Shown piece by piece: positions 1 through 64,000 of a DNA stretch of 64,000 nucleotides. Numbering within the stretch: the first letter of the stretch is position 1; every line of letters starts with the position of its first letter. Below the pieces are notes generated by a model. It searched no databases, had not been told where the DNA came from, and saw only the letters and a list, made by a program, of their open reading frames with translations. The position numbers and the translations under genes were made by a program. The DNA lies in contig CAJJAW010000005.1 of NCBI GenBank assembly GCA_905182195.1, forward strand, positions 62,001 to 126,000. Reading direction: 5' to 3'. The DNA is from Alphaproteobacteria bacterium UBA4588. Lineage in GTDB: Bacteria > Pseudomonadota > Alphaproteobacteria > Rhodobacterales > Rhodobacteraceae.

Positions 1-567
1 GCCCAATACTGCCTGATTACCCGCAGAAACCATGTAAGCCAACGGCAGTGATCGTTGGCTCATAGTGATATCAGACGAAAACATTCCAGACTGAGTGATA
101 ATTGCGGCGCCGTAGCCGGGCGACCAGCCTCCGTGCTCAAAAGACCAAAGTGCGGAATTGTCGATGTAATTGATGAGGCCGTAACAGTTGGGGCCAATTA
201 AAGCCATGTCTCCCGTAGCATCCACCAAATCTTTTTCATCTTGAATATTACCTGCTTCTTTGAACCCAGCTGAAAAACAAACCACACCGCCAGCACCTAA
301 GAGAGCCAAACTATGTAAGGCCTCAACCACATCGCTAGCCGGGATTGCCAGGTAAACCGCATCGGGCGCGATAGGTAGATCTTCTATAGAAGCAACACAG
401 GGAACGCCTGCCAAATCAGATCGCTTAGGGTTTACAGCCCACATTTCTCCATCAAATCCACGGCGACGGGCCTCATCAATAGCAATAATAGCATAGCGGC
501 CACCAATAAAAACAATGTGCCGCGGCTTTAACAGGCGTTGAAAATTTGCTCGACGACGAGGGGTCAT
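1..567 (-). CDS. NDP-forming acyl-CoA synthetase, N-terminal part (runs off the window)
   Basis: The minus-strand reading frame stays open to base 1, giving the first 189 residues. It starts with a short basic leader, then a CoA-binding Rossmann-like domain (VFIGGRYAIIAIDEARRRGF, then WAVNPKR and APDAVYLAIPAS). GAGGVVCFSAGFKEAG and IGPNCYGLINYID follow, the usual order of the CoA-binding and succinyl-CoA-ligase-like domains of NDP-forming acyl-CoA synthetases. These enzymes make an acyl-CoA from a carboxylate with ATP or GTP. The ATG overlaps the stop of the acyl-CoA dehydrogenase in an ATGA, so the two are probably translationally coupled. In context it could activate gamma-butyrobetaine, carnitine or another betaine; that substrate is inference. 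The ATP-grasp half, which would help show whether it is active, lies outside the window. Confidence 0.85.
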   Translation of the reverse strand, partial: MTPRRRANFQRLLKPRHIVFIGGRYAIIAIDEARRRGFDGEMWAVNPKRSDLAGVPCVASIEDLPIAPDAVYLAIPASDVVEALHSLALLGAGGVVCFSAGFKEAGNIQDEKDLVDATGDMALIGPNCYGLINYIDNSALWSFEHGGWSPGYGAAIITQSGMFSSDITMSQRSLPLAYMVSAGNQAVLG

Positions 568-1724
568 GCACCAAGAGGTCGCAGTATTGATCGTGTAATA
601 ATGTGGCGTTGTATCTCAGAAGTTCCATCCCAGATACGCTCCAATCTACTGTCACGCCAGAAACGTTGTATGGGCATCTCTTCCATAAGCCCCATGCCAC
701 CAAAAATTTGTACTGCATCATCAGCAATTTTATTCAGCATTTCAGAGCAAAATACTTTAATCATCGCAGCATCAGCATCACTCATCACGCCGTTCTCAGC
801 ACGGGCTACAGCGTCATTGACCAACAGATCCGCGGCACGCAGGTTCATCGCACCATCGGCCAGACGAAAACCCGTGGCCTGAAATGTCCCAATGGGTTTT
901 CCAAATTGTTTTCGAGTTGCCGCCCAATTTGTAGCCATGTCCAAGATACGCTCTGCCTTACCACAGCAAGTTGCACCCACCCAAATGCGCCCCATGCCTA
1001 ACCACTTGCCAGCCAGATCCAAACCAAGACCCTCTTCGCCCAGAACTTGTTCTTTGCCCAATCGAACATTGTCAAAATGCAGTTCAAAAGTTTTATACCC
1101 TCGATAACTTATGCAACGGGTCCCTTCTCGGCAGACAAAACCATCCATCCCCACATCGACCAGAAAAGCAGTGACCCGTTTACGGGGACCCCGCGAAGTT
1201 TCATCTTCACCCGTCGCAGCGAAGACGATTGCAAAATCAGGCATGCAAGGGCCCGAGATGAAGTGTTTAGAACCGTTAAGTATCCAATCATCCCCATCAC
1301 GTCGCGCGTTTGATTTCATACCCATCACGTCAGATCCTGCGTCAGGTTCAGACAAGGCAAACAATTCTCGTTTCTCTCCACGTACTGCGGGCAAAAGGTA
1401 CCGCTCGCGCTGATCTCCTTCACAGGCCATCAGCAACTCTGTCGGACGCGCCGCCCAACTTTGTAGTGCATGGCTGGTTTTACCGTATTCACGCTCAATC
1501 AGCGACATCGGGCCATAGCCCAGGCCACCCCCACCAACCTCTTCAGGCAAATTGCATGCAAAGAGGCCAAGCTCTTTCGACTTGGCTTCAATAGCACGGC
1601 CTATCTCATCAGGAACATGGCCCAGGCGGTCGACTTCCTCCTCATGCGGAAACATCTCAGTCTCAACAAAACGGCGGACGGTGCTCACCAACAGGTCTAT
1701 TTCGTGATTTGTTTCAATGGTCAT
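564..1724 (-). CDS. Acyl-CoA dehydrogenase family protein
   Basis: This 386-residue flavoprotein has the full acyl-CoA dehydrogenase layout: helical N-terminal domain, the beta-domain signature FALSEPDAGSDVMG, then the C-terminal helical domain with RKQFGKPIGTFQATGFRLAD and a DGTSEIQR tail. Such enzymes oxidise acyl-CoA to 2,3-enoyl-CoA and pass electrons to ETF. The start chosen is MTIETN, with a GAGG five bases upstream; an ATG at 1841 would add 39 residues unlike the family. At the position where the medium-chain enzyme has its catalytic Glu (YEGT) this protein has Asp (WDGT, about residue 366). With the CaiD-like hydratase and CoA transferase nearby it could act on gamma-butyrobetainyl-CoA or crotonobetainyl-CoA (inference). 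It sits between the BKACE gene and the acyl-CoA synthetase, the latter overlapping by 4 nt. Confidence 0.88.
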   Translation of the reverse strand: MTIETNHEIDLLVSTVRRFVETEMFPHEEEVDRLGHVPDEIGRAIEAKSKELGLFACNLPEEVGGGGLGYGPMSLIEREYGKTSHALQSWAARPTELLMACEGDQRERYLLPAVRGEKRELFALSEPDAGSDVMGMKSNARRDGDDWILNGSKHFISGPCMPDFAIVFAATGEDETSRGPRKRVTAFLVDVGMDGFVCREGTRCISYRGYKTFELHFDNVRLGKEQVLGEEGLGLDLAGKWLGMGRIWVGATCCGKAERILDMATNWAATRKQFGKPIGTFQATGFRLADGAMNLRAADLLVNDAVARAENGVMSDADAAMIKVFCSEMLNKIADDAVQIFGGMGLMEEMPIQRFWRDSRLERIWDGTSEIQRHIITRSILRPLGA

Positions 1725-1889
1725 GGAAGCCTCGCTTAATAAATGTGTGCTGCACTTTGCATTATTGGATACCAAAGATAAAAAATAAGAGCGCCTATTG
1801 GGATTAAGGTCATACGCCGTTGCTAGCTCTCTTTTTTTCAATCACTTAGTGGGCATCATAGATTTTCAAATCTACCAGTGTTGACAATA

Positions 1890-2780
1890 TTAGCCATCAG
1901 CGCCCCGCAACTTTAGCTTGTTACGAGCTTGCTGTGGCGTAGCCACGCGCCCACCCATGCGCTCAATAATTTCGCGGGCTCGAGTGACCAACTGCGCGTT
2001 AGTAGCCAACACACCACGGTCAAGGTAGATATTGTCTTCCAAACCAACACGCACGTTCCCTCCCATAGCGACCGCCGCCGCCATCATCGGCATTTGGCCA
2101 CGGCCAATTCCAAAACTGGCCCAGCTCGCATTGGGAGGCAACTGTGCCTTCATTGCCGCCATAGTCTCAACCGTTTGCTCCGCACCCCAAGGAATACCAA
2201 GGCAAATCTGGAACATCGGCGGGTCGTTGACCAAACCTTCTGCAATCATAGCTTTTGCAAAACGGATATGGCCCAATTCAAAAACCTCTAATTCAGGTTT
2301 AACGCCCCATTCCCGAGCCATTGCAGCCATTTTGCGTAATGCAGGGGGCGTCGAAATATAGATCATATCTGTGTCTGAAAAATTCAACGTCCCACAATCA
2401 AGCGAACAAATCTCGGGCAGACACTCTTTGACGTGGGCCAGCCGTTCTTCTGGACCTATCATATCAGTTCCCGGTCCCGGCATTGCCGGATTTGAGGGGT
2501 CTGACACCCAGTCTCCGCCCATGCCAGCTGTAATATTGATCACCACATCAGTGTCGCTATCTCGCACTCTATCGACAATTTCTTTGAACAACTTAGGGTC
2601 ACGCGACCCCTGCCCAGTTTCAGGATCCCGCGCATGGATATGGGTGATCGACGCGCCAGCTTTAGCTGCCTCAATTGATGCATCGGCAATCTCTTTTGGT
2701 GTCACCGGTACGTGTGGACTTTTTCCGGTAGTATCCCCCGCCCCTGTGACCGCACAGGTCAACACCACATCATAGTTCAT
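1890..2780 (-). CDS. BKACE family beta-keto acid cleavage enzyme (probable 3-dehydrocarnitine cleavage)
   Basis: This 296-residue protein belongs to the BKACE/DUF849 family (type member: 3-keto-5-aminohexanoate cleavage enzyme). These are zinc TIM-barrel enzymes that condense a beta-keto acid with acetyl-CoA, giving acetoacetate and a new acyl-CoA. The zinc-binding pair is visible as THIHARD (His47, His49), followed by [16 protein letters not shown] and RVGLEDN (Glu248, candidate third ligand). A divergent CdhR-like regulator and a carnitine dehydrogenase lie beside it. From that I infer that the substrate is 3-dehydrocarnitine and the product betainyl-CoA, which would lead to glycine betaine. 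It is the first gene of a minus-strand unit continuing, after a 165-nt gap, into the acyl-CoA dehydrogenase. Family assignment is firm; substrate is inferred from neighbours. Confidence 0.9.
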
Positions 2781-2838
2781 TTAAACGTACTCCCTTTCTG
2801 TAGAATGGCGCCAAAGGACGAAAGGTTTTTGTCGATTA

Positions 2839-2867
2839 TTCGCCACACATGTGGTTATAGTGGCGAA
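2839..2867. promoter_or_regulatory. 29-bp inverted repeat between BKACE gene and the regulator
   Basis: Perfect 8-bp arms TTCGCCAC and GTGGCGAA are separated by 13 bases, themselves holding part of a nested CCAC-ACAT-GTGG repeat. The site lies 58 bases from the BKACE start and 30 from the regulator start, so it could control both. It is a good candidate operator for the adjacent AraC/GlxA-type protein. The octamer TTTGTCGA just before it (2828-2835) recurs at 8377-8384 in the other divergent promoter of the island. Confidence 0.55.
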
Positions 2868-2897
2868 AAAATGCATGTTCTTGAAAGGACAATAACC

Positions 2898-3959
2898 ATG
2901 GAAATTGTTGTTTTACCTGAAATGGAGCCAGCACAAACACACATGATTTTCATTGTGGTTCCACGGTTCAACATTACCACCCTGATCACGATGATAGAGA
3001 CTGTTAGAATCGCAAATTACTTAGCCCCAGCTCCAATATTTTCATGGGAAGTTGCCTCGTTTGATGGTGAAAAAGTTATAGCAAGCAATGGAATGACAAC
3101 AACTGTTGCAGTCGCTAACGACAACCTCCAACCTGCCAAATTTGTCTTTATTCTGGGCAGCTGGGGCACTGAATATTACACAAACAGCAACCTAACGGCA
3201 TGGCTCAGAAAACGTGCTCGAAAAGGTGAACGTGTCTGTGGCGTTGAATTAGGCTGCTATATTATAGCGCGTGCTGGATTGTTGGATGGCAAGACAGCAA
3301 CGACGCATTGGTCATGGCTGAACGGGTTCAGAGAGAATTTTGATCGCGTAGAAGTTGAGGAAAGTCTTTTCACCTTGGATAGCAAAGTAATGACTTGTTC
3401 AGGTGGATTGGCAGGAGTCGATTTAATGCTGCGGCTTATAGAGGAGATCAGCGGCAGTGGTTTTTCTGGTGAAATTGCGGATCAAATGCTGCATCATCCG
3501 ATCCGTAGCGCCACATCGCCTCAGCGTAGTACAATGGGGCGCAGCACTGAAACGATGTTACCCCTCTTACGCGAGGCAATGACGTTGATAGAAAACAACA
3601 TAGAAGAACCATTAACAGTACCTGAAATTGCAGTTTTTCTGGGTGTTTCACAACGCCAATTAGAACGCCAATTCAAGAAACACGTCGGATGCACTGTCGT
3701 TCAGTTTGGGCTTTTGCGGCGCTTACAAAATGCACGATTACTACTTATCTCAACAGGGCTGAGCATACGTCAGATAGCGACCGCCTCAGGCTTTAACACG
3801 TTATCGCATTTCGCCTACTCGTTTGGAAAATTATTTGACCGCCGCCCTTCAGATTACCGCGAAGCATGGCCCAAAAATGAGCCCGCCCCCAGTTGGCCTG
3901 GTTCACTATCTGATTTTCTTGATACACTCAACGAACGCGCAAGAAAAGGATCACGTTGA
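2898..3959 (+). CDS. GlxA/CdhR-type transcriptional regulator (DJ-1/PfpI domain plus AraC HTH)
   Basis: The 353-residue protein has an N-terminal class-I glutamine-amidotransferase-like (DJ-1/PfpI) domain with the elbow ELGCYIIARAG. A C-terminal AraC helix-turn-helix pair follows (VPEIAVFLGVSQRQLERQFK and LSIRQIATASGFNTLSHFAY). This architecture is that of GlxA-family activators such as CdhR, GbdR and ArgR-type regulators, which sense carnitine, betaine or arginine. The start is the ATG at 2898 with AAGGA eight bases upstream; an upstream open frame reaches back into the BKACE promoter and is unlikely to be coding. Its 3-prime end overlaps that of the carnitine dehydrogenase gene by 9 nt, tail to tail. 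Together with its position this suggests a carnitine-responsive activator of the island; the ligand is inferred. Confidence 0.88.
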   Translation: MEIVVLPEMEPAQTHMIFIVVPRFNITTLITMIETVRIANYLAPAPIFSWEVASFDGEKVIASNGMTTTVAVANDNLQPAKFVFILGSWGTEYYTNSNLTAWLRKRARKGERVCGVELGCYIIARAGLLDGKTATTHWSWLNGFRENFDRVEVEESLFTLDSKVMTCSGGLAGVDLMLRLIEEISGSGFSGEIADQMLHHPIRSATSPQRSTMGRSTETMLPLLREAMTLIENNIEEPLTVPEIAVFLGVSQRQLERQFKKHVGCTVVQFGLLRRLQNARLLLISTGLSIRQIATASGFNTLSHFAYSFGKLFDRRPSDYREAWPKNEPAPSWPGSLSDFLDTLNERARKGSR

Positions 3960-4901
3960 CCGCATCTGACGCAACGCGTTTAGAACACCTACTATTTCTC
4001 GGTCACGTTGAGCCGCCATCTCCTCGAAGTGGCGATCACCAGCGACGGCGTTACACCCATCTACCATTCGGTTGCGTAGCTCTTTGGTAAGCTCCGGCGC
4101 TTCGAGACGGGTCCATGGCAGTTTAAGCGCAGGGCCAAATTGATCAAGGTTTGTGGCCATACCACCTTCACCACAGGCAACGTGAAAAGCCATGCATTGC
4201 CCCTGAGCTACCATTCGAGGCGCGGGGCCGTTCATTAGTGCTATATCGATATCTTCCGGTGTAGCCTCACCGTTGGCGACCATGTGTAATGCCTCGCGCC
4301 ATAGCGCCTCTTGGAGGCGAGTGGCTACAAAGCCTGGGATCTCTTTCTTCATCAACAGAGGAGCTTTACCTGCAACTTCGTAGAATTCTCCCGCCCAAGC
4401 AACCGCCTCTGGTGCAGTTTTCTTACCTCCCACAATCTCAACCAATGGCAAGAGGTAGGGCGGGTTGAACGGATGGCCTATTACAGTACGTTCTGGCGTC
4501 AAACAATCCAACTGAATATCACTCATCATCAATCCAGAGGTTGACGACCCAATGATCACCGAGGGCGGTAGGATTACCCCCATCTGTGCGTATAGAGCCT
4601 GTTTTATATCTAATCGTTCAGGCCCACTTTCTTGAACAAACTCAGCGCCCTCAAGGGCCTCTTTTAAATCAGTCACAATCCGCAAGCGCTGCAGCGACGC
4701 ACCAGGCGCAAGCCCCAAATCAGTAAGACTGCCCCATGCCGTGTTGAGGATTGACATAAAAGCAGGGGTTTCTGCGACGTCATGCAAATAAGCGGTGACG
4801 TCATAGCCCCGCGCCAAAAAATGTGCGGTCCAGCCGCCACCAATTGGGCCAGCCCCCAAGCTGGTGACACGTGTGACAGATTTTGGTTCAGGATACATCA
4901 T
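3951..4901 (-). CDS. L-carnitine dehydrogenase (3-hydroxyacyl-CoA dehydrogenase family)
   Basis: This 316-residue NAD-dependent dehydrogenase oxidises the 3-hydroxyl of L-carnitine to 3-dehydrocarnitine in the known members. It has the Rossmann motif SLGAGPIGGGW near residue 15, the segment IGSSTSGLMMSDIQ, and the catalytic-His motif GHPFNPPYLLPLVE (His143), as in carnitine dehydrogenases of the HCDH family. Some homologues carry a fused thioesterase; this one ends after the dehydrogenase domain. It starts with ATGATG, the first ATG overlapping the stop of the CaiD-like gene by 4 nt. The BKACE enzyme that would take the product is 1.1 kb away across the regulator gene. A plain 3-hydroxybutyryl-CoA dehydrogenase is the alternative, less likely given the neighbours. 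Confidence 0.87.
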   Translation of the reverse strand: MMYPEPKSVTRVTSLGAGPIGGGWTAHFLARGYDVTAYLHDVAETPAFMSILNTAWGSLTDLGLAPGASLQRLRIVTDLKEALEGAEFVQESGPERLDIKQALYAQMGVILPPSVIIGSSTSGLMMSDIQLDCLTPERTVIGHPFNPPYLLPLVEIVGGKKTAPEAVAWAGEFYEVAGKAPLLMKKEIPGFVATRLQEALWREALHMVANGEATPEDIDIALMNGPAPRMVAQGQCMAFHVACGEGGMATNLDQFGPALKLPWTRLEAPELTKELRNRMVDGCNAVAGDRHFEEMAAQRDREIVGVLNALRQMRST

Positions 4902-5701
4902 TCGCCCTTAAAGTTAGGCTCACGCTTTTCGACAAAGGCGGCAACGCCTTCTTTAGCGTCAGTAGATTTTAACATTTTGCGATAGGCCGGCATTGGGTCT
5001 GTTCGCATTTTGTGAAAAGCTTTTTCCAGGGAGACACATTCGATTTCACGTTGTACTTCCTTAACTGATTGCATCGCCAACGGAGCAGACCAAGCTATGG
5101 CGGCAGCCCATTCACGTGCAGTTTCCATCAATTTATCTTTAGAAACGACCTTGTTTACTAACCCGTAGTGAGCCGCCTCAGCCGCGGTCATTCGCCGACC
5201 CAGCAGGAACATTTCCATCGCAATATTGTGGGGAATGCGACGCGGTAGACGCTGAAGTGCACCTGCATCAGGTACAATTCCAAGAGGCATTTCAGGCAGA
5301 CCGAACTCCACATGATCAGCAGCAATTAGAAGATCACATCCCATAGCCATTTCAAACCCCCCGCCAATTGCCAACCCGTTTATAGCGGCAATGACAGGTT
5401 TGTTCAGCGCCCAATTTTCTGTCAGTCCAGTAAAACCTCCAAAACCATACTCATCAGCTTCCCACCAGTTATCTAGTTGCATCTCTCCATCGTTCAGAGC
5501 CTTGAGGTCCCACCCAGCAGAAAATATCTTATCACCACCACCAGTTAGAATAGCGCAACGAAGTTCCTTGTCTTCGTGCAGTTCCTGAAACGCTGCAGCC
5601 AGTGCCTGCGAGGTATGCACATCAATGGCATTCACCTTGCCACGCTCCAGCGTAACTTCTAATACGTGTCCATCACGGCTGACATTTACACCTTCTGACA
5701 T
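4898..5701 (-). CDS. caiD: CaiD-like enoyl-CoA hydratase (probable crotonobetainyl-CoA hydratase)
   Basis: The 267-residue crotonase-fold protein closely follows E. coli CaiD along its length. It has KVNAIDVHTSQAL, FSAGWDLKALNDG, GGFTGLTE, the oxyanion-hole region NGLAIGGGFEMAMGCDLLIA, LPEMPLGIVPDAG, and the C-terminal EKREPNFKGE. CaiD interconverts crotonobetainyl-CoA and L-carnitinyl-CoA. In this strongly oxidative island the likely direction is hydration towards carnitine, feeding the dehydrogenase that overlaps it by 4 nt. The luciferase-like monooxygenase lies 10 nt upstream in the same unit. The CaiD match is by residue pattern from memory, so a related hydratase with another substrate remains possible. 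Confidence 0.85.
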   Translation of the reverse strand: MSEGVNVSRDGHVLEVTLERGKVNAIDVHTSQALAAAFQELHEDKELRCAILTGGGDKIFSAGWDLKALNDGEMQLDNWWEADEYGFGGFTGLTENWALNKPVIAAINGLAIGGGFEMAMGCDLLIAADHVEFGLPEMPLGIVPDAGALQRLPRRIPHNIAMEMFLLGRRMTAAEAAHYGLVNKVVSKDKLMETAREWAAAIAWSAPLAMQSVKEVQREIECVSLEKAFHKMRTDPMPAYRKMLKSTDAKEGVAAFVEKREPNFKGE

Positions 5702-5711
5702 GAAACGTTCC

Positions 5712-6746
5712 TTATCTGAATTCTGGTATTACTTCGTTGCAGAACATCCGCAACGATCGTTTTTGGGCCGCGTGATCAAGCCCCATAGAGGCATAATAAA
5801 TGAACTCATCTACGCCCAACTTCTGATAGCGCTTGAGTTTTTTGACCACGGTATCCGGTGAGCCAAACATCAGGTTTTCCTCCAACATAGCGGGGTCATA
5901 TTGTTCGCGGCCCTCTAACTCATGTAGTGGAATCTCTTTTGGAAAACCATTTTTAACATCGCCAAGATTACGGTATAAATTTTCAAATTGCCCCAAAACA
6001 CGAGTGATCGCATTGACTGCCAGATCACGGTCTGCCTGGTTTTTATACAAGGCAGTATGGCGCATCAGCGCAAAAATAGGGTTCGACTTACCACCATGTT
6101 TTGCAATTGATTCGTCCAAATGCCGTCTGTACAACTCGGCCTCATCATGTGGACGCGTAAAGGGCCAACACATAATATTAGCATCATTTGCAACTGCATA
6201 GTCATAAGTGATTGGTGACCTAGCTGCCACCCAAATGCGTGGGTCAGTTTGTAATGGCTTAGGCACTGAGGACGAAGTTGGAAATTGCCAGTATTCCCCA
6301 TCATGCTCATAATCGCCCTTCCATAGAGCTAAGACGGCAGGCAGCATTTCCTGCATATATTTGTAACCATCAGACTGAAGTAGGCCAGGCTTCATCCGAT
6401 CAAACTCACGCTGATACGCCCCAGACCCAATGCCAAATTCCAATCGACCACCACTAATTAAATCAAGGAACGCAGCCTCCCCTGCTAACTTGATTGGATG
6501 CCAATAGGCCGCATTTACACAAGCGGTTCCAAGCCGGATTTTGCTAGTCTCACCAGCCCACCACGTCAATATTTGGAACGGGTTGGGGGCAATCGTCATT
6601 TCCAGAGCGTGGTGTTCAGCGGCCCAAACAATCCCAAAACCACCATCCTCAGCCATTTGCACCATTTCTAAAGTGTGGCGGGCAACATCTTTCATATCGA
6701 TACTGCTATCCAAGCGTTCAAGATTTATGGCTAATTGAAATTTCAT
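5712..6746 (-). CDS. LLM-class (luciferase-like) flavin-dependent monooxygenase
   Basis: The 344-residue protein is a bacterial-luciferase-fold TIM barrel: AEDGGFGIVWAAEHH near residue 40, WWAGETSKIRLGTACVN, LISGGRLEFGIGSGAYQREF, and the C-terminal FGSPDTVVKKLKRYQKLGVD. Such enzymes use reduced FMN and oxygen to hydroxylate, cleave or oxidatively open substrates, and need a separate flavin reductase. A candidate partner is the reductase domain fused to the CoA transferase at 9640-11352. The start is the ATG at 6746 with AAAGGAC upstream; an in-frame ATG 36 bases earlier lacks a ribosome site. Its substrate is unknown. The surrounding RidA, alpha/beta hydrolase and aldehyde dehydrogenase genes recall the RutA setting, but the protein need not act on pyrimidines. 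Confidence 0.88.
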   Translation of the reverse strand: MKFQLAINLERLDSSIDMKDVARHTLEMVQMAEDGGFGIVWAAEHHALEMTIAPNPFQILTWWAGETSKIRLGTACVNAAYWHPIKLAGEAAFLDLISGGRLEFGIGSGAYQREFDRMKPGLLQSDGYKYMQEMLPAVLALWKGDYEHDGEYWQFPTSSSVPKPLQTDPRIWVAARSPITYDYAVANDANIMCWPFTRPHDEAELYRRHLDESIAKHGGKSNPIFALMRHTALYKNQADRDLAVNAITRVLGQFENLYRNLGDVKNGFPKEIPLHELEGREQYDPAMLEENLMFGSPDTVVKKLKRYQKLGVDEFIYYASMGLDHAAQKRSLRMFCNEVIPEFR

Positions 6747-6820
6747 ATTAATGGTCCTTTCGTAGGTCTTTAGTAAATTCATAATTCTTGGTGGTTAGAA
6801 ATTTAATTGATATGCTCAGA

Positions 6821-8302
6821 TCATCGCATCACAAAGGGATTTGCCATTGGCTCATCAGAGGTGTTTATCCAAATTGTTTTGGGCCGAGTGTAATCATAAA
6901 TTGCTTGAAACCCACTTTCACGACCATAGCCAGATCCTTTGACACCACCAAATTCAGCAATTGGCGACACGACGCGGTAGGTGTTCACCCAAACTATCCC
7001 TGCGCGCACTAAATTGGCCATCCGCAGGGAACGAGCCGCATTTTGCGTGAATATTCCAGCCGCGAGCCCAAGTTCAGAATCATTAGCAAGTTCCAGCACC
7101 TCTTCCTCAGTCTTGAAACGCTGCACTGACAAAACAGGCCCAAACAATTCGGTGTCGACAATACGCAAACCCTGACGGGGGCATTCGATGATTGTTGGCT
7201 CATAAAACAATCCACCCATACCCTCCGGTTGTTTGCCGCCTGCGAGTATTTTTGCGCCTTGCTCTTGTGCATGCGCCACCTCGCGTTGAATATTTTCTAA
7301 TTGGCTAGTGGTGCACAGCGGACCCATTTGTGTCTCTTCCGCCAGCGGATCACCAATAACAATTTGGCGCGTAAGAGCAGTCATCCTTTCAAGGAACTCA
7401 TCTGCAATGTCGTCATGCAGATAAAGCCGCGATCCAGCGACACAGCTTTGTCCCGTCGCGCCGAATATTCCCGCGATCGAGGCATTAACGGCGCTTTCTA
7501 TATTTGCGTCATCAAACACGATAAACGGAGATTTTCCACCAAGCTCCAACGAAACCTCTGCAAAGTTACGTTTAACATTTTCCAATACGTGGCGCGCAGC
7601 ACTTGGCCCACCGGTGAAGGACACCCGCGCAACCAATGGATGCCCTGTTAGCGCGCGGCCGCATGGCTCACCGTGGCCTGTGACGATGTTGACAACCCCT
7701 GGCGGTATGCCGGCCTCTTTGATCAGCTTACCAAAATCAAGCATCGCAGCACTAGCATGCTCAGAGGCCTTCAACACCACAGTATTACCTGCGGCCAAGG
7801 CCGGTCCCAATTTAACGGCCACCAAAAATAGCTGCGAGTTCCATGGCACAACGGCTGCTACAACGCCGAGGGGTTCACGTTTGGTAAACACGAACATGTC
7901 AGGTTTGTCGATTGGCAGGGTTTCGCCGTTAACTTTATCTGCACAGCCAGCAAAAAAGTGAAAAAAATCAGCGATGTACTTAGCTTGCCATCGGGTTTCC
8001 TTCAGCATCTTGCCTGTATCAATAGACTCAGTCCGCCCCAAGCCTTCAGATTGCTCGGCCAGTAAATCTCCCAATTTACGCAGACACTTGCCACGCTCTG
8101 TTGGCGTAAGTTTAGACCATGGCCCTTTGGTAAATGAGTGATGTGCAGTTTCAACAGCGAGATTTACATCGGCCTCTGTTGCTTCCGGAATGCGGCTCCA
8201 TATTTCTCCTGTGGTAGGGTTCACACTGTCGAACGTGCCGCCATCTGATGCATCAACCCAGTTACCGTTGATCAACATTTGATAGTTTTTAATATCGCTC
8301 AT
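6821..8302 (-). CDS. NAD(P)-dependent aldehyde dehydrogenase
   Basis: The 493-residue protein is a complete classical aldehyde dehydrogenase. The general-base Glu253 lies in VSLELGGKSPF, the catalytic Cys287 in GATGQSCVAGSR, and the cofactor region is seen in PWNSQLFL and VSFTGGPSAARHV. The C-terminal FGGVKGSGYGRE and YTRPKTIWIN complete the pattern. It is the first gene of the minus-strand unit that continues with the monooxygenase, the hydratase and carnitine dehydrogenase, and it is divergent from the RidA unit. Possible roles are oxidation of trimethylaminobutyraldehyde to gamma-butyrobetaine, or of a semialdehyde released by the monooxygenase/RidA branch. The sequence alone does not choose between them. 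Confidence 0.9.
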   Translation of the reverse strand: MSDIKNYQMLINGNWVDASDGGTFDSVNPTTGEIWSRIPEATEADVNLAVETAHHSFTKGPWSKLTPTERGKCLRKLGDLLAEQSEGLGRTESIDTGKMLKETRWQAKYIADFFHFFAGCADKVNGETLPIDKPDMFVFTKREPLGVVAAVVPWNSQLFLVAVKLGPALAAGNTVVLKASEHASAAMLDFGKLIKEAGIPPGVVNIVTGHGEPCGRALTGHPLVARVSFTGGPSAARHVLENVKRNFAEVSLELGGKSPFIVFDDANIESAVNASIAGIFGATGQSCVAGSRLYLHDDIADEFLERMTALTRQIVIGDPLAEETQMGPLCTTSQLENIQREVAHAQEQGAKILAGGKQPEGMGGLFYEPTIIECPRQGLRIVDTELFGPVLSVQRFKTEEEVLELANDSELGLAAGIFTQNAARSLRMANLVRAGIVWVNTYRVVSPIAEFGGVKGSGYGRESGFQAIYDYTRPKTIWINTSDEPMANPFVMR

Positions 8303-8396
8303 TCCAACCGTCCTCCGTTGTCTCGTAACTATTCATGGCTGCTTTCACCGCTAGCATAAACGAAAAAACGACGCCGTTTGTCGAAAAATCCGAAAG

Positions 8397-8412
8397 TGTT
8401 CGATTGCGAACA
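8397..8412. promoter_or_regulatory. 16-bp inverted repeat in the divergent aldh/ridA promoter
   Basis: TGTTCG-ATTG-CGAACA is a perfect inverted repeat with a 4-base spacer, 30 bases upstream of the RidA start codon and 95 from the aldehyde dehydrogenase start. It is a plausible regulator site shared by the two units. The octamer TTTGTCGA at 8377-8384 is also found next to the inverted repeat upstream of the regulator gene (2828-2835), hinting at common control. No regulator gene lies directly beside it. Confidence 0.5.
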
Positions 8413-8441
8413 GGGCACGTTGCTTTTAACGGAGGCTCAAA

Positions 8442-8843
8442 ATGGTCAACAAAAAACAAATCATCGGAGGTCCACTTGAAATTGGTGGGCGTGTCCTGTC
8501 GCTGTCAAAAGCAATTCGCGCAGGAGATTTTGTGTTCCTGACAGGTCAGATCCCGATGCGCGACGGCGTGCCAATGACTGATGGCACAGTAAAGGATCAA
8601 ACTCGTGCTATTCTCGACGACATAACCGATACTCTAGCCGAGGCAGGTTGCAGCCGCGATGATGTGGTCAAGTCCATGGTCTGGCTTCGGGAACGCGCCG
8701 ACTTCCCCGGTTTCAACGAAATTTATGGTGAATACTTCCCAGTCAAACCACCCACACGATCCGCCATTGTCAGCGATCTACTGGTAGATGCACGGGTGGA
8801 GGTTGAGGTCATGGCCTACCGTCCACTTGAAAGCGATAGTTGA
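8442..8843 (+). CDS. RidA family protein (YjgF/YER057c/UK114)
   Basis: The 133-residue protein has the Rid fold signature: GDFVFLTGQIPMRDG, DQTRAILDDITDTLAEAGCS, and the conserved arginine motif PPTRSAIVSDLLVDARVEVE with Arg106 in the position that binds substrate carboxylates in active deaminases. Rid proteins hydrolyse reactive enamines and imines such as 2-aminoacrylate; RutC is the member used in pyrimidine breakdown. It is the first gene of a plus-strand unit, and its TGA overlaps the next ATG by one base (TGATG). The setting with a luciferase-like monooxygenase and an alpha/beta hydrolase suggests clearance of an unstable enamine intermediate, which is inference. Confidence 0.88.
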   Translation: MVNKKQIIGGPLEIGGRVLSLSKAIRAGDFVFLTGQIPMRDGVPMTDGTVKDQTRAILDDITDTLAEAGCSRDDVVKSMVWLRERADFPGFNEIYGEYFPVKPPTRSAIVSDLLVDARVEVEVMAYRPLESDS

Positions 8844-9643
8844 TGGCCATTACGCCAGACGGCACAAAATTTGAACTAACCGGTCCTGCAGACGCGCCTG
8901 TTGTGGTTATGATCCATGGACTTGGGTTGAGCAAAGAGTGTTGGCAGTGGACCGCCCCTGCCCTAGAGGACGCCTACCGCGTCTTGAGTTATGATCTTTA
9001 TGGGCACGGTGGATCTGTCCCGCCCCCACAAACCCCCAACCTTTCAATGTTTTCAACACAATTGAGCGGACTTCTTGCTCATTGCAGAGTTGAGCGCGCG
9101 ATAATCGCGGGCTTTTCATTGGGGGGGATGATAGCACGCCGCTTTGCGCAAGATGTTCCACAACAGACACAAGCGTTGGTTATTTTACATTCGCCACATA
9201 AACGTGATCAAGAAGCGCAGGCAGCTATCCTAAAACGTGTACATCAAGCCCAAAAACTTGGCCCTCAGTCAACGATTGAAGCGGCGCTTGAACGTTGGTT
9301 TACTCAAAGATTTCGCGTAGCAAACCCCGACACAATGGAGACTGTTAGACGATGGGTTAAGGCCAACAAAAAGTCAATTTACCATACTATCTATAGTGTC
9401 CTTGCGACAGGCATTGACGAGATTGTTACTCCAGATCCAGCCATCATCTGCCCTGCGCTAGTCATGACCAGCGACGAAGATTATGGTAATGGCCCAGTAA
9501 TGGCGCGCGCCATTGCTGCAGAAATTCCAGGCGCCGAGACGCTAATACTTTCGAATTTGCGGCACATGGCGTTGGTCGAGGATCCTGAGGCCATTAACAG
9601 GCCGATAAGACAATTTCTCGACAAGTTAGGTTTGCCTGCATGA
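8843..9643 (+). CDS. Alpha/beta-fold hydrolase
   Basis: The 266-residue protein shows an alpha/beta hydrolase core: MIHGLGLSKECW (oxyanion HG), YDLYGHGGS, the nucleophile elbow AGFSLGGM with Ser92, and a late histidine in NLRHMALVEDP (His241). An acidic residue in MTSDEDYGN is the likely triad partner. The ATG at 8843 shares a base with the RidA stop; a TTG one codon earlier is the alternative. Its stop overlaps the next gene in ATGA, so the three are tightly coupled. RutD-type aminoacrylate hydrolases and 3-oxoadipate enol-lactonases are of this type. In the carnitine reading it could instead serve as the thioesterase releasing betaine from betainyl-CoA, since no hotdog thioesterase is present. 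Substrate unknown. Confidence 0.85.
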   Translation: MAITPDGTKFELTGPADAPVVVMIHGLGLSKECWQWTAPALEDAYRVLSYDLYGHGGSVPPPQTPNLSMFSTQLSGLLAHCRVERAIIAGFSLGGMIARRFAQDVPQQTQALVILHSPHKRDQEAQAAILKRVHQAQKLGPQSTIEAALERWFTQRFRVANPDTMETVRRWVKANKKSIYHTIYSVLATGIDEIVTPDPAIICPALVMTSDEDYGNGPVMARAIAAEIPGAETLILSNLRHMALVEDPEAINRPIRQFLDKLGLPA

Positions 9644-11352
9644 GTACGCAAATCCTAAAAGGTCTGCGAGTACTTGACCTCAGTCGAATGCTATCTGGGC
9701 CCTATTGTACAATGCATCTAGCTGATCACGGCGCAGAGGTGATCAAGATTGAAGGCGGCAGCGGCGACACAAGTCGCGGCAACGGGCCCTTCCGAGGTGA
9801 CGATCCCAACCATGATTGGGCCGGCTACTTTGTCAGCCTCAACCGTGGCAAGAAAAGTATCCAGCTGGATTTAAAATCACCAGAAGGCCACGCAAGTTTT
9901 TGTAAACTTGCAGTGCATGCAGACGTGATCGTCGAAAACTTCCGGCCCGGAGTAATGGAGCGTTTGGACCTAGCATACGAATCTCTTGCGGCGAAGAACC
10001 CTAAACTAGTTTATGCCGCCATACGTGGTTTTGGCGATCCACGAAGTGGTACTAGCCCGTATGGTGAGTGGCCATCTTATGATGTTGTGGCTCAGGCAAT
10101 GGGCGGCCTGATCGCGATGACCGGCCCAGATGCAAATACCCCAACCAAAACTGGTCCAGGCGTTGGAGATATTTTTGCAGGTATGATGATGGCCTTTGGC
10201 ATTATGGCAGCTTTGCGCGAGGCTGAGGCGACGGGCAAAGGTCAATTCGTAGATGTCGCCATGTATGATGCGATGATTTCGCTTTGCGAACGAATGGTTT
10301 ACCTTCACGATATGACCGGTACCGTGCCAGGCCCGGAGGGCAATAGCCATCCATTCCTCGCCCCCTTCGGGTTGTTTCCAGCCAAGGACGGACACGTTGC
10401 GCTTGGTATTGTTGATGATGCTTTTTGGCAACGATTGGCCACACTTATGGGCCGGGATGATCTGGTTAGCGATCCGCGCTTTGCAACCCGTGCGGCCCGG
10501 GCAACCAATTCGACTGAACTAAACGCTATAGTAGCCAACTGGTGCAGTTTGCATAGCAAAGACAAACTGACGGCCACATTGGGCGGTGAGGTGCCCTACG
10601 GCCCACTGAACAACATCGCCGACATCATTCGAGATCCTCATGTGATTTCACGGGGCATGATGGCTCAGATTCAGGGGCCATCACCACATCAGAAGCCATG
10701 GACTGTCGCGGCTAATCCACTGCGATTTGGGGCGCATGGTCACGGCCCACTTGCCTCCCCACCAGCTCTGGGCGCAGATGACCATCTGCTAGCAAAACTT
10801 TCTACGGTTAAAAAAATAGACCAAGAAGGCAAGCACGAACTGCGCAACGCATTTGGCAGTTTTGCCACAGGCGTGACCATCGTGACAACATGCCAACCAG
10901 ACGGAAAACCACGCGGATTTACTGCTAACTCCTTTACCTCTGTCTCACTTGACCCACCGTTGTTGTTAGTTTGCATCTCCAAGGAAGCCCTATCGTGTAA
11001 CACCTTTGAGAAAGCAGAGCATTTTGCAGTCAATATTCTTGCCAGCGACCAAAAAGAGATTTCCAGTCTGTTTGCTTCACAATCAACCGAAAAGTTCGAG
11101 ATCACTAAATGGCACGCTAATGCACAGAACATACCGCTGATTGAAGATACTGTGGCTAATTTCAGTTGTGCACGACACCGTTTGGTGGATGGAGGCGATC
11201 ATCTAATCTTAATGGGGGAAGTCCTGAACTTTGAGGTAAGTAAGGGTACGGCTCTTGGCTATTATAATGGTACGTATTTTGGTATTAATCACGAAACTAA
11301 GGCTGCAGGTATTGCAAATCCCCTCACAACGCACCGAAACTATAAAATTTAG
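9640..11352 (+). CDS. Fusion protein: family III CoA-transferase plus flavin reductase domain
   Basis: One continuous 570-residue frame joins two enzymes. Residues 1 to about 385 are a CaiB/BaiF family III CoA-transferase: LKGLRVLDLSRMLSGPYC, AEVIKIE, NRGKKSIQLDLKSPEG, and the region TGPGVGDIFAG with the likely catalytic Asp177. After a short linker, residues about 398 to 560 are an FMN-binding flavin reductase domain (LRNAFGSFATGVTIVTT, GFTANSFTSVSLDPPLLLV, HFAVNILASDQ, GDHLILMGEV). The first part would move CoA between carboxylates; the second would supply reduced flavin to the luciferase-like monooxygenase of the island. I see no frame break or stop at the junction, so the fusion looks genuine. 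The ATG overlaps the preceding stop by 4 nt and the PF06684 gene follows after 13 nt. Confidence 0.9.
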   Translation: MSTQILKGLRVLDLSRMLSGPYCTMHLADHGAEVIKIEGGSGDTSRGNGPFRGDDPNHDWAGYFVSLNRGKKSIQLDLKSPEGHASFCKLAVHADVIVENFRPGVMERLDLAYESLAAKNPKLVYAAIRGFGDPRSGTSPYGEWPSYDVVAQAMGGLIAMTGPDANTPTKTGPGVGDIFAGMMMAFGIMAALREAEATGKGQFVDVAMYDAMISLCERMVYLHDMTGTVPGPEGNSHPFLAPFGLFPAKDGHVALGIVDDAFWQRLATLMGRDDLVSDPRFATRAARATNSTELNAIVANWCSLHSKDKLTATLGGEVPYGPLNNIADIIRDPHVISRGMMAQIQGPSPHQKPWTVAANPLRFGAHGHGPLASPPALGADDHLLAKLSTVKKIDQEGKHELRNAFGSFATGVTIVTTCQPDGKPRGFTANSFTSVSLDPPLLLVCISKEALSCNTFEKAEHFAVNILASDQKEISSLFASQSTEKFEITKWHANAQNIPLIEDTVANFSCARHRLVDGGDHLILMGEVLNFEVSKGTALGYYNGTYFGINHETKAAGIANPLTTHRNYKI

Positions 11353-11365
11353 CAGGAGAAAAATC

Positions 11366-11974
11366 ATGCTTCCCGAATTGCGAAAAGTTATTACTTTTGA
11401 CGAACAAATTCATAGTGAGGGAGGGCGTAAGTCGGATCCAGTTTTACGCATGATTGGGGTAGCGGCTGTAGTAAAAAACCCTTGGGCGGGCCGAGAGTTT
11501 GTTGAGGATTTATCACCTGAGATTAAGCGAATGGCTCCATTTTTAGGTGAGCTTCTGTCGGATCGCCTGATTGAACTGGCAGGATCAGGCGATGCCATTG
11601 AGGCCTATGGAAAGGCCTGTATAGCCGGCACCAGCTGCGAAGTTGAGCATGCTTCCGCTCTGATCCACACATTACAGTTTGGCAATTTCTACCGTGAAGC
11701 GGTTGGCGCCAAAAGTTACCTTGGCTTTACCAACACCCGTGGTCCAGCAAACACACAAATTCAAATCCCTCTAATGGATAAACATGATACAGGACGTCGC
11801 TCACACTACCTGACAGTACAGTTTTCAATTTATGACGCACCGGGAGTTGACGAATTAGTTGTTGCTCTGGGCGCCGCAACCCGCGGTCGTCCACATCACC
11901 GGATTGGAGATAGGTATTCAGATCTAGCGGCTATGGGGCGCGATGTGGACAATCCGGCAGGCGTTGCGGACTAA
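11366..11974 (+). CDS. PF06684 (DUF1185, 'amino acid synthesis') family protein
   Basis: The 202-residue protein matches the PF06684 family: RKVITFDEQIHSEGG at the start, then RMIGVAAVVKNPWAGRE, LAGSGDAIEAYGKACIAG, EVEHASALIHTLQFGN, YLGFTNTRGPANTQIQIPL and GRPHHRIGDRYSDL. The family has a chorismate-mutase-like, Rid-like fold and no proven reaction. The start at 11366 has AGCAGGAG eight bases upstream; a longer open frame reaching back to 11255 lies inside the fusion gene and is a shadow. It closes the ridA-hydrolase-fusion unit, and its presence with a luciferase-like monooxygenase and RidA is informative about the unknown pathway. Cytoplasmic, no signal or membrane segment. Confidence 0.82.
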   Translation: MLPELRKVITFDEQIHSEGGRKSDPVLRMIGVAAVVKNPWAGREFVEDLSPEIKRMAPFLGELLSDRLIELAGSGDAIEAYGKACIAGTSCEVEHASALIHTLQFGNFYREAVGAKSYLGFTNTRGPANTQIQIPLMDKHDTGRRSHYLTVQFSIYDAPGVDELVVALGAATRGRPHHRIGDRYSDLAAMGRDVDNPAGVAD

Positions 11975-12469
11975 CCCTCCACTTTGTGCCACAAGTATTT
12001 GGAAAGATGTAGCCTATATTAAGAATATGCCAGCGCTAATAAGAACTTGCGTCAAATGTTTTGAGGCTACCAAAAGTTATACCAAAAATCTGGCACAACC
12101 CAACAGGAGCAATGGCCCAGTAAAAATCTGCTGGCTCGGCTTTTGATAAATAGAGGTTTAACCATAACTTTTGATTGAGTCCAAAGAGCTAGATTCGACA
12201 CCAGTAGTGTTCGTACAGCATTTAATATCAATAAGAACTTCTGATGTCTCAGCTCGTGCCATAGGATCCGCAAACAACCGATAGAAATTAAATATTTGTA
12301 ATTTAAAAAATAAATCAAATATAGGCCAATTTTAACGAATAAACACGCGTCCTCGCTAGGCCTGGGTGGATCAAACTAAAATAGCTAGGCTGAGATACCG
12401 TCCAATTTTTGTGTTTATAGCAGCATTAAAGTTGTTCTAGCGACACTTCATATTTGTATTCTAGCTCGC
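11975..12469. other. Gene-free gap with a 103-bp inverted-repeat bounded segment
   Basis: About 495 bases between the convergent PF06684 gene and the ABC permease contain no open frame that resembles a protein. An 83-codon minus frame (12067-12318) has no start signal and an odd composition. The one structure seen is a pair of 10-bp arms, CAAAAGTTAT at 12071-12080 and ATAACTTTTG at 12164-12173, enclosing 83 bases. AAAAATCTG occurs twice inside it. No clear target duplication flanks it, so a decayed miniature element is only one possibility. No rho-independent terminator stands out. Confidence 0.5.
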
Positions 12470-13684
12470 TTAAGCCGGGCTCAGCCCGCGCAGCCTCTCT
12501 GATCGCCTTCGTAGCAACTCAAGTGTCATAAGCAACAAAACAGAAATACCAACCAATATAGTAGCTACAGCCAAAATAGTCGGACTGATCTGCTCACGCA
12601 AACCTATAAACATTTGCCAAGGAAGCGTTTTTTGGCTGGCGGAGCCAATAAACATCACAACGACAACTTCATCAAACGAGGTGATGAACGCAAACAACCC
12701 GCCAGAGATCACACCAGGCATAATTAACGGCATTTGAACCTTGAAAAAGGTTTTTACCGGACCTGCACCCATGTTAGCTGCAGCGCGCGTAAGGGATTTA
12801 TCAAAACCAACGAGCGTTGCTGTAACTGTTATAATGACAAAAGGAATGCCCAAAACTGCGTGTGCCAGAATTACTTTGACGTAGCCAACCAAGTTTTTAT
12901 CAAGCCCTAAGGTATTCTCCATAAAATTACCCATGGTCGAGTAGAAGAAGAACATACCCATCGCCGAAATAATCAGAGGCACTATCATAGGCGAAATAAG
13001 GATCGCCATAATTGCCCGCTTGGCTGGCACATGGCTTTGACTGAGTCCAATAGCGGCGAGCGTTCCAAGCGAAACCGAAATAATCGTCGCAAACGGAGCA
13101 ATTATTAGTGAATTCCAAAACGAACGTTGCCAATCGCCGTTGTTAAAAAAATCCTGATAGTGCTTGAGAGAATAACCTACAGGGTCCAGACGCAACATTT
13201 CAGGGGTGAAAGTAAAAAAATCCTGAGCGTTGAAAGACAAAGGCATCACCACGAGAATGGGCGTAATCAAGAAAGTAAAGATCAGCCCGCAGATTACCCT
13301 AAAACTATAATGCCATAAGACCTGTCCAGCGGTAAGGTAGGGATGTAATTTTGCGCGGTAACCACCTTCGTAAATCCAATAGAAAAACCATCCAAAAAAC
13401 CACCCATACAGCGCACCAAAAAATCCACTAATTGGACCCAAAAATATCAAACCTAAAATAGCTAAAGGTACGGGCAAAATTAGACGAATAACTTTTTGAC
13501 TCAAATACTGAGTTGAAATAATCAGGTAGGCAAGAAACACAGAGACTGTTGAAACAAGAGTAAGCCCAACTAGAGCCGATCCGAATGTAGGCCCAAAAAA
13601 TACACCAACAAAGCCTCCCATAAGCCCCATCATAGGCAATACGAAAGACACAGGGCGCCGCAATACCTGATGAAATATAGCCAT
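12470..13684 (-). CDS. ABC transporter permease, PotC/YdcV type, with N-terminal membrane extension
   Basis: The 404-residue inner-membrane protein has a usual PotC-like permease from about residue 122 on (GLIFTFLITPILVVMPLSFN). It includes the ATPase-docking EAA loop LTRAAANMGAGPVKTFFKVQ and the end TFDEVV-type segment FITSFDEVVVVMF. Ahead of it lie about 120 extra residues with three or four hydrophobic glycine-rich segments (GLMGGFVGVFFGPTFGSALV, GPISGFFGALYGWFFGWFFY). Permeases of this family are usually near 270 residues, so the extension is notable. It is the last gene of the importer operon, 4 nt after the other permease. With its partner it would form the membrane channel for a polyamine-, opine- or betaine-like substrate; which one is not visible. 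Confidence 0.87.
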   Translation of the reverse strand: MAIFHQVLRRPVSFVLPMMGLMGGFVGVFFGPTFGSALVGLTLVSTVSVFLAYLIISTQYLSQKVIRLILPVPLAILGLIFLGPISGFFGALYGWFFGWFFYWIYEGGYRAKLHPYLTAGQVLWHYSFRVICGLIFTFLITPILVVMPLSFNAQDFFTFTPEMLRLDPVGYSLKHYQDFFNNGDWQRSFWNSLIIAPFATIISVSLGTLAAIGLSQSHVPAKRAIMAILISPMIVPLIISAMGMFFFYSTMGNFMENTLGLDKNLVGYVKVILAHAVLGIPFVIITVTATLVGFDKSLTRAAANMGAGPVKTFFKVQMPLIMPGVISGGLFAFITSFDEVVVVMFIGSASQKTLPWQMFIGLREQISPTILAVATILVGISVLLLMTLELLRRRSERLRGLSPA

Positions 13685-13688
13685 TATA

Positions 13689-14963
13689 TTAGCCCCCCAG
13701 CTTTACGTTATCTATTCCAACAATTTTATCATAAGCCCAATAGAGAGTTAATACAGCTACAAGCAAAATTGTACCGAGTGCAGCGGCCAAGCCCCAATTC
13801 ATTGATTGAAAAATATGGTAAGCTATTCGATTTGAAATAAAGACGCCCTTATTGCCACCTACAATTTCTGGTGTGATATAGTAGCCGATTGAAAGTATGA
13901 AAACTAAGATAGACCCAGCCCCAATTCCTGGTACTGATTGTGGAAAATAAACCCGCCAAAACGCTGTCCAATTAGTGGCACCGAGAGATTTTGCTGCCCG
14001 CAGATAGGTCGGCGGGATCGACTGCATAACAGAATACATCGGCAGTATCATAAACGGCAACAAAATATGTGTCATCGCAATGACAGTGCCTAACTGATTA
14101 TTGATCAAAGCCAAACGGCCAGTTTCTTCAATCATACCTAGTGCCACCAAAAGGTCATTGATAACTCCCTGCTGTTGCAACATTACTTTCCATGCAGACG
14201 TACGAACGAGCAAAGAGGTCCAGAACGGTAAGAGGACCAAAATCATCAACAAGTTTGCCTGTCGCATTGGTAAGTTGGCTAGAAGCCATGCCACCGGATA
14301 ACCCAATAAAATACAGGATATTGTTATTACCAAGGATATAATCAGCGTTCGCTTGAAAAGTGTCACTAAAATTTGTCTGTCTTCCGGCTGAAATTCAGGC
14401 CCAGAAACCGTCTTGCGCATATCGATTGAGTTTAAAAAATATCCGCTGGTATAGCGCGAACTGTGAGTTTTAAGAGTTTGCCAGACTGCGATATCGGCCC
14501 AACCCTTATGTGTCTCTATAAGCTTGTTTTTAAACGGTGTATCCGCCTCAAGATCCCATTTTTTTGCCTTGCGGGCTGTTTTTTTAAAAAGCGACGCCAT
14601 GCCAGATTTTTCATAATTTAAACGCAAACCAACCCGAGTATGATCCTTTGCTTTTGCTGCTCGCTGAATGTCTCCTGCAAAAGCAGAATACACAATTTCA
14701 CCAGGCAATTCACCCGACTGAGCATCCCAGTCACTTAAGGCGACAACAGTTTTGGGCAATATTTCCGAGACAATGTCATTTTCAACCGAGCGAAAAAGCA
14801 TAGATGCTATAGGAAAAAGAAAAGTGATTAAAACAAATATAAGTAGCGGCGATATTAGGAGCAGCGCCCGAATTTTTTGCCGCCTTAAAGCTATTGCTAA
14901 GCTTCTTTTAAGAGGTTTTCCATCCACAGTCATCATTGGGCCGTTGTCGTCAGTATAGCTCAT
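13689..14963 (-). CDS. ABC transporter permease, PotB type
   Basis: The 424-residue inner-membrane permease starts with a cytoplasmic tail and a first membrane helix (LLISPLLIFVLITFLFPIAS). Then comes an unusually long outer loop of about 150 residues, rich in Lys and Asp, before the five-helix core (LVTLFKRTLIISLVITISCI onward). The EAA loop is present as YLRAAKSLGATNWTAFWRVY. The long loop is a trait of some PotB-like proteins and adds to the usual length of about 290. It lies downstream of the binding-protein gene, separated by an 84-nt gap with a hairpin, and just upstream of the second permease. Confidence 0.88.
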   Translation of the reverse strand: MSYTDDNGPMMTVDGKPLKRSLAIALRRQKIRALLLISPLLIFVLITFLFPIASMLFRSVENDIVSEILPKTVVALSDWDAQSGELPGEIVYSAFAGDIQRAAKAKDHTRVGLRLNYEKSGMASLFKKTARKAKKWDLEADTPFKNKLIETHKGWADIAVWQTLKTHSSRYTSGYFLNSIDMRKTVSGPEFQPEDRQILVTLFKRTLIISLVITISCILLGYPVAWLLANLPMRQANLLMILVLLPFWTSLLVRTSAWKVMLQQQGVINDLLVALGMIEETGRLALINNQLGTVIAMTHILLPFMILPMYSVMQSIPPTYLRAAKSLGATNWTAFWRVYFPQSVPGIGAGSILVFILSIGYYITPEIVGGNKGVFISNRIAYHIFQSMNWGLAAALGTILLVAVLTLYWAYDKIVGIDNVKLGG

Positions 14964-15011
14964 ATTGCCCCCATAGTCTGCTTAACGTCTAAAATAGCCA
15001 AACAAATTAAG

Positions 15012-15033
15012 AAAAGGGCCAAAAGGCCCTTTT
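15012..15033 (-). terminator. Hairpin between binding-protein and permease genes
   Basis: Perfect 9-bp arms AAAAGGGCC and GGCCCTTTT with a 4-base loop, 14 bases after the stop of the binding-protein gene. On the minus strand the second arm itself ends in TTTT followed by CTTAATTT. It probably works as a partial terminator or mRNA-stabilising hairpin that lets the binding protein be made in excess over the permeases. Confidence 0.7.
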
Positions 15034-15047
15034 CAATTTTAAGTGTT

Positions 15048-16139
15048 CTATTGAGCAAGCCAAGCTTGGAACTTAGACTCGATATCGTCCTTATAATCTG
15101 CCCAGAAAGCATAGTTCATCAGGAACGTATTCTTCGAGTTAGCAGGATCTGTTGGCATATGAGGTGCCATGTCGATGCCTAGTTCCGCATGCTTATCAAC
15201 CAACAGCGCTGATGACGCACGTGTCGGGCCATAGCTGATCCATCTGGACTGATCTGCAAGACGCTGTGTGTCGGTTGCAAATCTCACATAGTGCAGCGCT
15301 CTAGCTTGACGCTCTGGGCTCAGGCCGGTTGGAATGATCCATCCGTCAAGGTCGTAAATTTGACCGTCCCAAAGCATTGAAACAGGCTGATTTTGCTCTT
15401 CGATCAAGGCAAATAAACGGCCGTTAAATGTCGAGCCCATGACAACTTCGCCATCAGCCAACAATTGTGGCGTATCGGCGCCTGCAGACCACCAGATCAC
15501 ATCGTCTTTGATGGTGTCCAGTTTAGCAAGAGCTTGATCCTGACCGGCAGCTGTTTCCAGTGTCGGATAGATATCGGCTTTAGCGACGCCATCACAAAGA
15601 AGCGCCCACTCCATGTTGGAAAGCGCACCTTTTTTCAGCGAACGCTTGCCCGGATATGTTTCGGTATCAAAGATTGCACAGATACTTGTGGGAGGCGTGC
15701 TGCCAACCATGTCGTTGCGATAACCCACGGTGTATGAGTAAACTATCTGTGGTATAAAGCACTCTGACACGATGAAATCGCCAAAATCTACTGAAGCAAG
15801 AGTTCCGTCTGGTGCGTCGGCCAACATGAAATCGTGATCGATTTCCATTGCAAGACCTTCATCACAAAGCTGCATTGCCGGTCCGGCTTCAACGTCGACA
15901 ACATCCCAAGTTAAATTGCCCGCTTCTTTCATAGCACGCAATTTTGGCACTGCGGTACCGGCACTTTCATCATTAATTATAGTGACGCCGGTATTTGCCG
16001 TATAGGGCTCATGATAAGCTTTGAGTTGTGATTTGGAATAAGCCCCGCCCCATGACACGATGGTCATTTCCTCGGCAAGTGCCAATCCTGCAAATAGCGA
16101 AAGTGCCGCCGTTGCAAAAACAGTATTTTTATATTTCAT
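15048..16139 (-). CDS. Periplasmic solute-binding protein of a PotD/opine-type ABC importer
   Basis: The 363-residue protein starts with a Sec signal peptide (MKYKNTVFATAALSLFAGLA, cleavage likely after ALA). It then has the typical onset of family-1 polyamine/opine binding proteins, EEMTIVSWGGAYSKSQLKAY. Later parts are WDVVDVEAGPAMQLCDEGL, KKGALSNMEWALLCDGVAKA and LSPERQARALHYVRFA. Four cysteines in the mature part could form disulphides. The start is the ATG at 16139 with GGGAGAA upstream. It lies between the ATPase gene and a hairpin that precedes the permeases. The ligand cannot be read from the sequence; a polyamine, an opine-like compound or a betaine is possible given the catabolic island next door. 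Confidence 0.88.
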   Translation of the reverse strand: MKYKNTVFATAALSLFAGLALAEEMTIVSWGGAYSKSQLKAYHEPYTANTGVTIINDESAGTAVPKLRAMKEAGNLTWDVVDVEAGPAMQLCDEGLAMEIDHDFMLADAPDGTLASVDFGDFIVSECFIPQIVYSYTVGYRNDMVGSTPPTSICAIFDTETYPGKRSLKKGALSNMEWALLCDGVAKADIYPTLETAAGQDQALAKLDTIKDDVIWWSAGADTPQLLADGEVVMGSTFNGRLFALIEEQNQPVSMLWDGQIYDLDGWIIPTGLSPERQARALHYVRFATDTQRLADQSRWISYGPTRASSALLVDKHAELGIDMAPHMPTDPANSKNTFLMNYAFWADYKDDIESKFQAWLAQ

Positions 16140-16247
16140 TACATTCTCCCACACATCCCGTTCTTTATGAAAAAATTCGCGTTACGGGTTAAACAGCAAA
16201 TTCTTTATATTCGCCCGCCACTAGGCAGGCGATATGGCTTGAAGCGC

Positions 16248-17345
16248 CTATGCGTCCAAAGCTCGACAATCGGATGGCAACCACCCAATTTCAATCTGAG
16301 CGCCAGGCTCCAAACGCACCTGATCAGGTGCGTTACGGGTTTTAACTATAAAGTCGTTATTGCCAGCCACTCGCAGACGGGTACGAAAAATATCGCCCAT
16401 GTAAATAAATTCAAGCACTTCCGCGGTCAGCGTATGCGCACCGGGCTGTAAGCGTCCCTTATTAAACTCCACCCGTTCTGGCCGGATAGAAACCTTGGTG
16501 CGTTCGCCGGTTTTCGAAACATTAACCGGGTTACAATCAATCAATCCCCCACCGTCTAACTGTACTAAAGCAACACCGTTGGCAATTTCTTTGACTACCC
16601 CTTCGAGCGTGTTGTTTTCGCCAATAAACTGAGCAACAAAGCTATTTTGCGGGGATTCGTACAGCTCATCTGGTGGGGCTAACTGCTGGATCCGCCCATC
16701 ATCAAATACAGCAACACGATCTGACATGGTTAGCGCCTCAGTCTGGTCGTGAGTTACGTAAACTACGGTAATTCCCAAATTATTGGCTATGCGCTTTATC
16801 TCAAACTGCATATGTTCCCGCAACTGTTTGTCGAGTGCTCCTAGCGGTTCGTCCATCAAAACCAGCTCGGCCTCGAACACTAACGCCCGGGCAAGCGCCA
16901 CACGCTGTTGTTGGCCACCGGACAACTGCGCAGGCCGACGCCCGCCAAACTGCCCCATTTGCACCATTTCAAGAGCCCGCTTCACTGTAGCCTCTCGTTC
17001 GGATTTCGGAATTTTACGAACTTCGAGAGGAAAGGCCAAGTTTTCGGCAACGGTCATGTGGGGGAACAACGCATAGTTCTGGAAAACCATTCCGATCCCG
17101 CGCTTGTGCGGTGGGATATTATTAATTGAAACACCATCCAACATTATATCACCGTGGGTAGCAGTTTCAAATCCTGCCAACATCATTAAACAAGTCGTCT
17201 TGCCTGATCCCGACGGACCCAAAAGAGTTAAAAACTCCCCCCGTGGGATGGTTAAGTTTAAATCCTTTACGACTAAAACTTCACCGTCGTAGCTCTTTTG
17301 CACTCGTTGAAATTCAACAAATGCTTTTGCTTGTGCCTTAGCCAA
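16248..17345 (-). CDS. ABC transporter ATP-binding protein, PotA type
   Basis: The 365-residue cytoplasmic ATPase has Walker A LLGPSGSGKT, Q-loop VFQNYALFPHMTV, signature LSGGQQQRVALARAL, Walker B ELVLMDEPLGALD and switch His in YVTHDQTEAL. After about residue 240 comes the TOBE domain of the polyamine/sulfate/maltose class (KVSIRPERVEF, AEVLEFIYMGDIFRTRLRV). It is the first gene of the four-gene importer operon and is followed after 108 nt by the binding protein. It would drive uptake through the two permeases. Confidence 0.92.
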   Translation of the reverse strand: MAKAQAKAFVEFQRVQKSYDGEVLVVKDLNLTIPRGEFLTLLGPSGSGKTTCLMMLAGFETATHGDIMLDGVSINNIPPHKRGIGMVFQNYALFPHMTVAENLAFPLEVRKIPKSEREATVKRALEMVQMGQFGGRRPAQLSGGQQQRVALARALVFEAELVLMDEPLGALDKQLREHMQFEIKRIANNLGITVVYVTHDQTEALTMSDRVAVFDDGRIQQLAPPDELYESPQNSFVAQFIGENNTLEGVVKEIANGVALVQLDGGGLIDCNPVNVSKTGERTKVSIRPERVEFNKGRLQPGAHTLTAEVLEFIYMGDIFRTRLRVAGNNDFIVKTRNAPDQVRLEPGAQIEIGWLPSDCRALDA

Positions 17346-17904
17346 ACTGTATTCCCTGTTTTACTTCACCCCGGTGGATGGGTAATTTGCAGGCCATTAA
17401 CGAGTAAACAGCCCTATGGCGCAACCTAAAATTTTAAAAATACACAGTTTATTGGTAAATATTAACTGTTGACTTATTTATCCTTCGCTTGTGCGGACTA
17501 ATTGCAAAGGACGCGTGAATAATGGGCTAAATCATTACGCTGCGTTAGCTTTAATTTTTATATAAATACTTAACTTTTTGGCTTGTTAATAGAATCAATA
17601 AATCAACACTTAGAATAGGGGGCCCACCAGATGTTTAGTTCTTGGCCGTTCAAATCCACTTACTCACAGCCTAAAAAGACGTCCAATTGCGCCGACGCAT
17701 CCAACACTAGATTTATACTTTGCAGACAATTTATCTGTTTAAAGCGTCACCAATCACACCTTTTCGTAGCTGAGATTTAGCCATTTATCAAATGGCCAGT
17801 GTTGTCACGGTCAGTAATGTTGGAAAAGCCGCCCTGGCACCATTGAATTGTTTGTCAAAGCGGGTATTCCCTTTTGTTAAAGCTACTAAAATAGGACACA
17901 AAAA
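17346..17904. other. Long divergent promoter region of importer and flavin reductase
   Basis: About 560 AT-rich bases lie between the divergent ATPase and flavin reductase genes. No open frame looks like a protein. A hairpin GCCATTT-ATC-AAATGGC sits at 17780-17796 without a T-run after it. The space is longer than two promoters need and may hold a small RNA or a gene remnant, but I see nothing that proves either. Confidence 0.5.
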
Positions 17905-18393
17905 ATGGTCAATCGAACATTATTCATTGAAGCCATGCGAAATATTGCACAATCGGTTACGATTGTGACCACTATCGGAAAAAATGGATCAACCGGGGCC
18001 ACTGTAAGTGCATTTTCATCTTTGTCGGCCGATCCCCCATCTGTTTTAGTATGCCTGAAATCCGACAGTAGGATAGGTTTGGCAGTAGCACAGAACCAGG
18101 TATTTTGCGTTAATGTATTACCAGAGGGCGCCTGCGATTTAGCAGAGCGGTTTGCGGGGCGGTTTGACACAGAACAGCCAGACCGATTTGGCGCTATCAA
18201 GTGTGCTAATACTCCCTCGGGAGCAGTGTTGGATGGTGCCATAGCATTTGAATGCACATTAGACAAAATCATCACCCATGGTAGCCACGATATTTGTATT
18301 GGTAATGTAAGCGCCATAACTCATAGCGATATTCGTCCCCTAGCCTATATGGACGGCATGTTTCATATAGTCAGGCCAATAGTTAATAACTAA
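17905..18393 (+). CDS. Flavin reductase family protein (FMN-binding split barrel)
   Basis: The 162-residue protein matches the flavin reductase domain of two-component monooxygenases (HpaC/RutF type): AMRNIAQSVTIVTTIGKNGS, TVSAFSSLSADPPSVLVCLK, NQVFCVNVLPEGACDLAERF, CANTPSGAVLDGAIAFEC, SHDICIGNV. It would reduce free FMN or FAD with NAD(P)H in the cytoplasm. The start has AGGA ten bases upstream. It stands alone opposite the importer. It is a second possible electron supplier for the luciferase-like monooxygenase besides the domain fused to the CoA transferase, 6.5 kb away. Confidence 0.88.
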   Translation: MVNRTLFIEAMRNIAQSVTIVTTIGKNGSTGATVSAFSSLSADPPSVLVCLKSDSRIGLAVAQNQVFCVNVLPEGACDLAERFAGRFDTEQPDRFGAIKCANTPSGAVLDGAIAFECTLDKIITHGSHDICIGNVSAITHSDIRPLAYMDGMFHIVRPIVNN

Positions 18394-18902
18394 ATTAGGT
18401 TACATAAATGTGTGCCCACCCTATTCCTAAGTCATGCTCAAAACATCAGACTTCACGGGGACTTTTCATCACTACCGCCAGTTCCAGTTGTACATGACGG
18501 ATTAGCCGACTTTGCACATCACACGGGTCATAGTAGTGCAGACCATCAATACCTCCCACGATTAAGCCCCGAGCATCAGCGACATTTGCGCACTTCGAGA
18601 CACGGTAGCAAGTGATTCAATGGAATGCGTGCTGTCCAATCCAAGCTCAGATGGTCGGCGATTAAAAACAATCTTTGGTAATTTAATTTTTAGGGTCACA
18701 CTAGTCTCAATCCTAGGAGACGGACAAGACCTAGGCTTGATCTATTACGACCGCCTATTAACAGGTCTAGCAGCTGCGCTTAAAAGCTATGCCAAGGATT
18801 AAAAGCGCTGGATTTGAGAAGACATATAAAAGGCATATAATCGAGTGTACAATCAACAGACCACCTCAGGTACATTTATAAAAAGTTAGAATAATAGCAA
18901 CA
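18394..18902. other. Gene-free gap, possible decayed coding sequence
   Basis: About 500 bases between convergent flavin reductase and yebC genes. Short open frames exist on both strands (plus 18412-18615 and 18620-18802; a minus frame across about 18430-18600), some with protein-like composition. None has a ribosome site or a family I can name. The stretch may be the remains of a lost gene. No terminator with a T-run was found. Confidence 0.45.
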
Positions 18903-19643
18903 TTACATCGCCGCCATCACATCATCACTCACTTCGAAATTTGCTGTGACACGCTGCACATCATCGTCATCTTCCAAAGTATCAATCAGCTTCATTAGCT
19001 TTTCCATGCCCTCAAGATCTAGTTCAGTTGTGGTTTGGGGTTTCCAAATTAGCTTAGCACTGTCAGATTCGCCCAGTTGAGCCTCAAGAGCCGAAGATAC
19101 CCCATTCAAATCTGTATCCGCACAGAAAATAGCGTGGCCATCCTCACTTGATTCTACATCTTCAGCACCCGCATCAAGAGCAGCCATCATCACAGTGTCT
19201 TCATCTCCAACAGACGCTGGGTAAAGAACCAGCCCCTTACGTTCGAACATAAAAGATACTGAGCCTGTCTCACCCAAATTACCGCCACATTTGGTAAATG
19301 TGCTACGCACTGTAGAGGCGGTCCGGTTGCGGTTGTCAGTCATAGCTTCCACTATGACAGCTACACCGCCTGGACCATAGCCTTCATAGCGAATTTCATC
19401 ATAGGACTCTGCGTCCCCACCCTGAGATTTTTTAATTGCACGGTCAATTACATCCTTAGACACAGATAGTTGTTTTGCTTCCTTAACGGCCATGCGGAGC
19501 CGAGGGTTTTTCTCTGGATCAGGGTCACCCATCTTGGCGGCAACTGTAATTTCTTTGGCCAGTTTCGAAAAAAGTTTTGACCTCGCCGCATCCTGTCGCC
19601 CTTTACGATGCTGGATATTCGCCCATTTTGAATGGCCTGCCAT
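18903..19643 (-). CDS. yebC: YebC/PmpR family protein
   Basis: The 246-residue protein is a full YebC-type factor: [20 protein letters not shown] at the start, [60 protein letters not shown] and [16 protein letters not shown]. Members act as transcriptional regulators or as factors that relieve ribosome stalling. The start at 19643 has a GGGGG stretch nine bases upstream; 20 further residues in an open frame before it do not fit the family. Orientation is opposite to the flavin reductase. About 280 bases separate it from the transporter gene upstream; I see no gene there. Confidence 0.96.
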
Positions 19644-19926
19644 GAAAGCCCCCTGATGTAAAAGATGTCGAAGTGTTTTAGGCGGGGCAACTTCGCAATT
19701 CAACCCTTGTTAAAGCGCATTCTCTAGACAGGTTGGGTTCATGGCGCTTTCCCGTTCACCCAGTACGTAACCTATAAAAGATTACGCCCAAATCCACATG
19801 CAAAGAGAAAGTGTCCATCACCAACTACAGTGCCTAGAATTGCGGCTACTTCCGTAGGGGTGTATTAGCGCAGACATAATATGACCACGGCCCCAACCAT
19901 AATCAGCAAAAAACAATTGCCTGATG

Positions 19927-20835
19927 TTACTTAGGCCGCGTATTTTGATCATTTTTGCCACCCAAAACCGGACTGACTAAATAAATTCCAACAAACATCA
20001 GCCCCAAGGCCAACCAAATTGGACCGGAATAGCGCTCACCCAAAATGAGCATTGCCCAACCTAGACCAGCAGCGGTAACCACGTAGCTAACTTGAACCGA
20101 AAATACCGGGCCGTAAGTGCGCACAATCATAACATATAACGTATAAACGACGGTATGAATCAAGGCCGAACCGATCAATGCTAAATCTGCTGTATCCCAA
20201 ACATGGATAGGGTTGATCCATTGCCCCATCCCCCAAGCAATAGGTGCTGTAATGATGGCACCTGCGATGGAGGCCCCCAGCAAAAGCTGCAATGGCCCGA
20301 CACCGCCAGTACCAAAGCGGGCCACAAAATTGCCTTCAAATGCATACATTAAACTCGCTAACAGTCCCAAAGGAATAAAGGCCAACATAGCTGAATTAGG
20401 CAAGGCATCTGGCACACCAACAATCAAAAGTACCGCTAAAAGTCCAAGTGACAAACCCGCCATGCGTTTCAAGCTGAACCGTTCCAGACCCAAAATCAGC
20501 GCAATTGGAAAGGCCATCATCGGGATGAGCGACAACAGTAGCGACATGATTCCAGCAGGCAATACTGTATAGGCTTTATAAGAGGCGCCATTCGGTATCA
20601 CTGTGCCCATTAAAGCAAAGGCAATGTAAAAAAAAATTACTCTACTGTGCATCGGCAAGGGCCGTCGCCGGGCGATATTGATCACTCCCAAGACAATCGC
20701 GCCGATCAGCATCTGCCAAAAGATTAACCCAAAAGGCTGATACCCGCCACCAACGGCAATTTTAGTCAACGGCTGCGTAATTCCCCAGCTAATCCCAATA
20801 AATAGTAGCCACGCGAATGGGATAAGCCGGCTCAC
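19927..20835 (-). CDS. DMT superfamily (EamA) transporter
   Basis: The 302-residue inner-membrane protein has about ten hydrophobic helices in two EamA repeats (first LLFIGISWGITQPLTKIAVG, second LLASLMYAFEGNFVARFGTG), ending in a short charged tail. Such proteins export or exchange metabolites such as amino acids. The GTG start overlaps the stop of the YmdB-type gene by 4 nt (GTGA), so the two are co-translated. Substrate not predictable. Confidence 0.88.
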   Translation of the reverse strand: MSRLIPFAWLLFIGISWGITQPLTKIAVGGGYQPFGLIFWQMLIGAIVLGVINIARRRPLPMHSRVIFFYIAFALMGTVIPNGASYKAYTVLPAGIMSLLLSLIPMMAFPIALILGLERFSLKRMAGLSLGLLAVLLIVGVPDALPNSAMLAFIPLGLLASLMYAFEGNFVARFGTGGVGPLQLLLGASIAGAIITAPIAWGMGQWINPIHVWDTADLALIGSALIHTVVYTLYVMIVRTYGPVFSVQVSYVVTAAGLGWAMLILGERYSGPIWLALGLMFVGIYLVSPVLGGKNDQNTRPK

Positions 20836-21656
20836 TCCGGCTGAATCTCAGGACTTTGGCTCAACAGTCCACCGTGGCGGATCATTTGGATGGACTTGGC
20901 CAAACCGGTAGCATCATCGGTTTCCACCATCAGGCCACAAAGCGTCGCAGGGCCCAGCGCCGGCTCAAAGCGGGCCTTCGGCATGCCAGTGATGAAGCGC
21001 CGCAAAGGCTCAGCCTTTTGCATTCCTATCACAGAGTTGTAATCGCCACACATGCCCGCATCACTTTGAAAGCCGGTACCACGTTCTAAAATCTGTGCAT
21101 CCGCTGTGGGCACGTGGGTATGGCTGCCCGCGACCATGCTAGCCTTCCCGTCACAAAAATGCCCCATGGCCATCTTTTCAGAGGTGGCCTCACAATGCAT
21201 ATCCACTACAATTGCCGCAACCTGCCCTCCCAGCGGATGACGCGATAAAATAGCATCCATGGCCGAGAAAGGATCGTCAAACGGCCGTTTCATGAAGACC
21301 TGCCCTAAAACTTGGGCTACTAAAACTTTCCGGCCTCGTGTCGCGGTGAATATCGCGGCACCGCGCCCAGGCGCAGATTTAGAAAAGTTCAAAGGCCGGA
21401 TGATGCGTGGTTCTTGGTCAATAAATTGTAACATATCTTTTTGGTCAAAAGCATGATCGCCCAAAGTAATACAATCTGCTCCAGCATCAAGAATGGCCTG
21501 AGCATGTTTACCAGAAAGCCCCATGCCACTGGTTGCATTCTCTCCATTCACAACCACAAAATCTGCCTTAAGCCGCGCCCGCAGCGCTGGCAGGTCTTCT
21601 GAAATCGCCTGCCGGCCGGAGCGGCCCATCACATCACCAAGATAAAGAATTTTCAT
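20832..21656 (-). CDS. YmdB-type metallophosphoesterase (TIGR00282 family)
   Basis: The 274-residue protein is a calcineurin-like phosphoesterase of the YmdB family, known in Bacillus as a 2-prime,3-prime-cAMP phosphodiesterase. Metal-binding motifs are seen in order: LYLGDVMGRSGRQAI, VVNGENATSGMGLSG, CITLGDHAFDQ, VVDMHCEATSEKMAMGHF and VAGSHTHVPTADA. Length is as expected. It is the first gene of a two-gene unit with the DMT transporter; the frameshifted OsmC gene lies 52 nt upstream on the same strand. Confidence 0.92.
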   Translation of the reverse strand: MKILYLGDVMGRSGRQAISEDLPALRARLKADFVVVNGENATSGMGLSGKHAQAILDAGADCITLGDHAFDQKDMLQFIDQEPRIIRPLNFSKSAPGRGAAIFTATRGRKVLVAQVLGQVFMKRPFDDPFSAMDAILSRHPLGGQVAAIVVDMHCEATSEKMAMGHFCDGKASMVAGSHTHVPTADAQILERGTGFQSDAGMCGDYNSVIGMQKAEPLRRFITGMPKARFEPALGPATLCGLMVETDDATGLAKSIQMIRHGGLLSQSPEIQPE

Positions 21657-21708
21657 ATAAAGCCCTTAGGACGACACGGGCCATAGTACAAGATGCTATA
21701 GGCTTGCA

Positions 21709-22180
21709 CTAGCCATGCAGATAGCGCGCCTCACAGGTCACCAGAAAATTCACAGATCTGGCAATGAAGCAAACCCCATGGATGTCCCCATGCACTGCTT
21801 CTGCCGCCTGATCATCCGTTCCAGCCGCTAGTCTGATTACCGGCCACAGGGTAGCCCCAATAAACCGCCCAACGCCAGAGGGTGCGCTTTCGCCATGCCC
21901 CACCGGACTATCCTCATAACCCAGCACCACAACCTCTGATTGAAATGCCAAATGCAGATACCACAGGATGTGACAGGCACTAAGGGCATTGATCAGCATA
22001 TCTTCAGGATTGTGCAGCGTGGGATCACCGCCCAACACTGGATCGTTGGAACATTCGATCACAGGCTTACCCGGTGTCCGCCACCTACCAGCGGCACTCG
22101 TAGCCTTTATAGGAGGCATTGCCGTGGCCTATATTTCCGGTCCAACGAATATGGGACGTGAAATCATGGGTTTTAGACAT
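21709..22180 (-). pseudogene. OsmC family protein, broken by a single-base frameshift
   Basis: The C-terminal 125 residues (RWRTPGKPVIECSNDPVLGG, HNPEDMLINALSACHILWYL, HGVCFIARSVNFLV) are a clear OsmC/Ohr-like peroxidase domain, with the conserved Cys in LSACH. The expected N-terminus is in another frame: ATG at 22180 with AGGAG upstream encodes MSKTHDFTSHIRWTGNIGHG and 11 more residues. It then stops at TAG 22085-22087, right after a Trp codon. Skipping one base near 22087 joins the two frames into one normal-length protein. So either the gene carries a recent one-base insertion or the assembly has an error here. An internal ATG at 22119 could still yield a shorter product. The cyclo-ligase gene ends 1 nt upstream. 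Confidence 0.8.
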
Positions 22181-22181
22181 C

Positions 22182-22742
22182 TCAATCTCCTATGGTCAGC
22201 ACCCGGTCTTCAGTCACAATCATATCCAGCGGTTGGTCCGTAGGCTCAAGCGGAAGATCATCCGCCTGCTGCGCGTTGAATGCAAAACCAATGGTCAGCA
22301 CGGGCCCACCGGCTCGCAGCCGTTCGAGGGTGCGGTCATAAAACCCGCCACCATAGCCCAGGCGACCTCCTCTTGCATCCCAAGCAACCAACGGGACAAT
22401 CACAATCTCTGGTACCATCCATTTAAGTACAGCAGGAATTTGCGCCTTAAACGCTCCAGCTACCATCACAGTTTCCGTAGACCATTCAGCAAATTTCAGA
22501 GGTGTTGAAGTTGCTTTGATCACCGGCACACCGACCACCCCATGAGCCGAAGCCTCAGCCATAGCGGGCAGCGGATCAATTTCGGTTCTGATCGGCATAA
22601 ATCCTGCCAGGGGCGCACCACGAAATCCCGCCAATATCTCAGACAACAACCCAGCAGCCGCACCATTCTGCACTTCAAACGCCAATTTGCGCCGCGCAAA
22701 GGCCGCGGTGCGAGCAGCCTGCTTTTTTTCTGCAAGCGTCAC
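22182..22742 (-). CDS. 5-formyltetrahydrofolate cyclo-ligase
   Basis: The 186-residue protein has the family landmarks: an N-terminal Lys/Arg-rich helix (AEKKQAARTAAFARRK), PIRTEIDPLP for the folate side, and the ATP/Mg motif ARGGRLGYGGGFYDRTLERL. It converts 5-formyl-THF to 5,10-methenyl-THF with ATP. The ATG overlaps the mgtE stop by 4 nt, and the gene ends 1 nt before the OsmC start codon. The three therefore form one transcription unit. Confidence 0.93.
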   Translation of the reverse strand: MTLAEKKQAARTAAFARRKLAFEVQNGAAAGLLSEILAGFRGAPLAGFMPIRTEIDPLPAMAEASAHGVVGVPVIKATSTPLKFAEWSTETVMVAGAFKAQIPAVLKWMVPEIVIVPLVAWDARGGRLGYGGGFYDRTLERLRAGGPVLTIGFAFNAQQADDLPLEPTDQPLDMIVTEDRVLTIGD

Positions 22743-24112
22743 AGCAACATCCAGGCAGCTAACCCCAGAAAGGCAAAAAACCCAACAACATCTGTGACCG
22801 TAGTAACGAAGGCACCCGACGCCAAAGCCGGATCAACACCAATCTTCTCAAGTAGAACCGGTACGACGGTACCTGCCAAGCCAGCAATAACCATGTTCAA
22901 AACCATAGCCAATGCAAGCACCCAACCGATTATAGAGGATCCGAACCAGAAAAAGCCAACTAAACCTAAGACAACAGCAAAAATAATGCCGTTCAACAGC
23001 CCTACCAAAACCTCCCGCCGGATCACCCGCCATACGTTGGACGTAGTCAAATTCTTGGTGGCAATCGCGCGCACGGCTACGGTCAGCGACTGTGTGCCTG
23101 CATTGCCGCCCATAGAAGCCACAATCGGCATTAATACCGCCAAAGCGACAAACTGTGCAATTGTGGCTTCAAACATAGAAATTACCATAGAGGCTACAAT
23201 CGCCGTACAAAGATTGACCGCTAGCCAAGGGAACCGTCCCTTTAAGGTTTCAATGACGTGGTCTGACAGAGATCCCTCACCAACACCAGCCAGACGCATC
23301 ATGTCTTCCTCATACTCTTCATCCAGGACGGTCATCGCATCATCAATTGTAATCACGCCTACCAGACGATTATCCGCATCAACGACCGGGGCTGAAATCA
23401 AATGATAATGATTAAACGCATAGGCCACATCTTTTTCCGGCTGTTCTGCTGGAATGGTACGAAAGCTGTCCTCAATTATCTCTTGCAAAGGTGCAGCAGT
23501 TGTCGCACCCAACAACTTGCCCAGGGTTACGTAGCCAGTTGGCCGCATACGAGGGTCAATCAGGATTATATGATAAAACTGTTCTGGCAAATCTTGATGA
23601 CGGCGCAAATAATCAATAGCTTGGCCTACGGTCCAATGCTCAGGGGCCATAACCACCTCGCGCTGCATCAGACGACCAGCAGAATCCTGCGGGAAAGAGA
23701 GCGATTGCTCAACCACCATCCGTTCAGCATCATCTAGCGCATCGAGAATAGCTTCTTGTTGGGGTTCATCAAGATCCTCAAGCAGATCCACCACGTCATC
23801 TGAGTCCAGATCACGCACTGCATCCGCGAGCTCAGTTGCATTAAGTCCGTCAATAATATCTTCACGTATACTCTCGTCCAGCTCTGACAGAACATCCCCG
23901 ACTATCCCGCCCTTCCACATATGCAAAAGGCGGCTTCGCAAACCGTCACTAACCTGCTCTAAAAGATCGGCAATATCTGCAGGGTGTAGCGGGTCCAGCA
24001 GCATATGCAGTCGCGTCACGTCTTCATGCTCCACAGCCGCACGCACATCCAACACGCGTTGGGCGTCTAAAACATCACTCAGCTCGGGCGGATTAGCGTA
24101 AAGATCTGTCAT
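22739..24112 (-). CDS. mgtE: Magnesium transporter MgtE
   Basis: The 457-residue protein has the three MgtE parts. These are an acidic N-terminal superhelical domain (HPADIADLLEQVSDG repeats), a CBS pair around residues 140-270 (AGRLMQREVVMAPEHWTVGQ, GVITIDDAMTV), and a five-helix C-terminal channel (PWLAVNLCTAIVASMVISMF, MPIVASMGGNAGTQSLTVAV). It is a gated magnesium channel in the inner membrane. It heads the mgtE-cyclo-ligase-OsmC unit and is divergent from guanine deaminase by about 70 bases. Confidence 0.95.
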   Translation of the reverse strand: MTDLYANPPELSDVLDAQRVLDVRAAVEHEDVTRLHMLLDPLHPADIADLLEQVSDGLRSRLLHMWKGGIVGDVLSELDESIREDIIDGLNATELADAVRDLDSDDVVDLLEDLDEPQQEAILDALDDAERMVVEQSLSFPQDSAGRLMQREVVMAPEHWTVGQAIDYLRRHQDLPEQFYHIILIDPRMRPTGYVTLGKLLGATTAAPLQEIIEDSFRTIPAEQPEKDVAYAFNHYHLISAPVVDADNRLVGVITIDDAMTVLDEEYEEDMMRLAGVGEGSLSDHVIETLKGRFPWLAVNLCTAIVASMVISMFEATIAQFVALAVLMPIVASMGGNAGTQSLTVAVRAIATKNLTTSNVWRVIRREVLVGLLNGIIFAVVLGLVGFFWFGSSIIGWVLALAMVLNMVIAGLAGTVVPVLLEKIGVDPALASGAFVTTVTDVVGFFAFLGLAAWMLL

Positions 24113-24184
24113 AACTGCCTTTACGAAGTTGCAGATGCTATGACAAGGTATGGGCTGACAAATGGACTTTTGGAAGGCATTTTC

Positions 24185-25471
24185 ATGGCACTCAATTTAC
24201 TTCTTGGCCAAACGCTTGGGTTTACTGGTGATCCGTTTCAACAGCCTTGGCAGGAGGTCACACGGCACCGCCGAGACGGCGCTGTTTTAGTTGAAGATGG
24301 CCACATACGAGCAGTCGGGGCACGTTCGACCTTAACCACAGAGCACCCACAGGCAAACATCACCGATTATGGTAAGGATTTGATCATCCCCGGCTTTGTG
24401 GACGCCCATGTCCACTATCCGCAAACAGCGATCATCGCGAGCTGGGGCAAACGCCTAATAGATTGGTTAAACACCTATACTTTTCCCGAAGAAATGCGCC
24501 TGTCTGATCCAGACTATGCCGCAGAAGTCGCCGGACGTTATCTCGACATCGCCCTGATCCATGGCACCACTACAATGGCCAGTTACTGCACCTCTGCACC
24601 CGGCTCTGTCACCTCTTACTTTGAAGCCGCCGCTAAGCGGCGTATGCGAGTTGTAGGTGGAAAAACCTGTATGGATCGGAATGCACCCGACGGTTTAGTT
24701 GACACAGCGCAACGAGCTTATGACGAAAGCAAAGCTCTTATTGATAATTGGCATGGCAAAGACCGCGCAGTTTATGCAATCACCCCAAGGTTTTCGCCAA
24801 CCTCCACACCTGAGCAGCTTCACGCATTGGGTGAACTCTGGGCCGAACGGCCAGACTGTTTGATGCAGACCCATCTGGCAGAGCAGACAGAAGAGATTGC
24901 CTGGGTGCGCGAGTTATTCCCCAATGCCCGCGACTATCTTGATACATATGCGCAACACGGGCTGTTGGGTGCGCGCGGCGTTTATGGCCATTCGGTCCAC
25001 CTGGAATCACGAGAAGTGGACCAGCTGGCAGAGATTGGAGCCTCTGTGGTTCATTGCCCTACGTCCAATATGTTCATTGGGTCAGGATTGTTTGACCTTA
25101 TGGGATTGGCGCAAGCGAAGGTCGGCCTTGGCTTAGCATCTGATATTGGTGGTGGATCTAATTTTTCAATGCTACGCACAATGGCTGCGGCCTATGAAGT
25201 GGCACAGTTGCGCGGTATGGCAGCGCATCCTGCACAATTGATGTGGTTGGCCAGTGAGGGATCTGCCAAAACACTGCATCTACAAGGGAAGGTTGGCCAC
25301 CTTGGCGCAGGGGCCGAGGCAGACCTATGCGTGCTCAACCTCAACTCAACCCACGCAATTGATCAACGCGGACGCAACGCTTCTAATTTTTGGGAGGTAC
25401 TCTTTCCAACTATAATGATGGGCGATGACCGGGCAGTGCGGCAAGTTTGGGTGGCCGGGCAGCCACTTTAG
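24185..25471 (+). CDS. guaD: Guanine deaminase
   Basis: The 428-residue amidohydrolase converts guanine to xanthine. Motifs in order are IPGFVDAHVHYPQTAIIASW (metal His pair), GTTTMASYCTS, MQTHLAEQTEEIAWVRELFP, YGHSVHLESREV and the late metal Asp in GLASDIGGGSNFSMLRTM. These are the residues typical of bacterial GuaD. The start at 24185 (MALNLLLGQ) has GGAAGG upstream; an earlier in-frame ATG at 24140 overlaps promoter sequence. It is convergent with the next amidohydrolase, their stops one base apart. Confidence 0.92.
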   Translation: MALNLLLGQTLGFTGDPFQQPWQEVTRHRRDGAVLVEDGHIRAVGARSTLTTEHPQANITDYGKDLIIPGFVDAHVHYPQTAIIASWGKRLIDWLNTYTFPEEMRLSDPDYAAEVAGRYLDIALIHGTTTMASYCTSAPGSVTSYFEAAAKRRMRVVGGKTCMDRNAPDGLVDTAQRAYDESKALIDNWHGKDRAVYAITPRFSPTSTPEQLHALGELWAERPDCLMQTHLAEQTEEIAWVRELFPNARDYLDTYAQHGLLGARGVYGHSVHLESREVDQLAEIGASVVHCPTSNMFIGSGLFDLMGLAQAKVGLGLASDIGGGSNFSMLRTMAAAYEVAQLRGMAAHPAQLMWLASEGSAKTLHLQGKVGHLGAGAEADLCVLNLNSTHAIDQRGRNASNFWEVLFPTIMMGDDRAVRQVWVAGQPL

Positions 25472-25472
25472 G

Positions 25473-26816
25473 CTATACCCGATCTTGCAAAGCCCGCATC
25501 TGTCGGTTTTGGCGCGCGGCTAAGGCACGTTGGTCCACAGTAGTGATTTGGCCACCTGCCACTACCTGCTTGCCATTCACAAACACATCGCGGGCCAAAC
25601 TAGGCCCAGCTAATAGGATAGCCGCTGGGTCCCAGTTGCCCGCGGCGCTGACATCATCCATATCCCAAATTACCACATCAGCACATTTACCCACATCAAG
25701 GGACCCACAATCATCACGCCCCAAAACTTGGGCGCCACCAGAAGTGGCAATCTCTAGAGCTGTCCCAGGCGACATTGCACCTGCGCCATAGGCAATACGT
25801 TGCAACAGCATGGCTTGCCGCGCTTCCGCCATCAAATTTCCTGAATCATTGGAGGCTGAGCCGTCCACGCCAAGGCCCACAGGCACACCCGCAACTCTCA
25901 TTGCTTGCACCGGCGCTATACCAGAGGCCAAACGGCAATTTGAGCAAGGGCAGTGCGCAATCCCAGTTTGGGTCCTTGAAAACATAGCAATCTCTTGCGG
26001 ATCAAGCTTTACGCAGTGGGCGTGCCATACATCTGGGCCTGTCCAACCCAGCTCCTCCGCATATTGCCCCGGTCGCATACCAAACTTTTCCAAGCTGTAG
26101 GCAATATCTTCGTCATTCTCTGCCAGATGCGTGTGCATCATGACGCCTTTATCGCGGGCCAGCATAGCCGCATCACGCATCAGCTCTTGGCTCACCGAAA
26201 AGGGAGAACAGGGTGCAACCCCAACCCGAAGCATCGATCCATGGCTGGGGTCATGGAACGCATCTATTACCCTGATCATATCATCTAAAATTGCTTGCTC
26301 ACCTTCAACCAAATTATCAGGAGGCAAACCCCCATCGCTTTCACCAATACTCATGGCGCCGCGCGTGGGGTGAAAGCGCATGCCAATCTCTTGAGCAGCA
26401 TGCATGCTATCCTCAAGCCGTGTGCCGTTGGGGTACAGATACAGATGATCTGAAGTCATAGTACAGCCCGACAGTAGCAGCTCAGCCATCCCAACCTGTG
26501 CAGATGTAAAAAAATCATCTGGCAGCATCGCAGCCCATATAGGATAGAGCGTTTGCAACCAGCCAAACAGCCCCACGTCTTGTGCAGCAGGTACGGCACG
26601 GGTCATGGTTTGATAGAGATGGTGGTGGGTGTTGACCAAACCTGGCGTGACCAGACAGCCCTCTGCGTTGATCACTTGGCAGTCCTGCGCCGGCAAACCA
26701 ACGCCCACGGCCGCTATCACCCCATCCCGCAGCAATAGATCACCTGACGGAATAGTCCGGCGGTTGGCGTCCATGGTCAACACTAAACGGGCATTTTGAA
26801 TTAGCGTGTCAGTCAA
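25473..26816 (-). CDS. 8-oxoguanine deaminase-type amidohydrolase (AtzA/TrzN-like family)
   Basis: The 447-residue amidohydrolase has TPGLVNTHHHLYQTMTRAVP, CTMTSDHLYLYPNG, APCSPFSVSQELM, MHTHLAENDEDI, HAHCVKLD and GLGVDGSASNDSGNLM. This is the pattern of 8-oxoguanine deaminases and related hydroxyatrazine hydrolases; here deamination of 8-oxoguanine or isoguanine to a urate- or xanthine-type product is likeliest. I choose a TTG start at 26816 (reads MTDTLIQNARLVLTMD), overlapping the hisN-like gene by 8 nt; an ATG at 26891 would place 75 bases inside that gene. It lies tail to tail with guanine deaminase. With PuuD at the window end it points to active purine breakdown. Confidence 0.82.
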   Translation of the reverse strand: MTDTLIQNARLVLTMDANRRTIPSGDLLLRDGVIAAVGVGLPAQDCQVINAEGCLVTPGLVNTHHHLYQTMTRAVPAAQDVGLFGWLQTLYPIWAAMLPDDFFTSAQVGMAELLLSGCTMTSDHLYLYPNGTRLEDSMHAAQEIGMRFHPTRGAMSIGESDGGLPPDNLVEGEQAILDDMIRVIDAFHDPSHGSMLRVGVAPCSPFSVSQELMRDAAMLARDKGVMMHTHLAENDEDIAYSLEKFGMRPGQYAEELGWTGPDVWHAHCVKLDPQEIAMFSRTQTGIAHCPCSNCRLASGIAPVQAMRVAGVPVGLGVDGSASNDSGNLMAEARQAMLLQRIAYGAGAMSPGTALEIATSGGAQVLGRDDCGSLDVGKCADVVIWDMDDVSAAGNWDPAAILLAGPSLARDVFVNGKQVVAGGQITTVDQRALAARQNRQMRALQDRV

Positions 26817-27618
26817 GCGGCACCTGCTGCAAAATCTCGAGCGCCGCTTTGTGAAGCTCAGGAGTCGCTGCACAAATACACCTACCGCCATTCATAGGAT
26901 CCCCACCGCGCCAGTCTGTGGCAACACCGCCAGCTGCACGAACTAAGGCGATAGGTGCTTGGATATCATAAGCTTCCAAACCAGCCTCAATCACTAAATC
27001 TATATGGCCCGCAGCTAGCAGCGCATAGGCATAGCAATCCATACCATAGCGAACCAATTTACAGGCACTCGCCACTTTATTGAAAGCATCGGCCTCAGTA
27101 TCACTGCCAACTTCTGGGTAGGTCGTGAAGATTATCGCCGCAGACAAAATCTGAGTGTTCCGGGTGACCAGTGGTGTTTGTACACCATTACGCTCCATAA
27201 ACGCATAGCCAAGCCCACCAACAAACCGCTCGCCTGTGTAGGGTTGATCAATCATTCCAAAAATTGGTGCAGTCCCATCATTCAGCGCAATCAACGTGCC
27301 CCAAGTCGGCGTACCACTTACATATCCTCGGGTGCCATCAATTGGATCAAGCACCCAAGCCAAACCGGAAGTACCGTCTTGGTTCTGTTCTTCCTCACCA
27401 ATGATTGCATCCTGCGGCCGTTGAATTGCCAACACGGCCCGCATCGCCTGCTCTGCTGCCCTGTCGGCTTGTGTGACAGGGTCAAACCCGACCTCCAGCT
27501 TGTTGTTGGCTGTCAGGGTGGGAGTTCGAAACCATTTCAATGTCTCGACTGACGCCACATCTGCCATCTGATAAGCTAGCGACAAAACCGTGTCGGCCGT
27601 TGGGATTGTTTTGGTCAT
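26809..27618 (-). CDS. Inositol monophosphatase family protein, histidinol-phosphatase (HisN) type
   Basis: The 269-residue phosphatase has the metal sites of the IMPase family: DPVTQADRAAEQAMRAVL, IIGEEEQNQDG, WVLDPIDGTRGYVSGTPTWG and GLEAYDIQAPIALVRAAGG. The DPIDGTRGY form and length resemble HisN-type histidinol phosphatases, which act in histidine synthesis, rather than SuhB. It starts a minus-strand pair with the deaminase. Substrate assignment within the family is moderate. Confidence 0.85.
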   Translation of the reverse strand: MTKTIPTADTVLSLAYQMADVASVETLKWFRTPTLTANNKLEVGFDPVTQADRAAEQAMRAVLAIQRPQDAIIGEEEQNQDGTSGLAWVLDPIDGTRGYVSGTPTWGTLIALNDGTAPIFGMIDQPYTGERFVGGLGYAFMERNGVQTPLVTRNTQILSAAIIFTTYPEVGSDTEADAFNKVASACKLVRYGMDCYAYALLAAGHIDLVIEAGLEAYDIQAPIALVRAAGGVATDWRGGDPMNGGRCICAATPELHKAALEILQQVPLD

Positions 27619-27842
27619 GGAACTTCTTTCATAATTAGGTGCATCTAGGGCCAGCGGGGCAACTTGGTCAAGCGCACCAACTATTCAGCCGTGCTCACCA
27701 TGCGCGCTCAATTTAGCAGCAGTTTGGGCTGATTTTTGGACAAAACTGAACAAACAGGGTATTAAGTTTTGACAGGGCCAGGATACTTATTCTCACAACA
27801 ACATTCACCGCAACTTCACTAAATTTCGCACTATAAAATTGT

Positions 27843-27859
27843 TTGGAATATATTTCCAA
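27843..27859. promoter_or_regulatory. 17-bp inverted repeat upstream of the quinone oxidoreductase gene
   Basis: TTGGAA-TATAT-TTCCAA has perfect 6-bp arms in the 331-base gap between the divergent hisN-like and oxidoreductase genes, about 90 bases before the latter. It looks like a regulator-binding site, but no regulator gene is next to it. The rest of the gap shows no gene. Confidence 0.4.
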
Positions 27860-27949
27860 CTTTTTCTCTTGGTATTATGCTCTAGAATCCTACAAGAAAA
27901 ACTGCTTACTTAACTCTCAAACAATTCATAAATAAGTTGATTTAGCCCA

Positions 27950-28921
27950 ATGCTTACACTCCAAGTCCAAGATCACGCTAAACCACCTGTATTTTCAAAC
28001 ATACCCGTCCCGACGCTTGATGCGCACCAAATTTTAATCCACACGGCTGCATGCGCCCTGAATTTTGCAGACTTGCTGATGATCCGTGGCACCTATCAAG
28101 AAACGCCGGCCCTGCCCTTCACACTGGGCATGGAAGTTTCTGGAAACGTGGCAGCTATTGGAAGCGCTGTAACTAGTTTTAAAATAGGTGATCGTGTCGC
28201 AGCATTTTCTGGCTCTGGTGGCTTGGCAGAGTTTTGTGCGGTGGATGTATCGCGCTGCCTCATAATCTCCAAAAACTTACCTTTTGAAACAGCGGCTGCA
28301 GCTCTGATCAGTTATGGCACGTCGCATTTAGCACTTACCCACCGTGCTAAAGTGAGACCGGGTGACACCTTACTAGTATTGGGCGCCGCCGGCGGAGTCG
28401 GCTTGACAGCGGTTGAAATTGGCGCCGCTTTGGGCGCTCGGGTCATCGCAGTGGCCCGTGGACAAGATAAGCTTGATGCTTGTCGAGAACGCGGTGCTGA
28501 CATTACGATCGACAGCTCTAGCGAAGATATGATTGGCATTATCAAAGCGCTTGGCGGAGTGGATATCGTGTATGACCCTGTGGGCGGGGATCCTTTTGTA
28601 GCGGCACTGAAGTGCTGCAAACCAGAGGCGCGCTATCTGACGATTGGCTTTGCCAGTGGCGACGTACCCCAAATCAAAGCTAATCATCTGCTCGTAAAAA
28701 ACGTAGATGTTATGGGCTTTTACTGGGGTGGATATTTAAGTTTTGCACCAAGAACCTTGACTGAAAGCCTCACACAGGCCCTTAAATTAATTGTAAATGG
28801 AACACTTAAACCACACATTAGCGAGGTGTATCACTTCAAAAAATCCATTGAGGCATTGGATCACCTCAAAGCGCGTAAATCGATAGGTAAATTGGTTGTG
28901 CGCGGCCCCAAACCTACCTGA
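27950..28921 (+). CDS. NADPH:quinone oxidoreductase family protein (zinc-independent MDR)
   Basis: The 323-residue medium-chain dehydrogenase/reductase lacks zinc-site cysteines and has the quinone oxidoreductase pattern. ACALNFADLLMIRGTYQ and LPFTLGMEVSGNVAAIG come first, then the nucleotide site VLGAAGGVGLTAVEIGAALG, then VDIVYDPVGGDPF. It uses NADPH to reduce quinones or enones. It is a single gene ahead of the Bax-inhibitor gene. Confidence 0.87.
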   Translation: MLTLQVQDHAKPPVFSNIPVPTLDAHQILIHTAACALNFADLLMIRGTYQETPALPFTLGMEVSGNVAAIGSAVTSFKIGDRVAAFSGSGGLAEFCAVDVSRCLIISKNLPFETAAAALISYGTSHLALTHRAKVRPGDTLLVLGAAGGVGLTAVEIGAALGARVIAVARGQDKLDACRERGADITIDSSSEDMIGIIKALGGVDIVYDPVGGDPFVAALKCCKPEARYLTIGFASGDVPQIKANHLLVKNVDVMGFYWGGYLSFAPRTLTESLTQALKLIVNGTLKPHISEVYHFKKSIEALDHLKARKSIGKLVVRGPKPT

Positions 28922-28986
28922 TAATATCACTTATGGCAGTTTTAAAAAGTTTTGAATAAATATGACACCTATAAGTATTGAATTCC

Positions 28987-29015
28987 CTTGAATTTAGGCA
29001 AGATAAGGCCAATAT
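28987..29015 (+). promoter_or_regulatory. Possible sigma-32-like promoter for the Bax-inhibitor-1 gene
   Basis: CTTGAA at 28987-28992 and CAATAT at 29010-29015 with a 17-base spacer fit the loose alphaproteobacterial heat-shock pattern (CTTGA, 17-18 bases, A/T-rich hexamer). It lies 50-80 bases before the start codon. The match is weak in the -10 element. Confidence 0.3.
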
Positions 29016-29067
29016 TAACAGTAATCGCGAAACCTTCGCTGCACTTACACTATTTTTGGAGACCAAC

Positions 29068-29847
29068 ATGGCAGATTATAATACAGCAACCGCCAATGCC
29101 GGCAGTCGTACGGCGGCCATTGACGCAGGCTTGCGGGCACACATGAACAAAGTTTACAGCACAATGTCAGTTGGTATGGTGATTACTGCCGTCGCTGCTT
29201 GGGCTATCGCGGGCTTAGCCACCACAACAGATCCTACTCTTGCGGCTGCACAATTGCCAAATGGCAAACTGTTAACGGGCTTTGGTCTCACAATTTATGG
29301 AACACCCCTGAAGTATGTGATCATGTTTGCTCCATTGGCTGTACTGTTTCTTGGTATGGGAAAAGTGATGCGCAGCGCCTCAGCGGCTGGAGCACAATTA
29401 TTCTTTTTTGTGTTTGCAACGTTGATCGGGCTTTCACTAAGCTCAATCTTTATTCGCTACACTGGCCATTCGATAACGCAAACCTTTTTGGTTACCGCTA
29501 TCGCCTTCGCTGGACTATCACTGTTTGGCTATACAACTAAAAACGATATATCCGGTTGGGGCAGCTTTTTGATCATGGGCGTCATTGGATTAGTTGTGGC
29601 TATGATCGTAAATATCTTCCTGCAATCACCTGCTTTGCTGTTCGCAATCTCTGGTATTGGTGTGTTGGTCTTTGCAGGTCTCACTGCATATGACACGCAG
29701 AACATCAAGAACCAGTATCTGGCGCATGCCCATCACGGCGATCAAGATTGGCTGGCAAAATCTGCCATCTTTGGTGCGTTAAACCTATATCTCGATTTTC
29801 TAAATATGTTTTCGTTTTTATTAATGTTCATGGGCAATAACGAGTAG
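29068..29847 (+). CDS. Bax inhibitor-1 / YbhL family membrane protein
   Basis: The 259-residue protein has a short polar head followed by seven hydrophobic helices. It begins MADYNTATANAGSRTAAIDA and contains VYSTMSVGMVITAVAAWAIA-like segments, HMNKVYSTM, LIGLSLSSIFIRYTG and the C-terminal AYDTQNIKNQYLAH, with INLFLDFLN-like LNLYLDFLNMF. It is the usual BI-1/TMBIM pattern of a proton-sensitive ion channel in the inner membrane. The start at 29068 has TTGGAGA upstream; a longer frame from 28978 is not supported. A strong terminator follows. Confidence 0.93.
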   Translation: MADYNTATANAGSRTAAIDAGLRAHMNKVYSTMSVGMVITAVAAWAIAGLATTTDPTLAAAQLPNGKLLTGFGLTIYGTPLKYVIMFAPLAVLFLGMGKVMRSASAAGAQLFFFVFATLIGLSLSSIFIRYTGHSITQTFLVTAIAFAGLSLFGYTTKNDISGWGSFLIMGVIGLVVAMIVNIFLQSPALLFAISGIGVLVFAGLTAYDTQNIKNQYLAHAHHGDQDWLAKSAIFGALNLYLDFLNMFSFLLMFMGNNE

Positions 29848-29878
29848 CAAATCTGGAAGATACTAAAAGTTAACTAAA

Positions 29879-29909
29879 TACCCTACCAGAAACGGTGGGG
29901 TATTTTTTT
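29879..29909 (+). terminator. Rho-independent terminator after the Bax-inhibitor gene
   Basis: Arms TACCCTACC and GGTGGGGTA (one G-T wobble position) with a 6-base loop, followed by a run of seven T. Begins 31 bases after the stop codon. Confidence 0.88.
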
Positions 29910-29994
29910 ACCCAGTTTATTTTGATGGATCAAGATTGCCCCAATCCAGCAGGTCAATCAATAAAGTCCGCACCCCCCCTAAACTAGTGCGCAA

Positions 29995-30022
29995 TAAAAA
30001 AGGCCGCGCTATTGCACGGCCT
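29995..30022 (-). terminator. Rho-independent terminator of rpmG
   Basis: On the minus strand, arms AGGCCG and CGGCCT around a GC-containing loop, followed by a run of T (A-run at 29995-30000 on the plus strand). It lies 25 bases beyond the rpmG stop. Confidence 0.82.
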
Positions 30023-30046
30023 CTGAAAACTAAAGTTGACGTTTGC

Positions 30047-30214
30047 TTACTTAATTTTACCTTCTTTGTATTCAACATGCTTGCGTGCAACCGGATCATA
30101 CTTCCGGGCGACCATTTTTTCAGTCATGGTTCGTGCATTTTTCTTAGTCACGTAAAAATGGCCAGTTCCCGCGCTTGAATTCAGGCGGATTTTAATTGTG
30201 GTTGGCTTCGCCAT
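30047..30214 (-). CDS. rpmG: 50S ribosomal protein L33
   Basis: The 55-residue basic protein reads [20 protein letters not shown], then [14 protein letters not shown] and [14 protein letters not shown], the standard L33 of the large ribosomal subunit. It has no zinc-binding cysteines, so it is the C-minus form. The start at 30214 has GGAGAA upstream. It is a single gene with its own terminator. Confidence 0.97.
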
Positions 30215-30326
30215 TGTAATTCTCCTACGGGCGCAGCCTCTTGGCCGCATTAATCCTGTTGTCTCGGCTTTTAACGCTCTGACTGGCGCTGTCAACCGAT
30301 TCACGCGGCCAGAGTGTATCAAAAGT

Positions 30327-30697
30327 GCGCGGGGGGCCTGTAAGCCGGATTTTGTCCAGACTGACGCAGTTTCCTACGCAATCTTGGGCAATCATTCATC
30401 TCGTGAGCCTGTTACCAGACCCCTCTAGCTGCCAACCCGAACCTGCGGGGATGAAACCTCCCATATGCGGCTCCTATTTGGCATTGCTCCCGGTGGGGCT
30501 TGCCGTGCCACGACTGTTACCAGTCGCGCGGTGGGCTTTACCCCACCGTTTCACCATTACCTTGCATGCAAGGCTGTCTCTTCTCTGTGGCGCTTTCCCT
30601 GGGGTTGCCCCCGCCGGGCGTTACCCGGCACCGTTGTTTCAGGGAGTCCGGACTTTCCTCGAGGGTTGTCCCTCGCGATTGCCCAGCCCCCCGCGCA
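30327..30697 (-). ncRNA. rnpB: RNase P RNA, bacterial type A
   Basis: On the minus strand the conserved 5-prime block GAGGAAAGTCCGGACTCC (from 30644-30661) and the 3-prime block ACAAAATCCGGCTTACAGG are both present about 300 bases apart. The ends pair perfectly as helix P1: TGCGCGGGGGGC at 30686-30697 with its complement at 30327-30338. This is the catalytic RNA that matures tRNA 5-prime ends. Several open frames cross this stretch on the other strand and should be ignored. The GC content is far higher than in the neighbours, as expected for this RNA. Confidence 0.96.
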
Positions 30698-30727
30698 GAA
30701 TGGTGTTAGGCGGCCATGCCCTTTTGG

Positions 30728-31471
30728 TCAAGGCTCTACGACGGCCGGGTAGCTTTGGGCCAGGTCAGATAGAATTTGAATGTCTTGATCATCCAGCGGA
30801 CCATATGCTTCTGGACGGAATCTTTGGCGGAAAGCCTCCAGCACTATAGCCTGGTATGTATCATCCTCGTAGGCCAAGCTTGGAATTAAATACCCGAATT
30901 TCCGCGCTGCCTCTGGGAATGGTAATGTTAGCGCATGGGCCTGCCCACGAAATATAGCCAAGCCATCCAGCGCCAAGCACTGCCAGTCAAACAACCGCCC
31001 AGGGTCTTTTTTACGGTCAGGGGCCATATCAGAATGGCCTATCACTTTGTCAGCTGAAATGGCCCAACGCTGCTTCACTTCGCCTAGCAAGGCTTTTAAT
31101 CCCTCCATTTGCAGCACAGAAAATCCATGATTGCCCGCATTACAAAGTTCCACTCCAATTGAAGCCGAGTTGATATCGTGATAGGCGCCCCAAGATCCAG
31201 CACCTGCATGCCAGGCCCGCTGCGCTTCCGCAACAAGCTGTATTACGCCGCCCTGCTGGTCTATTAGATAGTGCGCTGAAACCTCATGCTTAGGATCACT
31301 CAACCGCTCTAGTGCGGCCTCCAAGCTTGGCATGGCCGTGTAGTGCAGAACAATCAAGCTTGGGCCCTTCACACCACGCCGCTGGCCGAAATTTGGCGAT
31401 GGGTGCCGTTCTATGGCGATTTGGGTCAGTTTAGCACCGCTGCTCGAAAGGGCCTTGGATCCCAAGCACAT
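30728..31471 (-). CDS. N-acetylmuramoyl-L-alanine amidase (Amidase_2 type, AmiD-like)
   Basis: The protein (247 residues from the ATG at 31471) has the zinc amidase domain: SLIVLHYTAMPSLEAALERL with the first His, VSAHYLIDQQGGVIQLV, SIGVELCNAGNHGF, and KVIGHSDMAPDRKKDPGRLF with the other His and Asp. It cuts the amide between muramic acid and the stem peptide in cell-wall recycling. No signal peptide is seen. The family usually starts near RHPSPNFGQRRG. A CTG at 31429, overlapping the stop of the upstream lipoprotein gene as CTGA, would give that start, whereas the ATG at 31471 lies inside the upstream gene and lacks a ribosome site. The true start is uncertain. Confidence 0.9.
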   Translation of the reverse strand: MCLGSKALSSSGAKLTQIAIERHPSPNFGQRRGVKGPSLIVLHYTAMPSLEAALERLSDPKHEVSAHYLIDQQGGVIQLVAEAQRAWHAGAGSWGAYHDINSASIGVELCNAGNHGFSVLQMEGLKALLGEVKQRWAISADKVIGHSDMAPDRKKDPGRLFDWQCLALDGLAIFRGQAHALTLPFPEAARKFGYLIPSLAYEDDTYQAIVLEAFRQRFRPEAYGPLDDQDIQILSDLAQSYPAVVEP

Positions 31472-31980
31472 GCGAAACCATCGCCGTCGGGATCAATACC
31501 CAAAGCATCAATCTTTGGCCCACCACGTACCAAAAAGGCCTGTTGTGCGGAGTCTGTCGAACTAAACTTTCCACATCCGCCAAAGCTAAATGTTTTAGCG
31601 GACGTTCCAAATCGTTTGTACAGCTGCATGCCCACGGGATTGTTAGTTCGGATCGCATATTCCACAACATTTGGAAGGTTGTCGGTTCGCTGTGGCAACT
31701 CCCTCGCATCAATCACAATATATTTTGCCCGATTGGCCGCAATCCGCTCTGCGTCGCTTTCAACCGTTTGCGCAATTGCAACCGCGTCAAAATCTTGCTC
31801 ATTAGAAATTGTTCCACTTGTAGTCTGGGTTTGACTGTCCTGTTGCGCCGTTACTGTCCCCTCAGTTGCGATCTCACCATCTTGCGGATAATTGTAACTC
31901 GCGAGAATTACTTCACTGGGTAGCGTTGGGTCACAGGCCGCCAAAGGCAGCGCTATGACGATCATCACAAAATATTTCAT
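31426..31980 (-). CDS. Lipoprotein with Excalibur-like calcium-binding C-terminus
   Basis: The 184-residue protein begins with a lipoprotein signal (MKYFVMIVIALPLAAC, lipid-carrying Cys in the LAAC box). It continues with a Thr/Gln-rich linker and ends in a small domain with FSFGGCGKFSSTDSAQQAFL and DPDGDGFACAWD, resembling the Excalibur calcium-binding motif. It would be anchored in a membrane facing the periplasm. The ATG at 31980 has GGGAAAG upstream; ATG at 31992 is the alternative. Its stop touches the amidase gene, suggesting a shared role at the cell wall. No specific function is known to me. Confidence 0.75.
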   Translation of the reverse strand: MKYFVMIVIALPLAACDPTLPSEVILASYNYPQDGEIATEGTVTAQQDSQTQTTSGTISNEQDFDAVAIAQTVESDAERIAANRAKYIVIDARELPQRTDNLPNVVEYAIRTNNPVGMQLYKRFGTSAKTFSFGGCGKFSSTDSAQQAFLVRGGPKIDALGIDPDGDGFACAWDPRPFRAAVLN

Positions 31981-32095
31981 CAACTTTCCCATTCACGACA
32001 CCCATTAAGACAATGCCCAGATAATTCCAATTCACGCCATCATTACTATGATGCTAAACGCTACAAAACCACCAATTTAGAAACCCAGCCCAGCG

Positions 32096-33580
32096 CTATA
32101 GCCACCATTGATTAGGTTTAGCATTGAAACCCAATGCTTTTTCCAGCGCAAAGGCAGTATTAAGCAAATCGCCCTCTTCCCAAGGCTGACCAATCAATTG
32201 TAAGCCCAAGGGCAAGCCTTTTGGGTCAAGACCCGCGGGCACAGATATGCCTGGCAGCCCTGCCAAATTGACTGTTACTGTGAACACATCGAACAAATAC
32301 ATCTGTACCGGATCAGCATCCGCCATCTCACCAAGCCCAAAAGCGGCTGATGGGGTCGAAGGTGTCAATATAGCATCAATACCTGCGGCAAACACATCAT
32401 CAAAATCTTTCTTGATCAAAGCCCGCACACGGCGCGCACGATTGTAATATGCGTCATAAAATCCAGCGGACAACACATACGTCCCAACCATTACACGGCG
32501 CTGAACTTCAGCACCAAAACCTTCTGCCCGTGTCTTTTCATACATCTCAGTGATGCCATCGCCGGCTTCAAGCTTGGCACGATGCCCAAAACGTACACCA
32601 TCATAGCGCGCCAAGTTAGAGGAAGCCTCCGCAGGCGCAATCACATAATAGGCAGGCAAGGCATATTTGGTATGGGGCAGGCTGATGTCTTTCACAATTG
32701 CACCTGCATCGCGCAGCATGGCTGCACCTTCAGACCAAAGTGTTTCCAACTCATTAGGCATTCCATCAACCCTATATTCCTTTGGAATCCCGATGGTTTT
32801 ACCTCGGATGTCACCTGTCAAAGCTGCTTCAAAATTGGGCACAGGCAAGTTCATAGATGTGCTATCTTTCGCGTCAAACCCACACATGGCTTCCAGCATA
32901 ATGGCTGCGTCTCGGACGTCTTTAGTGATCGGACCAGCTTGGTCAAGCGATGACGCAAAGGCAACAATACCCCAGCGGGAACAGCGTCCATAGGTTGGTT
33001 TAATGCCAGTAATGCCAGTAAAGGCTGCCGGTTGGCGAATTGAGCCGCCCGTATCTGTGCCTGTGGCCGCAAAGCAAGTCTCAGCCGCAACCGCAGCCGC
33101 AGATCCACCGGAAGAGCCCCCCGGCGTCAATTCACGACCATCCACTTTCCAAGGATTCACAGCATTACCATAGATTGAAGTCTCGTTGGATGAGCCCATG
33201 GCAAACTCGTCCATGTTTAACTTACCGACCATAATAGCACCGGCATCAAAAAGCTTTTGTGACACAGTAGATTCGTACTGAGGCTTAAAGCCCTTCAAAA
33301 TAGCACTGGCGGCTTGGGTTGCGACGCCTTTAGTACAAAACAAATCCTTTATTCCGATTGGTAGGCCACACATGTCTGGCGCACCACCAACCTTCAATCT
33401 TAGATCCGCAGCAGAGGCTTGAGCCAGTGCAATCTCGGATGTGTTATGCACAAATACATTCAACGGCTTTGAGGCAGCCACAGCGGTCAAAGAGGCCTCA
33501 GTCAGTTCAACCGCAGTGGTTTGCCCGGAGCGTAACGCATCGCGCGCACCAGCTAAAGTGAGTTTCATCAAATCAGACAT
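32096..33580 (-). CDS. gatA: Aspartyl/glutamyl-tRNA amidotransferase subunit A
   Basis: The 494-residue amidase subunit has the Ser-cisSer-Lys triad: Lys in [12 protein letters not shown], the two Ser in [17 protein letters not shown] and [18 protein letters not shown]. It releases ammonia from glutamine for the transamidation of Glu-tRNA(Gln) or Asp-tRNA(Asn). Its ATG shares one base with the gatC stop (TAATG). gatB, needed for the complex, is not in the window. Confidence 0.96.
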
Positions 33581-33867
33581 TATTCAACCACCACTGGCAC
33601 AGCGAAAAACCCTTCTCGAGCGTCTGGCGCGTTAGCTAAAACTGCAGCTTGTTGGTTGCCATCATTCACAACATCATCACGCCGGAACAGACGCTGAGGA
33701 GTTACAGAAGTCATCGGTTCGATACCCTCCACATCCACCTCATTTAACTGCTCAATAAAGCCCAAAATATTGGTAAATTCCTGTGCCAAAGCAGACAAGT
33801 CAACTTCATCCACCTTGATCCGGGCAAGCTTTGCAATGCGCGCTGCCGTTTTAATGTCGATCGTCAT
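33580..33867 (-). CDS. gatC: Aspartyl/glutamyl-tRNA amidotransferase subunit C
   Basis: The 95-residue protein has the GatC pattern: [58 protein letters not shown]. It holds GatA and GatB together. It is the first gene of the gatCA pair. Confidence 0.95.
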
Positions 33868-33948
33868 GGATAATCCTCCACTTCGCCAGTTAGTTTTAAC
33901 GCTTACTAACTTGGGATTTGCAGGTTGCCAAGGGCTCGAGTGCCTAGC

Positions 33949-34407
33949 TCAGAGTTTGGTGCGTTGTTGCGTAAAAAAATCTACAAGTAGCGAAGCACAG
34001 GCCCGTTCAGAAATACCCCCAATCACTTCTGGCCGGTGATGGCTTTGCGGATGCGTAAATACCCGAGCACCGTGATCTATACCACCGGATTTGGGGTCTG
34101 GGGCCCCATAGATCACCCTTTCCACCCGCGAGTGAGCCAAGGCCCCAGCACACATTGCGCAGGGCTCAAGGGTGACATAAAGTGTACATCCAACCAAACG
34201 ATCTTGTCCCAAAGCTGTGGCGGCCTGCCGTATTACCAAGATTTCAGCATGGGCCGTAGGATCACAATCGCGGCGGGTTCGATTGCCCGATGAAGCCAAA
34301 ACCTTGCCCCGCGCATCTACGATCACAGCACCCACCGGCACCTCGCCCGCAGTGGCAGCTAGTTTTGCCTCCCTTAAGGCTAAACCCATTTGACTGGTGA
34401 ACCGCAT
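33949..34407 (-). CDS. tadA: tRNA-specific adenosine deaminase
   Basis: The 152-residue zinc deaminase has the catalytic motif TAHAEILVIR and the zinc motif LEPCAMCAGALAHSRVERVI. It converts adenosine 34 to inosine in tRNA(Arg). The stretch CDPTAHAEI and the length fit TadA rather than a nucleotide deaminase. It is divergent from rluB, 45 bases away. Confidence 0.93.
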   Translation of the reverse strand: MRFTSQMGLALREAKLAATAGEVPVGAVIVDARGKVLASSGNRTRRDCDPTAHAEILVIRQAATALGQDRLVGCTLYVTLEPCAMCAGALAHSRVERVIYGAPDPKSGGIDHGARVFTHPQSHHRPEVIGGISERACASLLVDFFTQQRTKL

Positions 34408-34452
34408 TCATCCTCGCTTGGCTTTACATTAAACACAGTCTAAGCCCAGCGC

Positions 34453-35238
34453 ATGGCAGATGAAACACCAAAGGGCGACCGGATCGCCAAAGTTTTGGCA
34501 CGCGCAGGCGTGGCAAGTCGACGCGACTCAGAAAAACTGATTGAGGCCGGACGTATAAAAATAAACGGACATAAAATTTTTAGCCCCGCGTTAAACGTTC
34601 AGCCAAATGATAAAATTGAGTTTGACGGTGAGCCTATTGAACCACCAGAAGAACCGCGGCTGTGGTTATATCACAAGCCAATAGGCTTGGTGACTAGTGC
34701 ACGCGACGAAAAAGGTAGAGAAACTGTATTTGACAATCTGCCAGAAAATTTACCGCGCGTAGTATCTGTGGGCCGTTTGGACATGAGCTCCGAAGGCTTA
34801 CTACTACTGACCAATGATGGTGGCTTAAAACGTACTCTTGAATTACCCAGCACTGGCTGGACCCGCCGTTATAGGGTTCGGATCAAAGGTTATCCACAAG
34901 AGGGTGCGTTTGAACCGCTGACCAAAGGCATAACCGTCGAAGGCGAGCACTTTCAGCCAATGACAATCCAGCTTGACCGAAAAACCGGTGCAAACTTTTG
35001 GCTAACCATAGGCTTGAAAGAAGGTAAAAACCGTGAGATCCGTCGGGCAATGGAGTTTCTTGGCTTCACAGTAAACCGTTTGATTCGTATTTCTTATGGC
35101 CCGTTTCAGCTACGCGAGTTGAAAGCTGGTGAAGTTGAAGAAGTTAAACGACGCGTGCTGGCCGATCAATTAGGTTGGTCCACCAAGCCCAAAGTTTTAC
35201 CCCGCAAAGTTAGAACTAAGCCCACAACACGTAATTAA
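34453..35238 (+). CDS. rluB: 23S rRNA pseudouridine synthase, RluB/RsuA family
   Basis: The 261-residue protein has an N-terminal S4 RNA-binding domain (RIAKVLARAGVASRRDSEKL) and the RsuA-family catalytic motif VGRLDMSSEGLLLLTNDG with its Asp. GKNREIRRAMEFLGFTVNRL follows. It makes a pseudouridine in rRNA; RluB is the closest by layout. A short basic tail follows. The 3-prime end lies inside a long hairpin. Confidence 0.92.
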   Translation: MADETPKGDRIAKVLARAGVASRRDSEKLIEAGRIKINGHKIFSPALNVQPNDKIEFDGEPIEPPEEPRLWLYHKPIGLVTSARDEKGRETVFDNLPENLPRVVSVGRLDMSSEGLLLLTNDGGLKRTLELPSTGWTRRYRVRIKGYPQEGAFEPLTKGITVEGEHFQPMTIQLDRKTGANFWLTIGLKEGKNREIRRAMEFLGFTVNRLIRISYGPFQLRELKAGEVEEVKRRVLADQLGWSTKPKVLPRKVRTKPTTRN

Positions 35239-35281
35239 TACGGGTTGTGGGCTTAGTCGTCTCTCGAACAGGCTGAGAGAC
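35215..35281. terminator. Tandem hairpins between convergent rluB and modC
   Basis: The first hairpin has perfect 14-bp arms (ACTAAGCCCACAAC at 35215-35228 and GTTGTGGGCTTAGT at 35244-35257) and includes the rluB stop codon. The second has arms GTCTCTC and GAGAGAC (35259-35281). Neither has a T-run. Position between convergent genes suggests a two-way terminator or mRNA end stabiliser. Confidence 0.6.
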
Positions 35282-35293
35282 TAAGGCCCTATC

Positions 35294-36361
35294 TCAGGTC
35301 CCGATTCCAGCGGGATCGAACGCGCTGGCTTTGACGATAGCAAAAACAGTTTTCCCTAGAGCCAAGCCCATTTTTCCAGCAGAATACTGAGTTATACGAG
35401 CCAAAAATAGAGTTTGGCCCACCCTAAATTGCACCATCACACCTGGGCCTTGGCCTTGATGCATATCAGTTATTACGCCATGAAAAATGTTGAGTGCTGA
35501 CAAACCCTTGGGCATTTCAGTCGCTAAAATAATATCCTGAGCGGCAATTCTAATACGGACCTCTCGCCCTGCAGGTTGGGACAACTCAGGCAAGATCAAT
35601 TGCCCGCCTGCAAAGCTCATAATAGCAAGCCCAGTGATGGGATCAGGTGGCATAATACATCCTGAAATCACCGTACCGGCAGCACGTACCCCCAAAAATG
35701 GCACCGCAGCAGGATCTGCGAGAACTTTAGTTGCAGAGCCCGATAAGACACTTCGACCAGCCTGCATTAAAACGATATGGTCGGCTAAACGGGCCATTTC
35801 TGAAGCATCATGTGTCACATAAAGAATTGGAATTTTTGTCTGATTGCGCAGTCGTTCCAGATATGGCAATATTCGTTGCTTCAAAGCATGATCGAGGGCG
35901 GACAAGGGCTCATCAAGACAAAGGCATTTTGGCGCACTCAACAACGCACGGCCCAAGGCAACCCTCTGGGCTTCCCCGCCCGAAAGCGCAGCAGAATAAC
36001 GCGACAGCAAGGGCCGCAACTCTAGAAGATCAATCACTTCATCAACGTCTTGCCCCCCCCCCATTCGACCCATCTTCTGTGCGAACTTAAGATTTTTCAA
36101 AACCGTAATATGCGGAAAAAGTCTCGGTTCTTGAAAGACATACCCAACCGCCCGCTTATATGGGGCCTGCCCCACTATATTAGCTTTATCGATAGAAATA
36201 TAACCACTATCTACACGTTCGAGCCCAGCGACAGCTCGCAATAGGGTTGTTTTACCACTTCCCGAAGGGCCAAAAATTACCGTCACACCAGCCGGTGCAC
36301 TAAGGTAAGCATCCAGGAAAAACTCATCACGCTGCAATTGGATGTTCAATTCTACAGTCAT
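35294..36361 (-). CDS. modC: Molybdate ABC transporter ATP-binding protein
   Basis: The 355-residue protein has Walker A FGPSGSGKTTLLRAVAG, Q-loop YVFQEPRLFPHITV, signature LSGGEAQRVALGRALL, Walker B CLCLDEPLSALD, and a C-terminal Mop/TOBE domain (LNIFHGVITDMHQGQGPGV), as in ModC. It powers molybdate uptake. Its ATG overlaps the modB stop by 4 nt. Confidence 0.94.
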   Translation of the reverse strand: MTVELNIQLQRDEFFLDAYLSAPAGVTVIFGPSGSGKTTLLRAVAGLERVDSGYISIDKANIVGQAPYKRAVGYVFQEPRLFPHITVLKNLKFAQKMGRMGGGQDVDEVIDLLELRPLLSRYSAALSGGEAQRVALGRALLSAPKCLCLDEPLSALDHALKQRILPYLERLRNQTKIPILYVTHDASEMARLADHIVLMQAGRSVLSGSATKVLADPAAVPFLGVRAAGTVISGCIMPPDPITGLAIMSFAGGQLILPELSQPAGREVRIRIAAQDIILATEMPKGLSALNIFHGVITDMHQGQGPGVMVQFRVGQTLFLARITQYSAGKMGLALGKTVFAIVKASAFDPAGIGT

Positions 36362-37044
36362 TTGCGTACCATCCTACGCGCCAATATCTCGGACAGCAGC
36401 AGCGCGCCAACAGACAAGAGAACTGAAAGTCCAATCATGCGGCCCACTGCAGCCTCTTGGCCCGGCACTTGAAGCAACGCGTATATTGCAGACGCAATGG
36501 TTTGGGTTTCGCCAGGTATATTTGACACGAATGTAATTGTTGCACCAAACTCCCCCAGGGCTTTGGCAAAGCCCACAACAGCACCAGCTAAAACGCCAGG
36601 TAGTATTAATGGTAGGGTCACAAACCCAAACACTCGCAGCGGCGATGCCCCCAAAGTGTTGGCAGCTTCTTCTAGCTTAGGGTCGACCGCCTCCAGAGCC
36701 AGCCGGATCGCGCGCACAATTAATGGAAAAGCCATAACCGCAGCCGCCAAAGCTGCCCCAGCTGAGGTAAATGCCAACTGTAGCCCCAATACCTCTAGTA
36801 CAGGGCCAAAAATACCTCGACGCCCAAAGGCGACCAACAAAAGATATCCAGTGACAACAGGCGGCAGTACCAGAGGCAAGTGCACTAGCGCATTCAGCAG
36901 CCCATGCCCCCAAAACCTTCGACGCGCCAAAAGAAAGGCTACCCCAGTTGCGATAGGTAAACTAAAGACCACAGAGACAGTAGCCACCCACAGCGAAAGC
37001 GTGAAAGCTTGAATTTCGACTGGGCTGAGAGTGTACCAACTCAC
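36358..37044 (-). CDS. modB: Molybdate ABC transporter permease
   Basis: The 228-residue inner-membrane protein has five to six helices and the EAA loop EEAANTLGASPLRVFGFVTL followed by LILPGVLAGAVVGFAKALGE, the typical ModB pattern. It overlaps both modA and modC by 4 nt, so the three are translated together. Confidence 0.94.
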   Translation of the reverse strand: MSWYTLSPVEIQAFTLSLWVATVSVVFSLPIATGVAFLLARRRFWGHGLLNALVHLPLVLPPVVTGYLLLVAFGRRGIFGPVLEVLGLQLAFTSAGAALAAAVMAFPLIVRAIRLALEAVDPKLEEAANTLGASPLRVFGFVTLPLILPGVLAGAVVGFAKALGEFGATITFVSNIPGETQTIASAIYALLQVPGQEAAVGRMIGLSVLLSVGALLLSEILARRMVRK

Positions 37045-37787
37045 GGTGCTAAAAGCCCATATTTCTGGAACACAGCCTGCGCTTGCGGCAACAATAAATA
37101 GTCAACAAACTTTGCCCCCTGCAGCGTTATGGGTATTGCTTGATACGTAACCCTATCATGCAATTGAGCGGAGATATCGGAAACTGAAAAAACCCCAGGT
37201 GCACTAGCCACATCACTGGCATATAAAATTCCCAAAGCAACTTCACCGCGCGAAACAGATATCAAGCTGCTACGGGCATTGTCTTGCTGGGCCAAATGCG
37301 GCATCAATGTCTCCAGAAAACCCAGGCTCTGCAAAGCTTGCGCTGCATAAAGACCTAAGGGAACCGACGCAATCAGTGGTACGGCCAACCGCCCACCATC
37401 CAAACGTTTAAGAATATCAGGTAGTTCAGGTTGTAGAGGGACAGAGGATCTGGAGGCAAAAACCAAACGGTTCATCGCGACTTCCTTAGGAGCCTGATTT
37501 AGTGTCATTAAATCCTGCAAATGCTCCATCCAACCCAGATTTGCTGAGATGAAAACATCCGCTGGTGCGCCTTGTTCAATTTGCCGCGCCAATATACTGG
37601 AAGCCGCAAATGAGAGACGCGGCGTCTGCTTACTCTGTTTCATAAAATCTGCCGCTATTTCGTCCATTGCAGGTTTTAAGCTAGCTGCCGCATAGACATC
37701 AAACGTTTGAGCAAAACAAAAGCTGGAGCCCACCATGACAAGAGCCACAGCAAAGAACTGAAGACATCGGATCGCAATTTGAGACAT
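37041..37787 (-). CDS. modA: Molybdate-binding periplasmic protein
   Basis: The 248-residue protein has a Sec signal peptide (start MSQIAIRCLQFFAVALVMVG, cleavage near CFAQ). The ModA pattern follows: DVYAAASLKPAMDEIAADF, FAASSILARQIEQGAPADVF, ISANLGWMEHL and GEVALGILYASDV. I chose the ATG at 37787 because it starts the signal peptide; the open frame reaching 37862 adds an unlikely head. It is the first gene of modABC, with about 95 bases to the divergent Nudix gene. Confidence 0.93.
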   Translation of the reverse strand: MSQIAIRCLQFFAVALVMVGSSFCFAQTFDVYAAASLKPAMDEIAADFMKQSKQTPRLSFAASSILARQIEQGAPADVFISANLGWMEHLQDLMTLNQAPKEVAMNRLVFASRSSVPLQPELPDILKRLDGGRLAVPLIASVPLGLYAAQALQSLGFLETLMPHLAQQDNARSSLISVSRGEVALGILYASDVASAPGVFSVSDISAQLHDRVTYQAIPITLQGAKFVDYLLLPQAQAVFQKYGLLAP

Positions 37788-37881
37788 ATTAATATTTAGG
37801 GTCAAGGATAAAGTGCTTTTTTGTATTTTGATTTCAGATATGATATACCTTACCCAACACAAATGAAAATAACATCACAAG

Positions 37882-38355
37882 ATGAGCAGTACAGAACCAA
37901 CCCAACTCCCGCTTTCAATTGAAACAAAGCAAAAACGCCATGCTAGGTCACAATTTGGGGCGCTTTGCTATCGCGTAACCGATGGAAAAATCCAAGTTCT
38001 TTTAATCAGTTCACGAAGGACAAAGCGGTGGATCCTGCCGAAGGGCTGGCCTGAAAATGGTATGACCCCAGGCGAAAGCGCTGCAAACGAAGCGATGGAA
38101 GAGGCGGGTGTCACAGGCACGCTAAATGAACGGCCGCTCGGAGTTTACTGCTATGAAAAAAACGTAGTTAATGGTGAAAATTACCCCTGCATCGTTACTA
38201 TCTATGCCCTTAAAGTTAATAAGACTTGGGCGGATTATCCAGAAAAATATGAGCGGCGCCGTAAGTGGTTCGGCCACAAAGGTGCTGCAAAACGCGTGCT
38301 TGAGCCTGATTTGGCACTCTTAATCAAGTCTTTTGATCCATCACAAGGAGGGTGA
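37882..38355 (+). CDS. Nudix hydrolase
   Basis: The 157-residue protein has a Nudix box in PKGWPENGMTPGESAANEAM followed by EEAGV. The core Glu residues of the helix (NEAMEEAGV) are present, but the usual first Glu and the Arg of the consensus are Met and Asn. That variation is common in the diphosphoinositol-polyphosphate-like group of alphaproteobacterial Nudix proteins with RRTKRWILPKGW. Substrate is unknown; nucleotide or inositol pyrophosphates are options. Confidence 0.87.
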   Translation: MSSTEPTQLPLSIETKQKRHARSQFGALCYRVTDGKIQVLLISSRRTKRWILPKGWPENGMTPGESAANEAMEEAGVTGTLNERPLGVYCYEKNVVNGENYPCIVTIYALKVNKTWADYPEKYERRRKWFGHKGAAKRVLEPDLALLIKSFDPSQGG

Positions 38356-38433
38356 ACAGCCCCGCGCCAGGCTACTTGATTTATCGGTACGAATACCTCT
38401 AAGACACTTTAACAGAGCACAGGAGCATACGGT

Positions 38434-38856
38434 TTGATCCGCTTTTCATTAAAATGCAGTCAAGATCACAGCTTTGAAAGCTGGTTCCAATCTTCAGAGG
38501 CCTATGAAAATTTAGCAGCTGCCGGGATGCTCAGCTGTATAGATTGTGGTGACAGTCGTATTGTGAAATCTTTGATGGCTCCCAAGTTAAGCAGCATAAA
38601 AACCAAATCCGAAACTTCGTTGACAGCCCCTAAGAGCGATAAAGAAAAGGCCCTTGCCAAGTTAAAGGCCGAGATCGAAAAAAACTCTGATTATGTAGGT
38701 ATGAATTTTGTAAGCGAAGCCCGAGCGATGCATGATGGTGAACAGCCTACGCGCTCAATTTATGGTGAAGCCAGGCCCGAAGAGGCAAAAGCGCTCATAG
38801 AAGACGGAATCCGCGTCGCGCCACTGCCGTTCATGCCAAAGCGCCAAACCAATTAA
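38434..38856 (+). CDS. DUF1178 family protein
   Basis: The 140-residue protein has the DUF1178 start (MIRFSLKCSQDHSFESWFQS), with a CIDCG zinc-like pair near residue 36 and the end NFVSEARAMHDGEQPTRSIY, GEARPEEAKALIEDGI. The TTG start at 38434 has AGGAG eight bases upstream. Function unknown; the cysteines suggest a small zinc ribbon. It lies between the Nudix gene and lysC on the same strand. Confidence 0.88.
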   Translation: MIRFSLKCSQDHSFESWFQSSEAYENLAAAGMLSCIDCGDSRIVKSLMAPKLSSIKTKSETSLTAPKSDKEKALAKLKAEIEKNSDYVGMNFVSEARAMHDGEQPTRSIYGEARPEEAKALIEDGIRVAPLPFMPKRQTN

Positions 38857-38942
38857 TTAAACGCGGATCAGGGGTTGCGCTCTTGCCCTTAGCAGCTCAA
38901 CAGCTTAAAAAAATAGTCTGAACAGCAAAATTTGGATACAGA

Positions 38943-40181
38943 ATGCCCCGTTTAGTAATGAAATTTGGCGGTACATCAGTTGCCAACCTAGACCGTATAC
39001 GAAACGCTGCGGAGCGTGTTCGGTTAGAAGTGGAAAAGGGTTATGATGTCATTGTGATTGTCTCCGCCATGTCAGGTAAGACCAACGAAATGGTTGGGTG
39101 GGTCAATGAAACCTCCCCACTGTATGATGCCCAAGAATATGATGCCGTGGTCTCATCAGGCGAAAATGTCACCGCTGGATTGATGGCGCTTACGCTACAA
39201 AAAATGAACATACCAGCGCGCAGCTGGCAGGGATGGCAAGTACCAGTAAAGACTACCAATGCTTATGCCAATGCACGCATTGAAGAGATCCCAATTGCAA
39301 ACTTGGACGCTAAGTTTTCCATCGGAACACGTGTGGCAGTGGTAGCGGGCTTTCAGGGTATCAGTGAAGAAGGCCGCATAACCACTCTTGGTCGTGGTGG
39401 TTCAGACACAACAGCGGTGGCTTTTGCCGCCGCTTTTGAAGCTGAGCGCTGTGATATTTATACAGATGTTGACGGTGTCTACACAACTGACCCACGCATC
39501 TCAGACAAAGCGCGCAAGCTTGAGAAAATCGCCTTTGAAGAAATGCTTGAACTAGCCTCACTTGGAGCAAAAGTTTTACAAACCCGCTCAGTCGAATTAG
39601 CGATGCGATTTAATGTGCGTCTTAGAGTGCTTAGCTCTTTCGAAGAACCATCAGACACAGCTGGCACATTGGTATGTGCTGAGGAGGAAATAATGGAATC
39701 AAATGTTGTTGCAGGCGTAGCTTATAGCCGTGACGAGGCCAAAATGACCTTAATTTCCGTTGCCGACAGGCCGGGCATTGCAGCTGCAATCTTTGGCCCG
39801 TTATCAGAAGCAGGCGTCAACGTCGATATGATTGTCCAAAACATCAGCGAAGAAGGTCGAACAGATATGACATTCTCCTGCCCTACCGATCAAGTACTGC
39901 GCGCAGAAAAAGCTATGCAAACAGCCAAAGATGCAGGTCACGTCAATTATCATGATCTTGTGGCCGACGAAGCCGTAGCAAAAGTCTCGGTAGTCGGCAT
40001 CGGCATGCGCAGTCACGCAGGTGTTGCCGCTCAAATGTTTCAGGCCCTACATGCCGAGGGAATCAACATCAAAGTAATAACAACTTCTGAGATCAAAATT
40101 TCTGTTCTGATTGAACGAAAATATATGGAATTAGCAGTTCAGACCCTGCATGATGCTTTTGAATTGGAAAAAGCAGCCTAG
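38943..40181 (+). CDS. lysC: Aspartate kinase
   Basis: The 412-residue protein has the kinase start LVMKFGGTSVANLDRIRN, then TLGRGGSDTTAVAFAAAFEA and DIYTDVDGVYTTDPRI. Two ACT domains follow in the C-terminal third (MTLISVADRPGIAAAIFGPL, KVSVVGIGMRSHAGVAAQMF). It phosphorylates aspartate as the first step to lysine, threonine and methionine; the ACT pair implies feedback control. ptsP follows after 14 bases, a pairing common in Rhodobacterales. Confidence 0.96.
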   Translation: MPRLVMKFGGTSVANLDRIRNAAERVRLEVEKGYDVIVIVSAMSGKTNEMVGWVNETSPLYDAQEYDAVVSSGENVTAGLMALTLQKMNIPARSWQGWQVPVKTTNAYANARIEEIPIANLDAKFSIGTRVAVVAGFQGISEEGRITTLGRGGSDTTAVAFAAAFEAERCDIYTDVDGVYTTDPRISDKARKLEKIAFEEMLELASLGAKVLQTRSVELAMRFNVRLRVLSSFEEPSDTAGTLVCAEEEIMESNVVAGVAYSRDEAKMTLISVADRPGIAAAIFGPLSEAGVNVDMIVQNISEEGRTDMTFSCPTDQVLRAEKAMQTAKDAGHVNYHDLVADEAVAKVSVVGIGMRSHAGVAAQMFQALHAEGINIKVITTSEIKISVLIERKYMELAVQTLHDAFELEKAA

Positions 40182-40195
40182 GAGCATACTTCTAA

Positions 40196-42439
40196 ATGGC
40201 TCAAACCTCAGAGACTGAAAGTCGCAAGCTTCTTGGAGCACTGCGCAATGCTATGGCCGAAGATTCGGCGGGTCAGGCTCGGCTTGATAAAATTGTGCAA
40301 CTAACTGCGGGATCCATGCGCTCTGAAGTTTGTTCAATTTACCTCTTTCGCGACAGTGAAACCCTTGAGCTTTGCGCATCCAAAGGGCTAAATGCGACGG
40401 CGGTTCACCAGACCAGAATGAGGATTGGTGAAGGTCTAGTAGGCCGTGTTGCTCGCTTCAACCGCGTTATTAATACAGCAGATGCACCCTCCGCCAAGGG
40501 GTTCCGGTTCATGCCAGAAACAGGAGAGGAAATTTATTCGTCCTTTCTTGGAGTCCCAATCCAACGGCTAGGAGAGTCGCTTGGAGTGCTAGTAGTTCAA
40601 TCCAAAGAAGCCCGCGAATTTTCAGCTGATGAAATCTATGCGCTTGAGGTTGTAGCGATGGTGTTGGCTGAAATGACTGAACTAGGTGCCTTTGTGGGTG
40701 ATGGAGATGCCCTTTCTCCGCGGCATAAAAATCCTTTTACATTTCAGGGCCTAAGCGGTCAGGAGGGCGTATCTGAGGGTGTGGTCTATCTGCATGAACC
40801 ACGTGTTGTGGTTACAAATCCAATTTCTGACGATCCCGAAGTTGAGAAAATTCGCCTTGAAGGCGCACTAGATAAGTTGAGGATCTCCGTAGATCAGATG
40901 CTTACAGATGCCCAAATAGGTGACGGAGAGCACTTGGAGGTTTTGGAAGCCTACCGCCTATTTGCTCATTCTAAAGGCTGGCGTCGGAGGATGGAGGAAG
41001 ACATCCAACGCGGCTTGTCAGCAGAAGCCGCTGTAGAAAAAGAGCAGTCCACAGCCCGAAGCCGAATTGGACAATCCAAAGACGCCTACCTCCGCGAACG
41101 CCTGCATGATCTAGATGATCTGTCCAATCGCCTATTACGCTTGCTCACTGGACAAGGCAGCAATACTGGCGCGGAGGTACCACAAAATCCCGTTTTGGTA
41201 GCGAGAAATATTGGTCCAGGTGAATTACTTGATTATGGCCAGAACCTGTGCGGAATCGTATTGGAAGAGGGGTCGGTCGGCTCACATGCTGCGATTGTGG
41301 CGAGGGCCTTGGCCATTCCCTTGGTCATCCACGCGAAGGGAATCGTGACAGAAGCCCTTAATGGCGATCGCATTATGGTGGATGGTGATCAAAGTACGGT
41401 GCATCTGCGTCCAGATGAGGGAGTGCAAAAAGCTGTTCAAGATAAAATTGCTATGATGCAACAGGCTGCAGATCGTTATGTAAAGATTCGTGAGAAGCCA
41501 GCTCAAGCCAAATGTGGCACAATCGTTGAACTGCTAATGAATGCGGGCTTGATGGCTGATTTACCATCCCTGCCTACCTCAGGCGCCGAAGGTGTTGGTT
41601 TATTTCGAACTGAGTTGCAGTTTTTAACCCAAAACAAAATGCCTAAACGTGCCGAGTTAGTTACACAATATACCCGTGTTATGGACGCGGCCAAAGGCCG
41701 CAAGGTAGTATTTCGCACGCTCGATATTGGCTCCGACAAAGTACTTCCCTACATGGCTCCACAAGATGAACCCAACCCAGCCATGGGCTGGCGTGCAATC
41801 AGGGTAGGATTAGATAAACCAGGTATTTTACGCATGCAGCTCCAGGCTTTATTACGCGCCACAGCAGGTCGCGATTTAACTGTGATGTTCCCATTTGTTG
41901 CCCAATATGACGAGTTTAGAGACGCCAAAGCCGAGTTGGAACGCGCCAAGTTGCGAGAAATAAAATTAGGTCATACTTTACCTAAAAATATCCAAGTTGG
42001 TGCTATGTTGGAGACCCCGTCTTTGGCTTTTGCCCCCGATCGGTTTTTTAAAGAAGTCGACTTCCTCTCCATCGGTGGAAATGATCTCAAACAATTCTTT
42101 TTCGCCGCAGATCGCGAAAATGAGCGGGTGCGTAAACGCTACGATACACTAAATACAAGCTTCCTTAACTTTTTAGAGCAAATTGTAGGTCGAGCCCGCA
42201 ACAGCAAAACCCAATTGTCATTTTGTGGTGAGGATGCTGGCAGACCACTGGAAGCAGCTTGCTTCGCGGCTCTTGGCATCCAGACTCTATCTATGCGCCC
42301 GGCATCCATTGCCCCAGTCAAGCATTTGATCCGGCGCATTGACCTAAAAGAATTAAAGAGTGTGATTGATAAGGCCCGAGGCGATGGGCTTCAATCGGTT
42401 CGCTCTTCAGTCGTAGAATGGATAAACCTCAAAAGTTAG
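40196..42439 (+). CDS. ptsP: Phosphoenolpyruvate-protein phosphotransferase of the nitrogen PTS (EI-Ntr)
   Basis: The 747-residue protein starts with a GAF domain (residues 1 to about 160: RLDKIVQLTAGSMRSEVCSI, RIGEGLVGRVARFNRVINTA). It continues as enzyme I, with the phospho-His segment EEGSVGSHAAIVARALAIPL, and the PEP-binding barrel has SGAEGVGLFRTELQFL, RTLDIGSDKVLPYM and FLSIGGNDLKQFFFAADREN. It passes phosphate from PEP to NPr and EIIA-Ntr, a regulatory chain for nitrogen and potassium. Its 3-prime end overlaps the opposite GNAT gene by 11 nt. Confidence 0.95.
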   Translation: MAQTSETESRKLLGALRNAMAEDSAGQARLDKIVQLTAGSMRSEVCSIYLFRDSETLELCASKGLNATAVHQTRMRIGEGLVGRVARFNRVINTADAPSAKGFRFMPETGEEIYSSFLGVPIQRLGESLGVLVVQSKEAREFSADEIYALEVVAMVLAEMTELGAFVGDGDALSPRHKNPFTFQGLSGQEGVSEGVVYLHEPRVVVTNPISDDPEVEKIRLEGALDKLRISVDQMLTDAQIGDGEHLEVLEAYRLFAHSKGWRRRMEEDIQRGLSAEAAVEKEQSTARSRIGQSKDAYLRERLHDLDDLSNRLLRLLTGQGSNTGAEVPQNPVLVARNIGPGELLDYGQNLCGIVLEEGSVGSHAAIVARALAIPLVIHAKGIVTEALNGDRIMVDGDQSTVHLRPDEGVQKAVQDKIAMMQQAADRYVKIREKPAQAKCGTIVELLMNAGLMADLPSLPTSGAEGVGLFRTELQFLTQNKMPKRAELVTQYTRVMDAAKGRKVVFRTLDIGSDKVLPYMAPQDEPNPAMGWRAIRVGLDKPGILRMQLQALLRATAGRDLTVMFPFVAQYDEFRDAKAELERAKLREIKLGHTLPKNIQVGAMLETPSLAFAPDRFFKEVDFLSIGGNDLKQFFFAADRENERVRKRYDTLNTSFLNFLEQIVGRARNSKTQLSFCGEDAGRPLEAACFAALGIQTLSMRPASIAPVKHLIRRIDLKELKSVIDKARGDGLQSVRSSVVEWINLKS

Positions 42440-42920
42440 GCGCCACACGTACATGCCCTGTTACACCAGCCCAAGTGCCAGGCACTAGGGCCATGCCCAA
42501 AACGCGGTTTGGATTTGTAGGCGGCGGCATATGCACACCTGGCAATATGTTGAAACCAAAACGTTTGTAGTAAGGTTCATCCCCCACCAGCATCACCCTG
42601 TTCCATCCATGACCCAGGGCCACGGCAAGGCTCTCACGGATCAAATATTCACCAAGTCCCTCACCTTGCCGTGTCGGATGAACAGCTATTGGCCCAAGCA
42701 GCAAAGTATGCGCATCACCCACCATAACGGGCCAATAACGTATTGCAGCAGCTAAAAGACCATTGGCATCACGAGCAACATATGACAACGAACTTATCGG
42801 CGTAACTCCATCGCGGAGACGGTAAGATGACAAAGCTTCTCTACCAGGCGCGAAGCACAAATCATATAGTGCTTCGACTTCCCACCAATCACCTTCTACC
42901 TCGCGGTTTAAATGATACAC
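42429..42920 (-). CDS. GNAT family N-acetyltransferase
   Basis: The 163-residue protein has the acetyl-CoA loop PTRQGEGLGEYLIRESLAVA after LLLGPIAVHP, and GDEPYYKRFGFNILPGV, as in YhbS-like acetyltransferases. Substrate unknown. It is convergent with ptsP (11-nt overlap) and divergent from the flavin reductase-like gene. Confidence 0.88.
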   Translation of the reverse strand: MYHLNREVEGDWWEVEALYDLCFAPGREALSSYRLRDGVTPISSLSYVARDANGLLAAAIRYWPVMVGDAHTLLLGPIAVHPTRQGEGLGEYLIRESLAVALGHGWNRVMLVGDEPYYKRFGFNILPGVHMPPPTNPNRVLGMALVPGTWAGVTGHVRVAPNF

Positions 42921-42993
42921 CGCCTTGCCCTTCTTTCCTTTTGCAACTGGCCTAGCACGCAGTTACCCTCTCCGCAAACCAAGAGGAGACCCA

Positions 42994-43599
42994 ATGTTCT
43001 ACCGCCCCAAAGATGGCCATGGCCTGCCACATAATCCATTCAATGCCATCATAACACCCCGCCCAATTGGCTGGATATCGACGCAAGATAGCTCAGGAAA
43101 CCGTAATTTAGCTCCCTACTCATTTTTCAATGCAGTAGCCTATGTGCCACCACAGGTCATGTTTGCCTCAACTGGCGTCAAGCCAGATCAAGATGGTACT
43201 AAAGACAGTGTGAGCAACATCCGCGAAACAGGCATGTTCTGCGTCAATATCGTTGAATACGGCATGCTCGATGCAATGAATGCCACTTCTGCCAGTTTGG
43301 CTAAAAGTGAAGATGAATTTGATAAAGCGGGATTGGAAGGAGTCGCCTGCAACACCATCACAGGATTTCGCGTGGCCAATGCACCAGCCAGTTTAGAATG
43401 CAAGCTGACCCAGATTTTTCAGTTGCCTGGAGAGGCTAATTTCACCGTCTTTGGCGAGGTAACCGGCGTGCATATGCGCGATGACTGCATGGTGGAAGGT
43501 TTGTTTGACGTTCGCACATTCAAGCCACTGTCACGCTTAGGCTACAAAGATTATTCAGTAGTAGATAATATTTTTTCACTCAACCGCCCGGATGAATGA
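42994..43599 (+). CDS. Flavin reductase-like FMN-binding protein
   Basis: The 201-residue protein belongs to the flavoredoxin/flavin reductase-like group: NPFNAIITPRPIGWISTQDS, LAPYSFFNAVAYVPPQVMFA, KDSVSNIRETGMFCVNIVEY and GEVTGVHMRDDCMVEG. The start at 42994 has AGAGGAG upstream; a longer frame from 42925 is not supported. The third flavin reductase-fold protein in the window, but far from the catabolic island. Confidence 0.87.
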   Translation: MFYRPKDGHGLPHNPFNAIITPRPIGWISTQDSSGNRNLAPYSFFNAVAYVPPQVMFASTGVKPDQDGTKDSVSNIRETGMFCVNIVEYGMLDAMNATSASLAKSEDEFDKAGLEGVACNTITGFRVANAPASLECKLTQIFQLPGEANFTVFGEVTGVHMRDDCMVEGLFDVRTFKPLSRLGYKDYSVVDNIFSLNRPDE

Positions 43600-43621
43600 C
43601 CCAAGCATCTGAGTATTTTTG

Positions 43622-45253
43622 CTAGTGCCCAGCTGCTAAAATTCCAGTGCGCACACCATAATCCACGGCGACCTCATAGTCAGGATCATCATCACTATCC
43701 ACGATCAAATGCCCTGCTTTACTCAGCAGGTAATGACAATCTTTACTGAGGTGACGTAATTGAATGCGCTTACCTGCTTCTTCATACTTCAGAGCTACCG
43801 CTTCAATCGCCTGCAATGCAGATTGATCAGCAACACGGCTATCAACAAAATCGACAATAACCTTTGTTGGATCCTCATTTGGAGTGAAGAGTTCGGAAAA
43901 TCCTTCTGAGGAGCCAAAGAATAATGGGCCACGGATCTTGTAAACCTTAGTACCATCCGCTTCCACAGACCGGTTTGCATGGATACGCGTCGCGTTCTGC
44001 CACGAATAGGCCAAAGCTGAGACGATCACACCAACAACCACAGCAATCGCAAGGTCAGTCATAACTGTCACAACAGTGACCAAGATGATTACAAAGGCAT
44101 CGGTCAAAGGAACTTTACGCATTATTTTAAGACTGTTCCAAGCAAAGGTACCAATCACAACCATGAACATAACTCCTACTAAAGCGGCCAGCGGGATTTG
44201 TTCAATCAGCGGTGAAGCCACCACAATAAAAGCCAGTAAAAAAAGAGCTGCAGCAATGCCGGCTATCCGAGTACGACCACCAGATTTTACATTGATCATA
44301 GATTGCCCAATCATGGCGCAACCGCCCATACCCCCAAAAAAACCAGTGACAGTATTGGCAATGCCCTGCGCAATACTTTCTTGGCTAGCTCCACCACGCT
44401 TGTTGGTGATATCGCCCACAAGGTTTAGCGTCAGCAAACTTTCTATCAGACCAATCGCTGCCAATATCCCAGCATAGGGAAGGATGATCCAGAATGTGTC
44501 CAAGGTAAACGGCACGCTTGGGATATGAAACTTCGGAAAACCACCTTCAATGCTGGCCAGATCTCCAACTCGTGGCACGTCGATGCCAAACGCAATAACA
44601 ATGATGGCAACAATACCGATTCCAGCCAACGGTGCCGGGATGGCTTTGGTTAGTTTTGGCATACCCCAAACTATCACCATTGTTAGCGCCACTAGGCTCA
44701 TCATGATCAACATTGGCATCCCCGATAGCCACTCACCACCAGACATACCATGGCCAGTGTTAACAACAGTACCGGGCACTTTAAATTGTGTCATTTGCGC
44801 CAGGAAAATTACAATGGCCAACCCGTTCACAAACCCCAGCATCACCGGATGCGGCACCAGTCGGATAAATTTACCCCATTTCATGACCCCAACCACAATC
44901 TGGATCAGCCCCATTAGTACCACGGTCGCAAAAAGATATTCCACCCCATGTTGCGCTACCAGCGCTACCATCACCACGGCCAGGGCCCCTGTAGCACCAG
45001 AGATCATCCCAGGCCGTCCACCTATCAAAGCGGTAATAAGACCCACAATAAAGGCCGCATATAGCCCCACTAAGGGATGGACGCCTGCCACAAAGGCAAA
45101 CGCGACCGCCTCAGGCACTAAAGCTAAGGCAACAGTGAGGCCAGCCAAAAGCTCAATGCGGATGCGGCCTACAGTTATTGGCTCGCCAGCACTAAGGTTA
45201 AAATCGGCAAAAGAGGGTTTGGCCGCCAATGCAGCCAACAAGACACGAGACAT
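43622..45253 (-). CDS. SulP family anion transporter with STAS domain
   Basis: The 543-residue inner-membrane protein has the SulP core of about 11-12 helices (VALALVPEAVAFAFVAGVHP, GLYAAFIVGLITALIGGRPG, NTVTGFFGGMGGCAMIGQSM). A C-terminal STAS domain follows from about residue 430 (VYKIRGPLFFGSSEGFSELF, VIVDFVDSRVADQSALQAIE). Members carry sulfate or bicarbonate; the ion is not predictable. Single gene. Confidence 0.92.
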   Translation of the reverse strand: MSRVLLAALAAKPSFADFNLSAGEPITVGRIRIELLAGLTVALALVPEAVAFAFVAGVHPLVGLYAAFIVGLITALIGGRPGMISGATGALAVVMVALVAQHGVEYLFATVVLMGLIQIVVGVMKWGKFIRLVPHPVMLGFVNGLAIVIFLAQMTQFKVPGTVVNTGHGMSGGEWLSGMPMLIMMSLVALTMVIVWGMPKLTKAIPAPLAGIGIVAIIVIAFGIDVPRVGDLASIEGGFPKFHIPSVPFTLDTFWIILPYAGILAAIGLIESLLTLNLVGDITNKRGGASQESIAQGIANTVTGFFGGMGGCAMIGQSMINVKSGGRTRIAGIAAALFLLAFIVVASPLIEQIPLAALVGVMFMVVIGTFAWNSLKIMRKVPLTDAFVIILVTVVTVMTDLAIAVVVGVIVSALAYSWQNATRIHANRSVEADGTKVYKIRGPLFFGSSEGFSELFTPNEDPTKVIVDFVDSRVADQSALQAIEAVALKYEEAGKRIQLRHLSKDCHYLLSKAGHLIVDSDDDPDYEVAVDYGVRTGILAAGH

Positions 45254-45417
45254 AATGGGAAACCTTTTTAGTCAAAAAATTTTATATGTTGGAGCCTCAT
45301 AACATATATTTAGCTGAGGTCACGGCATTCTTATAATCATCCTGATTGCAATCTTGGCAGTGATGCAACAATTATGCGATAATATCACGTAAATGCTTTT
45401 TTTAGGGAATTCTGGCC

Positions 45418-46290
45418 ATGCAGAACACAAAAATTGGGATCATCGGCGGATCTGGACTTTATGATATAGACGGATTGCAAAATCCAACATGGCAGAAAAT
45501 CGAAAGCCCTTGGGGTACTCCATCCGATGAGATATTGACTGGAACTCTGCAGGGCGTCGACATGGCATTTTTGCCCCGCCATGGACGTGGGCATGTCCAC
45601 TCGCCTAGCAGCGTCCCTTACCGAGCCAACATTGACGCGCTCAAACGGCTTGGAGTTACAGATGTTATCAGCATCAGCGCCTGCGGTTCGTTTCGTGATG
45701 ATATCAAGCCTGGACATTTTGTGATCGTAGATCAATTTATTGACCGCACCACTGCGCGCGAAAGTTCTTTTTTTGGGACGGGTTGCGTTGCACATGTGAG
45801 TGTAGCACATCCTACCTGTCAGCGCCTATCACAGGCCTGCCAAGAAGCGGCAGCTGCCCAAGGGATCACTGCACACTGCGGTGGCACCTATCTGGCGATG
45901 GAGGGGCCACAATTTTCATCGTTAGCCGAAAGCCGTTTGTACCGTGATGTTTGGGGCTGTGATGTTATTGGCATGACTAATATGCCCGAAGCCAAGTTGG
46001 CCAGAGAGGCTGAGCTGTGTTACGCTTCCATCGCAATGATTACCGATTACGATAGCTGGCATCCAGATCATGGCGAGGTGGACGTGACAGAGATTATTAA
46101 AACGTTGAAGGAGAATTCCGTCCAAGCCAAAGGGCTTATCTCCCGTCTGCCCGCCTCGATGATTTCTGAGCAGGCCAATTGTCCACAAGGTTGCGACAAA
46201 TCACTCGAATTTGCCATATTGACAGCCCCCGAAATGCGGGCCCCGGCCTTGCTAGCCAAACTAGATGCTGTTGCAGGGCGGGTACTCTGA
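45418..46290 (+). CDS. mtnP: S-methyl-5'-thioadenosine phosphorylase
   Basis: The 290-residue phosphorylase has KIGIIGGSGLYDIDGLQNPT, FLPRHGRGHVHSPSSVPYRA, ISISACGSFRDDIKPGHFVI, AMEGPQFSSLAESRLYR and GMTNMPEAKLAREAELCYAS, the MTAP signature set. It cleaves methylthioadenosine with phosphate to adenine and methylthioribose-1-phosphate. apt downstream would recycle the adenine. About 255 bases separate the two; they contain one short frame of no known family. Confidence 0.95.
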   Translation: MQNTKIGIIGGSGLYDIDGLQNPTWQKIESPWGTPSDEILTGTLQGVDMAFLPRHGRGHVHSPSSVPYRANIDALKRLGVTDVISISACGSFRDDIKPGHFVIVDQFIDRTTARESSFFGTGCVAHVSVAHPTCQRLSQACQEAAAAQGITAHCGGTYLAMEGPQFSSLAESRLYRDVWGCDVIGMTNMPEAKLAREAELCYASIAMITDYDSWHPDHGEVDVTEIIKTLKENSVQAKGLISRLPASMISEQANCPQGCDKSLEFAILTAPEMRAPALLAKLDAVAGRVL

Positions 46291-46547
46291 GATAGTAGAA
46301 CCCGCAGATACAGCCCTTGTCTTCGGTAAAACTGTTCGTGTTGAGACGATTTCATCCTTGCATGCCAAACGCGTGAATGCAGCGCGTGGGCCGGAAACCT
46401 ATTGGACGCAACTCAAGGTCCGCACTAGTAGGCTAAGCCGAGGATTAGCCTTAGTTTAGGCTGAAATTTTAGAAGCTTTATCCGCATTGCCCTATTGAGG
46501 AACCCAGTTTGCCAACATAAGATCATATATATAAAAATGGGGTTATC

Positions 46548-47078
46548 ATGAAAACTGTGGAAGATTATATCCGTACAATCCCCAACTTCCCCCATGCGGG
46601 CATCATGTTTCGAGATGTGACAACATTATTTTCCGATCCCCGGGGTTTACGCTTGGCTATTGACCAAATGCTGCACCCATATGCAGGGATTGGGGTGGAT
46701 AAAATCATCGGGCTTGAGGCGCGGGGCTTTATCTTAGGTGGCGCTATTGCGCATCAGCTGTGCAAAGGTTTCGTCCCTATCCGCAAACAAGGCAAGCTAC
46801 CCGGAAAAACCATTTCGCAGGCCTACACGCTGGAATATGGTGAGGCAGTAATGGAAATCCACGAAGATGCTATCGAACCAGGCGAAAAAGTACTCGTAGT
46901 TGATGATCTTTTAGCTACAGGCGGCACTGCGCAGGCGGGACTAAAGCTACTTGAGAAGTTAGGTGCCAAAGTTATAGGCTGTTCTTTCGTGATTGATCTT
47001 CCTGACCTGGGCGGTCGTAAACTGTTAGAATCTATGGACATGCGTGTTCATACGCTCTGTGCTTTCTCAGGCGATTAA
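46548..47078 (+). CDS. apt: Adenine phosphoribosyltransferase
   Basis: The 176-residue enzyme has [47 protein letters not shown] and the PRPP loop [20 protein letters not shown], all standard for Apt. It makes AMP from adenine and PRPP, acting after mtnP. Its stop overlaps the opposite GNAT gene end by 4 nt. Confidence 0.96.
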
Positions 47079-47662
47079 CCCGCTTCAGTCTTGCCACGCC
47101 GATCATGCCGGATCGCGGCATAAAGCACATGGGTTCGCCAGCGTCCAGAAATTTGCAAGTAACTTTGGGCTACACCTTCGTATTTGAATCCACAGTTTTC
47201 TAATAACCCACGGGACGGTTTATTTTCAGGAAGACAAGCCGCCTCGATCCTACTGAGATCTAGCTTACTAAAAGCATGCAAGACCACACGATTAACCGCT
47301 TCTCTCATATAGCCTTGGCGGGCATAAACTTGCCCGGTCCAATAACCTAAGGTTCCTGCTTGCGCAGGACCGCGCCGAATATTATCGAGGGTCACAGCGC
47401 CAATCAGAGCTCGATCAGTTTTTCGGATCAAGAACAATGGGCAACCGCTGCCGTTTTTGACTGCACGTTGGGCCCAATATACCCGATTTGTAAAGTTTTT
47501 AAGCATCAGGTGTTCATCTGACCACACCGGATCCCAGGGAGATAAAAAATCACGGCTGTCCGTCCGTAGCTGTACCCAATGGTTGAAATCATTGTGATGC
47601 GGTGGCCGCAAAATCAACCGCTCTGTCTCTATAATCAGCTTTGGAGATAGCCCAAACATCAC
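47075..47662 (-). CDS. GNAT family N-acetyltransferase (RimJ-like)
   Basis: The 195-residue protein has [20 protein letters not shown] at the start, then [40 protein letters not shown] and [20 protein letters not shown], the RimJ/RimL pattern of protein N-terminal acetyltransferases. It ends the ctaC-thrC-M16 run and overlaps the M16 stop by 4 nt. Confidence 0.9.
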
Positions 47663-48921
47663 GCCACCAATCGGGCCTGTAATTTTTCAACTGCAGGCGC
47701 ATCAGCCACTGGACCATAAAGTGCCATTGCCGCAGGTGCGCCCGAAGACATAGATCCCGCAAAATTACGCACAGTTTCGGTGGTCACGCCATCAATCTGT
47801 GCCACAATTTCATCCAATGATGGGATACGGTCCCAGATAGCAACCATCCGCGCCAATCTCTCCGCCCGTGACGACGGGCTTTCCAATCCCATGAGTAGCC
47901 CCGCCTTCATCTGTGCCCGAGCGCGGGCAACTTCGGCCTCACCCATATCATCTGCAGCGCGCTTAAGCTCATCCATGGTAATGTTTGCCAGCTCAGAAAC
48001 TTTGTCCCCGGACGTCCCCGCATACATTGTCAGAGTACCTGTATCGCAATATGCGCCCACGCTGGCAAAAATAGAATAACAGAGCCCACGCTTTTCGCGA
48101 ATTTCCTGAAATAGTCGAGACGACATGCCACCACCAAAAGCCGTGGCAAAAACTTGCGCTGTATAAATGTCTGGATTTTTGTAGTTGGGACTTTCAAAGG
48201 CCAAAGCAAAATGAGCTTGCTCTAGGTCTTTTACCTGACGTATTTCCCCTCCTTGAAAATAGCCTGGCAAAACAGGTGACTGCTTGCGTGCTACTAAATC
48301 TCCAAAAATTTCTTCACATTGCAACACAATTTTATCGTGATCCACGGCACCTGCCGCAGCCAAAATCATCTGATTTGCACCATAATTTTCTGAAACAAAA
48401 GTTGAAAGGTCCCACTTCTGAAAATTAGCCACCCGCTCTTCGGGTCCTAGGATCGAACGACCCAAAGGTTGATCTGGATAAGACACCTCTTGCAACCAAT
48501 CGAAAATAATATCGTCAGGCGTGTCGAGCGCCTGGCCTATTTCTGAAAGAATTACACCACGTTCAACCTCAATTTCTGCTGGGTCAAAGATTGGATTGAG
48601 TACGATGTCAGATACCACATCTAACGCTAACGACACATCACCGGCCAAGACCCTCGCATAATAGGCCGTCATTTCGCGGCTAGTATAAGCGTTAATATAG
48701 CCACCCACATCCTCAATAGCTTCAGCAATCTGAACCGAGCTTCTCCGTGAGGTACCCTTAAAAGCCATATGTTCCAGGAAGTGCGCAATCCCGTTTTGCT
48801 CGATTCGCTCATGCCTACCACCAGCATTTATCCAAATTCCAATAGAAGCAGATTTCAGCCCTGGCATATTTTCGGTTACTATACGAAAGCCGTTTTTTAG
48901 GTGATGGGTTTGTACGGTCAA
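47659..48921 (-). CDS. M16 family zinc peptidase
   Basis: The 420-residue protein has the inverted zinc motif HFLEH in GIAHFLEHMAFKGTSRRS, the downstream Glu region EVERGVILSEIGQALDTPDD, and the C-terminal half with GLCYSIFASVGAYCDTGTLT. It is of the processing-peptidase-like M16 group. I choose the TTG at 48921, which overlaps the thrC stop as TTGA and reads MTVQTHHLKNGFRI; the ATG at 48939 would extend it into thrC. No signal peptide. Confidence 0.91.
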   Translation of the reverse strand: MTVQTHHLKNGFRIVTENMPGLKSASIGIWINAGGRHERIEQNGIAHFLEHMAFKGTSRRSSVQIAEAIEDVGGYINAYTSREMTAYYARVLAGDVSLALDVVSDIVLNPIFDPAEIEVERGVILSEIGQALDTPDDIIFDWLQEVSYPDQPLGRSILGPEERVANFQKWDLSTFVSENYGANQMILAAAGAVDHDKIVLQCEEIFGDLVARKQSPVLPGYFQGGEIRQVKDLEQAHFALAFESPNYKNPDIYTAQVFATAFGGGMSSRLFQEIREKRGLCYSIFASVGAYCDTGTLTMYAGTSGDKVSELANITMDELKRAADDMGEAEVARARAQMKAGLLMGLESPSSRAERLARMVAIWDRIPSLDEIVAQIDGVTTETVRNFAGSMSSGAPAAMALYGPVADAPAVEKLQARLVA

Positions 48922-50303
48922 GGTGCAATACGCTCGCAAATAAGGGATTTCATCTTCTGCAAATTATTGGGCATCTCAGTAAGGCGTTCTGGCCTGTCAA
49001 ATAAATCTGCAAGCCAGCGTGGCAAAACAGGCAGCAAGCCCGTGGCAGCCTCAACTGCATCCGGGAATTTGGCGGGATGTGCGGTTGCCAAAGTGATCAT
49101 AGGCGAGGAACCTAAGTTATTATGTCCAACCTTAACACCTACGGCTGAATGTGGGCAAAGGACTTCACCAGTGGTTTCAAAAATAGCTTTAATGGTGGCA
49201 CTGGTCTCTCCTTCCACGCTACTTCCACTATCAAAATGGTTTCGCAGCACCTCAAGCGCACCCTGACTGATGCCAAAGCCACCCTGCTTCATCTCACCCA
49301 TTAATTGTGCTATAACACTGCCATCGCGATCGTATGCATCAAACAAAGCACGCTCAAAATTGGAGGATACCTGAATATCCATCGAAGGGGTGATTGTGGG
49401 AAATACTGTGTCCATATCGTAACGGCCAGTTCGAATAGCACGGTGCAAAATGTCGTTGCGATTGGTAGCGATGACTAAACGGTCAATCGGCAGTCCCATC
49501 CGCTTGGCGATGTAGCCCGCAAAAATATCGCCAAAGTTACCCGTAGGCACGGTGAAAGACACTTTGCGATGAGGTGCACCCAGCGCTGTGGCAGAACTGA
49601 AGTAATAAACCACCTGGGTCAGAACCCGAGCCCAGTTGATTGAGTTCACCCCCGCGAGTTTAACACCATCACGGAATTTAAAGTCATTAAACATGTCTTT
49701 TAACATCCCCTGACAAGTGTCAAATGTCCCATCCATGGCAATGGCGTGGACGTTCGATTCAGTTGGAGTTGTCATCTGACGACGTTGCACCTCAGAAACC
49801 CGACCATTAGGGAACAAAATAAATATATTAGCTGCAGCAAGCCCCCGGAAGGCTTCAATTGCTGCAGCTCCAGTATCACCAGAGGTTGCCCCAACAATCG
49901 TGACTTGCTCACCACGGCGGCCCAAAGAAATCTGGAATAATTGGCCAATTAACTGCATGGCAAAATCTTTGAATGCCAAAGTTGGGCCATGGAACAATTC
50001 CAGCAGGTGGTGATTTGGGCCCAATTGCACCAAAGGCGCGCGGGCCACGTGGCCAAAGCCAGCATAGGCAGTTGTTATCGCTTCCATTAGTTCAGTATCT
50101 GAGAAACTGTTTCCCACAAAAGGCTGTATCACCCGAAAGGCAACCTCTTCGTAGGGCAAGCCGGCCATAGCAGCGATGCCAGAATGGCTCAACTTTGGGA
50201 TAGTTTCGGGCACATAAAGACCACCATCGCGAGCAAGACCCGTCAACATTGCATCTTCAAATGACAAAACAGGAGCATTACCACGAGTAGAGATATATTT
50301 CAT
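48918..50303 (-). CDS. thrC: Threonine synthase
   Basis: The 461-residue PLP enzyme has MKYISTRGNAPVLSFEDAML at the start, the PLP-lysine segment GPTLAFKDFAMQLIGQLFQI, and IVGATSGDTGAAAIEAFRG, with FTVPTGNFGDIFAGYIAKRM later. It converts phosphohomoserine to threonine. Start at 50303 has AAGG upstream; 17 extra residues before it fall in the SURF1 gene. It follows SURF1 by 10 nt. Confidence 0.95.
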   Translation of the reverse strand: MKYISTRGNAPVLSFEDAMLTGLARDGGLYVPETIPKLSHSGIAAMAGLPYEEVAFRVIQPFVGNSFSDTELMEAITTAYAGFGHVARAPLVQLGPNHHLLELFHGPTLAFKDFAMQLIGQLFQISLGRRGEQVTIVGATSGDTGAAAIEAFRGLAAANIFILFPNGRVSEVQRRQMTTPTESNVHAIAMDGTFDTCQGMLKDMFNDFKFRDGVKLAGVNSINWARVLTQVVYYFSSATALGAPHRKVSFTVPTGNFGDIFAGYIAKRMGLPIDRLVIATNRNDILHRAIRTGRYDMDTVFPTITPSMDIQVSSNFERALFDAYDRDGSVIAQLMGEMKQGGFGISQGALEVLRNHFDSGSSVEGETSATIKAIFETTGEVLCPHSAVGVKVGHNNLGSSPMITLATAHPAKFPDAVEAATGLLPVLPRWLADLFDRPERLTEMPNNLQKMKSLICERIAP

Positions 50304-50313
50304 TACCTTAGCC

Positions 50314-50985
50314 TTACGGTTTAGTGTTGGAGGATCGGTAAAGGAAATAGCCACTCATTCCAAGCCAGATAAGTGCTAAAGAGAACCAAGTGATCGCATA
50401 ATTCAAATGGTTATTAGGAATATTAGCTACCATCTTGGGCAGGGGGGTGGCGTCATCTTTATCAAAGCTACTCTCGCGTAGTACCAGTAAGATAGGCTCA
50501 GCATTCAGATGCGCGGCTAAGCTAGGCACATCACGCGCAAACCAGATGTTAGCTTCAAGATCATTACTCGGCGTGAAGCCATCAACTTCCTTCGGCCATT
50601 GCAGGTTGCCAATCACTTGGCCCAGACCATCAGGGGTGCTAGGCATTGTGGCACGCACTGAGGTAAAACCACGATCCACCATAATAGTTCGCCCATCTGT
50701 AAGCTCAAACGCTGTTATCAAGCGGTACCCAGCGCCGTATATTTTCTGAGACACCAGCACCCGTACTGTGGAACCAATATAGCGCCCCTGTGCATTGACC
50801 GGGAGCAAAGAATGAGCCTGTGGTTCGACGCTTTGGGGTACATCAATGACAGGAGCTAGGATCTTATTTTCAATACTGCTTAAAACAGCATTCTTCCAAG
50901 CTAGTCGTTTCATTTGCCAAACACCGAGGCTAAGCAAAATCGCTGTCCCCAGAACGCCAAACAGAACCATTCCCCAAAACCGCAT
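50314..50985 (-). CDS. SURF1 family protein (cytochrome oxidase assembly)
   Basis: The 223-residue protein has two membrane helices, one at each end (FWGMVLFGVLGTAILLSLGV and LNYAITWFSLALIWLGMSGY), enclosing a periplasmic domain with VNAQGRYIGSTVRVL, GYRLITAFELTDGRTIMVDR and FARDVPSLAAHL. This is the SURF1/Shy1 layout; it helps heme a insertion into subunit I. Start at 50985 has GGGAAA upstream. Confidence 0.92.
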   Translation of the reverse strand: MRFWGMVLFGVLGTAILLSLGVWQMKRLAWKNAVLSSIENKILAPVIDVPQSVEPQAHSLLPVNAQGRYIGSTVRVLVSQKIYGAGYRLITAFELTDGRTIMVDRGFTSVRATMPSTPDGLGQVIGNLQWPKEVDGFTPSNDLEANIWFARDVPSLAAHLNAEPILLVLRESSFDKDDATPLPKMVANIPNNHLNYAITWFSLALIWLGMSGYFLYRSSNTKP

Positions 50986-51005
50986 ATTTTTCCCTTTAAA
51001 CTCCA

Positions 51006-51030
51006 AAAGGGCAGCTTATCGCCGCCCTTT
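51006..51030 (-). terminator. Hairpin after ctaE
   Basis: Arms AAAGGGC and GCCCTTT with an 11-base loop; on the minus strand it is followed by TTTTGG. It lies 40 bases after the ctaE stop and 20 before the SURF1 start, so it may be a partial terminator inside the cta run. Confidence 0.55.
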
Positions 51031-51069
51031 ATAAAATTTTATTTTTTCCCATTGCCACAAGATGCTGGT

Positions 51070-51873
51070 TTAGCCAGCCCAAAGATAGACCGCTGCAAAC
51101 AAAAACAGCCACACCACGTCCACAAAGTGCCAATACCAAGCAGCTGCTTCAAAGCCAACGTGATCTTTAGGTGTGAAATGCCCTTTGCCTACACGGATCA
51201 GACAGACAAAAAGAAAGATCGTGCCAATCAAAACATGCATACCGTGAAAGCCCGTGGCCATAAAAAAGTTGGCAAATGTTATCGAGCCTGAGAAGGTCCA
51301 ACCATCTACAACGACCAATTCACGATATTCATAAACCTGGAAGGCTGTGAATACAGCGCCAAAGATGATGGCAAGGATCAAACCAGTACGTAAATCTTTC
51401 CGATTATTGTCATGAACCAATGCGTGATGGGCCCAAGTGGCCGCACAACCAGATATCAGTAACAGCAAAGTATTAATCAATGGTAATTCAAAGGCGTTGA
51501 TGTGGTGATATTCAGGCTTCAAATACTCTGTGCCTGCATATTCATACATCGGGTAGAGCTGGTGCTTAAAGAAGCTCCAGAACCAAGCGGAGAAGAACAT
51601 GATCTCGGACATAATAAATAGAATAAACCCATAGCGCAGGCCTATTTGAACAACCGGTGTGTGATCGCCGATATGGCTTTCTGTCACAACTTCACTCCAC
51701 CAAACATACATAACGTACAGCACACCAACAAAGCCTGCTAAAAATATATAGGGCCCGCTCCCATGCATCCAAAGGATAGCGCCCGTCAGCATTACTAAAG
51801 CAGCTAACGCGCCTAAGAGCGGATTAACCGAAGGCTGTAGAATGTGATAATCGTGGTTCTTTTCATGTGCCAT
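51070..51873 (-). CDS. ctaE: Cytochrome c oxidase subunit III
   Basis: The 267-residue inner-membrane protein has seven helices and the subunit III pattern: [80 protein letters not shown] and [20 protein letters not shown]. It is part of the aa3-type oxidase; subunit I (ctaD) is not in the window. Confidence 0.96.
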
Positions 51874-51891
51874 AGTTGGGCCTCGTCGAAC

Positions 51892-52461
51892 TTAGTTTCG
51901 TTGTATGGGTGTATCGAGCTGCAACGCGGCTTGCACCTCGGGCAGATCAGTTTCGTAGAATGTATAAGACAAAGTGATTGTATGGATATATTTACCTTCA
52001 CTGTCATTCACAATTTCTGGGTCAACATAGAAAGTAACGGGCATTTGCACCCGCTCACCGGGCATCAATAGTTGTTCTTCAAAACAGAAACAATCAATCT
52101 TGGTGAAAAAGCCACCCGCTTGGTAAGGGGTAACATTATAGCTGGCAGACCCGGAAATAGGTCTATCTGTTGGATTATAGGCTTCATAGAAGGCTAGACC
52201 AGTTTCACCAATCTTAAGTTCCATGGTGCGATCAACGGGCTTAAAGATCCAATCCATGTTGCTGTCAACGGAGGCATCAAATCGAACCTTAATAGTTTCC
52301 TCTAACACAGTATCACTACCAACGTCGGCGGTGTTTGTAACGCCGCCAAACCCGGTTACACTGCAGAACCAGTCATAAAACGGAACGCTAGCCCAAGCCA
52401 AGCCACCCATAACTACCACAAGTGAAAGCGTTTGGGTTAGAGTTTTATTCTGAGGCGTCAC
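51892..52461 (-). CDS. ctaG: Cytochrome c oxidase assembly protein CtaG (Cox11)
   Basis: The 189-residue protein has one N-terminal membrane helix and a periplasmic copper domain with VPFYDWFCSVTGFGG and the copper-binding KIDCFCFEEQLLMPGERVQM. It delivers copper to CuB of subunit I. Its ATG overlaps the small upstream gene by 4 nt. Confidence 0.95.
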   Translation of the reverse strand: MTPQNKTLTQTLSLVVVMGGLAWASVPFYDWFCSVTGFGGVTNTADVGSDTVLEETIKVRFDASVDSNMDWIFKPVDRTMELKIGETGLAFYEAYNPTDRPISGSASYNVTPYQAGGFFTKIDCFCFEEQLLMPGERVQMPVTFYVDPEIVNDSEGKYIHTITLSYTFYETDLPEVQAALQLDTPIQRN

Positions 52462-52646
52462 TGTGAAACCTCATCAGCAAGTGCGGGGCGCGGCGCATGA
52501 TCGTAGCCTTCTACTGGCCCCGAGTTTGTGATTTTAACCAAACTCAACACCATGACTAGCCCAATAAACAAAACCAAACAAACAGCTACGCCAACGTTTT
52601 GGCTTCGGCGGCGTCTGTGCATGTCACTTTCGACCCTAATACTCAT
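52458..52646 (-). CDS. Small single-helix protein of the cytochrome oxidase operon
   Basis: The 62-residue protein has a basic head (HRRRRSQN), one membrane helix (VGVAVCLVLFIGLVMVLSLV) and a short polar tail. It overlaps both ctaB and ctaG by 4 nt, so translation is coupled. Similar small proteins sit here in other Rhodobacterales and may help oxidase assembly; no activity is known to me. Confidence 0.8.
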   Translation of the reverse strand: MSIRVESDMHRRRRSQNVGVAVCLVLFIGLVMVLSLVKITNSGPVEGYDHAPRPALADEVSQ

Positions 52647-53578
52647 GACCAGCCTCCGAAACCATAAGGCACCAGCAAGGCCTCTGCCAAAATGGCAAGA
52701 AAATGTACGAAAAGGTAAAACAGTGAGAACTTAAAGAAAGCTCGCTCAACTTTGAAATCGTCTGCTTCCGAATTCACTTCATCACGGCGCCAGATACGCA
52801 CCGCATCTTTTAAAACAATGACATTGCACACCAGAGCAACTGAAAAATAAATCAAACCACCGACAGAAGTGAAGGCAAGACCAATAGCCAAAGCAGCTTG
52901 CAACAGTGCGTATACTAAGATGTGGCGACGCGTACTTGGGCGACCATGGGTAACTGTTAGCATAGGTACTTTTGCGTCATCATAATCCGAACGCATGAAC
53001 AATGCCAAAGCCCAGAAATGTGGAGGTGTCCACATGAATATCAATGCAAACATCAACACCGCTTCAATAGAAACGGACCCGGTCGCGGCGACCCAGCCAA
53101 TCAGCGGCGGCAACGCGCCAGCAGCACCGCCAATGACAATATTCTGCGGCGTCGCTCGCTTTAAAAACATTGAGTAAACCACTGCATAGAAGAATATAGT
53201 AAAGGCCAACCAAGCAGCGGCATGCCAATTGGCCGCAAGGCCCAGCATCAAGACAGACAAGCCGGACAATGCGACCCCAAGACCCAAAGCCGCATCAGGA
53301 GTGGTGCGCCCTGACGGAATTGGCCGGGATTTGGTGCGGCGCATGATCGCGTCGATATCCGCATCCCACCACATATTAAGTGATCCAGAGGCCCCTGCGC
53401 CAATGGCTATAAACAAAATTGCGCAAAAGGCTTCCACCGGGTGTAACGCCACAGGAGCGGCCATCAATCCAACAAAGGCTGTAAAAACCACCAGCGACAT
53501 CACACGCGGCTTCAACAAGGCAACGTAATCGCCAAAAACCGGATCGTAATCTTGGTTATGATAAGGCACGTCGGCCAT
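52643..53578 (-). CDS. ctaB: Protoheme IX farnesyltransferase (heme O synthase)
   Basis: The 311-residue membrane enzyme has the prenyltransferase motif LNMWWDADIDAIMRRTKSRP and the second Asp region RSDYDDAKVPML, with nine helices. It adds farnesyl to heme b for the oxidase. It follows ctaC by 22 bases. Confidence 0.95.
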   Translation of the reverse strand: MADVPYHNQDYDPVFGDYVALLKPRVMSLVVFTAFVGLMAAPVALHPVEAFCAILFIAIGAGASGSLNMWWDADIDAIMRRTKSRPIPSGRTTPDAALGLGVALSGLSVLMLGLAANWHAAAWLAFTIFFYAVVYSMFLKRATPQNIVIGGAAGALPPLIGWVAATGSVSIEAVLMFALIFMWTPPHFWALALFMRSDYDDAKVPMLTVTHGRPSTRRHILVYALLQAALAIGLAFTSVGGLIYFSVALVCNVIVLKDAVRIWRRDEVNSEADDFKVERAFFKFSLFYLFVHFLAILAEALLVPYGFGGWS

Positions 53579-53600
53579 CTACCTAGCTCTCAGCTTGCAT

Positions 53601-54449
53601 TTAGTTGGACGCCAATTGAACAGACTGCGGAGTCCCCGCATATTCTTCAATCGCGCCATTCAACCAAGCATCATACTGCGCTTGGCTTACTACTTTAACC
53701 GTAATTGGCATATAAGCATGGGATTGGCCACAGAGCTCAGAACATTGGCCAAAGTAAATTCCCTCCTTTTCAGCGGCGAACCACAGTTCAGCCAAACGGC
53801 CTGGAACTGCATCTTGCTTCACACCAAAGGCAGGAATGGTCCAAGCATGAATTACATCCGCTCCGGTCAACTGCATTACGATAGTAGCCCCGACTGGAAC
53901 AACAACAGCATTGTCGGTTGCCAGCAAGTATTCATCAGGTGCATAGCCAAAATCTGCCAACTCATCCTTTTGGAGCAGAACGCTTTCAAATCCGAAACCG
54001 TGGTCCACGTATTCGTAACCCCAGTACCACTGATATCCCGTCACTTTAATCGTGATGTCAGCATCTGGTATTTCCTGTTGCTTGAATAAAATGGGAAGGG
54101 AAAAGACACCTATGATAACTAAGATTAAGACTGGGACAATCGTCCAAAGGACTTCTACAACTGAGTTATGAGTAAATGTACCCGGCGTTTTGTTGCGGCT
54201 GGCATGAAACTTATAAGCCGCATAAGCCAACAAGATAGTCACAAACACCGAAATGGCCGTCGTGATGATCAACAAAAAGTTGTCGAGCCAGACGATATCA
54301 CGCATCAGCTCAGTTGCTTGAAATTGAAAGCCAATGCCCATAGGCGCAGGCTTACCAATAGTTTCCAAACCTTGAAAATTTTCTTGTGCTTGAGCAACTC
54401 CACTCAATGTGATTAGTGCTGCACTTAACAGAGACGTAAGAATTCGCAT
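53601..54449 (-). CDS. ctaC: Cytochrome c oxidase subunit II
   Basis: The 282-residue protein has a cleavable signal (MRILTSLLSAALITLSGVAQ), two membrane helices and a periplasmic cupredoxin domain. The CuA ligands are visible in DVIHAWTIPAFGVKQDAVPG and YFGQCSELCGQSHAYMPI. The aromatic KVTGYQWYWGYEY path for electrons is intact. No C-terminal cytochrome c domain is fused. First gene of the run. Confidence 0.96.
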   Translation of the reverse strand: MRILTSLLSAALITLSGVAQAQENFQGLETIGKPAPMGIGFQFQATELMRDIVWLDNFLLIITTAISVFVTILLAYAAYKFHASRNKTPGTFTHNSVVEVLWTIVPVLILVIIGVFSLPILFKQQEIPDADITIKVTGYQWYWGYEYVDHGFGFESVLLQKDELADFGYAPDEYLLATDNAVVVPVGATIVMQLTGADVIHAWTIPAFGVKQDAVPGRLAELWFAAEKEGIYFGQCSELCGQSHAYMPITVKVVSQAQYDAWLNGAIEEYAGTPQSVQLASN

Positions 54450-54636
54450 GTTTTACCCTATGTCTTTAGCGCCTTCGCGCCTTCCGCCGCACGAATGCAC
54501 GACGCATGATTGTAATTTAAACAGCATCAACCATATCATTGCCCCACAAGCAATTGGTTGATCCGCGTCAAAGGGACGCCAGAAGCAAATTTCACCCGCG
54601 AAAAGTGTTTTTCGCCAAAATACCGCTAGGAATTTC

Positions 54637-56058
54637 ATGACCGATTCTCCATTTCGCCCGTTTGAGACCCATCTCGACCGCGATACTGCCCTTAATATTT
54701 TAAAAAATACACTAATTGGGGCTGATGATGGGGAGTTATTTTTGGAGCGATGCCAGTCCGAAGTCATATCATTCGATGACGGCAGGTTGCGCACCTCCAG
54801 TTTTGACGCTTCTGAAGGCTTTGGACTACGGGCTGTACAGGGAGAGACCGTGGGCTATGCACATTCCACAGAAGTCTCCGAGCAAGCCATGCGCCGCGCC
54901 ACTGGCACAGTGCGTTTGGCCATCGGTGCAGGCGGCGGCAGCTTGGCCGCGGCGCCTCAGGCAACCAATCAAAAGCTATACAGCGACCATAATCCCCTGA
55001 GCGATTCTACCTTCCCCGCTAAAATTGATATCCTGCGCGAAATAGATGCCTATGCCCGCGGCTTGGATCGTCGCGTGGTGCAGGTCACCGCCACAATTGC
55101 CGCGTCACATCAGGAGGTGGTGATTCTACGTACAGATGCGCCGGACGTCTCCGACAGCCGCCCCATGGTGCGTATGAATGTCTCAATAATTGTAGAGCAA
55201 GACGGGCAACGCCAAACTGGTTATGTGGGTGGAGGCGGTCGCTATGGGCTTAACGGCATGCTGGAACCAACCCACTGGCGGCCTCTTGTCCGAGAGGCGT
55301 TGCGAATAGCCGTGTTAAACCTTTCGGCCATTCCAGCTCCTGCCGGTGTAATGGATGTGGCTCTCGGAGCCGGCTGGCCCGGGATTTTACTTCATGAAGC
55401 CATTGGGCACGGACTAGAGGGCGATTTCAACCGCAAGGGCACCTCGGCTTTTGCCGGACTAATGGGCCAACGCATTGCCGCCCCAGGCGTGACAGTACTA
55501 GATGATGGAACCATGCCTAATCGCCGCGGCTCGATTACCGTAGATGATGAGGGCACCGCAAGCGGCAAAAATACATTAATCGAAGACGGAATTTTAGTCG
55601 GCTTCATGCAAGACCGGCAAAATGCTAGGCTGATGGGCGTGCCTCCTACAGGCAATGGCCGAAGGCAAAGCTTCGCCCACACGCCCATGCCACGCATGAC
55701 CAACACTTATATGTTGGGTGGCTCCGTAGATCCCAAAGATATGGTCGCAGACATTAAAGACGGTATCTATGCGGTAGGATTCGGTGGCGGTCAGGTTGAT
55801 ATCACCAATGGCAAGTTCGTGTTTTCCTGCACTGAGGCCTATTTGGTTAAAGACGGGAAAGTAGCGGCCCCAGTCAAAGGCGCCACCTTAATCGGCGACG
55901 GTGCGACGGCCCTACAAAAAATTAGGGCCATAGGAAATGATATGCGATTGGATGACGGCATGGGCAACTGTGGAAAACAGGGACAATGGGTTCCCGTTGG
56001 CGTGGGCCAGCCCTCCTTACTGATCGGCGGGCTCACCGTGGGCGGGTCGGCGACTTGA
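54637..56058 (+). CDS. tldD: Metalloprotease TldD
   Basis: The 473-residue protein has the zinc motif HEAIGHGLEGD, with GWPGILLHEAIGHG before and NRRGSITVDDEGT after, plus the end QWVPVGVGQPSLLIGGLTVG. TldD with TldE trims peptides such as modified microcins or regulators. tldE is not in the window. It is divergent from ctaC by about 190 bases. Confidence 0.94.
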   Translation: MTDSPFRPFETHLDRDTALNILKNTLIGADDGELFLERCQSEVISFDDGRLRTSSFDASEGFGLRAVQGETVGYAHSTEVSEQAMRRATGTVRLAIGAGGGSLAAAPQATNQKLYSDHNPLSDSTFPAKIDILREIDAYARGLDRRVVQVTATIAASHQEVVILRTDAPDVSDSRPMVRMNVSIIVEQDGQRQTGYVGGGGRYGLNGMLEPTHWRPLVREALRIAVLNLSAIPAPAGVMDVALGAGWPGILLHEAIGHGLEGDFNRKGTSAFAGLMGQRIAAPGVTVLDDGTMPNRRGSITVDDEGTASGKNTLIEDGILVGFMQDRQNARLMGVPPTGNGRRQSFAHTPMPRMTNTYMLGGSVDPKDMVADIKDGIYAVGFGGGQVDITNGKFVFSCTEAYLVKDGKVAAPVKGATLIGDGATALQKIRAIGNDMRLDDGMGNCGKQGQWVPVGVGQPSLLIGGLTVGGSAT

Positions 56059-56514
56059 GGTATTACAGTTTTACAAGAATTATCGATCAACATCCATATA
56101 CTGAGAACGTCAAAAGCATAGAAGGGTATTGTTAGCCCTAGTTTAAAGGTCAGCGCCCGAGACCCCAATTTAAAATTTTATAGACCTATTAACTGGCCAC
56201 GTACTCAGCCTCAAAAGCTGGTCTGGCCATAATCAAAACATAAAATTTCACAGTGCACCGTCAAACTCCCAACCGCCTAAGCCAAACTACACTGGCCTAA
56301 AATCAATTGATCTGAAACCATAAAATTTGCAGAGAATTAGGCGCCCAACATCACAGATCTGAAAATTTTTAGCCACCTTGAACGACCGGCAGGAGGGTTG
56401 CTAGCCAGAGTTTTTATACATTAATTTTCCTTTTTTTGCTCGATCTCCATTGACAAATTGTTAATGCGACCCCTTCTTGGCCCACATATTTTTCTTAATT
56501 TGCAGGGTATAACC
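56059..56514. other. AT-rich gap between tldD and topA with degenerate short repeats
   Basis: About 455 bases without a credible gene. CATAAAATTT occurs twice in similar surroundings (near 56238 and 56319), each preceded by AAA and a TGGCC segment, and related AAAATTT words occur near 56171 and 56366. It may be a decayed direct repeat or simply AT-rich spacer carrying the topA promoter. Confidence 0.4.
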
Positions 56515-59088
56515 ATGGCTGTTGTTGTTGTAGAATCACCTGCTAAGGCCAAGACAATAAACAAATATCTTGGACCGGGATTTACCGTACTAGCCTCATA
56601 TGGCCACGTGCGTGATTTGCCGCCAAAAGATGGGTCTGTGGATCCAGACAATGATTTTGAGATGCTTTGGGAGGTTGGAGCTGCAAGCAAAAAGCATGTG
56701 AAGGCCATTGCCGACGCCTTAAAAGACGACAATGAACTGATCCTCGCGACCGACCCAGATCGTGAAGGCGAAGCGATAAGTTGGCACCTGCAAGAAACCC
56801 TCACAAAACGCCGTGCAATCAAGAAGGATACCCCTGTCAGCCGCGTGGTGTTCAACGCAATAACAAAAACAGCCGTCACTGAAGCGATGAAAAATCCCCG
56901 CCAAGTGGATATGGAGTTGGTTGAGGCCTATCTGGCCCGCCGTGCCTTGGATTATTTGGTAGGATTTAAGTTGTCGCCCGTGCTCTGGCGCCGCCTGCCG
57001 GGCGCCAAATCCGCAGGCCGGGTTCAATCTGTATGTCTGCGTATAATTGTTGATCGAGAAATGGAAATTGAGGTGTTTAACGCTCGCGAATATTGGACTG
57101 TGAGCACTTCCCTGAGTACACCGCGAGGTCAGGTCTTTGATGCGCGCCTCACCACTTTGGGCGGCAAACGTCTCGATAAGTTCGACATCGCTAATTCAAC
57201 CGAGGCTGAACTGGCCGTGCAGGCCGTGAACAGTCGCAATTTGACCGCGACCTCAGTTGAGGCCAAACCCGCCAGCCGCAACCCTTCGGCCCCCTTCATG
57301 ACCTCAACTCTGCAACAAGAAGCCAGTCGTAAGTTTGGCATGGGCGCGCGACAAACAATGTCTGCGGCACAGCGATTGTATGAGGCAGGCCTTATCACCT
57401 ATATGCGAACCGATGGCATCGATATGGCCCCCGAAGCCGTACATGCCACCCGCGACGTGATTGAAGCACGTTACGGCAAGCAATATGTGTCAGCATCACC
57501 GCGTATGTACAAAAACAAGGCAAAAAATGCCCAAGAAGCTCATGAATGCATTCGCCCAACAGAGTTGGATCAGGCACCAGACAAAATCAACATTTCAGAT
57601 ATTGATCAGAAAAAACTCTATGATCTGATCTGGAAACGGACAATTTCTAGCCAAATGGAAGCCGCCCGCATGGAGCGCACCACGGTTGAAATTGGTAGCC
57701 CAGACGGCCAAATTGGCCTGCGCGCCACCGGGCAAGTTGTGTTGTTCGATGGCTTTATGCGAGTTTATGAAGAGGGCCGCGACGACAGCGTGGTGGACGG
57801 AGATGACAAACGGCTGCCGCAGATCACGGTACAGGACGTACTCGTCAAAGGATCAGTTAATCCAGAGCAGCACCACACCCAACCACCACCCCGCTATACT
57901 GAGGCCAGCCTGGTAAAACGGATGGAAGAGCTAGGCATTGGCCGGCCCTCCACCTATGCCTCTGTTGTAACCACGATCCAAGATCGTGATTATGTGCGCA
58001 AAGAGAAAAGCCGTCTGATCCCAGAGGATAAGGGCCGGTTGGTGACAGTGTTTTTAAGCAGCTTCTTCCGTCAATATGTGGGATATGAATTTACTGCTGA
58101 TTTGGAACGCGAACTCGATGATGTCTCGGCCGGTGAGCGGCAATATCGCACAGTTTTGAAACGGTTTTGGAAGGATTTCAAAGTCGCAATTGACGAGGCA
58201 ATGGACCAATCAATAACGGCAGTTCTTGAAAAAATTAATGACGTCTTAGAGCCACATCTATTCCCAATTGAAGAGCCAGGAGTTGACCCCAGGGTCTGCA
58301 AAAACTGTGGTGAAGGCCGCTTATCCATGCGCACTGCCCGTTCGGGTGGAGCGTTCATTGGCTGTTCCAATTACCCTGAGTGCCGATTTACCCGCCCCTT
58401 TGGCCCTCCAGGCACGGAGAGCAGCGCAATTGGACCAGATGGCCAACTTTTGGGCCACGATGGCGAAGATCCCATTAGCCTGCGTGATGGTCGGTATGGT
58501 CCTTATGTGCAGCGTGGAAACTTGACCGAAGAGAATCCCAAGCCGCAACGCATGTCGATTCCCAAAACTTGGCCAATTGATGAGCTGACCTTTGAAAAAG
58601 CAGTTCAGTTGCTATCGCTGCCCCGCGAAATTGGCGCCCATCCAGAAGATGGTGTGATGATTGAGTCATCGATTGGACGTTTTGGCCCCTACGTGAAGCA
58701 CGGCACGATGTACGCCAATATCGGTGATATTGATGAGGTCTGGAGCATCGGTATGAACCGCGCAGTAGAAGAACTGGCCAAGAAAGCCTCACGTGGTGGG
58801 CGGGGATCTGCGGCGACCCCACTATTCGAACTGGGCGAACACCCCAGTGAGGGAGGGTCAGTCAATGTGATGTCAGGCAAATATGGCCCGTATGTGAAAT
58901 GGGGCAAGGTAAACGCGACAATCCCAAAAGACGTGGAACCTGAAAAGGTGACTATGGATATGGCTGTGGCTTTGATTGTAGAAAAAGTTCCCACCAAGAA
59001 AAAGTCAGCGGCAAAAAAGAAGTCTGCCACTAAGAAAGCACCAGCTAAGAAAGCGGTAGCTAAGAAAAAAGATAAGCCAAAGGCCTAA
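56515..59088 (+). CDS. topA: DNA topoisomerase I
   Basis: The 857-residue type IA topoisomerase has the Toprim start MAVVVVESPAKAKTINKYLG and the metal motif LATDPDREGEAISWHL. The active Tyr lies in GLITYMRTDGIDMAPEAV, with GRPSTYASVVTTIQDRDYV after it. A C-terminal zinc ribbon follows (CKNCGEGRLSMRTARSGG, GCSNYPECRFTR), then repeats with KYGPYVKWG and a Lys/Ala-rich tail (KKSAAKKKSATKKAPAKKA) that binds DNA. Start at 56515 has CAGGG upstream; an ATG 57 bases earlier is less likely. It relaxes negative supercoils. Confidence 0.96.
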   Translation: MAVVVVESPAKAKTINKYLGPGFTVLASYGHVRDLPPKDGSVDPDNDFEMLWEVGAASKKHVKAIADALKDDNELILATDPDREGEAISWHLQETLTKRRAIKKDTPVSRVVFNAITKTAVTEAMKNPRQVDMELVEAYLARRALDYLVGFKLSPVLWRRLPGAKSAGRVQSVCLRIIVDREMEIEVFNAREYWTVSTSLSTPRGQVFDARLTTLGGKRLDKFDIANSTEAELAVQAVNSRNLTATSVEAKPASRNPSAPFMTSTLQQEASRKFGMGARQTMSAAQRLYEAGLITYMRTDGIDMAPEAVHATRDVIEARYGKQYVSASPRMYKNKAKNAQEAHECIRPTELDQAPDKINISDIDQKKLYDLIWKRTISSQMEAARMERTTVEIGSPDGQIGLRATGQVVLFDGFMRVYEEGRDDSVVDGDDKRLPQITVQDVLVKGSVNPEQHHTQPPPRYTEASLVKRMEELGIGRPSTYASVVTTIQDRDYVRKEKSRLIPEDKGRLVTVFLSSFFRQYVGYEFTADLERELDDVSAGERQYRTVLKRFWKDFKVAIDEAMDQSITAVLEKINDVLEPHLFPIEEPGVDPRVCKNCGEGRLSMRTARSGGAFIGCSNYPECRFTRPFGPPGTESSAIGPDGQLLGHDGEDPISLRDGRYGPYVQRGNLTEENPKPQRMSIPKTWPIDELTFEKAVQLLSLPREIGAHPEDGVMIESSIGRFGPYVKHGTMYANIGDIDEVWSIGMNRAVEELAKKASRGGRGSAATPLFELGEHPSEGGSVNVMSGKYGPYVKWGKVNATIPKDVEPEKVTMDMAVALIVEKVPTKKKSAAKKKSATKKAPAKKAVAKKKDKPKA

Positions 59089-59100
59089 AAAGGCCTTTGG
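59077..59100. terminator. Bidirectional terminator between topA and the iol operon
   Basis: Perfect 9-bp arms CCAAAGGCC and GGCCTTTGG with a 6-base AT loop, overlapping the topA stop codon. On the minus strand it is followed by CTTATCTTTTTTC, so it suits the end of the iol operon; on the plus strand there is no T-run. Confidence 0.7.
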
Positions 59101-59116
59101 TATGATTTGAAGCAGA

Positions 59117-59956
59117 TTATCGCTGAGGTGGAGCACCAAAAGCACTCAAAACGCGCTGCGCCGCAATCTGGACCGGATCGATTGTATCTACTAAGATTTG
59201 CACCCTATCAAAACGATCAGGATGTGATGCAACAGCCTTGCGCAGAGCTGCACCAAAAGCTAAGCGCAACTCCGTTCCAATGTTAAACTTGCAAATGGAC
59301 GTCTGTGCAGACAAAAGTGTGCGCTGGGCAACCGGAACGCCAGAGCCTCCATGAATGACCAACGGTATCGTCGTCATTGCTTCAATCTCTGCGATACGGG
59401 TCAAGTCCAGCCCGCCCTCTTTGTCCTGTTGCAGATGTACATTGCCCACGCTGATTGCCATGGCATCGACACCGCTGTCGCGAGAAAACTTTGCAGCTTC
59501 TGCCGGATCGGTTCCGTTAGAGGCCTCACCACCAGAATATCCAACAAATCCAATCTCACCTTCACATGAGATACCTGCCGCATGGGCCATTTCCGCGATC
59601 GCCGCAGTTTCGTCTATATTTTGCTGCAGAGGCTTGCGCGACCCATCAAACATCAACGAGGTGAAGCCGCTGTCTAAGGCAATTTTGCAATCTTCAAGTG
59701 TATAGCCATGATCAAGATGCGCGACCACAGGTATGGATGCTGTTTCCGCCAAATTTCGAAACATTTTTCCCAACACAGGCAGGGGCGTGTGGGCGCGGCA
59801 GGATGGACCCGCTTGCAAGATTACTGGGCAGTTTTCAGCCTCAGCCGCCGCAACGTAGGCGCACATATCTTCCCAACCAAGAGTGACCAATCCACCAACC
59901 GCATAGCCCTGAACCAAAGCAGGCTGCAAGACCTGCGCCAAATTAACCAAAGTCAT
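59117..59956 (-). CDS. Class II fructose-bisphosphate-type aldolase of the inositol operon (IolJ-like)
   Basis: The 279-residue zinc aldolase has QAGPSCRAHTPLPVLGKM, the zinc His segment VVAHLDHGYTLEDCKIALDS, FTSLMFDGSRKPLQQNI, LVIHGGSGVPVAQRTLL and FNIGTELRLAFGAALRKA. In the family it cleaves ketose phosphates; being the last gene after iolB it most likely cleaves 5-keto-2-deoxygluconate 6-phosphate to dihydroxyacetone phosphate and malonate semialdehyde. Its start overlaps the iolB stop by 4 nt. Confidence 0.87.
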   Translation of the reverse strand: MTLVNLAQVLQPALVQGYAVGGLVTLGWEDMCAYVAAAEAENCPVILQAGPSCRAHTPLPVLGKMFRNLAETASIPVVAHLDHGYTLEDCKIALDSGFTSLMFDGSRKPLQQNIDETAAIAEMAHAAGISCEGEIGFVGYSGGEASNGTDPAEAAKFSRDSGVDAMAISVGNVHLQQDKEGGLDLTRIAEIEAMTTIPLVIHGGSGVPVAQRTLLSAQTSICKFNIGTELRLAFGAALRKAVASHPDRFDRVQILVDTIDPVQIAAQRVLSAFGAPPQR

Positions 59957-60795
59957 TTAAATTTCGCGATCATATCTTTGATGCCAGGAATAGTTTCAAT
60001 TTGATAGGCATGGGTCGGTTGGAAATACTGAACCAGTGAGCGCTGGCTCAATCCACCAAGAATTGTAAAATAATACATCTCATAACCAGGTAAAACGCAG
60101 CATGGGTGATAGCCGCTATCCAGGCAAATAGTCGAACCATCCACGATATGATAGGCTTCACCAGGCTTGTTGTCTTCACGTTGTAGCATCTGTACGCCAG
60201 AACCACAGTTAGGCTTGAAGCGGAAATTATAGGTTTCGTCGTGGCGGGTTTCTGTCGGAAGACGGTCAGTGTCGTGCTTGTGACTCGGAAACCCTGACCA
60301 GCCGCCAGCTCCAACAGTGAATAGCTCACTAACCAGCAAGCGCCCAACTTTTCCATGTTGCTTTTGGCCTAATATGTGTTTGATTTTACGATGAGTTTTA
60401 GTTTCGTCTGACCCATATTGCACCAAATCAATCTCATCGGCGCGTACGGCAAAAGGGTCTAAAACCTGATCAAATTTAGCACCAGCAACGAACACTTCCG
60501 CAGTATCTGACAGACATGCCATCACAGCCTTTGCACCCGATGGCACATAGACCCCCTCAGGCTCACCACCCCATACATCTTCAACTCTTCCACCAAGGGA
60601 TGCCACCTTAAATCCTTCAACCTCCACATCCACTGATCCAGTGGCAGGTGCGATGCAAGTCTCATAGCCCGGCACCTGATATTCAAAGGCCTGGCCTTTG
60701 GTTAGCTTAACAATGTTGAAGTAATTCAAAGGTACCGTGCCATCTTCAATATCGACGATGGGACAGTTTTGATTATCAAATGGGGCTATATGCAT
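59953..60795 (-). CDS. iolB: 5-deoxy-glucuronate isomerase
   Basis: The 280-residue cupin-fold isomerase has GGWSGFPSHKHDTDRLPTET, with metal-binding His residues, followed by HDETYNFRFKPNCGSGVQML and HPCCVLPGYEMYYFTILGG. It converts 5-deoxy-glucuronate to 5-keto-2-deoxygluconate, the substrate of IolC. It follows iolC with a 3-nt gap. Confidence 0.93.
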   Translation of the reverse strand: MHIAPFDNQNCPIVDIEDGTVPLNYFNIVKLTKGQAFEYQVPGYETCIAPATGSVDVEVEGFKVASLGGRVEDVWGGEPEGVYVPSGAKAVMACLSDTAEVFVAGAKFDQVLDPFAVRADEIDLVQYGSDETKTHRKIKHILGQKQHGKVGRLLVSELFTVGAGGWSGFPSHKHDTDRLPTETRHDETYNFRFKPNCGSGVQMLQREDNKPGEAYHIVDGSTICLDSGYHPCCVLPGYEMYYFTILGGLSQRSLVQYFQPTHAYQIETIPGIKDMIAKFK

Positions 60796-60798
60796 GGA

Positions 60799-61788
60799 CT
60801 ACTCTTTCACAACTGAAGGGCCCGGATGCTGGGCCAAAAACGTTTTTAAATCGTCTGGGTAAGGCATGGCAGGCGCGCATCCAGGCTTGCCGACCACAAT
60901 CGCGGCACAAGCAGATCCCCGCAGCACAGCATGTTGCAAGGACAGTCCCTGCGCCATGCTGGCCAAAAACCCAGCCATAAAACTATCCCCCGCACCGGTG
61001 GGTTTTAGCGCTGTGACCTTGTAAATGCCCGTATGCAGCTCTTGATCACCGGCAAAGGTGATGGCGCCTTTTTCACCCATCTTATAAATCACAATCTTAG
61101 CTGTGCTTTGGGACAAGGCACGGGCCTTGGCCAGCCCCTTATCGATGCCACCAGCCATAAATCCAAACTCTTCATCATTGCCCACAATCACATCAGACAA
61201 AGCGCCAGCACGCGACAACACCTCTTCGGCAACCTGTGGCGAAGGCCAGCTGTAGGGACGATAATCAACGTCAAAAACAATAGGCAGGCCTGCAGACCGC
61301 GCCAGCTCAAATGCGTGAAAGGCAGCTGATCTGCTCGGTTCAGCCGCAAAGACCGTTCCCGCAGTCACCAAAGCGCCGTAATCACCATAGGCCACTTCTT
61401 CGGCATCTTGTTTGGTAAACTGAAAATCCGCAGCGCCGTTGCGGTAAATTACGCTTTGGTGCTCCTCAACTCGGCTTTCATAGACCGCCAGGGAATTTCG
61501 GAACTCTCCACCAACAGATTTCACATGTACACAATCGACACCATAGCTTTGCAGCTGCTTGACGCAATAGCGTCCGACGCTGTCATCGCTTACCGAGGTG
61601 ACCAAAGCCGCCTGCCCGCCCAGCTTGACTACGCCTGCAGCAATATTGGCAGAAGATCCGCCTAGGCCTGCTTTGAATGTATCCGCCTCTTCGGTTTTGA
61701 CGCCCGGTGGATCTGGGAAAAAATCCATCCCCGCACGGCCCACCACCAAGAAGTTATTTTGCGCAATACCCGCCAAAACTCTTTGCAT
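60799..61788 (-). CDS. iolC: 5-dehydro-2-deoxygluconokinase
   Basis: The 329-residue PfkB-family kinase has FLVVGRAGMDFFPDPPGV, AGLGGSSANIAAGVVKLGG and the catalytic motif ALKPTGAGDSFMAGFLASMA. It phosphorylates 5-keto-2-deoxygluconate. Length is that of the plain kinase, without the C-terminal DUF2090 seen in some fusions. It follows iolD with 3 nt between. Confidence 0.93.
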   Translation of the reverse strand: MQRVLAGIAQNNFLVVGRAGMDFFPDPPGVKTEEADTFKAGLGGSSANIAAGVVKLGGQAALVTSVSDDSVGRYCVKQLQSYGVDCVHVKSVGGEFRNSLAVYESRVEEHQSVIYRNGAADFQFTKQDAEEVAYGDYGALVTAGTVFAAEPSRSAAFHAFELARSAGLPIVFDVDYRPYSWPSPQVAEEVLSRAGALSDVIVGNDEEFGFMAGGIDKGLAKARALSQSTAKIVIYKMGEKGAITFAGDQELHTGIYKVTALKPTGAGDSFMAGFLASMAQGLSLQHAVLRGSACAAIVVGKPGCAPAMPYPDDLKTFLAQHPGPSVVKE

Positions 61789-61791
61789 GTT

Positions 61792-63663
61792 TTATACTCC
61801 GCGCCGTTGCTTGCGCCGGCCACTTTCCCAATCCGCATGAGCATCCCGGACGGCTGCTTTCTCACTCGCCTGAGGCGTTCCAACTTCCCACCAAGTGTGC
61901 CCCTCTGTGGTCCAGCCATCATAGGGATCAACTTCCATAACAATTACTGAAGTTTTATCGGCGGCTTTAGCACGTTTGAAGGCCTCTACCAGCTCGGCGG
62001 GGTTTGAGACCTTCTCCGCATGCGCCCCCATCGCAGCCGCATGGCTCACAAAATCGACTGAGAATGGCTCAGCTACGGTTGGGCAATCTGCAATAAGGTT
62101 GTTAAAACTTTCATTACCGGTGTTGTTTTGCAATTTATTGATCACTGCAAAACCGCCATTGTCCAGAACCAACACAATCAATTTCTTGCTCGTGAGGACC
62201 GAGGAATAAATATCAGAATTCATCAACATATAGCTGCCATCACCAGTAAACACGATCGTATCTTGGCCTGGTTCCACTTCGCTCTGGGCTATCCGCGCAC
62301 CCCAGCCGCCGGCAATCTCATAGCCCATGCAGCTAAACCCAAATTCAACATCTACCGTACCGATGTCCAAAGTCCGCCAATTTGCGGTCACCTCCGCCGG
62401 CAAACCGCCTGCTGCCGCCACAATCCTATCACGCGGGTCACACTGGGCGTTCACAACACCAATGGCCTGCGCGTAGGAATTGGGCCGGTTGCCCGCCTTG
62501 ACGTTATCGGCCACATAGGCATCCCATTTCCCACGTTCACTTTGCGCCTCAGCAGTCCAATCCGCAGGCGCTTTATATTCGCCAATCTCAGCCTTTAACG
62601 CCTGCAGTCCCAGCTTTGCGTCACCCACCAAAGGCAAGGCGTGATGTTTTCCAGCATCATGGCGTGCTGTGTTCAAGGAAATAAACTGCGCATCTAGCGC
62701 AAATGCGGTCCAAGAGCCCGTAGTGAAGTCTTGCAACCGGCTACCAACCGAAAGGATTACATCGGCCCGTTCTGCCAGCCAATTGCCACTATTTGATCCA
62801 GTGACACCTACAGGGCCAATATTCAGAGCATGGTCGGCCAACATATTGGCCCGACCCGCGATGGTCTCAATCACAGGAATATTTGTCGCTTCAGCAAATT
62901 CCGTCAACTCCCTGACAGCCTTCGCATATTGCACCCCACCCCCAGCAATGATCGCAGGCCGTTTAGCCAATTTAAGCGTTGCAATGGCATCGGCTAATTC
63001 GCGGGCATCGGGCATTTGCTGGCGAATGCGATGCAGTTTTGGCTCGAAAAACGACAAGGGATAATCATAGGTCCAGCCCTGAACATCCTGTGGCAAAGCA
63101 ATGAACGCTGGGCCACAATCAGCCGGATCCAGCAAGGTGGCCAAGGCCGCCGGCAAAGACTGTATAACCTGCGCTGGATGGGTGATCCGATCCCAATACC
63201 TGCTAACAGATTGAAAACTATCGTTCACCCCCAAGGCCGGATTTCCGAAATGCTCCAACTGCTGCAACACAGGGTCAGGAAGTCGGGTCAAAAACGTATC
63301 GCCGCAGAGCATCAACATCGGCAATCGATTGGCATGGCAAAGCGCCGCGGCCGTTAACAAGTTTGCAGTGCCCGGACCCGCTGATGCGGTGCAGAACATA
63401 AATTTCTGCCGCAGGTGATATTTAGCATACGCCGCCGCCGCAAAGCCCATTCCCTGCTCATTTTGTCCACGATAGAGCGGTAATACATCCCGGTGATCAT
63501 AAAGCGCCTCACCCAAACAAGGCACATTGCCATGACCAAAAATACCAAAGCCACCACCACAGACGCGGGTCTTCAACCCATTAATTTCAATATATTGTGC
63601 CGCCAGATAGCGGATAATGGCCTGGGCCGTTGTAAGGCGAATGGTTGTGTCTGCTGTGCCCAC
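61792..63663 (-). CDS. iolD: 3D-(3,5/4)-trihydroxycyclohexane-1,2-dione hydrolase
   Basis: The 623-residue thiamine-diphosphate enzyme has the cofactor-activating Glu in YRGQNEQGMGFAAAAYAKYH and the ThDP site VFTGDGSYMLMNSDIYSSVL followed by VLDNGGFAVINKLQNNTGNE. It opens the inositol ring dione. It is the first gene of the iolD-iolC-iolB-aldolase operon. iolG, iolE and iolA are not in the window. A LacI-type palindrome lies about 70 bases upstream. Confidence 0.95.
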   Translation of the reverse strand: MGTADTTIRLTTAQAIIRYLAAQYIEINGLKTRVCGGGFGIFGHGNVPCLGEALYDHRDVLPLYRGQNEQGMGFAAAAYAKYHLRQKFMFCTASAGPGTANLLTAAALCHANRLPMLMLCGDTFLTRLPDPVLQQLEHFGNPALGVNDSFQSVSRYWDRITHPAQVIQSLPAALATLLDPADCGPAFIALPQDVQGWTYDYPLSFFEPKLHRIRQQMPDARELADAIATLKLAKRPAIIAGGGVQYAKAVRELTEFAEATNIPVIETIAGRANMLADHALNIGPVGVTGSNSGNWLAERADVILSVGSRLQDFTTGSWTAFALDAQFISLNTARHDAGKHHALPLVGDAKLGLQALKAEIGEYKAPADWTAEAQSERGKWDAYVADNVKAGNRPNSYAQAIGVVNAQCDPRDRIVAAAGGLPAEVTANWRTLDIGTVDVEFGFSCMGYEIAGGWGARIAQSEVEPGQDTIVFTGDGSYMLMNSDIYSSVLTSKKLIVLVLDNGGFAVINKLQNNTGNESFNNLIADCPTVAEPFSVDFVSHAAAMGAHAEKVSNPAELVEAFKRAKAADKTSVIVMEVDPYDGWTTEGHTWWEVGTPQASEKAAVRDAHADWESGRRKQRRGV

Positions 63664-63733
63664 AGAGAAAACTCCAATATGAATGTCATGAATGCCGCAT
63701 TTTTGCGGTTCAGATTACCCTAGGATACTATTT

Positions 63734-63749
63734 TTGCAACCGGTTGCAA
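63734..63749. promoter_or_regulatory. LacI-type operator upstream of iolD
   Basis: TTGCAACCGGTTGCAA is a perfect 16-bp palindrome with the central CG typical of LacI-family sites. It lies 71 bases before the iolD start codon and 47 after the puuD stop. A LacI-type inositol repressor (IolR) is the likely binder; its gene is not in the window. Confidence 0.82.
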
Positions 63750-63795
63750 CAGGCTAAATGAGTACCCCAAAACTTTGCTATCATTTGGCCACAGC

Positions 63796-64000
63796 TTAGT
63801 TCGCCGCCCTGTACCAAGCAACCAAACGCGCGCGGTCTTCGGCCGCAATATTTGTGATATTAGCAGGCGGCATAGCGTGGCTTACACCAGCATGTAAAAA
63901 AATTGCTCTGGCATTCCTTGCTATATCGGCTCGAGTTTCCAGCAGAACACCATTTGGAGCCCATCTCACCCCCTCCCAGACCGGCGCACGGGCATGGCAC
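63796..64000 (-). CDS. puuD: Urate hydroxylase PuuD, C-terminal cytochrome part (runs off the window)
   Basis: The open minus frame from 64000 to the TAA at 63796 encodes the last 68 residues, beginning CHARAPVWEGVRWAPNGVLL. It goes on through ETRADIARNARAIFLHAGVS and HAMPPANITNIAAEDRARLV to a WYRAAN end. This is the cytochrome-c-like tail of PuuD, with the CH of a heme motif at the very edge and the Met of HAMPPAN as likely axial ligand. PuuD oxidises urate to 5-hydroxyisourate in the membrane. It fits with the guanine and 8-oxoguanine deaminases of the window. Confidence 0.8.
   Translation of the reverse strand, partial: CHARAPVWEGVRWAPNGVLLETRADIARNARAIFLHAGVSHAMPPANITNIAAEDRARLVAWYRAAN

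Follow-up and report, generated by a model that had tools for sequence, protein, structure and literature searches.

Two sets of catabolic genes lie side by side in the genome of Alphaproteobacteria bacterium UBA4588 (Rhodobacteraceae), at the start of the 64,000 nucleotides that we have analysed and call the window (contig CAJJAW010000005.1, positions 62,001 to 126,000). One set resembles genes of carnitine degradation, the other surrounds a luciferase-like monooxygenase. Are they parts of one pathway, two linked pathways or chance neighbours, and which compound do they degrade? No description of such an island was found in the literature, as judged mostly by titles and abstracts.

Gene content of the island

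All the families named in an earlier note on this DNA are recovered in place by Pfam and NCBIfam profiles, in three units around one regulator with GATase1 and AraC domains:

1..567, minus strand: ADP/NDP-forming acyl-CoA synthetase, N-terminal part (PF13380, 46 bits)
564..1733, minus: acyl-CoA dehydrogenase (PF00441/PF02770/PF02771)
1890..2780, minus: BKACE (PF05853, 345 bits)
2895..3959, plus: CdhR/GbdR-type regulator, GATase1-AraC (PF01965 and PF12833; GbdR 237 bits, below the cut-off of 480)
3951..4901, minus: 3-hydroxyacid dehydrogenase related to L-carnitine dehydrogenase, CDH (NF005471, 301 bits, cut-off 414)
4898..5701, minus: enoyl-CoA hydratase related to crotonobetainyl-CoA hydratase, ECH (NF002936, 301 bits, cut-off 500)
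5712..6746, minus: luciferase-like flavin-dependent monooxygenase, LLM, proposed TgnB-like ring opener (PF00296, 179 bits; reading frame open to 6782)
6821..8302, minus: aldehyde dehydrogenase, ALDH, proposed TgnC-like (PF00171, 531 bits)
8442..8843, plus: RidA-family enamine/imine hydrolase (PF01042, 83 bits)
8840..9643, plus: PcaD-like alpha/beta hydrolase, proposed enamide/formamide hydrolase (PF12697; PcaD model 148 bits, cut-off 256)
9640..11352, plus: class III CoA transferase fused to a flavin reductase domain (PF02515, 407.7 bits; PF01613, 137.5 bits)
11363..11974, plus: PF06684 protein, "amino acid synthesis" in Pfam (228 bits)
12470..13684, minus: ABC permease 1, Pot-type (PF00528)
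13689..14963, minus: ABC permease 2 (PF00528)
15048..16154, minus: solute-binding protein (PF13416, 179 bits)
16248..17345, minus: ABC ATPase with TOBE domain (PF00005 and PF08402)
17905..18393, plus: stand-alone RutF-like flavin reductase (PF01613, 103 bits)

The window edge cuts the synthetase, whose complete reading frame of 697 amino acids is found upstream (L002:10474-12567). A ProXWV-like betaine transporter, named from its sequence and from tblastn, also lies upstream of the island genes (L002:7453-10466). The island extends past position 11974: It continues with the Pot-type ABC transporter (12470-17345), which may work for either the core or the eut-type genes nearby, and with a second RutF-like reductase, whose relatives adjoin the monooxygenase core in other genomes. 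The CoA transferase and the flavin reductase domain noted previously are both present, but as a single 570 amino acid reading frame and not as two genes. The genes for ALDH, LLM, ECH and CDH follow each other in this order within one operon. A scan for promoters and terminators gave 22 candidates, not above the shuffled sequences (means of 24.9 and 20.4).

The carnitine-type group

The names "carnitine dehydrogenase", "CaiD-like" and "CdhR-type" used in the earlier note hold as family resemblances, but the curated cut-offs are missed in all three cases; the dehydrogenase also stays below the carnitine 3-dehydrogenase model (251 bits, cut-off 592). The group shares the CDH and BKACE families, whose genes lie close together, and the GATase1-AraC regulator with clusters of cdhABC/CdhR type, which convert carnitine to glycine betaine. 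It differs from them by the added acyl-CoA dehydrogenase, ECH and acyl-CoA synthetase, and no betainyl-CoA thioesterase domain or gene has been recognised among the island proteins scanned. The clustering of acyl-CoA dehydrogenase, hydratase and CoA activation enzymes recalls the Cai system of E. coli, which also has a class III CoA transferase. Nevertheless, the CaiA, CaiB and CaiD cut-offs are all missed (158/540, 116/413 and 301/500 bits), the end step is a BKACE, and the CoA transferase is closer to succinyl-CoA:mesaconate transferase (404 bits) than to L-carnitine CoA-transferase (116 bits). The acyl-CoA dehydrogenase meets no NCBIfam cut-off among the 22 models listed. BKACE is about 54% identical to that of a carnitine cluster in Leisingera, with many differing columns in the alignment. 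An Arctic SAR11 island is also marine and contains carnitine dehydrogenase, BKACE, ALDH and a betaine ABC transporter; it uses gamma-butyrobetaine dioxygenases, and no luciferase-like monooxygenase, RidA or PF06684 is named in the available part of the source (PMC12421898).

The same genome contains a separate, canonical carnitine locus (G000:C7), whose carnitine 3-dehydrogenase is well over its cut-off (773 bits against 592) and only 38.6% identical to the window CDH. A thioesterase-type C-terminal extension is present in that cluster. The presence of this locus weakens the idea of the island as the sole carnitine route.

The claim that the first group suffices in outline for a gamma-butyrobetaine-type route is plausible, since dehydrogenases 51–56% identical to the window CDH adjoin BKACE genes in three loci (L190, L191, L193). 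Going by its gene families, the carnitine-type group holds all the steps that lead from an acyl chain to an acyl-CoA and acetoacetate. The L193 enzyme exceeds the L-carnitine dehydrogenase cut-off (455 bits against 414). At L190 a regulator and a thioesterase-like piece accompany BKACE and CDH, together with a reading frame read as gamma-butyrobetaine dioxygenase-like. These loci speak for two separate, co-inherited routes, joined by ecology and transfer: one from gamma-butyrobetaine or crotonobetaine through carnitine to betainyl-CoA, the other an unrelated N-heterocycle route. We regard this as a serious possibility, but rather doubtful, as the genome already has its carnitine cluster and no betainyl-CoA thioesterase is recognised in the island.

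The monooxygenase core and its relatives

The second group had been described as Rut-like. RidA, the hydrolase, the flavin reductase and LLM do match RutA/C/D/F superficially, as families, but the models tested are far under their cut-offs: RutC on RidA (49 bits, cut-off 169), RutD on the hydrolase (70, cut-off 238.5), RutF on the fused domain (88, cut-off 255) and on the stand-alone reductase (93.5, cut-off 254.75). No RutA model appears among the best 25 of 29 models for LLM. The RutB amidohydrolase and the RutG permease, already noted as missing, are not recognised among the island proteins scanned, and related clusters are found in betaine contexts. We have thus rejected membership in the Rut pathway, and cleavage of a pyrimidine or another cyclic amide is very improbable.

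A much better match is found elsewhere. The set of LLM, flavin reductase, ALDH, alpha/beta hydrolase and PF06684, which we call the core, corresponds gene for gene to clusters on Sinorhizobium pSymA and on an Acinetobacter plasmid, and the same gene set is found in Chimaeribacter, Aquabacterium and Pararhizobium. Trigonelline degradation in Acinetobacter baylyi depends on a two-component flavin system, a luciferase-like monooxygenase with its flavin reductase, together with an ALDH and a hydrolase. Judged by their genes, the Sinorhizobium and Acinetobacter clusters look like such trigonelline (TgnA/TgnB) clusters, and the island too has its oxygenase in one cluster with a dedicated flavin reductase, an ALDH and a hydrolase. 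Eleven loci (L056-L066) have LLMs 36–39% identical to that of the window, and ten of them contain all five core genes; L064 has no ALDH match. The ALDH is about 53% identical to those of the trigonelline-type clusters and the hydrolase 25–33%. The pSymA cluster is annotated with GntR, PF06684, hydrolase, flavin reductase, LLM, ALDH, NIPSNAP, ABC and a succinate-semialdehyde dehydrogenase over its cut-off (696 bits against 646). The opening of a nitrogen compound by the monooxygenase, suggested in the earlier note, is the better reading of the second group.

The differences are also clear. In the tree, the window LLM and the trigonelline-type LLM fall in separate supported clades, with an identity (36–39%) measured on trigonelline-type clusters and not on the Acinetobacter baylyi protein itself. 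The island has a RidA, a reductase fused to a CoA transferase and an attached carnitine-type module. No succinate-semialdehyde dehydrogenase or NIPSNAP is seen in it; the former is found in both the Sinorhizobium and Aquabacterium clusters. PF06684 is common to both cluster types, and so, presumably, is a betaine-type substrate.

PF06684 is found near LLM in 32 of 34 loci, but it is a poor marker alone, since 116 of 198 genomes carry it, often as tandem pairs elsewhere. Its fold search gave significant matches only to 3byq and 2qtp, both uncharacterised members of the family. The fusion of CoA transferase and reductase occurs in 34 of 61 reading frames with the reductase domain; two loci with the carnitine-type genes (L102 and L107) lack the CoA transferase, and their reductase is unfused. 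The CoA transferase of the Aminobacter cluster (L067) was considered as an orthologue of the fused one and rejected, at only 33% identity. Its neighbours MaoC, CoA ester lyase and MmgE/PrpD had suggested a C5-dicarboxylate route, but just the first two of these are found again, in a single further locus (L066, 41 and 44%) among the 143 searched.

Might LLM act on an acyclic betaine instead, by C-N cleavage or N-dealkylation as in nitrilotriacetate monooxygenase? The products would be an aldehyde and an amine, and acids of gamma-butyrobetaine type would pass to the carnitine-type module. The operon order would suit this proposal, the best resemblance of the ALDH is to betaine-aldehyde dehydrogenases (472 bits, cut-off 668.6), and a fold search places LLM in the luciferase family generically, with no hint of a substrate. 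However, this would leave the hydrolase, RidA and PF06684 without an evident role, clusters of ring-opening type share the five-gene set, and the NtaA/DmoA model gives only 42 bits. We consider it improbable.

Linkage and possible substrates

The neighbourhood comparison agrees with the earlier view that the two groups belong together. Both are present in 37 of 46 well-flanked homologous loci, and chance adjacency in one genome is ruled out by these conserved neighbourhoods and by co-occurrence. In the family sample, CDH (at least 60% identity) and ECH are found in the same 7 of 198 genomes, all of which have an LLM (at least 66%). The probability is 1.2e-7 with 23 LLM genomes, or about 8e-8 with 22: The family list has 23 LLM places (at least 62%) in 22 genomes. 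In the class sample, CDH (at least 59%) is found in 7 of 385 genomes and LLM in 13, including all seven (hypergeometric 7e-12, ignoring the kinship of the genomes). Only two of 72,556 plasmid records have a CDH of at least 60%, and both carry both groups. LLM is also found without close CDH homologues; a close CDH without LLM has not been found in the 198 and 385 genomes, nor in the plasmid records. Four further CDH homologues (51–55%) are in genomes without LLM at E <= 1e-120. Part of the co-occurrence is plain linkage: All seven family cases are adjacent, and only G295 is clearly unlinked in the class sample. The split in G250 may be an assembly effect, because its contigs end in the same reading frame.

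This one-sided distribution argues against two separate routes, as does the fusion in 34 reading frames. On the other hand, the core stands without the carnitine-type genes in nine of the 46 loci, although three of those genomes (L097, L110, L147) have homologues of these genes elsewhere. A few genomes keep both groups, but apart. In G204 (L097/L208) and G205 (L110/L209), both modules come with a CdhR-type regulator and a Pot-type ABC transporter of their own, as would be expected of two routes. In any case the linkage is real, and it is probably functional. The two groups probably serve one shared food compound, because close relatives of the carnitine-type set are seen only in those sampled genomes that also have the core; its substrate or product probably meets the core, since it goes with the core and not the reverse.

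We give an even chance to the reading that two modules in the island together make up a catabolic unit for zwitterionic N-methylated betaines: The core would open a ring, and the carnitine-type module adjoins it. A compact LLM core, which occupies the same site in a sister species, fits this reading. Computation shows which gene families and sets are present, how they are conserved and co-occur, the fusion and what stands at the same site; every reaction, the substrate and the release of methylamine are inferred. By homology to trigonelline-type clusters, LLM would use FMNH2 and O2 to open an N-methylpyridinium-type ring beside its nitrogen, ALDH would oxidise the resulting aldehyde, the hydrolase would cleave an N-formyl enamide, formate and methylamine would be released, and RidA, which goes with the core, would hydrolyse an enamine or imine. 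The acyl-CoA synthetase or CoA transferase, acyl-CoA dehydrogenase, ECH, CDH and BKACE would convert X-CH2-CH2-COO- to X-CO-CoA and acetoacetate. Betaine-type transporters adjoin cores: ProXWV, and a BCCT-like one (c43, named by reading) in two loci. Methylamine-assimilation genes (gmaS/mgs type, named by reading) accompany 9 of 115 loci as well as the Aquabacterium cluster, and may lie near other islands too.

The core substrate is probably a related betaine and not trigonelline itself, which the sister clade, 36–39% identical, would take. Our guess for the leading candidate is homarine, because homarine can become a glutamate skeleton only if ring C6 is lost as formate and C5 is oxidised. 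A homarine operon has been named homABCDER. A 2026 paper in Nature Microbiology reportedly deals with homarine catabolism. According to PMC8269262, TgnA/TgnB open the ring of trigonelline, whereas steric constraints make homarine an unlikely substrate for them. Mgd takes part in homarine catabolism, as stated in PMC13390433, which would fit the loss of one ring carbon.

A more specific proposal, which we advance only tentatively and think unlikely, is a single new route. The carnitine-type module would take a marine N-methylated betaine whose side chain is two carbons longer and shorten it to the CoA ester of the compound on which the core itself acts; the core would then open the ring. The reductase-fused CoA transferase would stand at the junction. 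Such a route would explain the fusion, the separate transporters, and why the core can stand alone while the chain-shortening genes have not been found without it.

The sea's pool of labile nitrogen and carbon includes betaines such as homarine, trigonelline, carnitine and butyrobetaine. That the island is conserved across Planktomarina, Ruegeria, Roseovarius, Sulfitobacter and single-cell genomes indicates an unassigned betaine, as well as three clades of monooxygenases of ring-opening type that differ in their neighbours. Ruegeria conchae TW15 (L103) and Sulfitobacter brevis DSM 11443 (L119) are cultured strains in which the carnitine-type genes are present. PF06684, whose name in Pfam is not backed by any function seen here, is placed as a frequent partner of such oxygenases. 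Cultured strains with the island offer ready targets for deletion.

Composition of the island

The window (G000:C5:62001-126000) belongs to a genome of 2.62 Mb in 12 contigs. The closest relatives of its luciferase-like monooxygenase (LLM) are found in Planktomarina and other marine Rhodobacterales, with 94% identity. A Pfam/NCBIfam profile search finds all the genes named in the earlier note within 1-11974:

Within 1-11974, minus strand: acyl-CoA synthetase (ACS), acyl-CoA dehydrogenase (ACDH), BKACE
Within 1-11974, plus strand: GATase1-AraC regulator
Within 1-11974, minus strand: dehydrogenase (CDH), hydratase (ECH), LLM, aldehyde dehydrogenase (ALDH)
Within 1-11974, plus strand: RidA, alpha/beta hydrolase, CoA transferase-flavin reductase fusion, PF06684 protein

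The island extends upstream with the whole ACS and then a ProXWV-like transporter, downstream with a Pot-type ABC transporter and a RutF-like reductase. An ABC transporter of this type also adjoins eut-type genes in locus L063, so its cargo is uncertain. Between the eut-type genes and the island (L002:1240-5728) there are PutA-like and ornithine-cyclodeaminase-like genes, each in several frame pieces.

Every carnitine or Rut model checked on the island proteins scores below its NCBIfam cut-off. The Rut-like reading fails at this level: RutC (49/169, bits/cut-off), RutD (70/238.5) and RutF (88/255) are all below the cut-off.

Table. Carnitine-related NCBIfam models and island proteins (bits/cut-off)
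L-carnitine dehydrogenase, window CDH: 301/414
Carnitine 3-dehydrogenase, window CDH: 251/592
Crotonobetainyl-CoA hydratase, island protein: 301/500
Crotonobetainyl-CoA dehydrogenase, island protein: 158/540
L-carnitine CoA-transferase, island protein: 116/413
GbdR, island regulator: 237/480

A second carnitine locus is found on contig C7 (L168:8036-11494). Its 479-aa dehydrogenase, which includes a thioesterase part, passes carnitine 3-dehydrogenase (773/592) and is 38.6% identical to the window CDH; the regulator is of the GlxA type, and BKACE lies in two reading frames (a real break or an assembly error). The island is thus not the sole carnitine-type equipment of this genome. The window BKACE is 54% identical to the complete BKACE of a Leisingera carnitine cluster. 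Further along C7 (L168:14660-18684), the predicted ORFs resemble those of a eukaryotic picoalga, perhaps because of contamination or a chimera at the end of the contig.

Settings of the monooxygenase gene

LLM is found in 53 of 198 family genomes at E <= 1e-60, and in 22 with at least 62% identity; the remaining matches are 33-45% identical. The tblastn maps of 34 fetched loci show a recurrent core of LLM, ALDH, PF06684, hydrolase and flavin reductase, with PF06684 close to LLM in 32 of them. The carnitine-type genes (the chain) accompany this core in one of its settings. In this setting A, that of the window, CDH, ECH, BKACE and ACDH are present; it is also found on annotated plasmids of Aminobacter and Parasedimentitalea. 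Setting B lacks these four genes, most cases having a predicted LysR-type regulator and many a thiamine-diphosphate enzyme. Setting C has an LLM 36-39% identical to the window's and the order PF06684-hydrolase-reductase-LLM-ALDH. Setting D, on annotated plasmids of Agrobacterium and Azospirillum, adds a carboxymuconolactone-decarboxylase-like gene, NIPSNAP and ProXWV. A few loci fit only partially: L034 has the core but lacks the chain, L038 lacks the chain although a regulator is present, PF06684 is missing from L041 and L045, and ALDH from L064. L055 is of another kind.

Other observations concern these neighbourhoods. A third LLM clade, about 45% identical, includes L069, L070 and further rhizobial plasmids; L069 and L070 have the D-type partners (carboxymuconolactone-decarboxylase-like gene, NIPSNAP, ProXWV). 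PF06684 tandem pairs are frequent in Rhodobacteraceae (for example, G032:C51:103993-105095), apparently a second context of this family away from LLM. A core-only Pseudooceanicola locus (L106:15401-18554) has a phosphotriesterase-family gene, NIPSNAP and an NMT1-type binding protein close by. At L205:3553-4545, a malate/lactate/sulfolactate-dehydrogenase-like gene, below all cut-offs, lies between ProV and chain genes and could be an imine reductase. In L077, an Oceanospirillaceae MAG, an LLM sharing 93% identity with that of the window lies next to a second one of 26%, while its chain genes are only 40-64% identical: transfer or binning error.

A quick tree of 120 LLMs resolves three clades with support of 99-100: trigonelline-type, D, and one of 103 rows that holds A, B and core-only loci. 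Twelve rows form the main B group, which is nested within chain-bearing rows, the enclosing forks having a support of about 90. In G045, a congener, the genes on either side of the island site are those that flank it in the window, mostly 75-93% identical. At this site it has hydrolase-PF06684-LLM-ALDH (46, 55, 64 and 69% identity to the window's), followed by an ABC transporter (47-86%) and a RutF-like reductase (78%). Chain, RidA, fused CoA transferase and ProX/ProW have no match there in 40 kb at E <= 1e-15; CDH and ProV have only weak matches (27% and 39%) to other genes. The window version thus looks like a larger cassette at a site that holds a compact core in the congener.

Possible dependence of the chain on the core

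Seven of the 198 family genomes contain CDH (E <= 1e-90), and these are also the seven with ECH (E <= 1e-85); all have an LLM of at least 66% identity on the same contig, within about 8 kb. In a class sample of 385 genomes (both samples include the window's own), CDH is found in 11, seven at 59% or above and four at 51-55%, and LLM (E <= 1e-120) in 13. LLM is present in 7/7 of the former and 0/4 of the latter; the probability of such co-occurrence is 7e-12 for 7/7 and 2e-9 for 7/11, kinship and habitat being ignored. CDH and LLM are neighbours on one contig in five of these seven genomes and clearly apart in G295; in G250 a single ORF lies at the ends of both contigs, so their separation may come from the assembly. 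The 72,556 plasmid records include only two with CDH of at least 60%, the same two that have LLM of at least 60%.

No chain without core was seen among close CDH homologues in these 198 and 385 genomes and plasmid records, while core without chain is common. Of 25 genomes reached through LLM loci, several of which are incomplete MAGs, nine have CDH of at least 59% and 16 do not.

A wider survey used an alignment of eight A-type LLMs and the best 80 of 394 loci, counting the 46 with at least 7 kb on each side (34 with shorter flanks were left out) at script-set identity thresholds. ECH and CDH are present in 37/46 and both absent in 9/46, not a rate for all LLMs, since the query came from chain-bearing ones alone. 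The 37 contain BKACE (36), ALDH (36), ACDH (35), ACS (35), regulator (34), hydrolase (32), PF06684 (28), reductase (26), RidA (25) and CoA transferase (22).

The CoA transferase-reductase fusion is found in 34 of 61 reductase-bearing ORFs in 143 loci (two of the 34 are one locus fetched twice). Hydrolase-reductase fusions also exist (L033, L034, L092, L093), as do truncated transferase-reductase fusions (L091, L097, L110), and the chain-bearing L102 and L107 have an unfused reductase and no CoA transferase. The fusion is therefore suggestive, not proof.

Two separate routes would agree with G204 and G205, where the modules are apart (on different contigs, and about 0.9 Mb apart on one chromosome, respectively) and each has a regulator and a Pot-type transporter of its own. 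About 1.5 Mb separate the LLM part from the BKACE-ACDH-ACS part in G209. The groups may serve one shared route or two.

Possible substrates and reactions

Setting C looks like trigonelline catabolism, judging by its genes. Mapping has placed the trigonelline catabolism of S. meliloti in the symbiotic region of pSym, and the Tgn pathway uses an LLM and a reductase together with an aldehyde dehydrogenase, a hydrolase and SSADH. The candidate cluster on pSymA (L071:12618-23290) lies between noeB and nifB in this region; after it come an ABC transporter and the gene of a succinate-semialdehyde dehydrogenase that passes TIGR01780 (696/646). The same gene set is found in Acinetobacter venetianus and Chimaeribacter, with a cytosine permease. 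In Aquabacterium it is near glutamine synthetase III, amidotransferase, glxC and glutamate-synthase-like genes, presumably of the gmaS/mgs type for methylamine assimilation. Methylamine-type genes occur in 9/115 loci (8 distinct genomes), their synthetase scoring 652 versus 469 for type III. GbcA-like Rieske oxygenases of two families (142 and 140 bits, cut-off 670) are encoded in 8 and 7 of these 115 loci; several of the loci have the gene immediately between those of ALDH and LLM.

Ring opening by TgnA/TgnB is stated in PMC8269262. In the core, LLM with FMNH2 and O2 would open a ring beside an N-methyl nitrogen, ALDH would oxidize the resulting aldehyde, the hydrolase would cleave an N-formyl enamide and RidA would hydrolyse an enamine or imine, giving formate, methylamine and an oxo acid. 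PF06684 is better conserved between window and setting C (60-68% identity) than the hydrolase (25-33%), and its target may therefore be the N-methylformamide part common to both. In the chain, X-CH2-CH2-COO- would be activated by the synthetase or the CoA transferase; desaturation, hydration, release of a 3-hydroxy acid and its oxidation would follow, and BKACE would yield X-CO-CoA and acetoacetate. In Aminobacter, an acetoacetate-CoA ligase gene comes after the synthetase gene.

We favour homarine as the putative substrate of the A/B clade, because a route from it via N-methylglutamate, presumably leading to a glutamate skeleton, would need the same chemistry. A role of Mgd in the homarine route is cited in PMC13390433; a steric argument in PMC8269262 stands against this substrate. 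The LysR-linked core clusters among L042-L054 are candidates for the published homarine pathway. Nine of them have an Xsc-like thiamine-diphosphate enzyme (424 bits in L048, cut-off 620). For the chain, the 51-55% CDHs offer another suggestion: that of L190 is found with BKACE, a thioesterase-like piece, a regulator and a predicted gamma-butyrobetaine-dioxygenase-like ORF, those of L191 and L193 adjoin BKACE, and that of L193 passes L-carnitine dehydrogenase (455/414). A trimethylammonium-type chain substrate is thus quite possible.

In summary, the island is real and conserved, and its two groups are probably functionally linked. By comparison of gene content, we regard it as a variant of the trigonelline-type ring-opening cluster bearing a carnitine-type extension.
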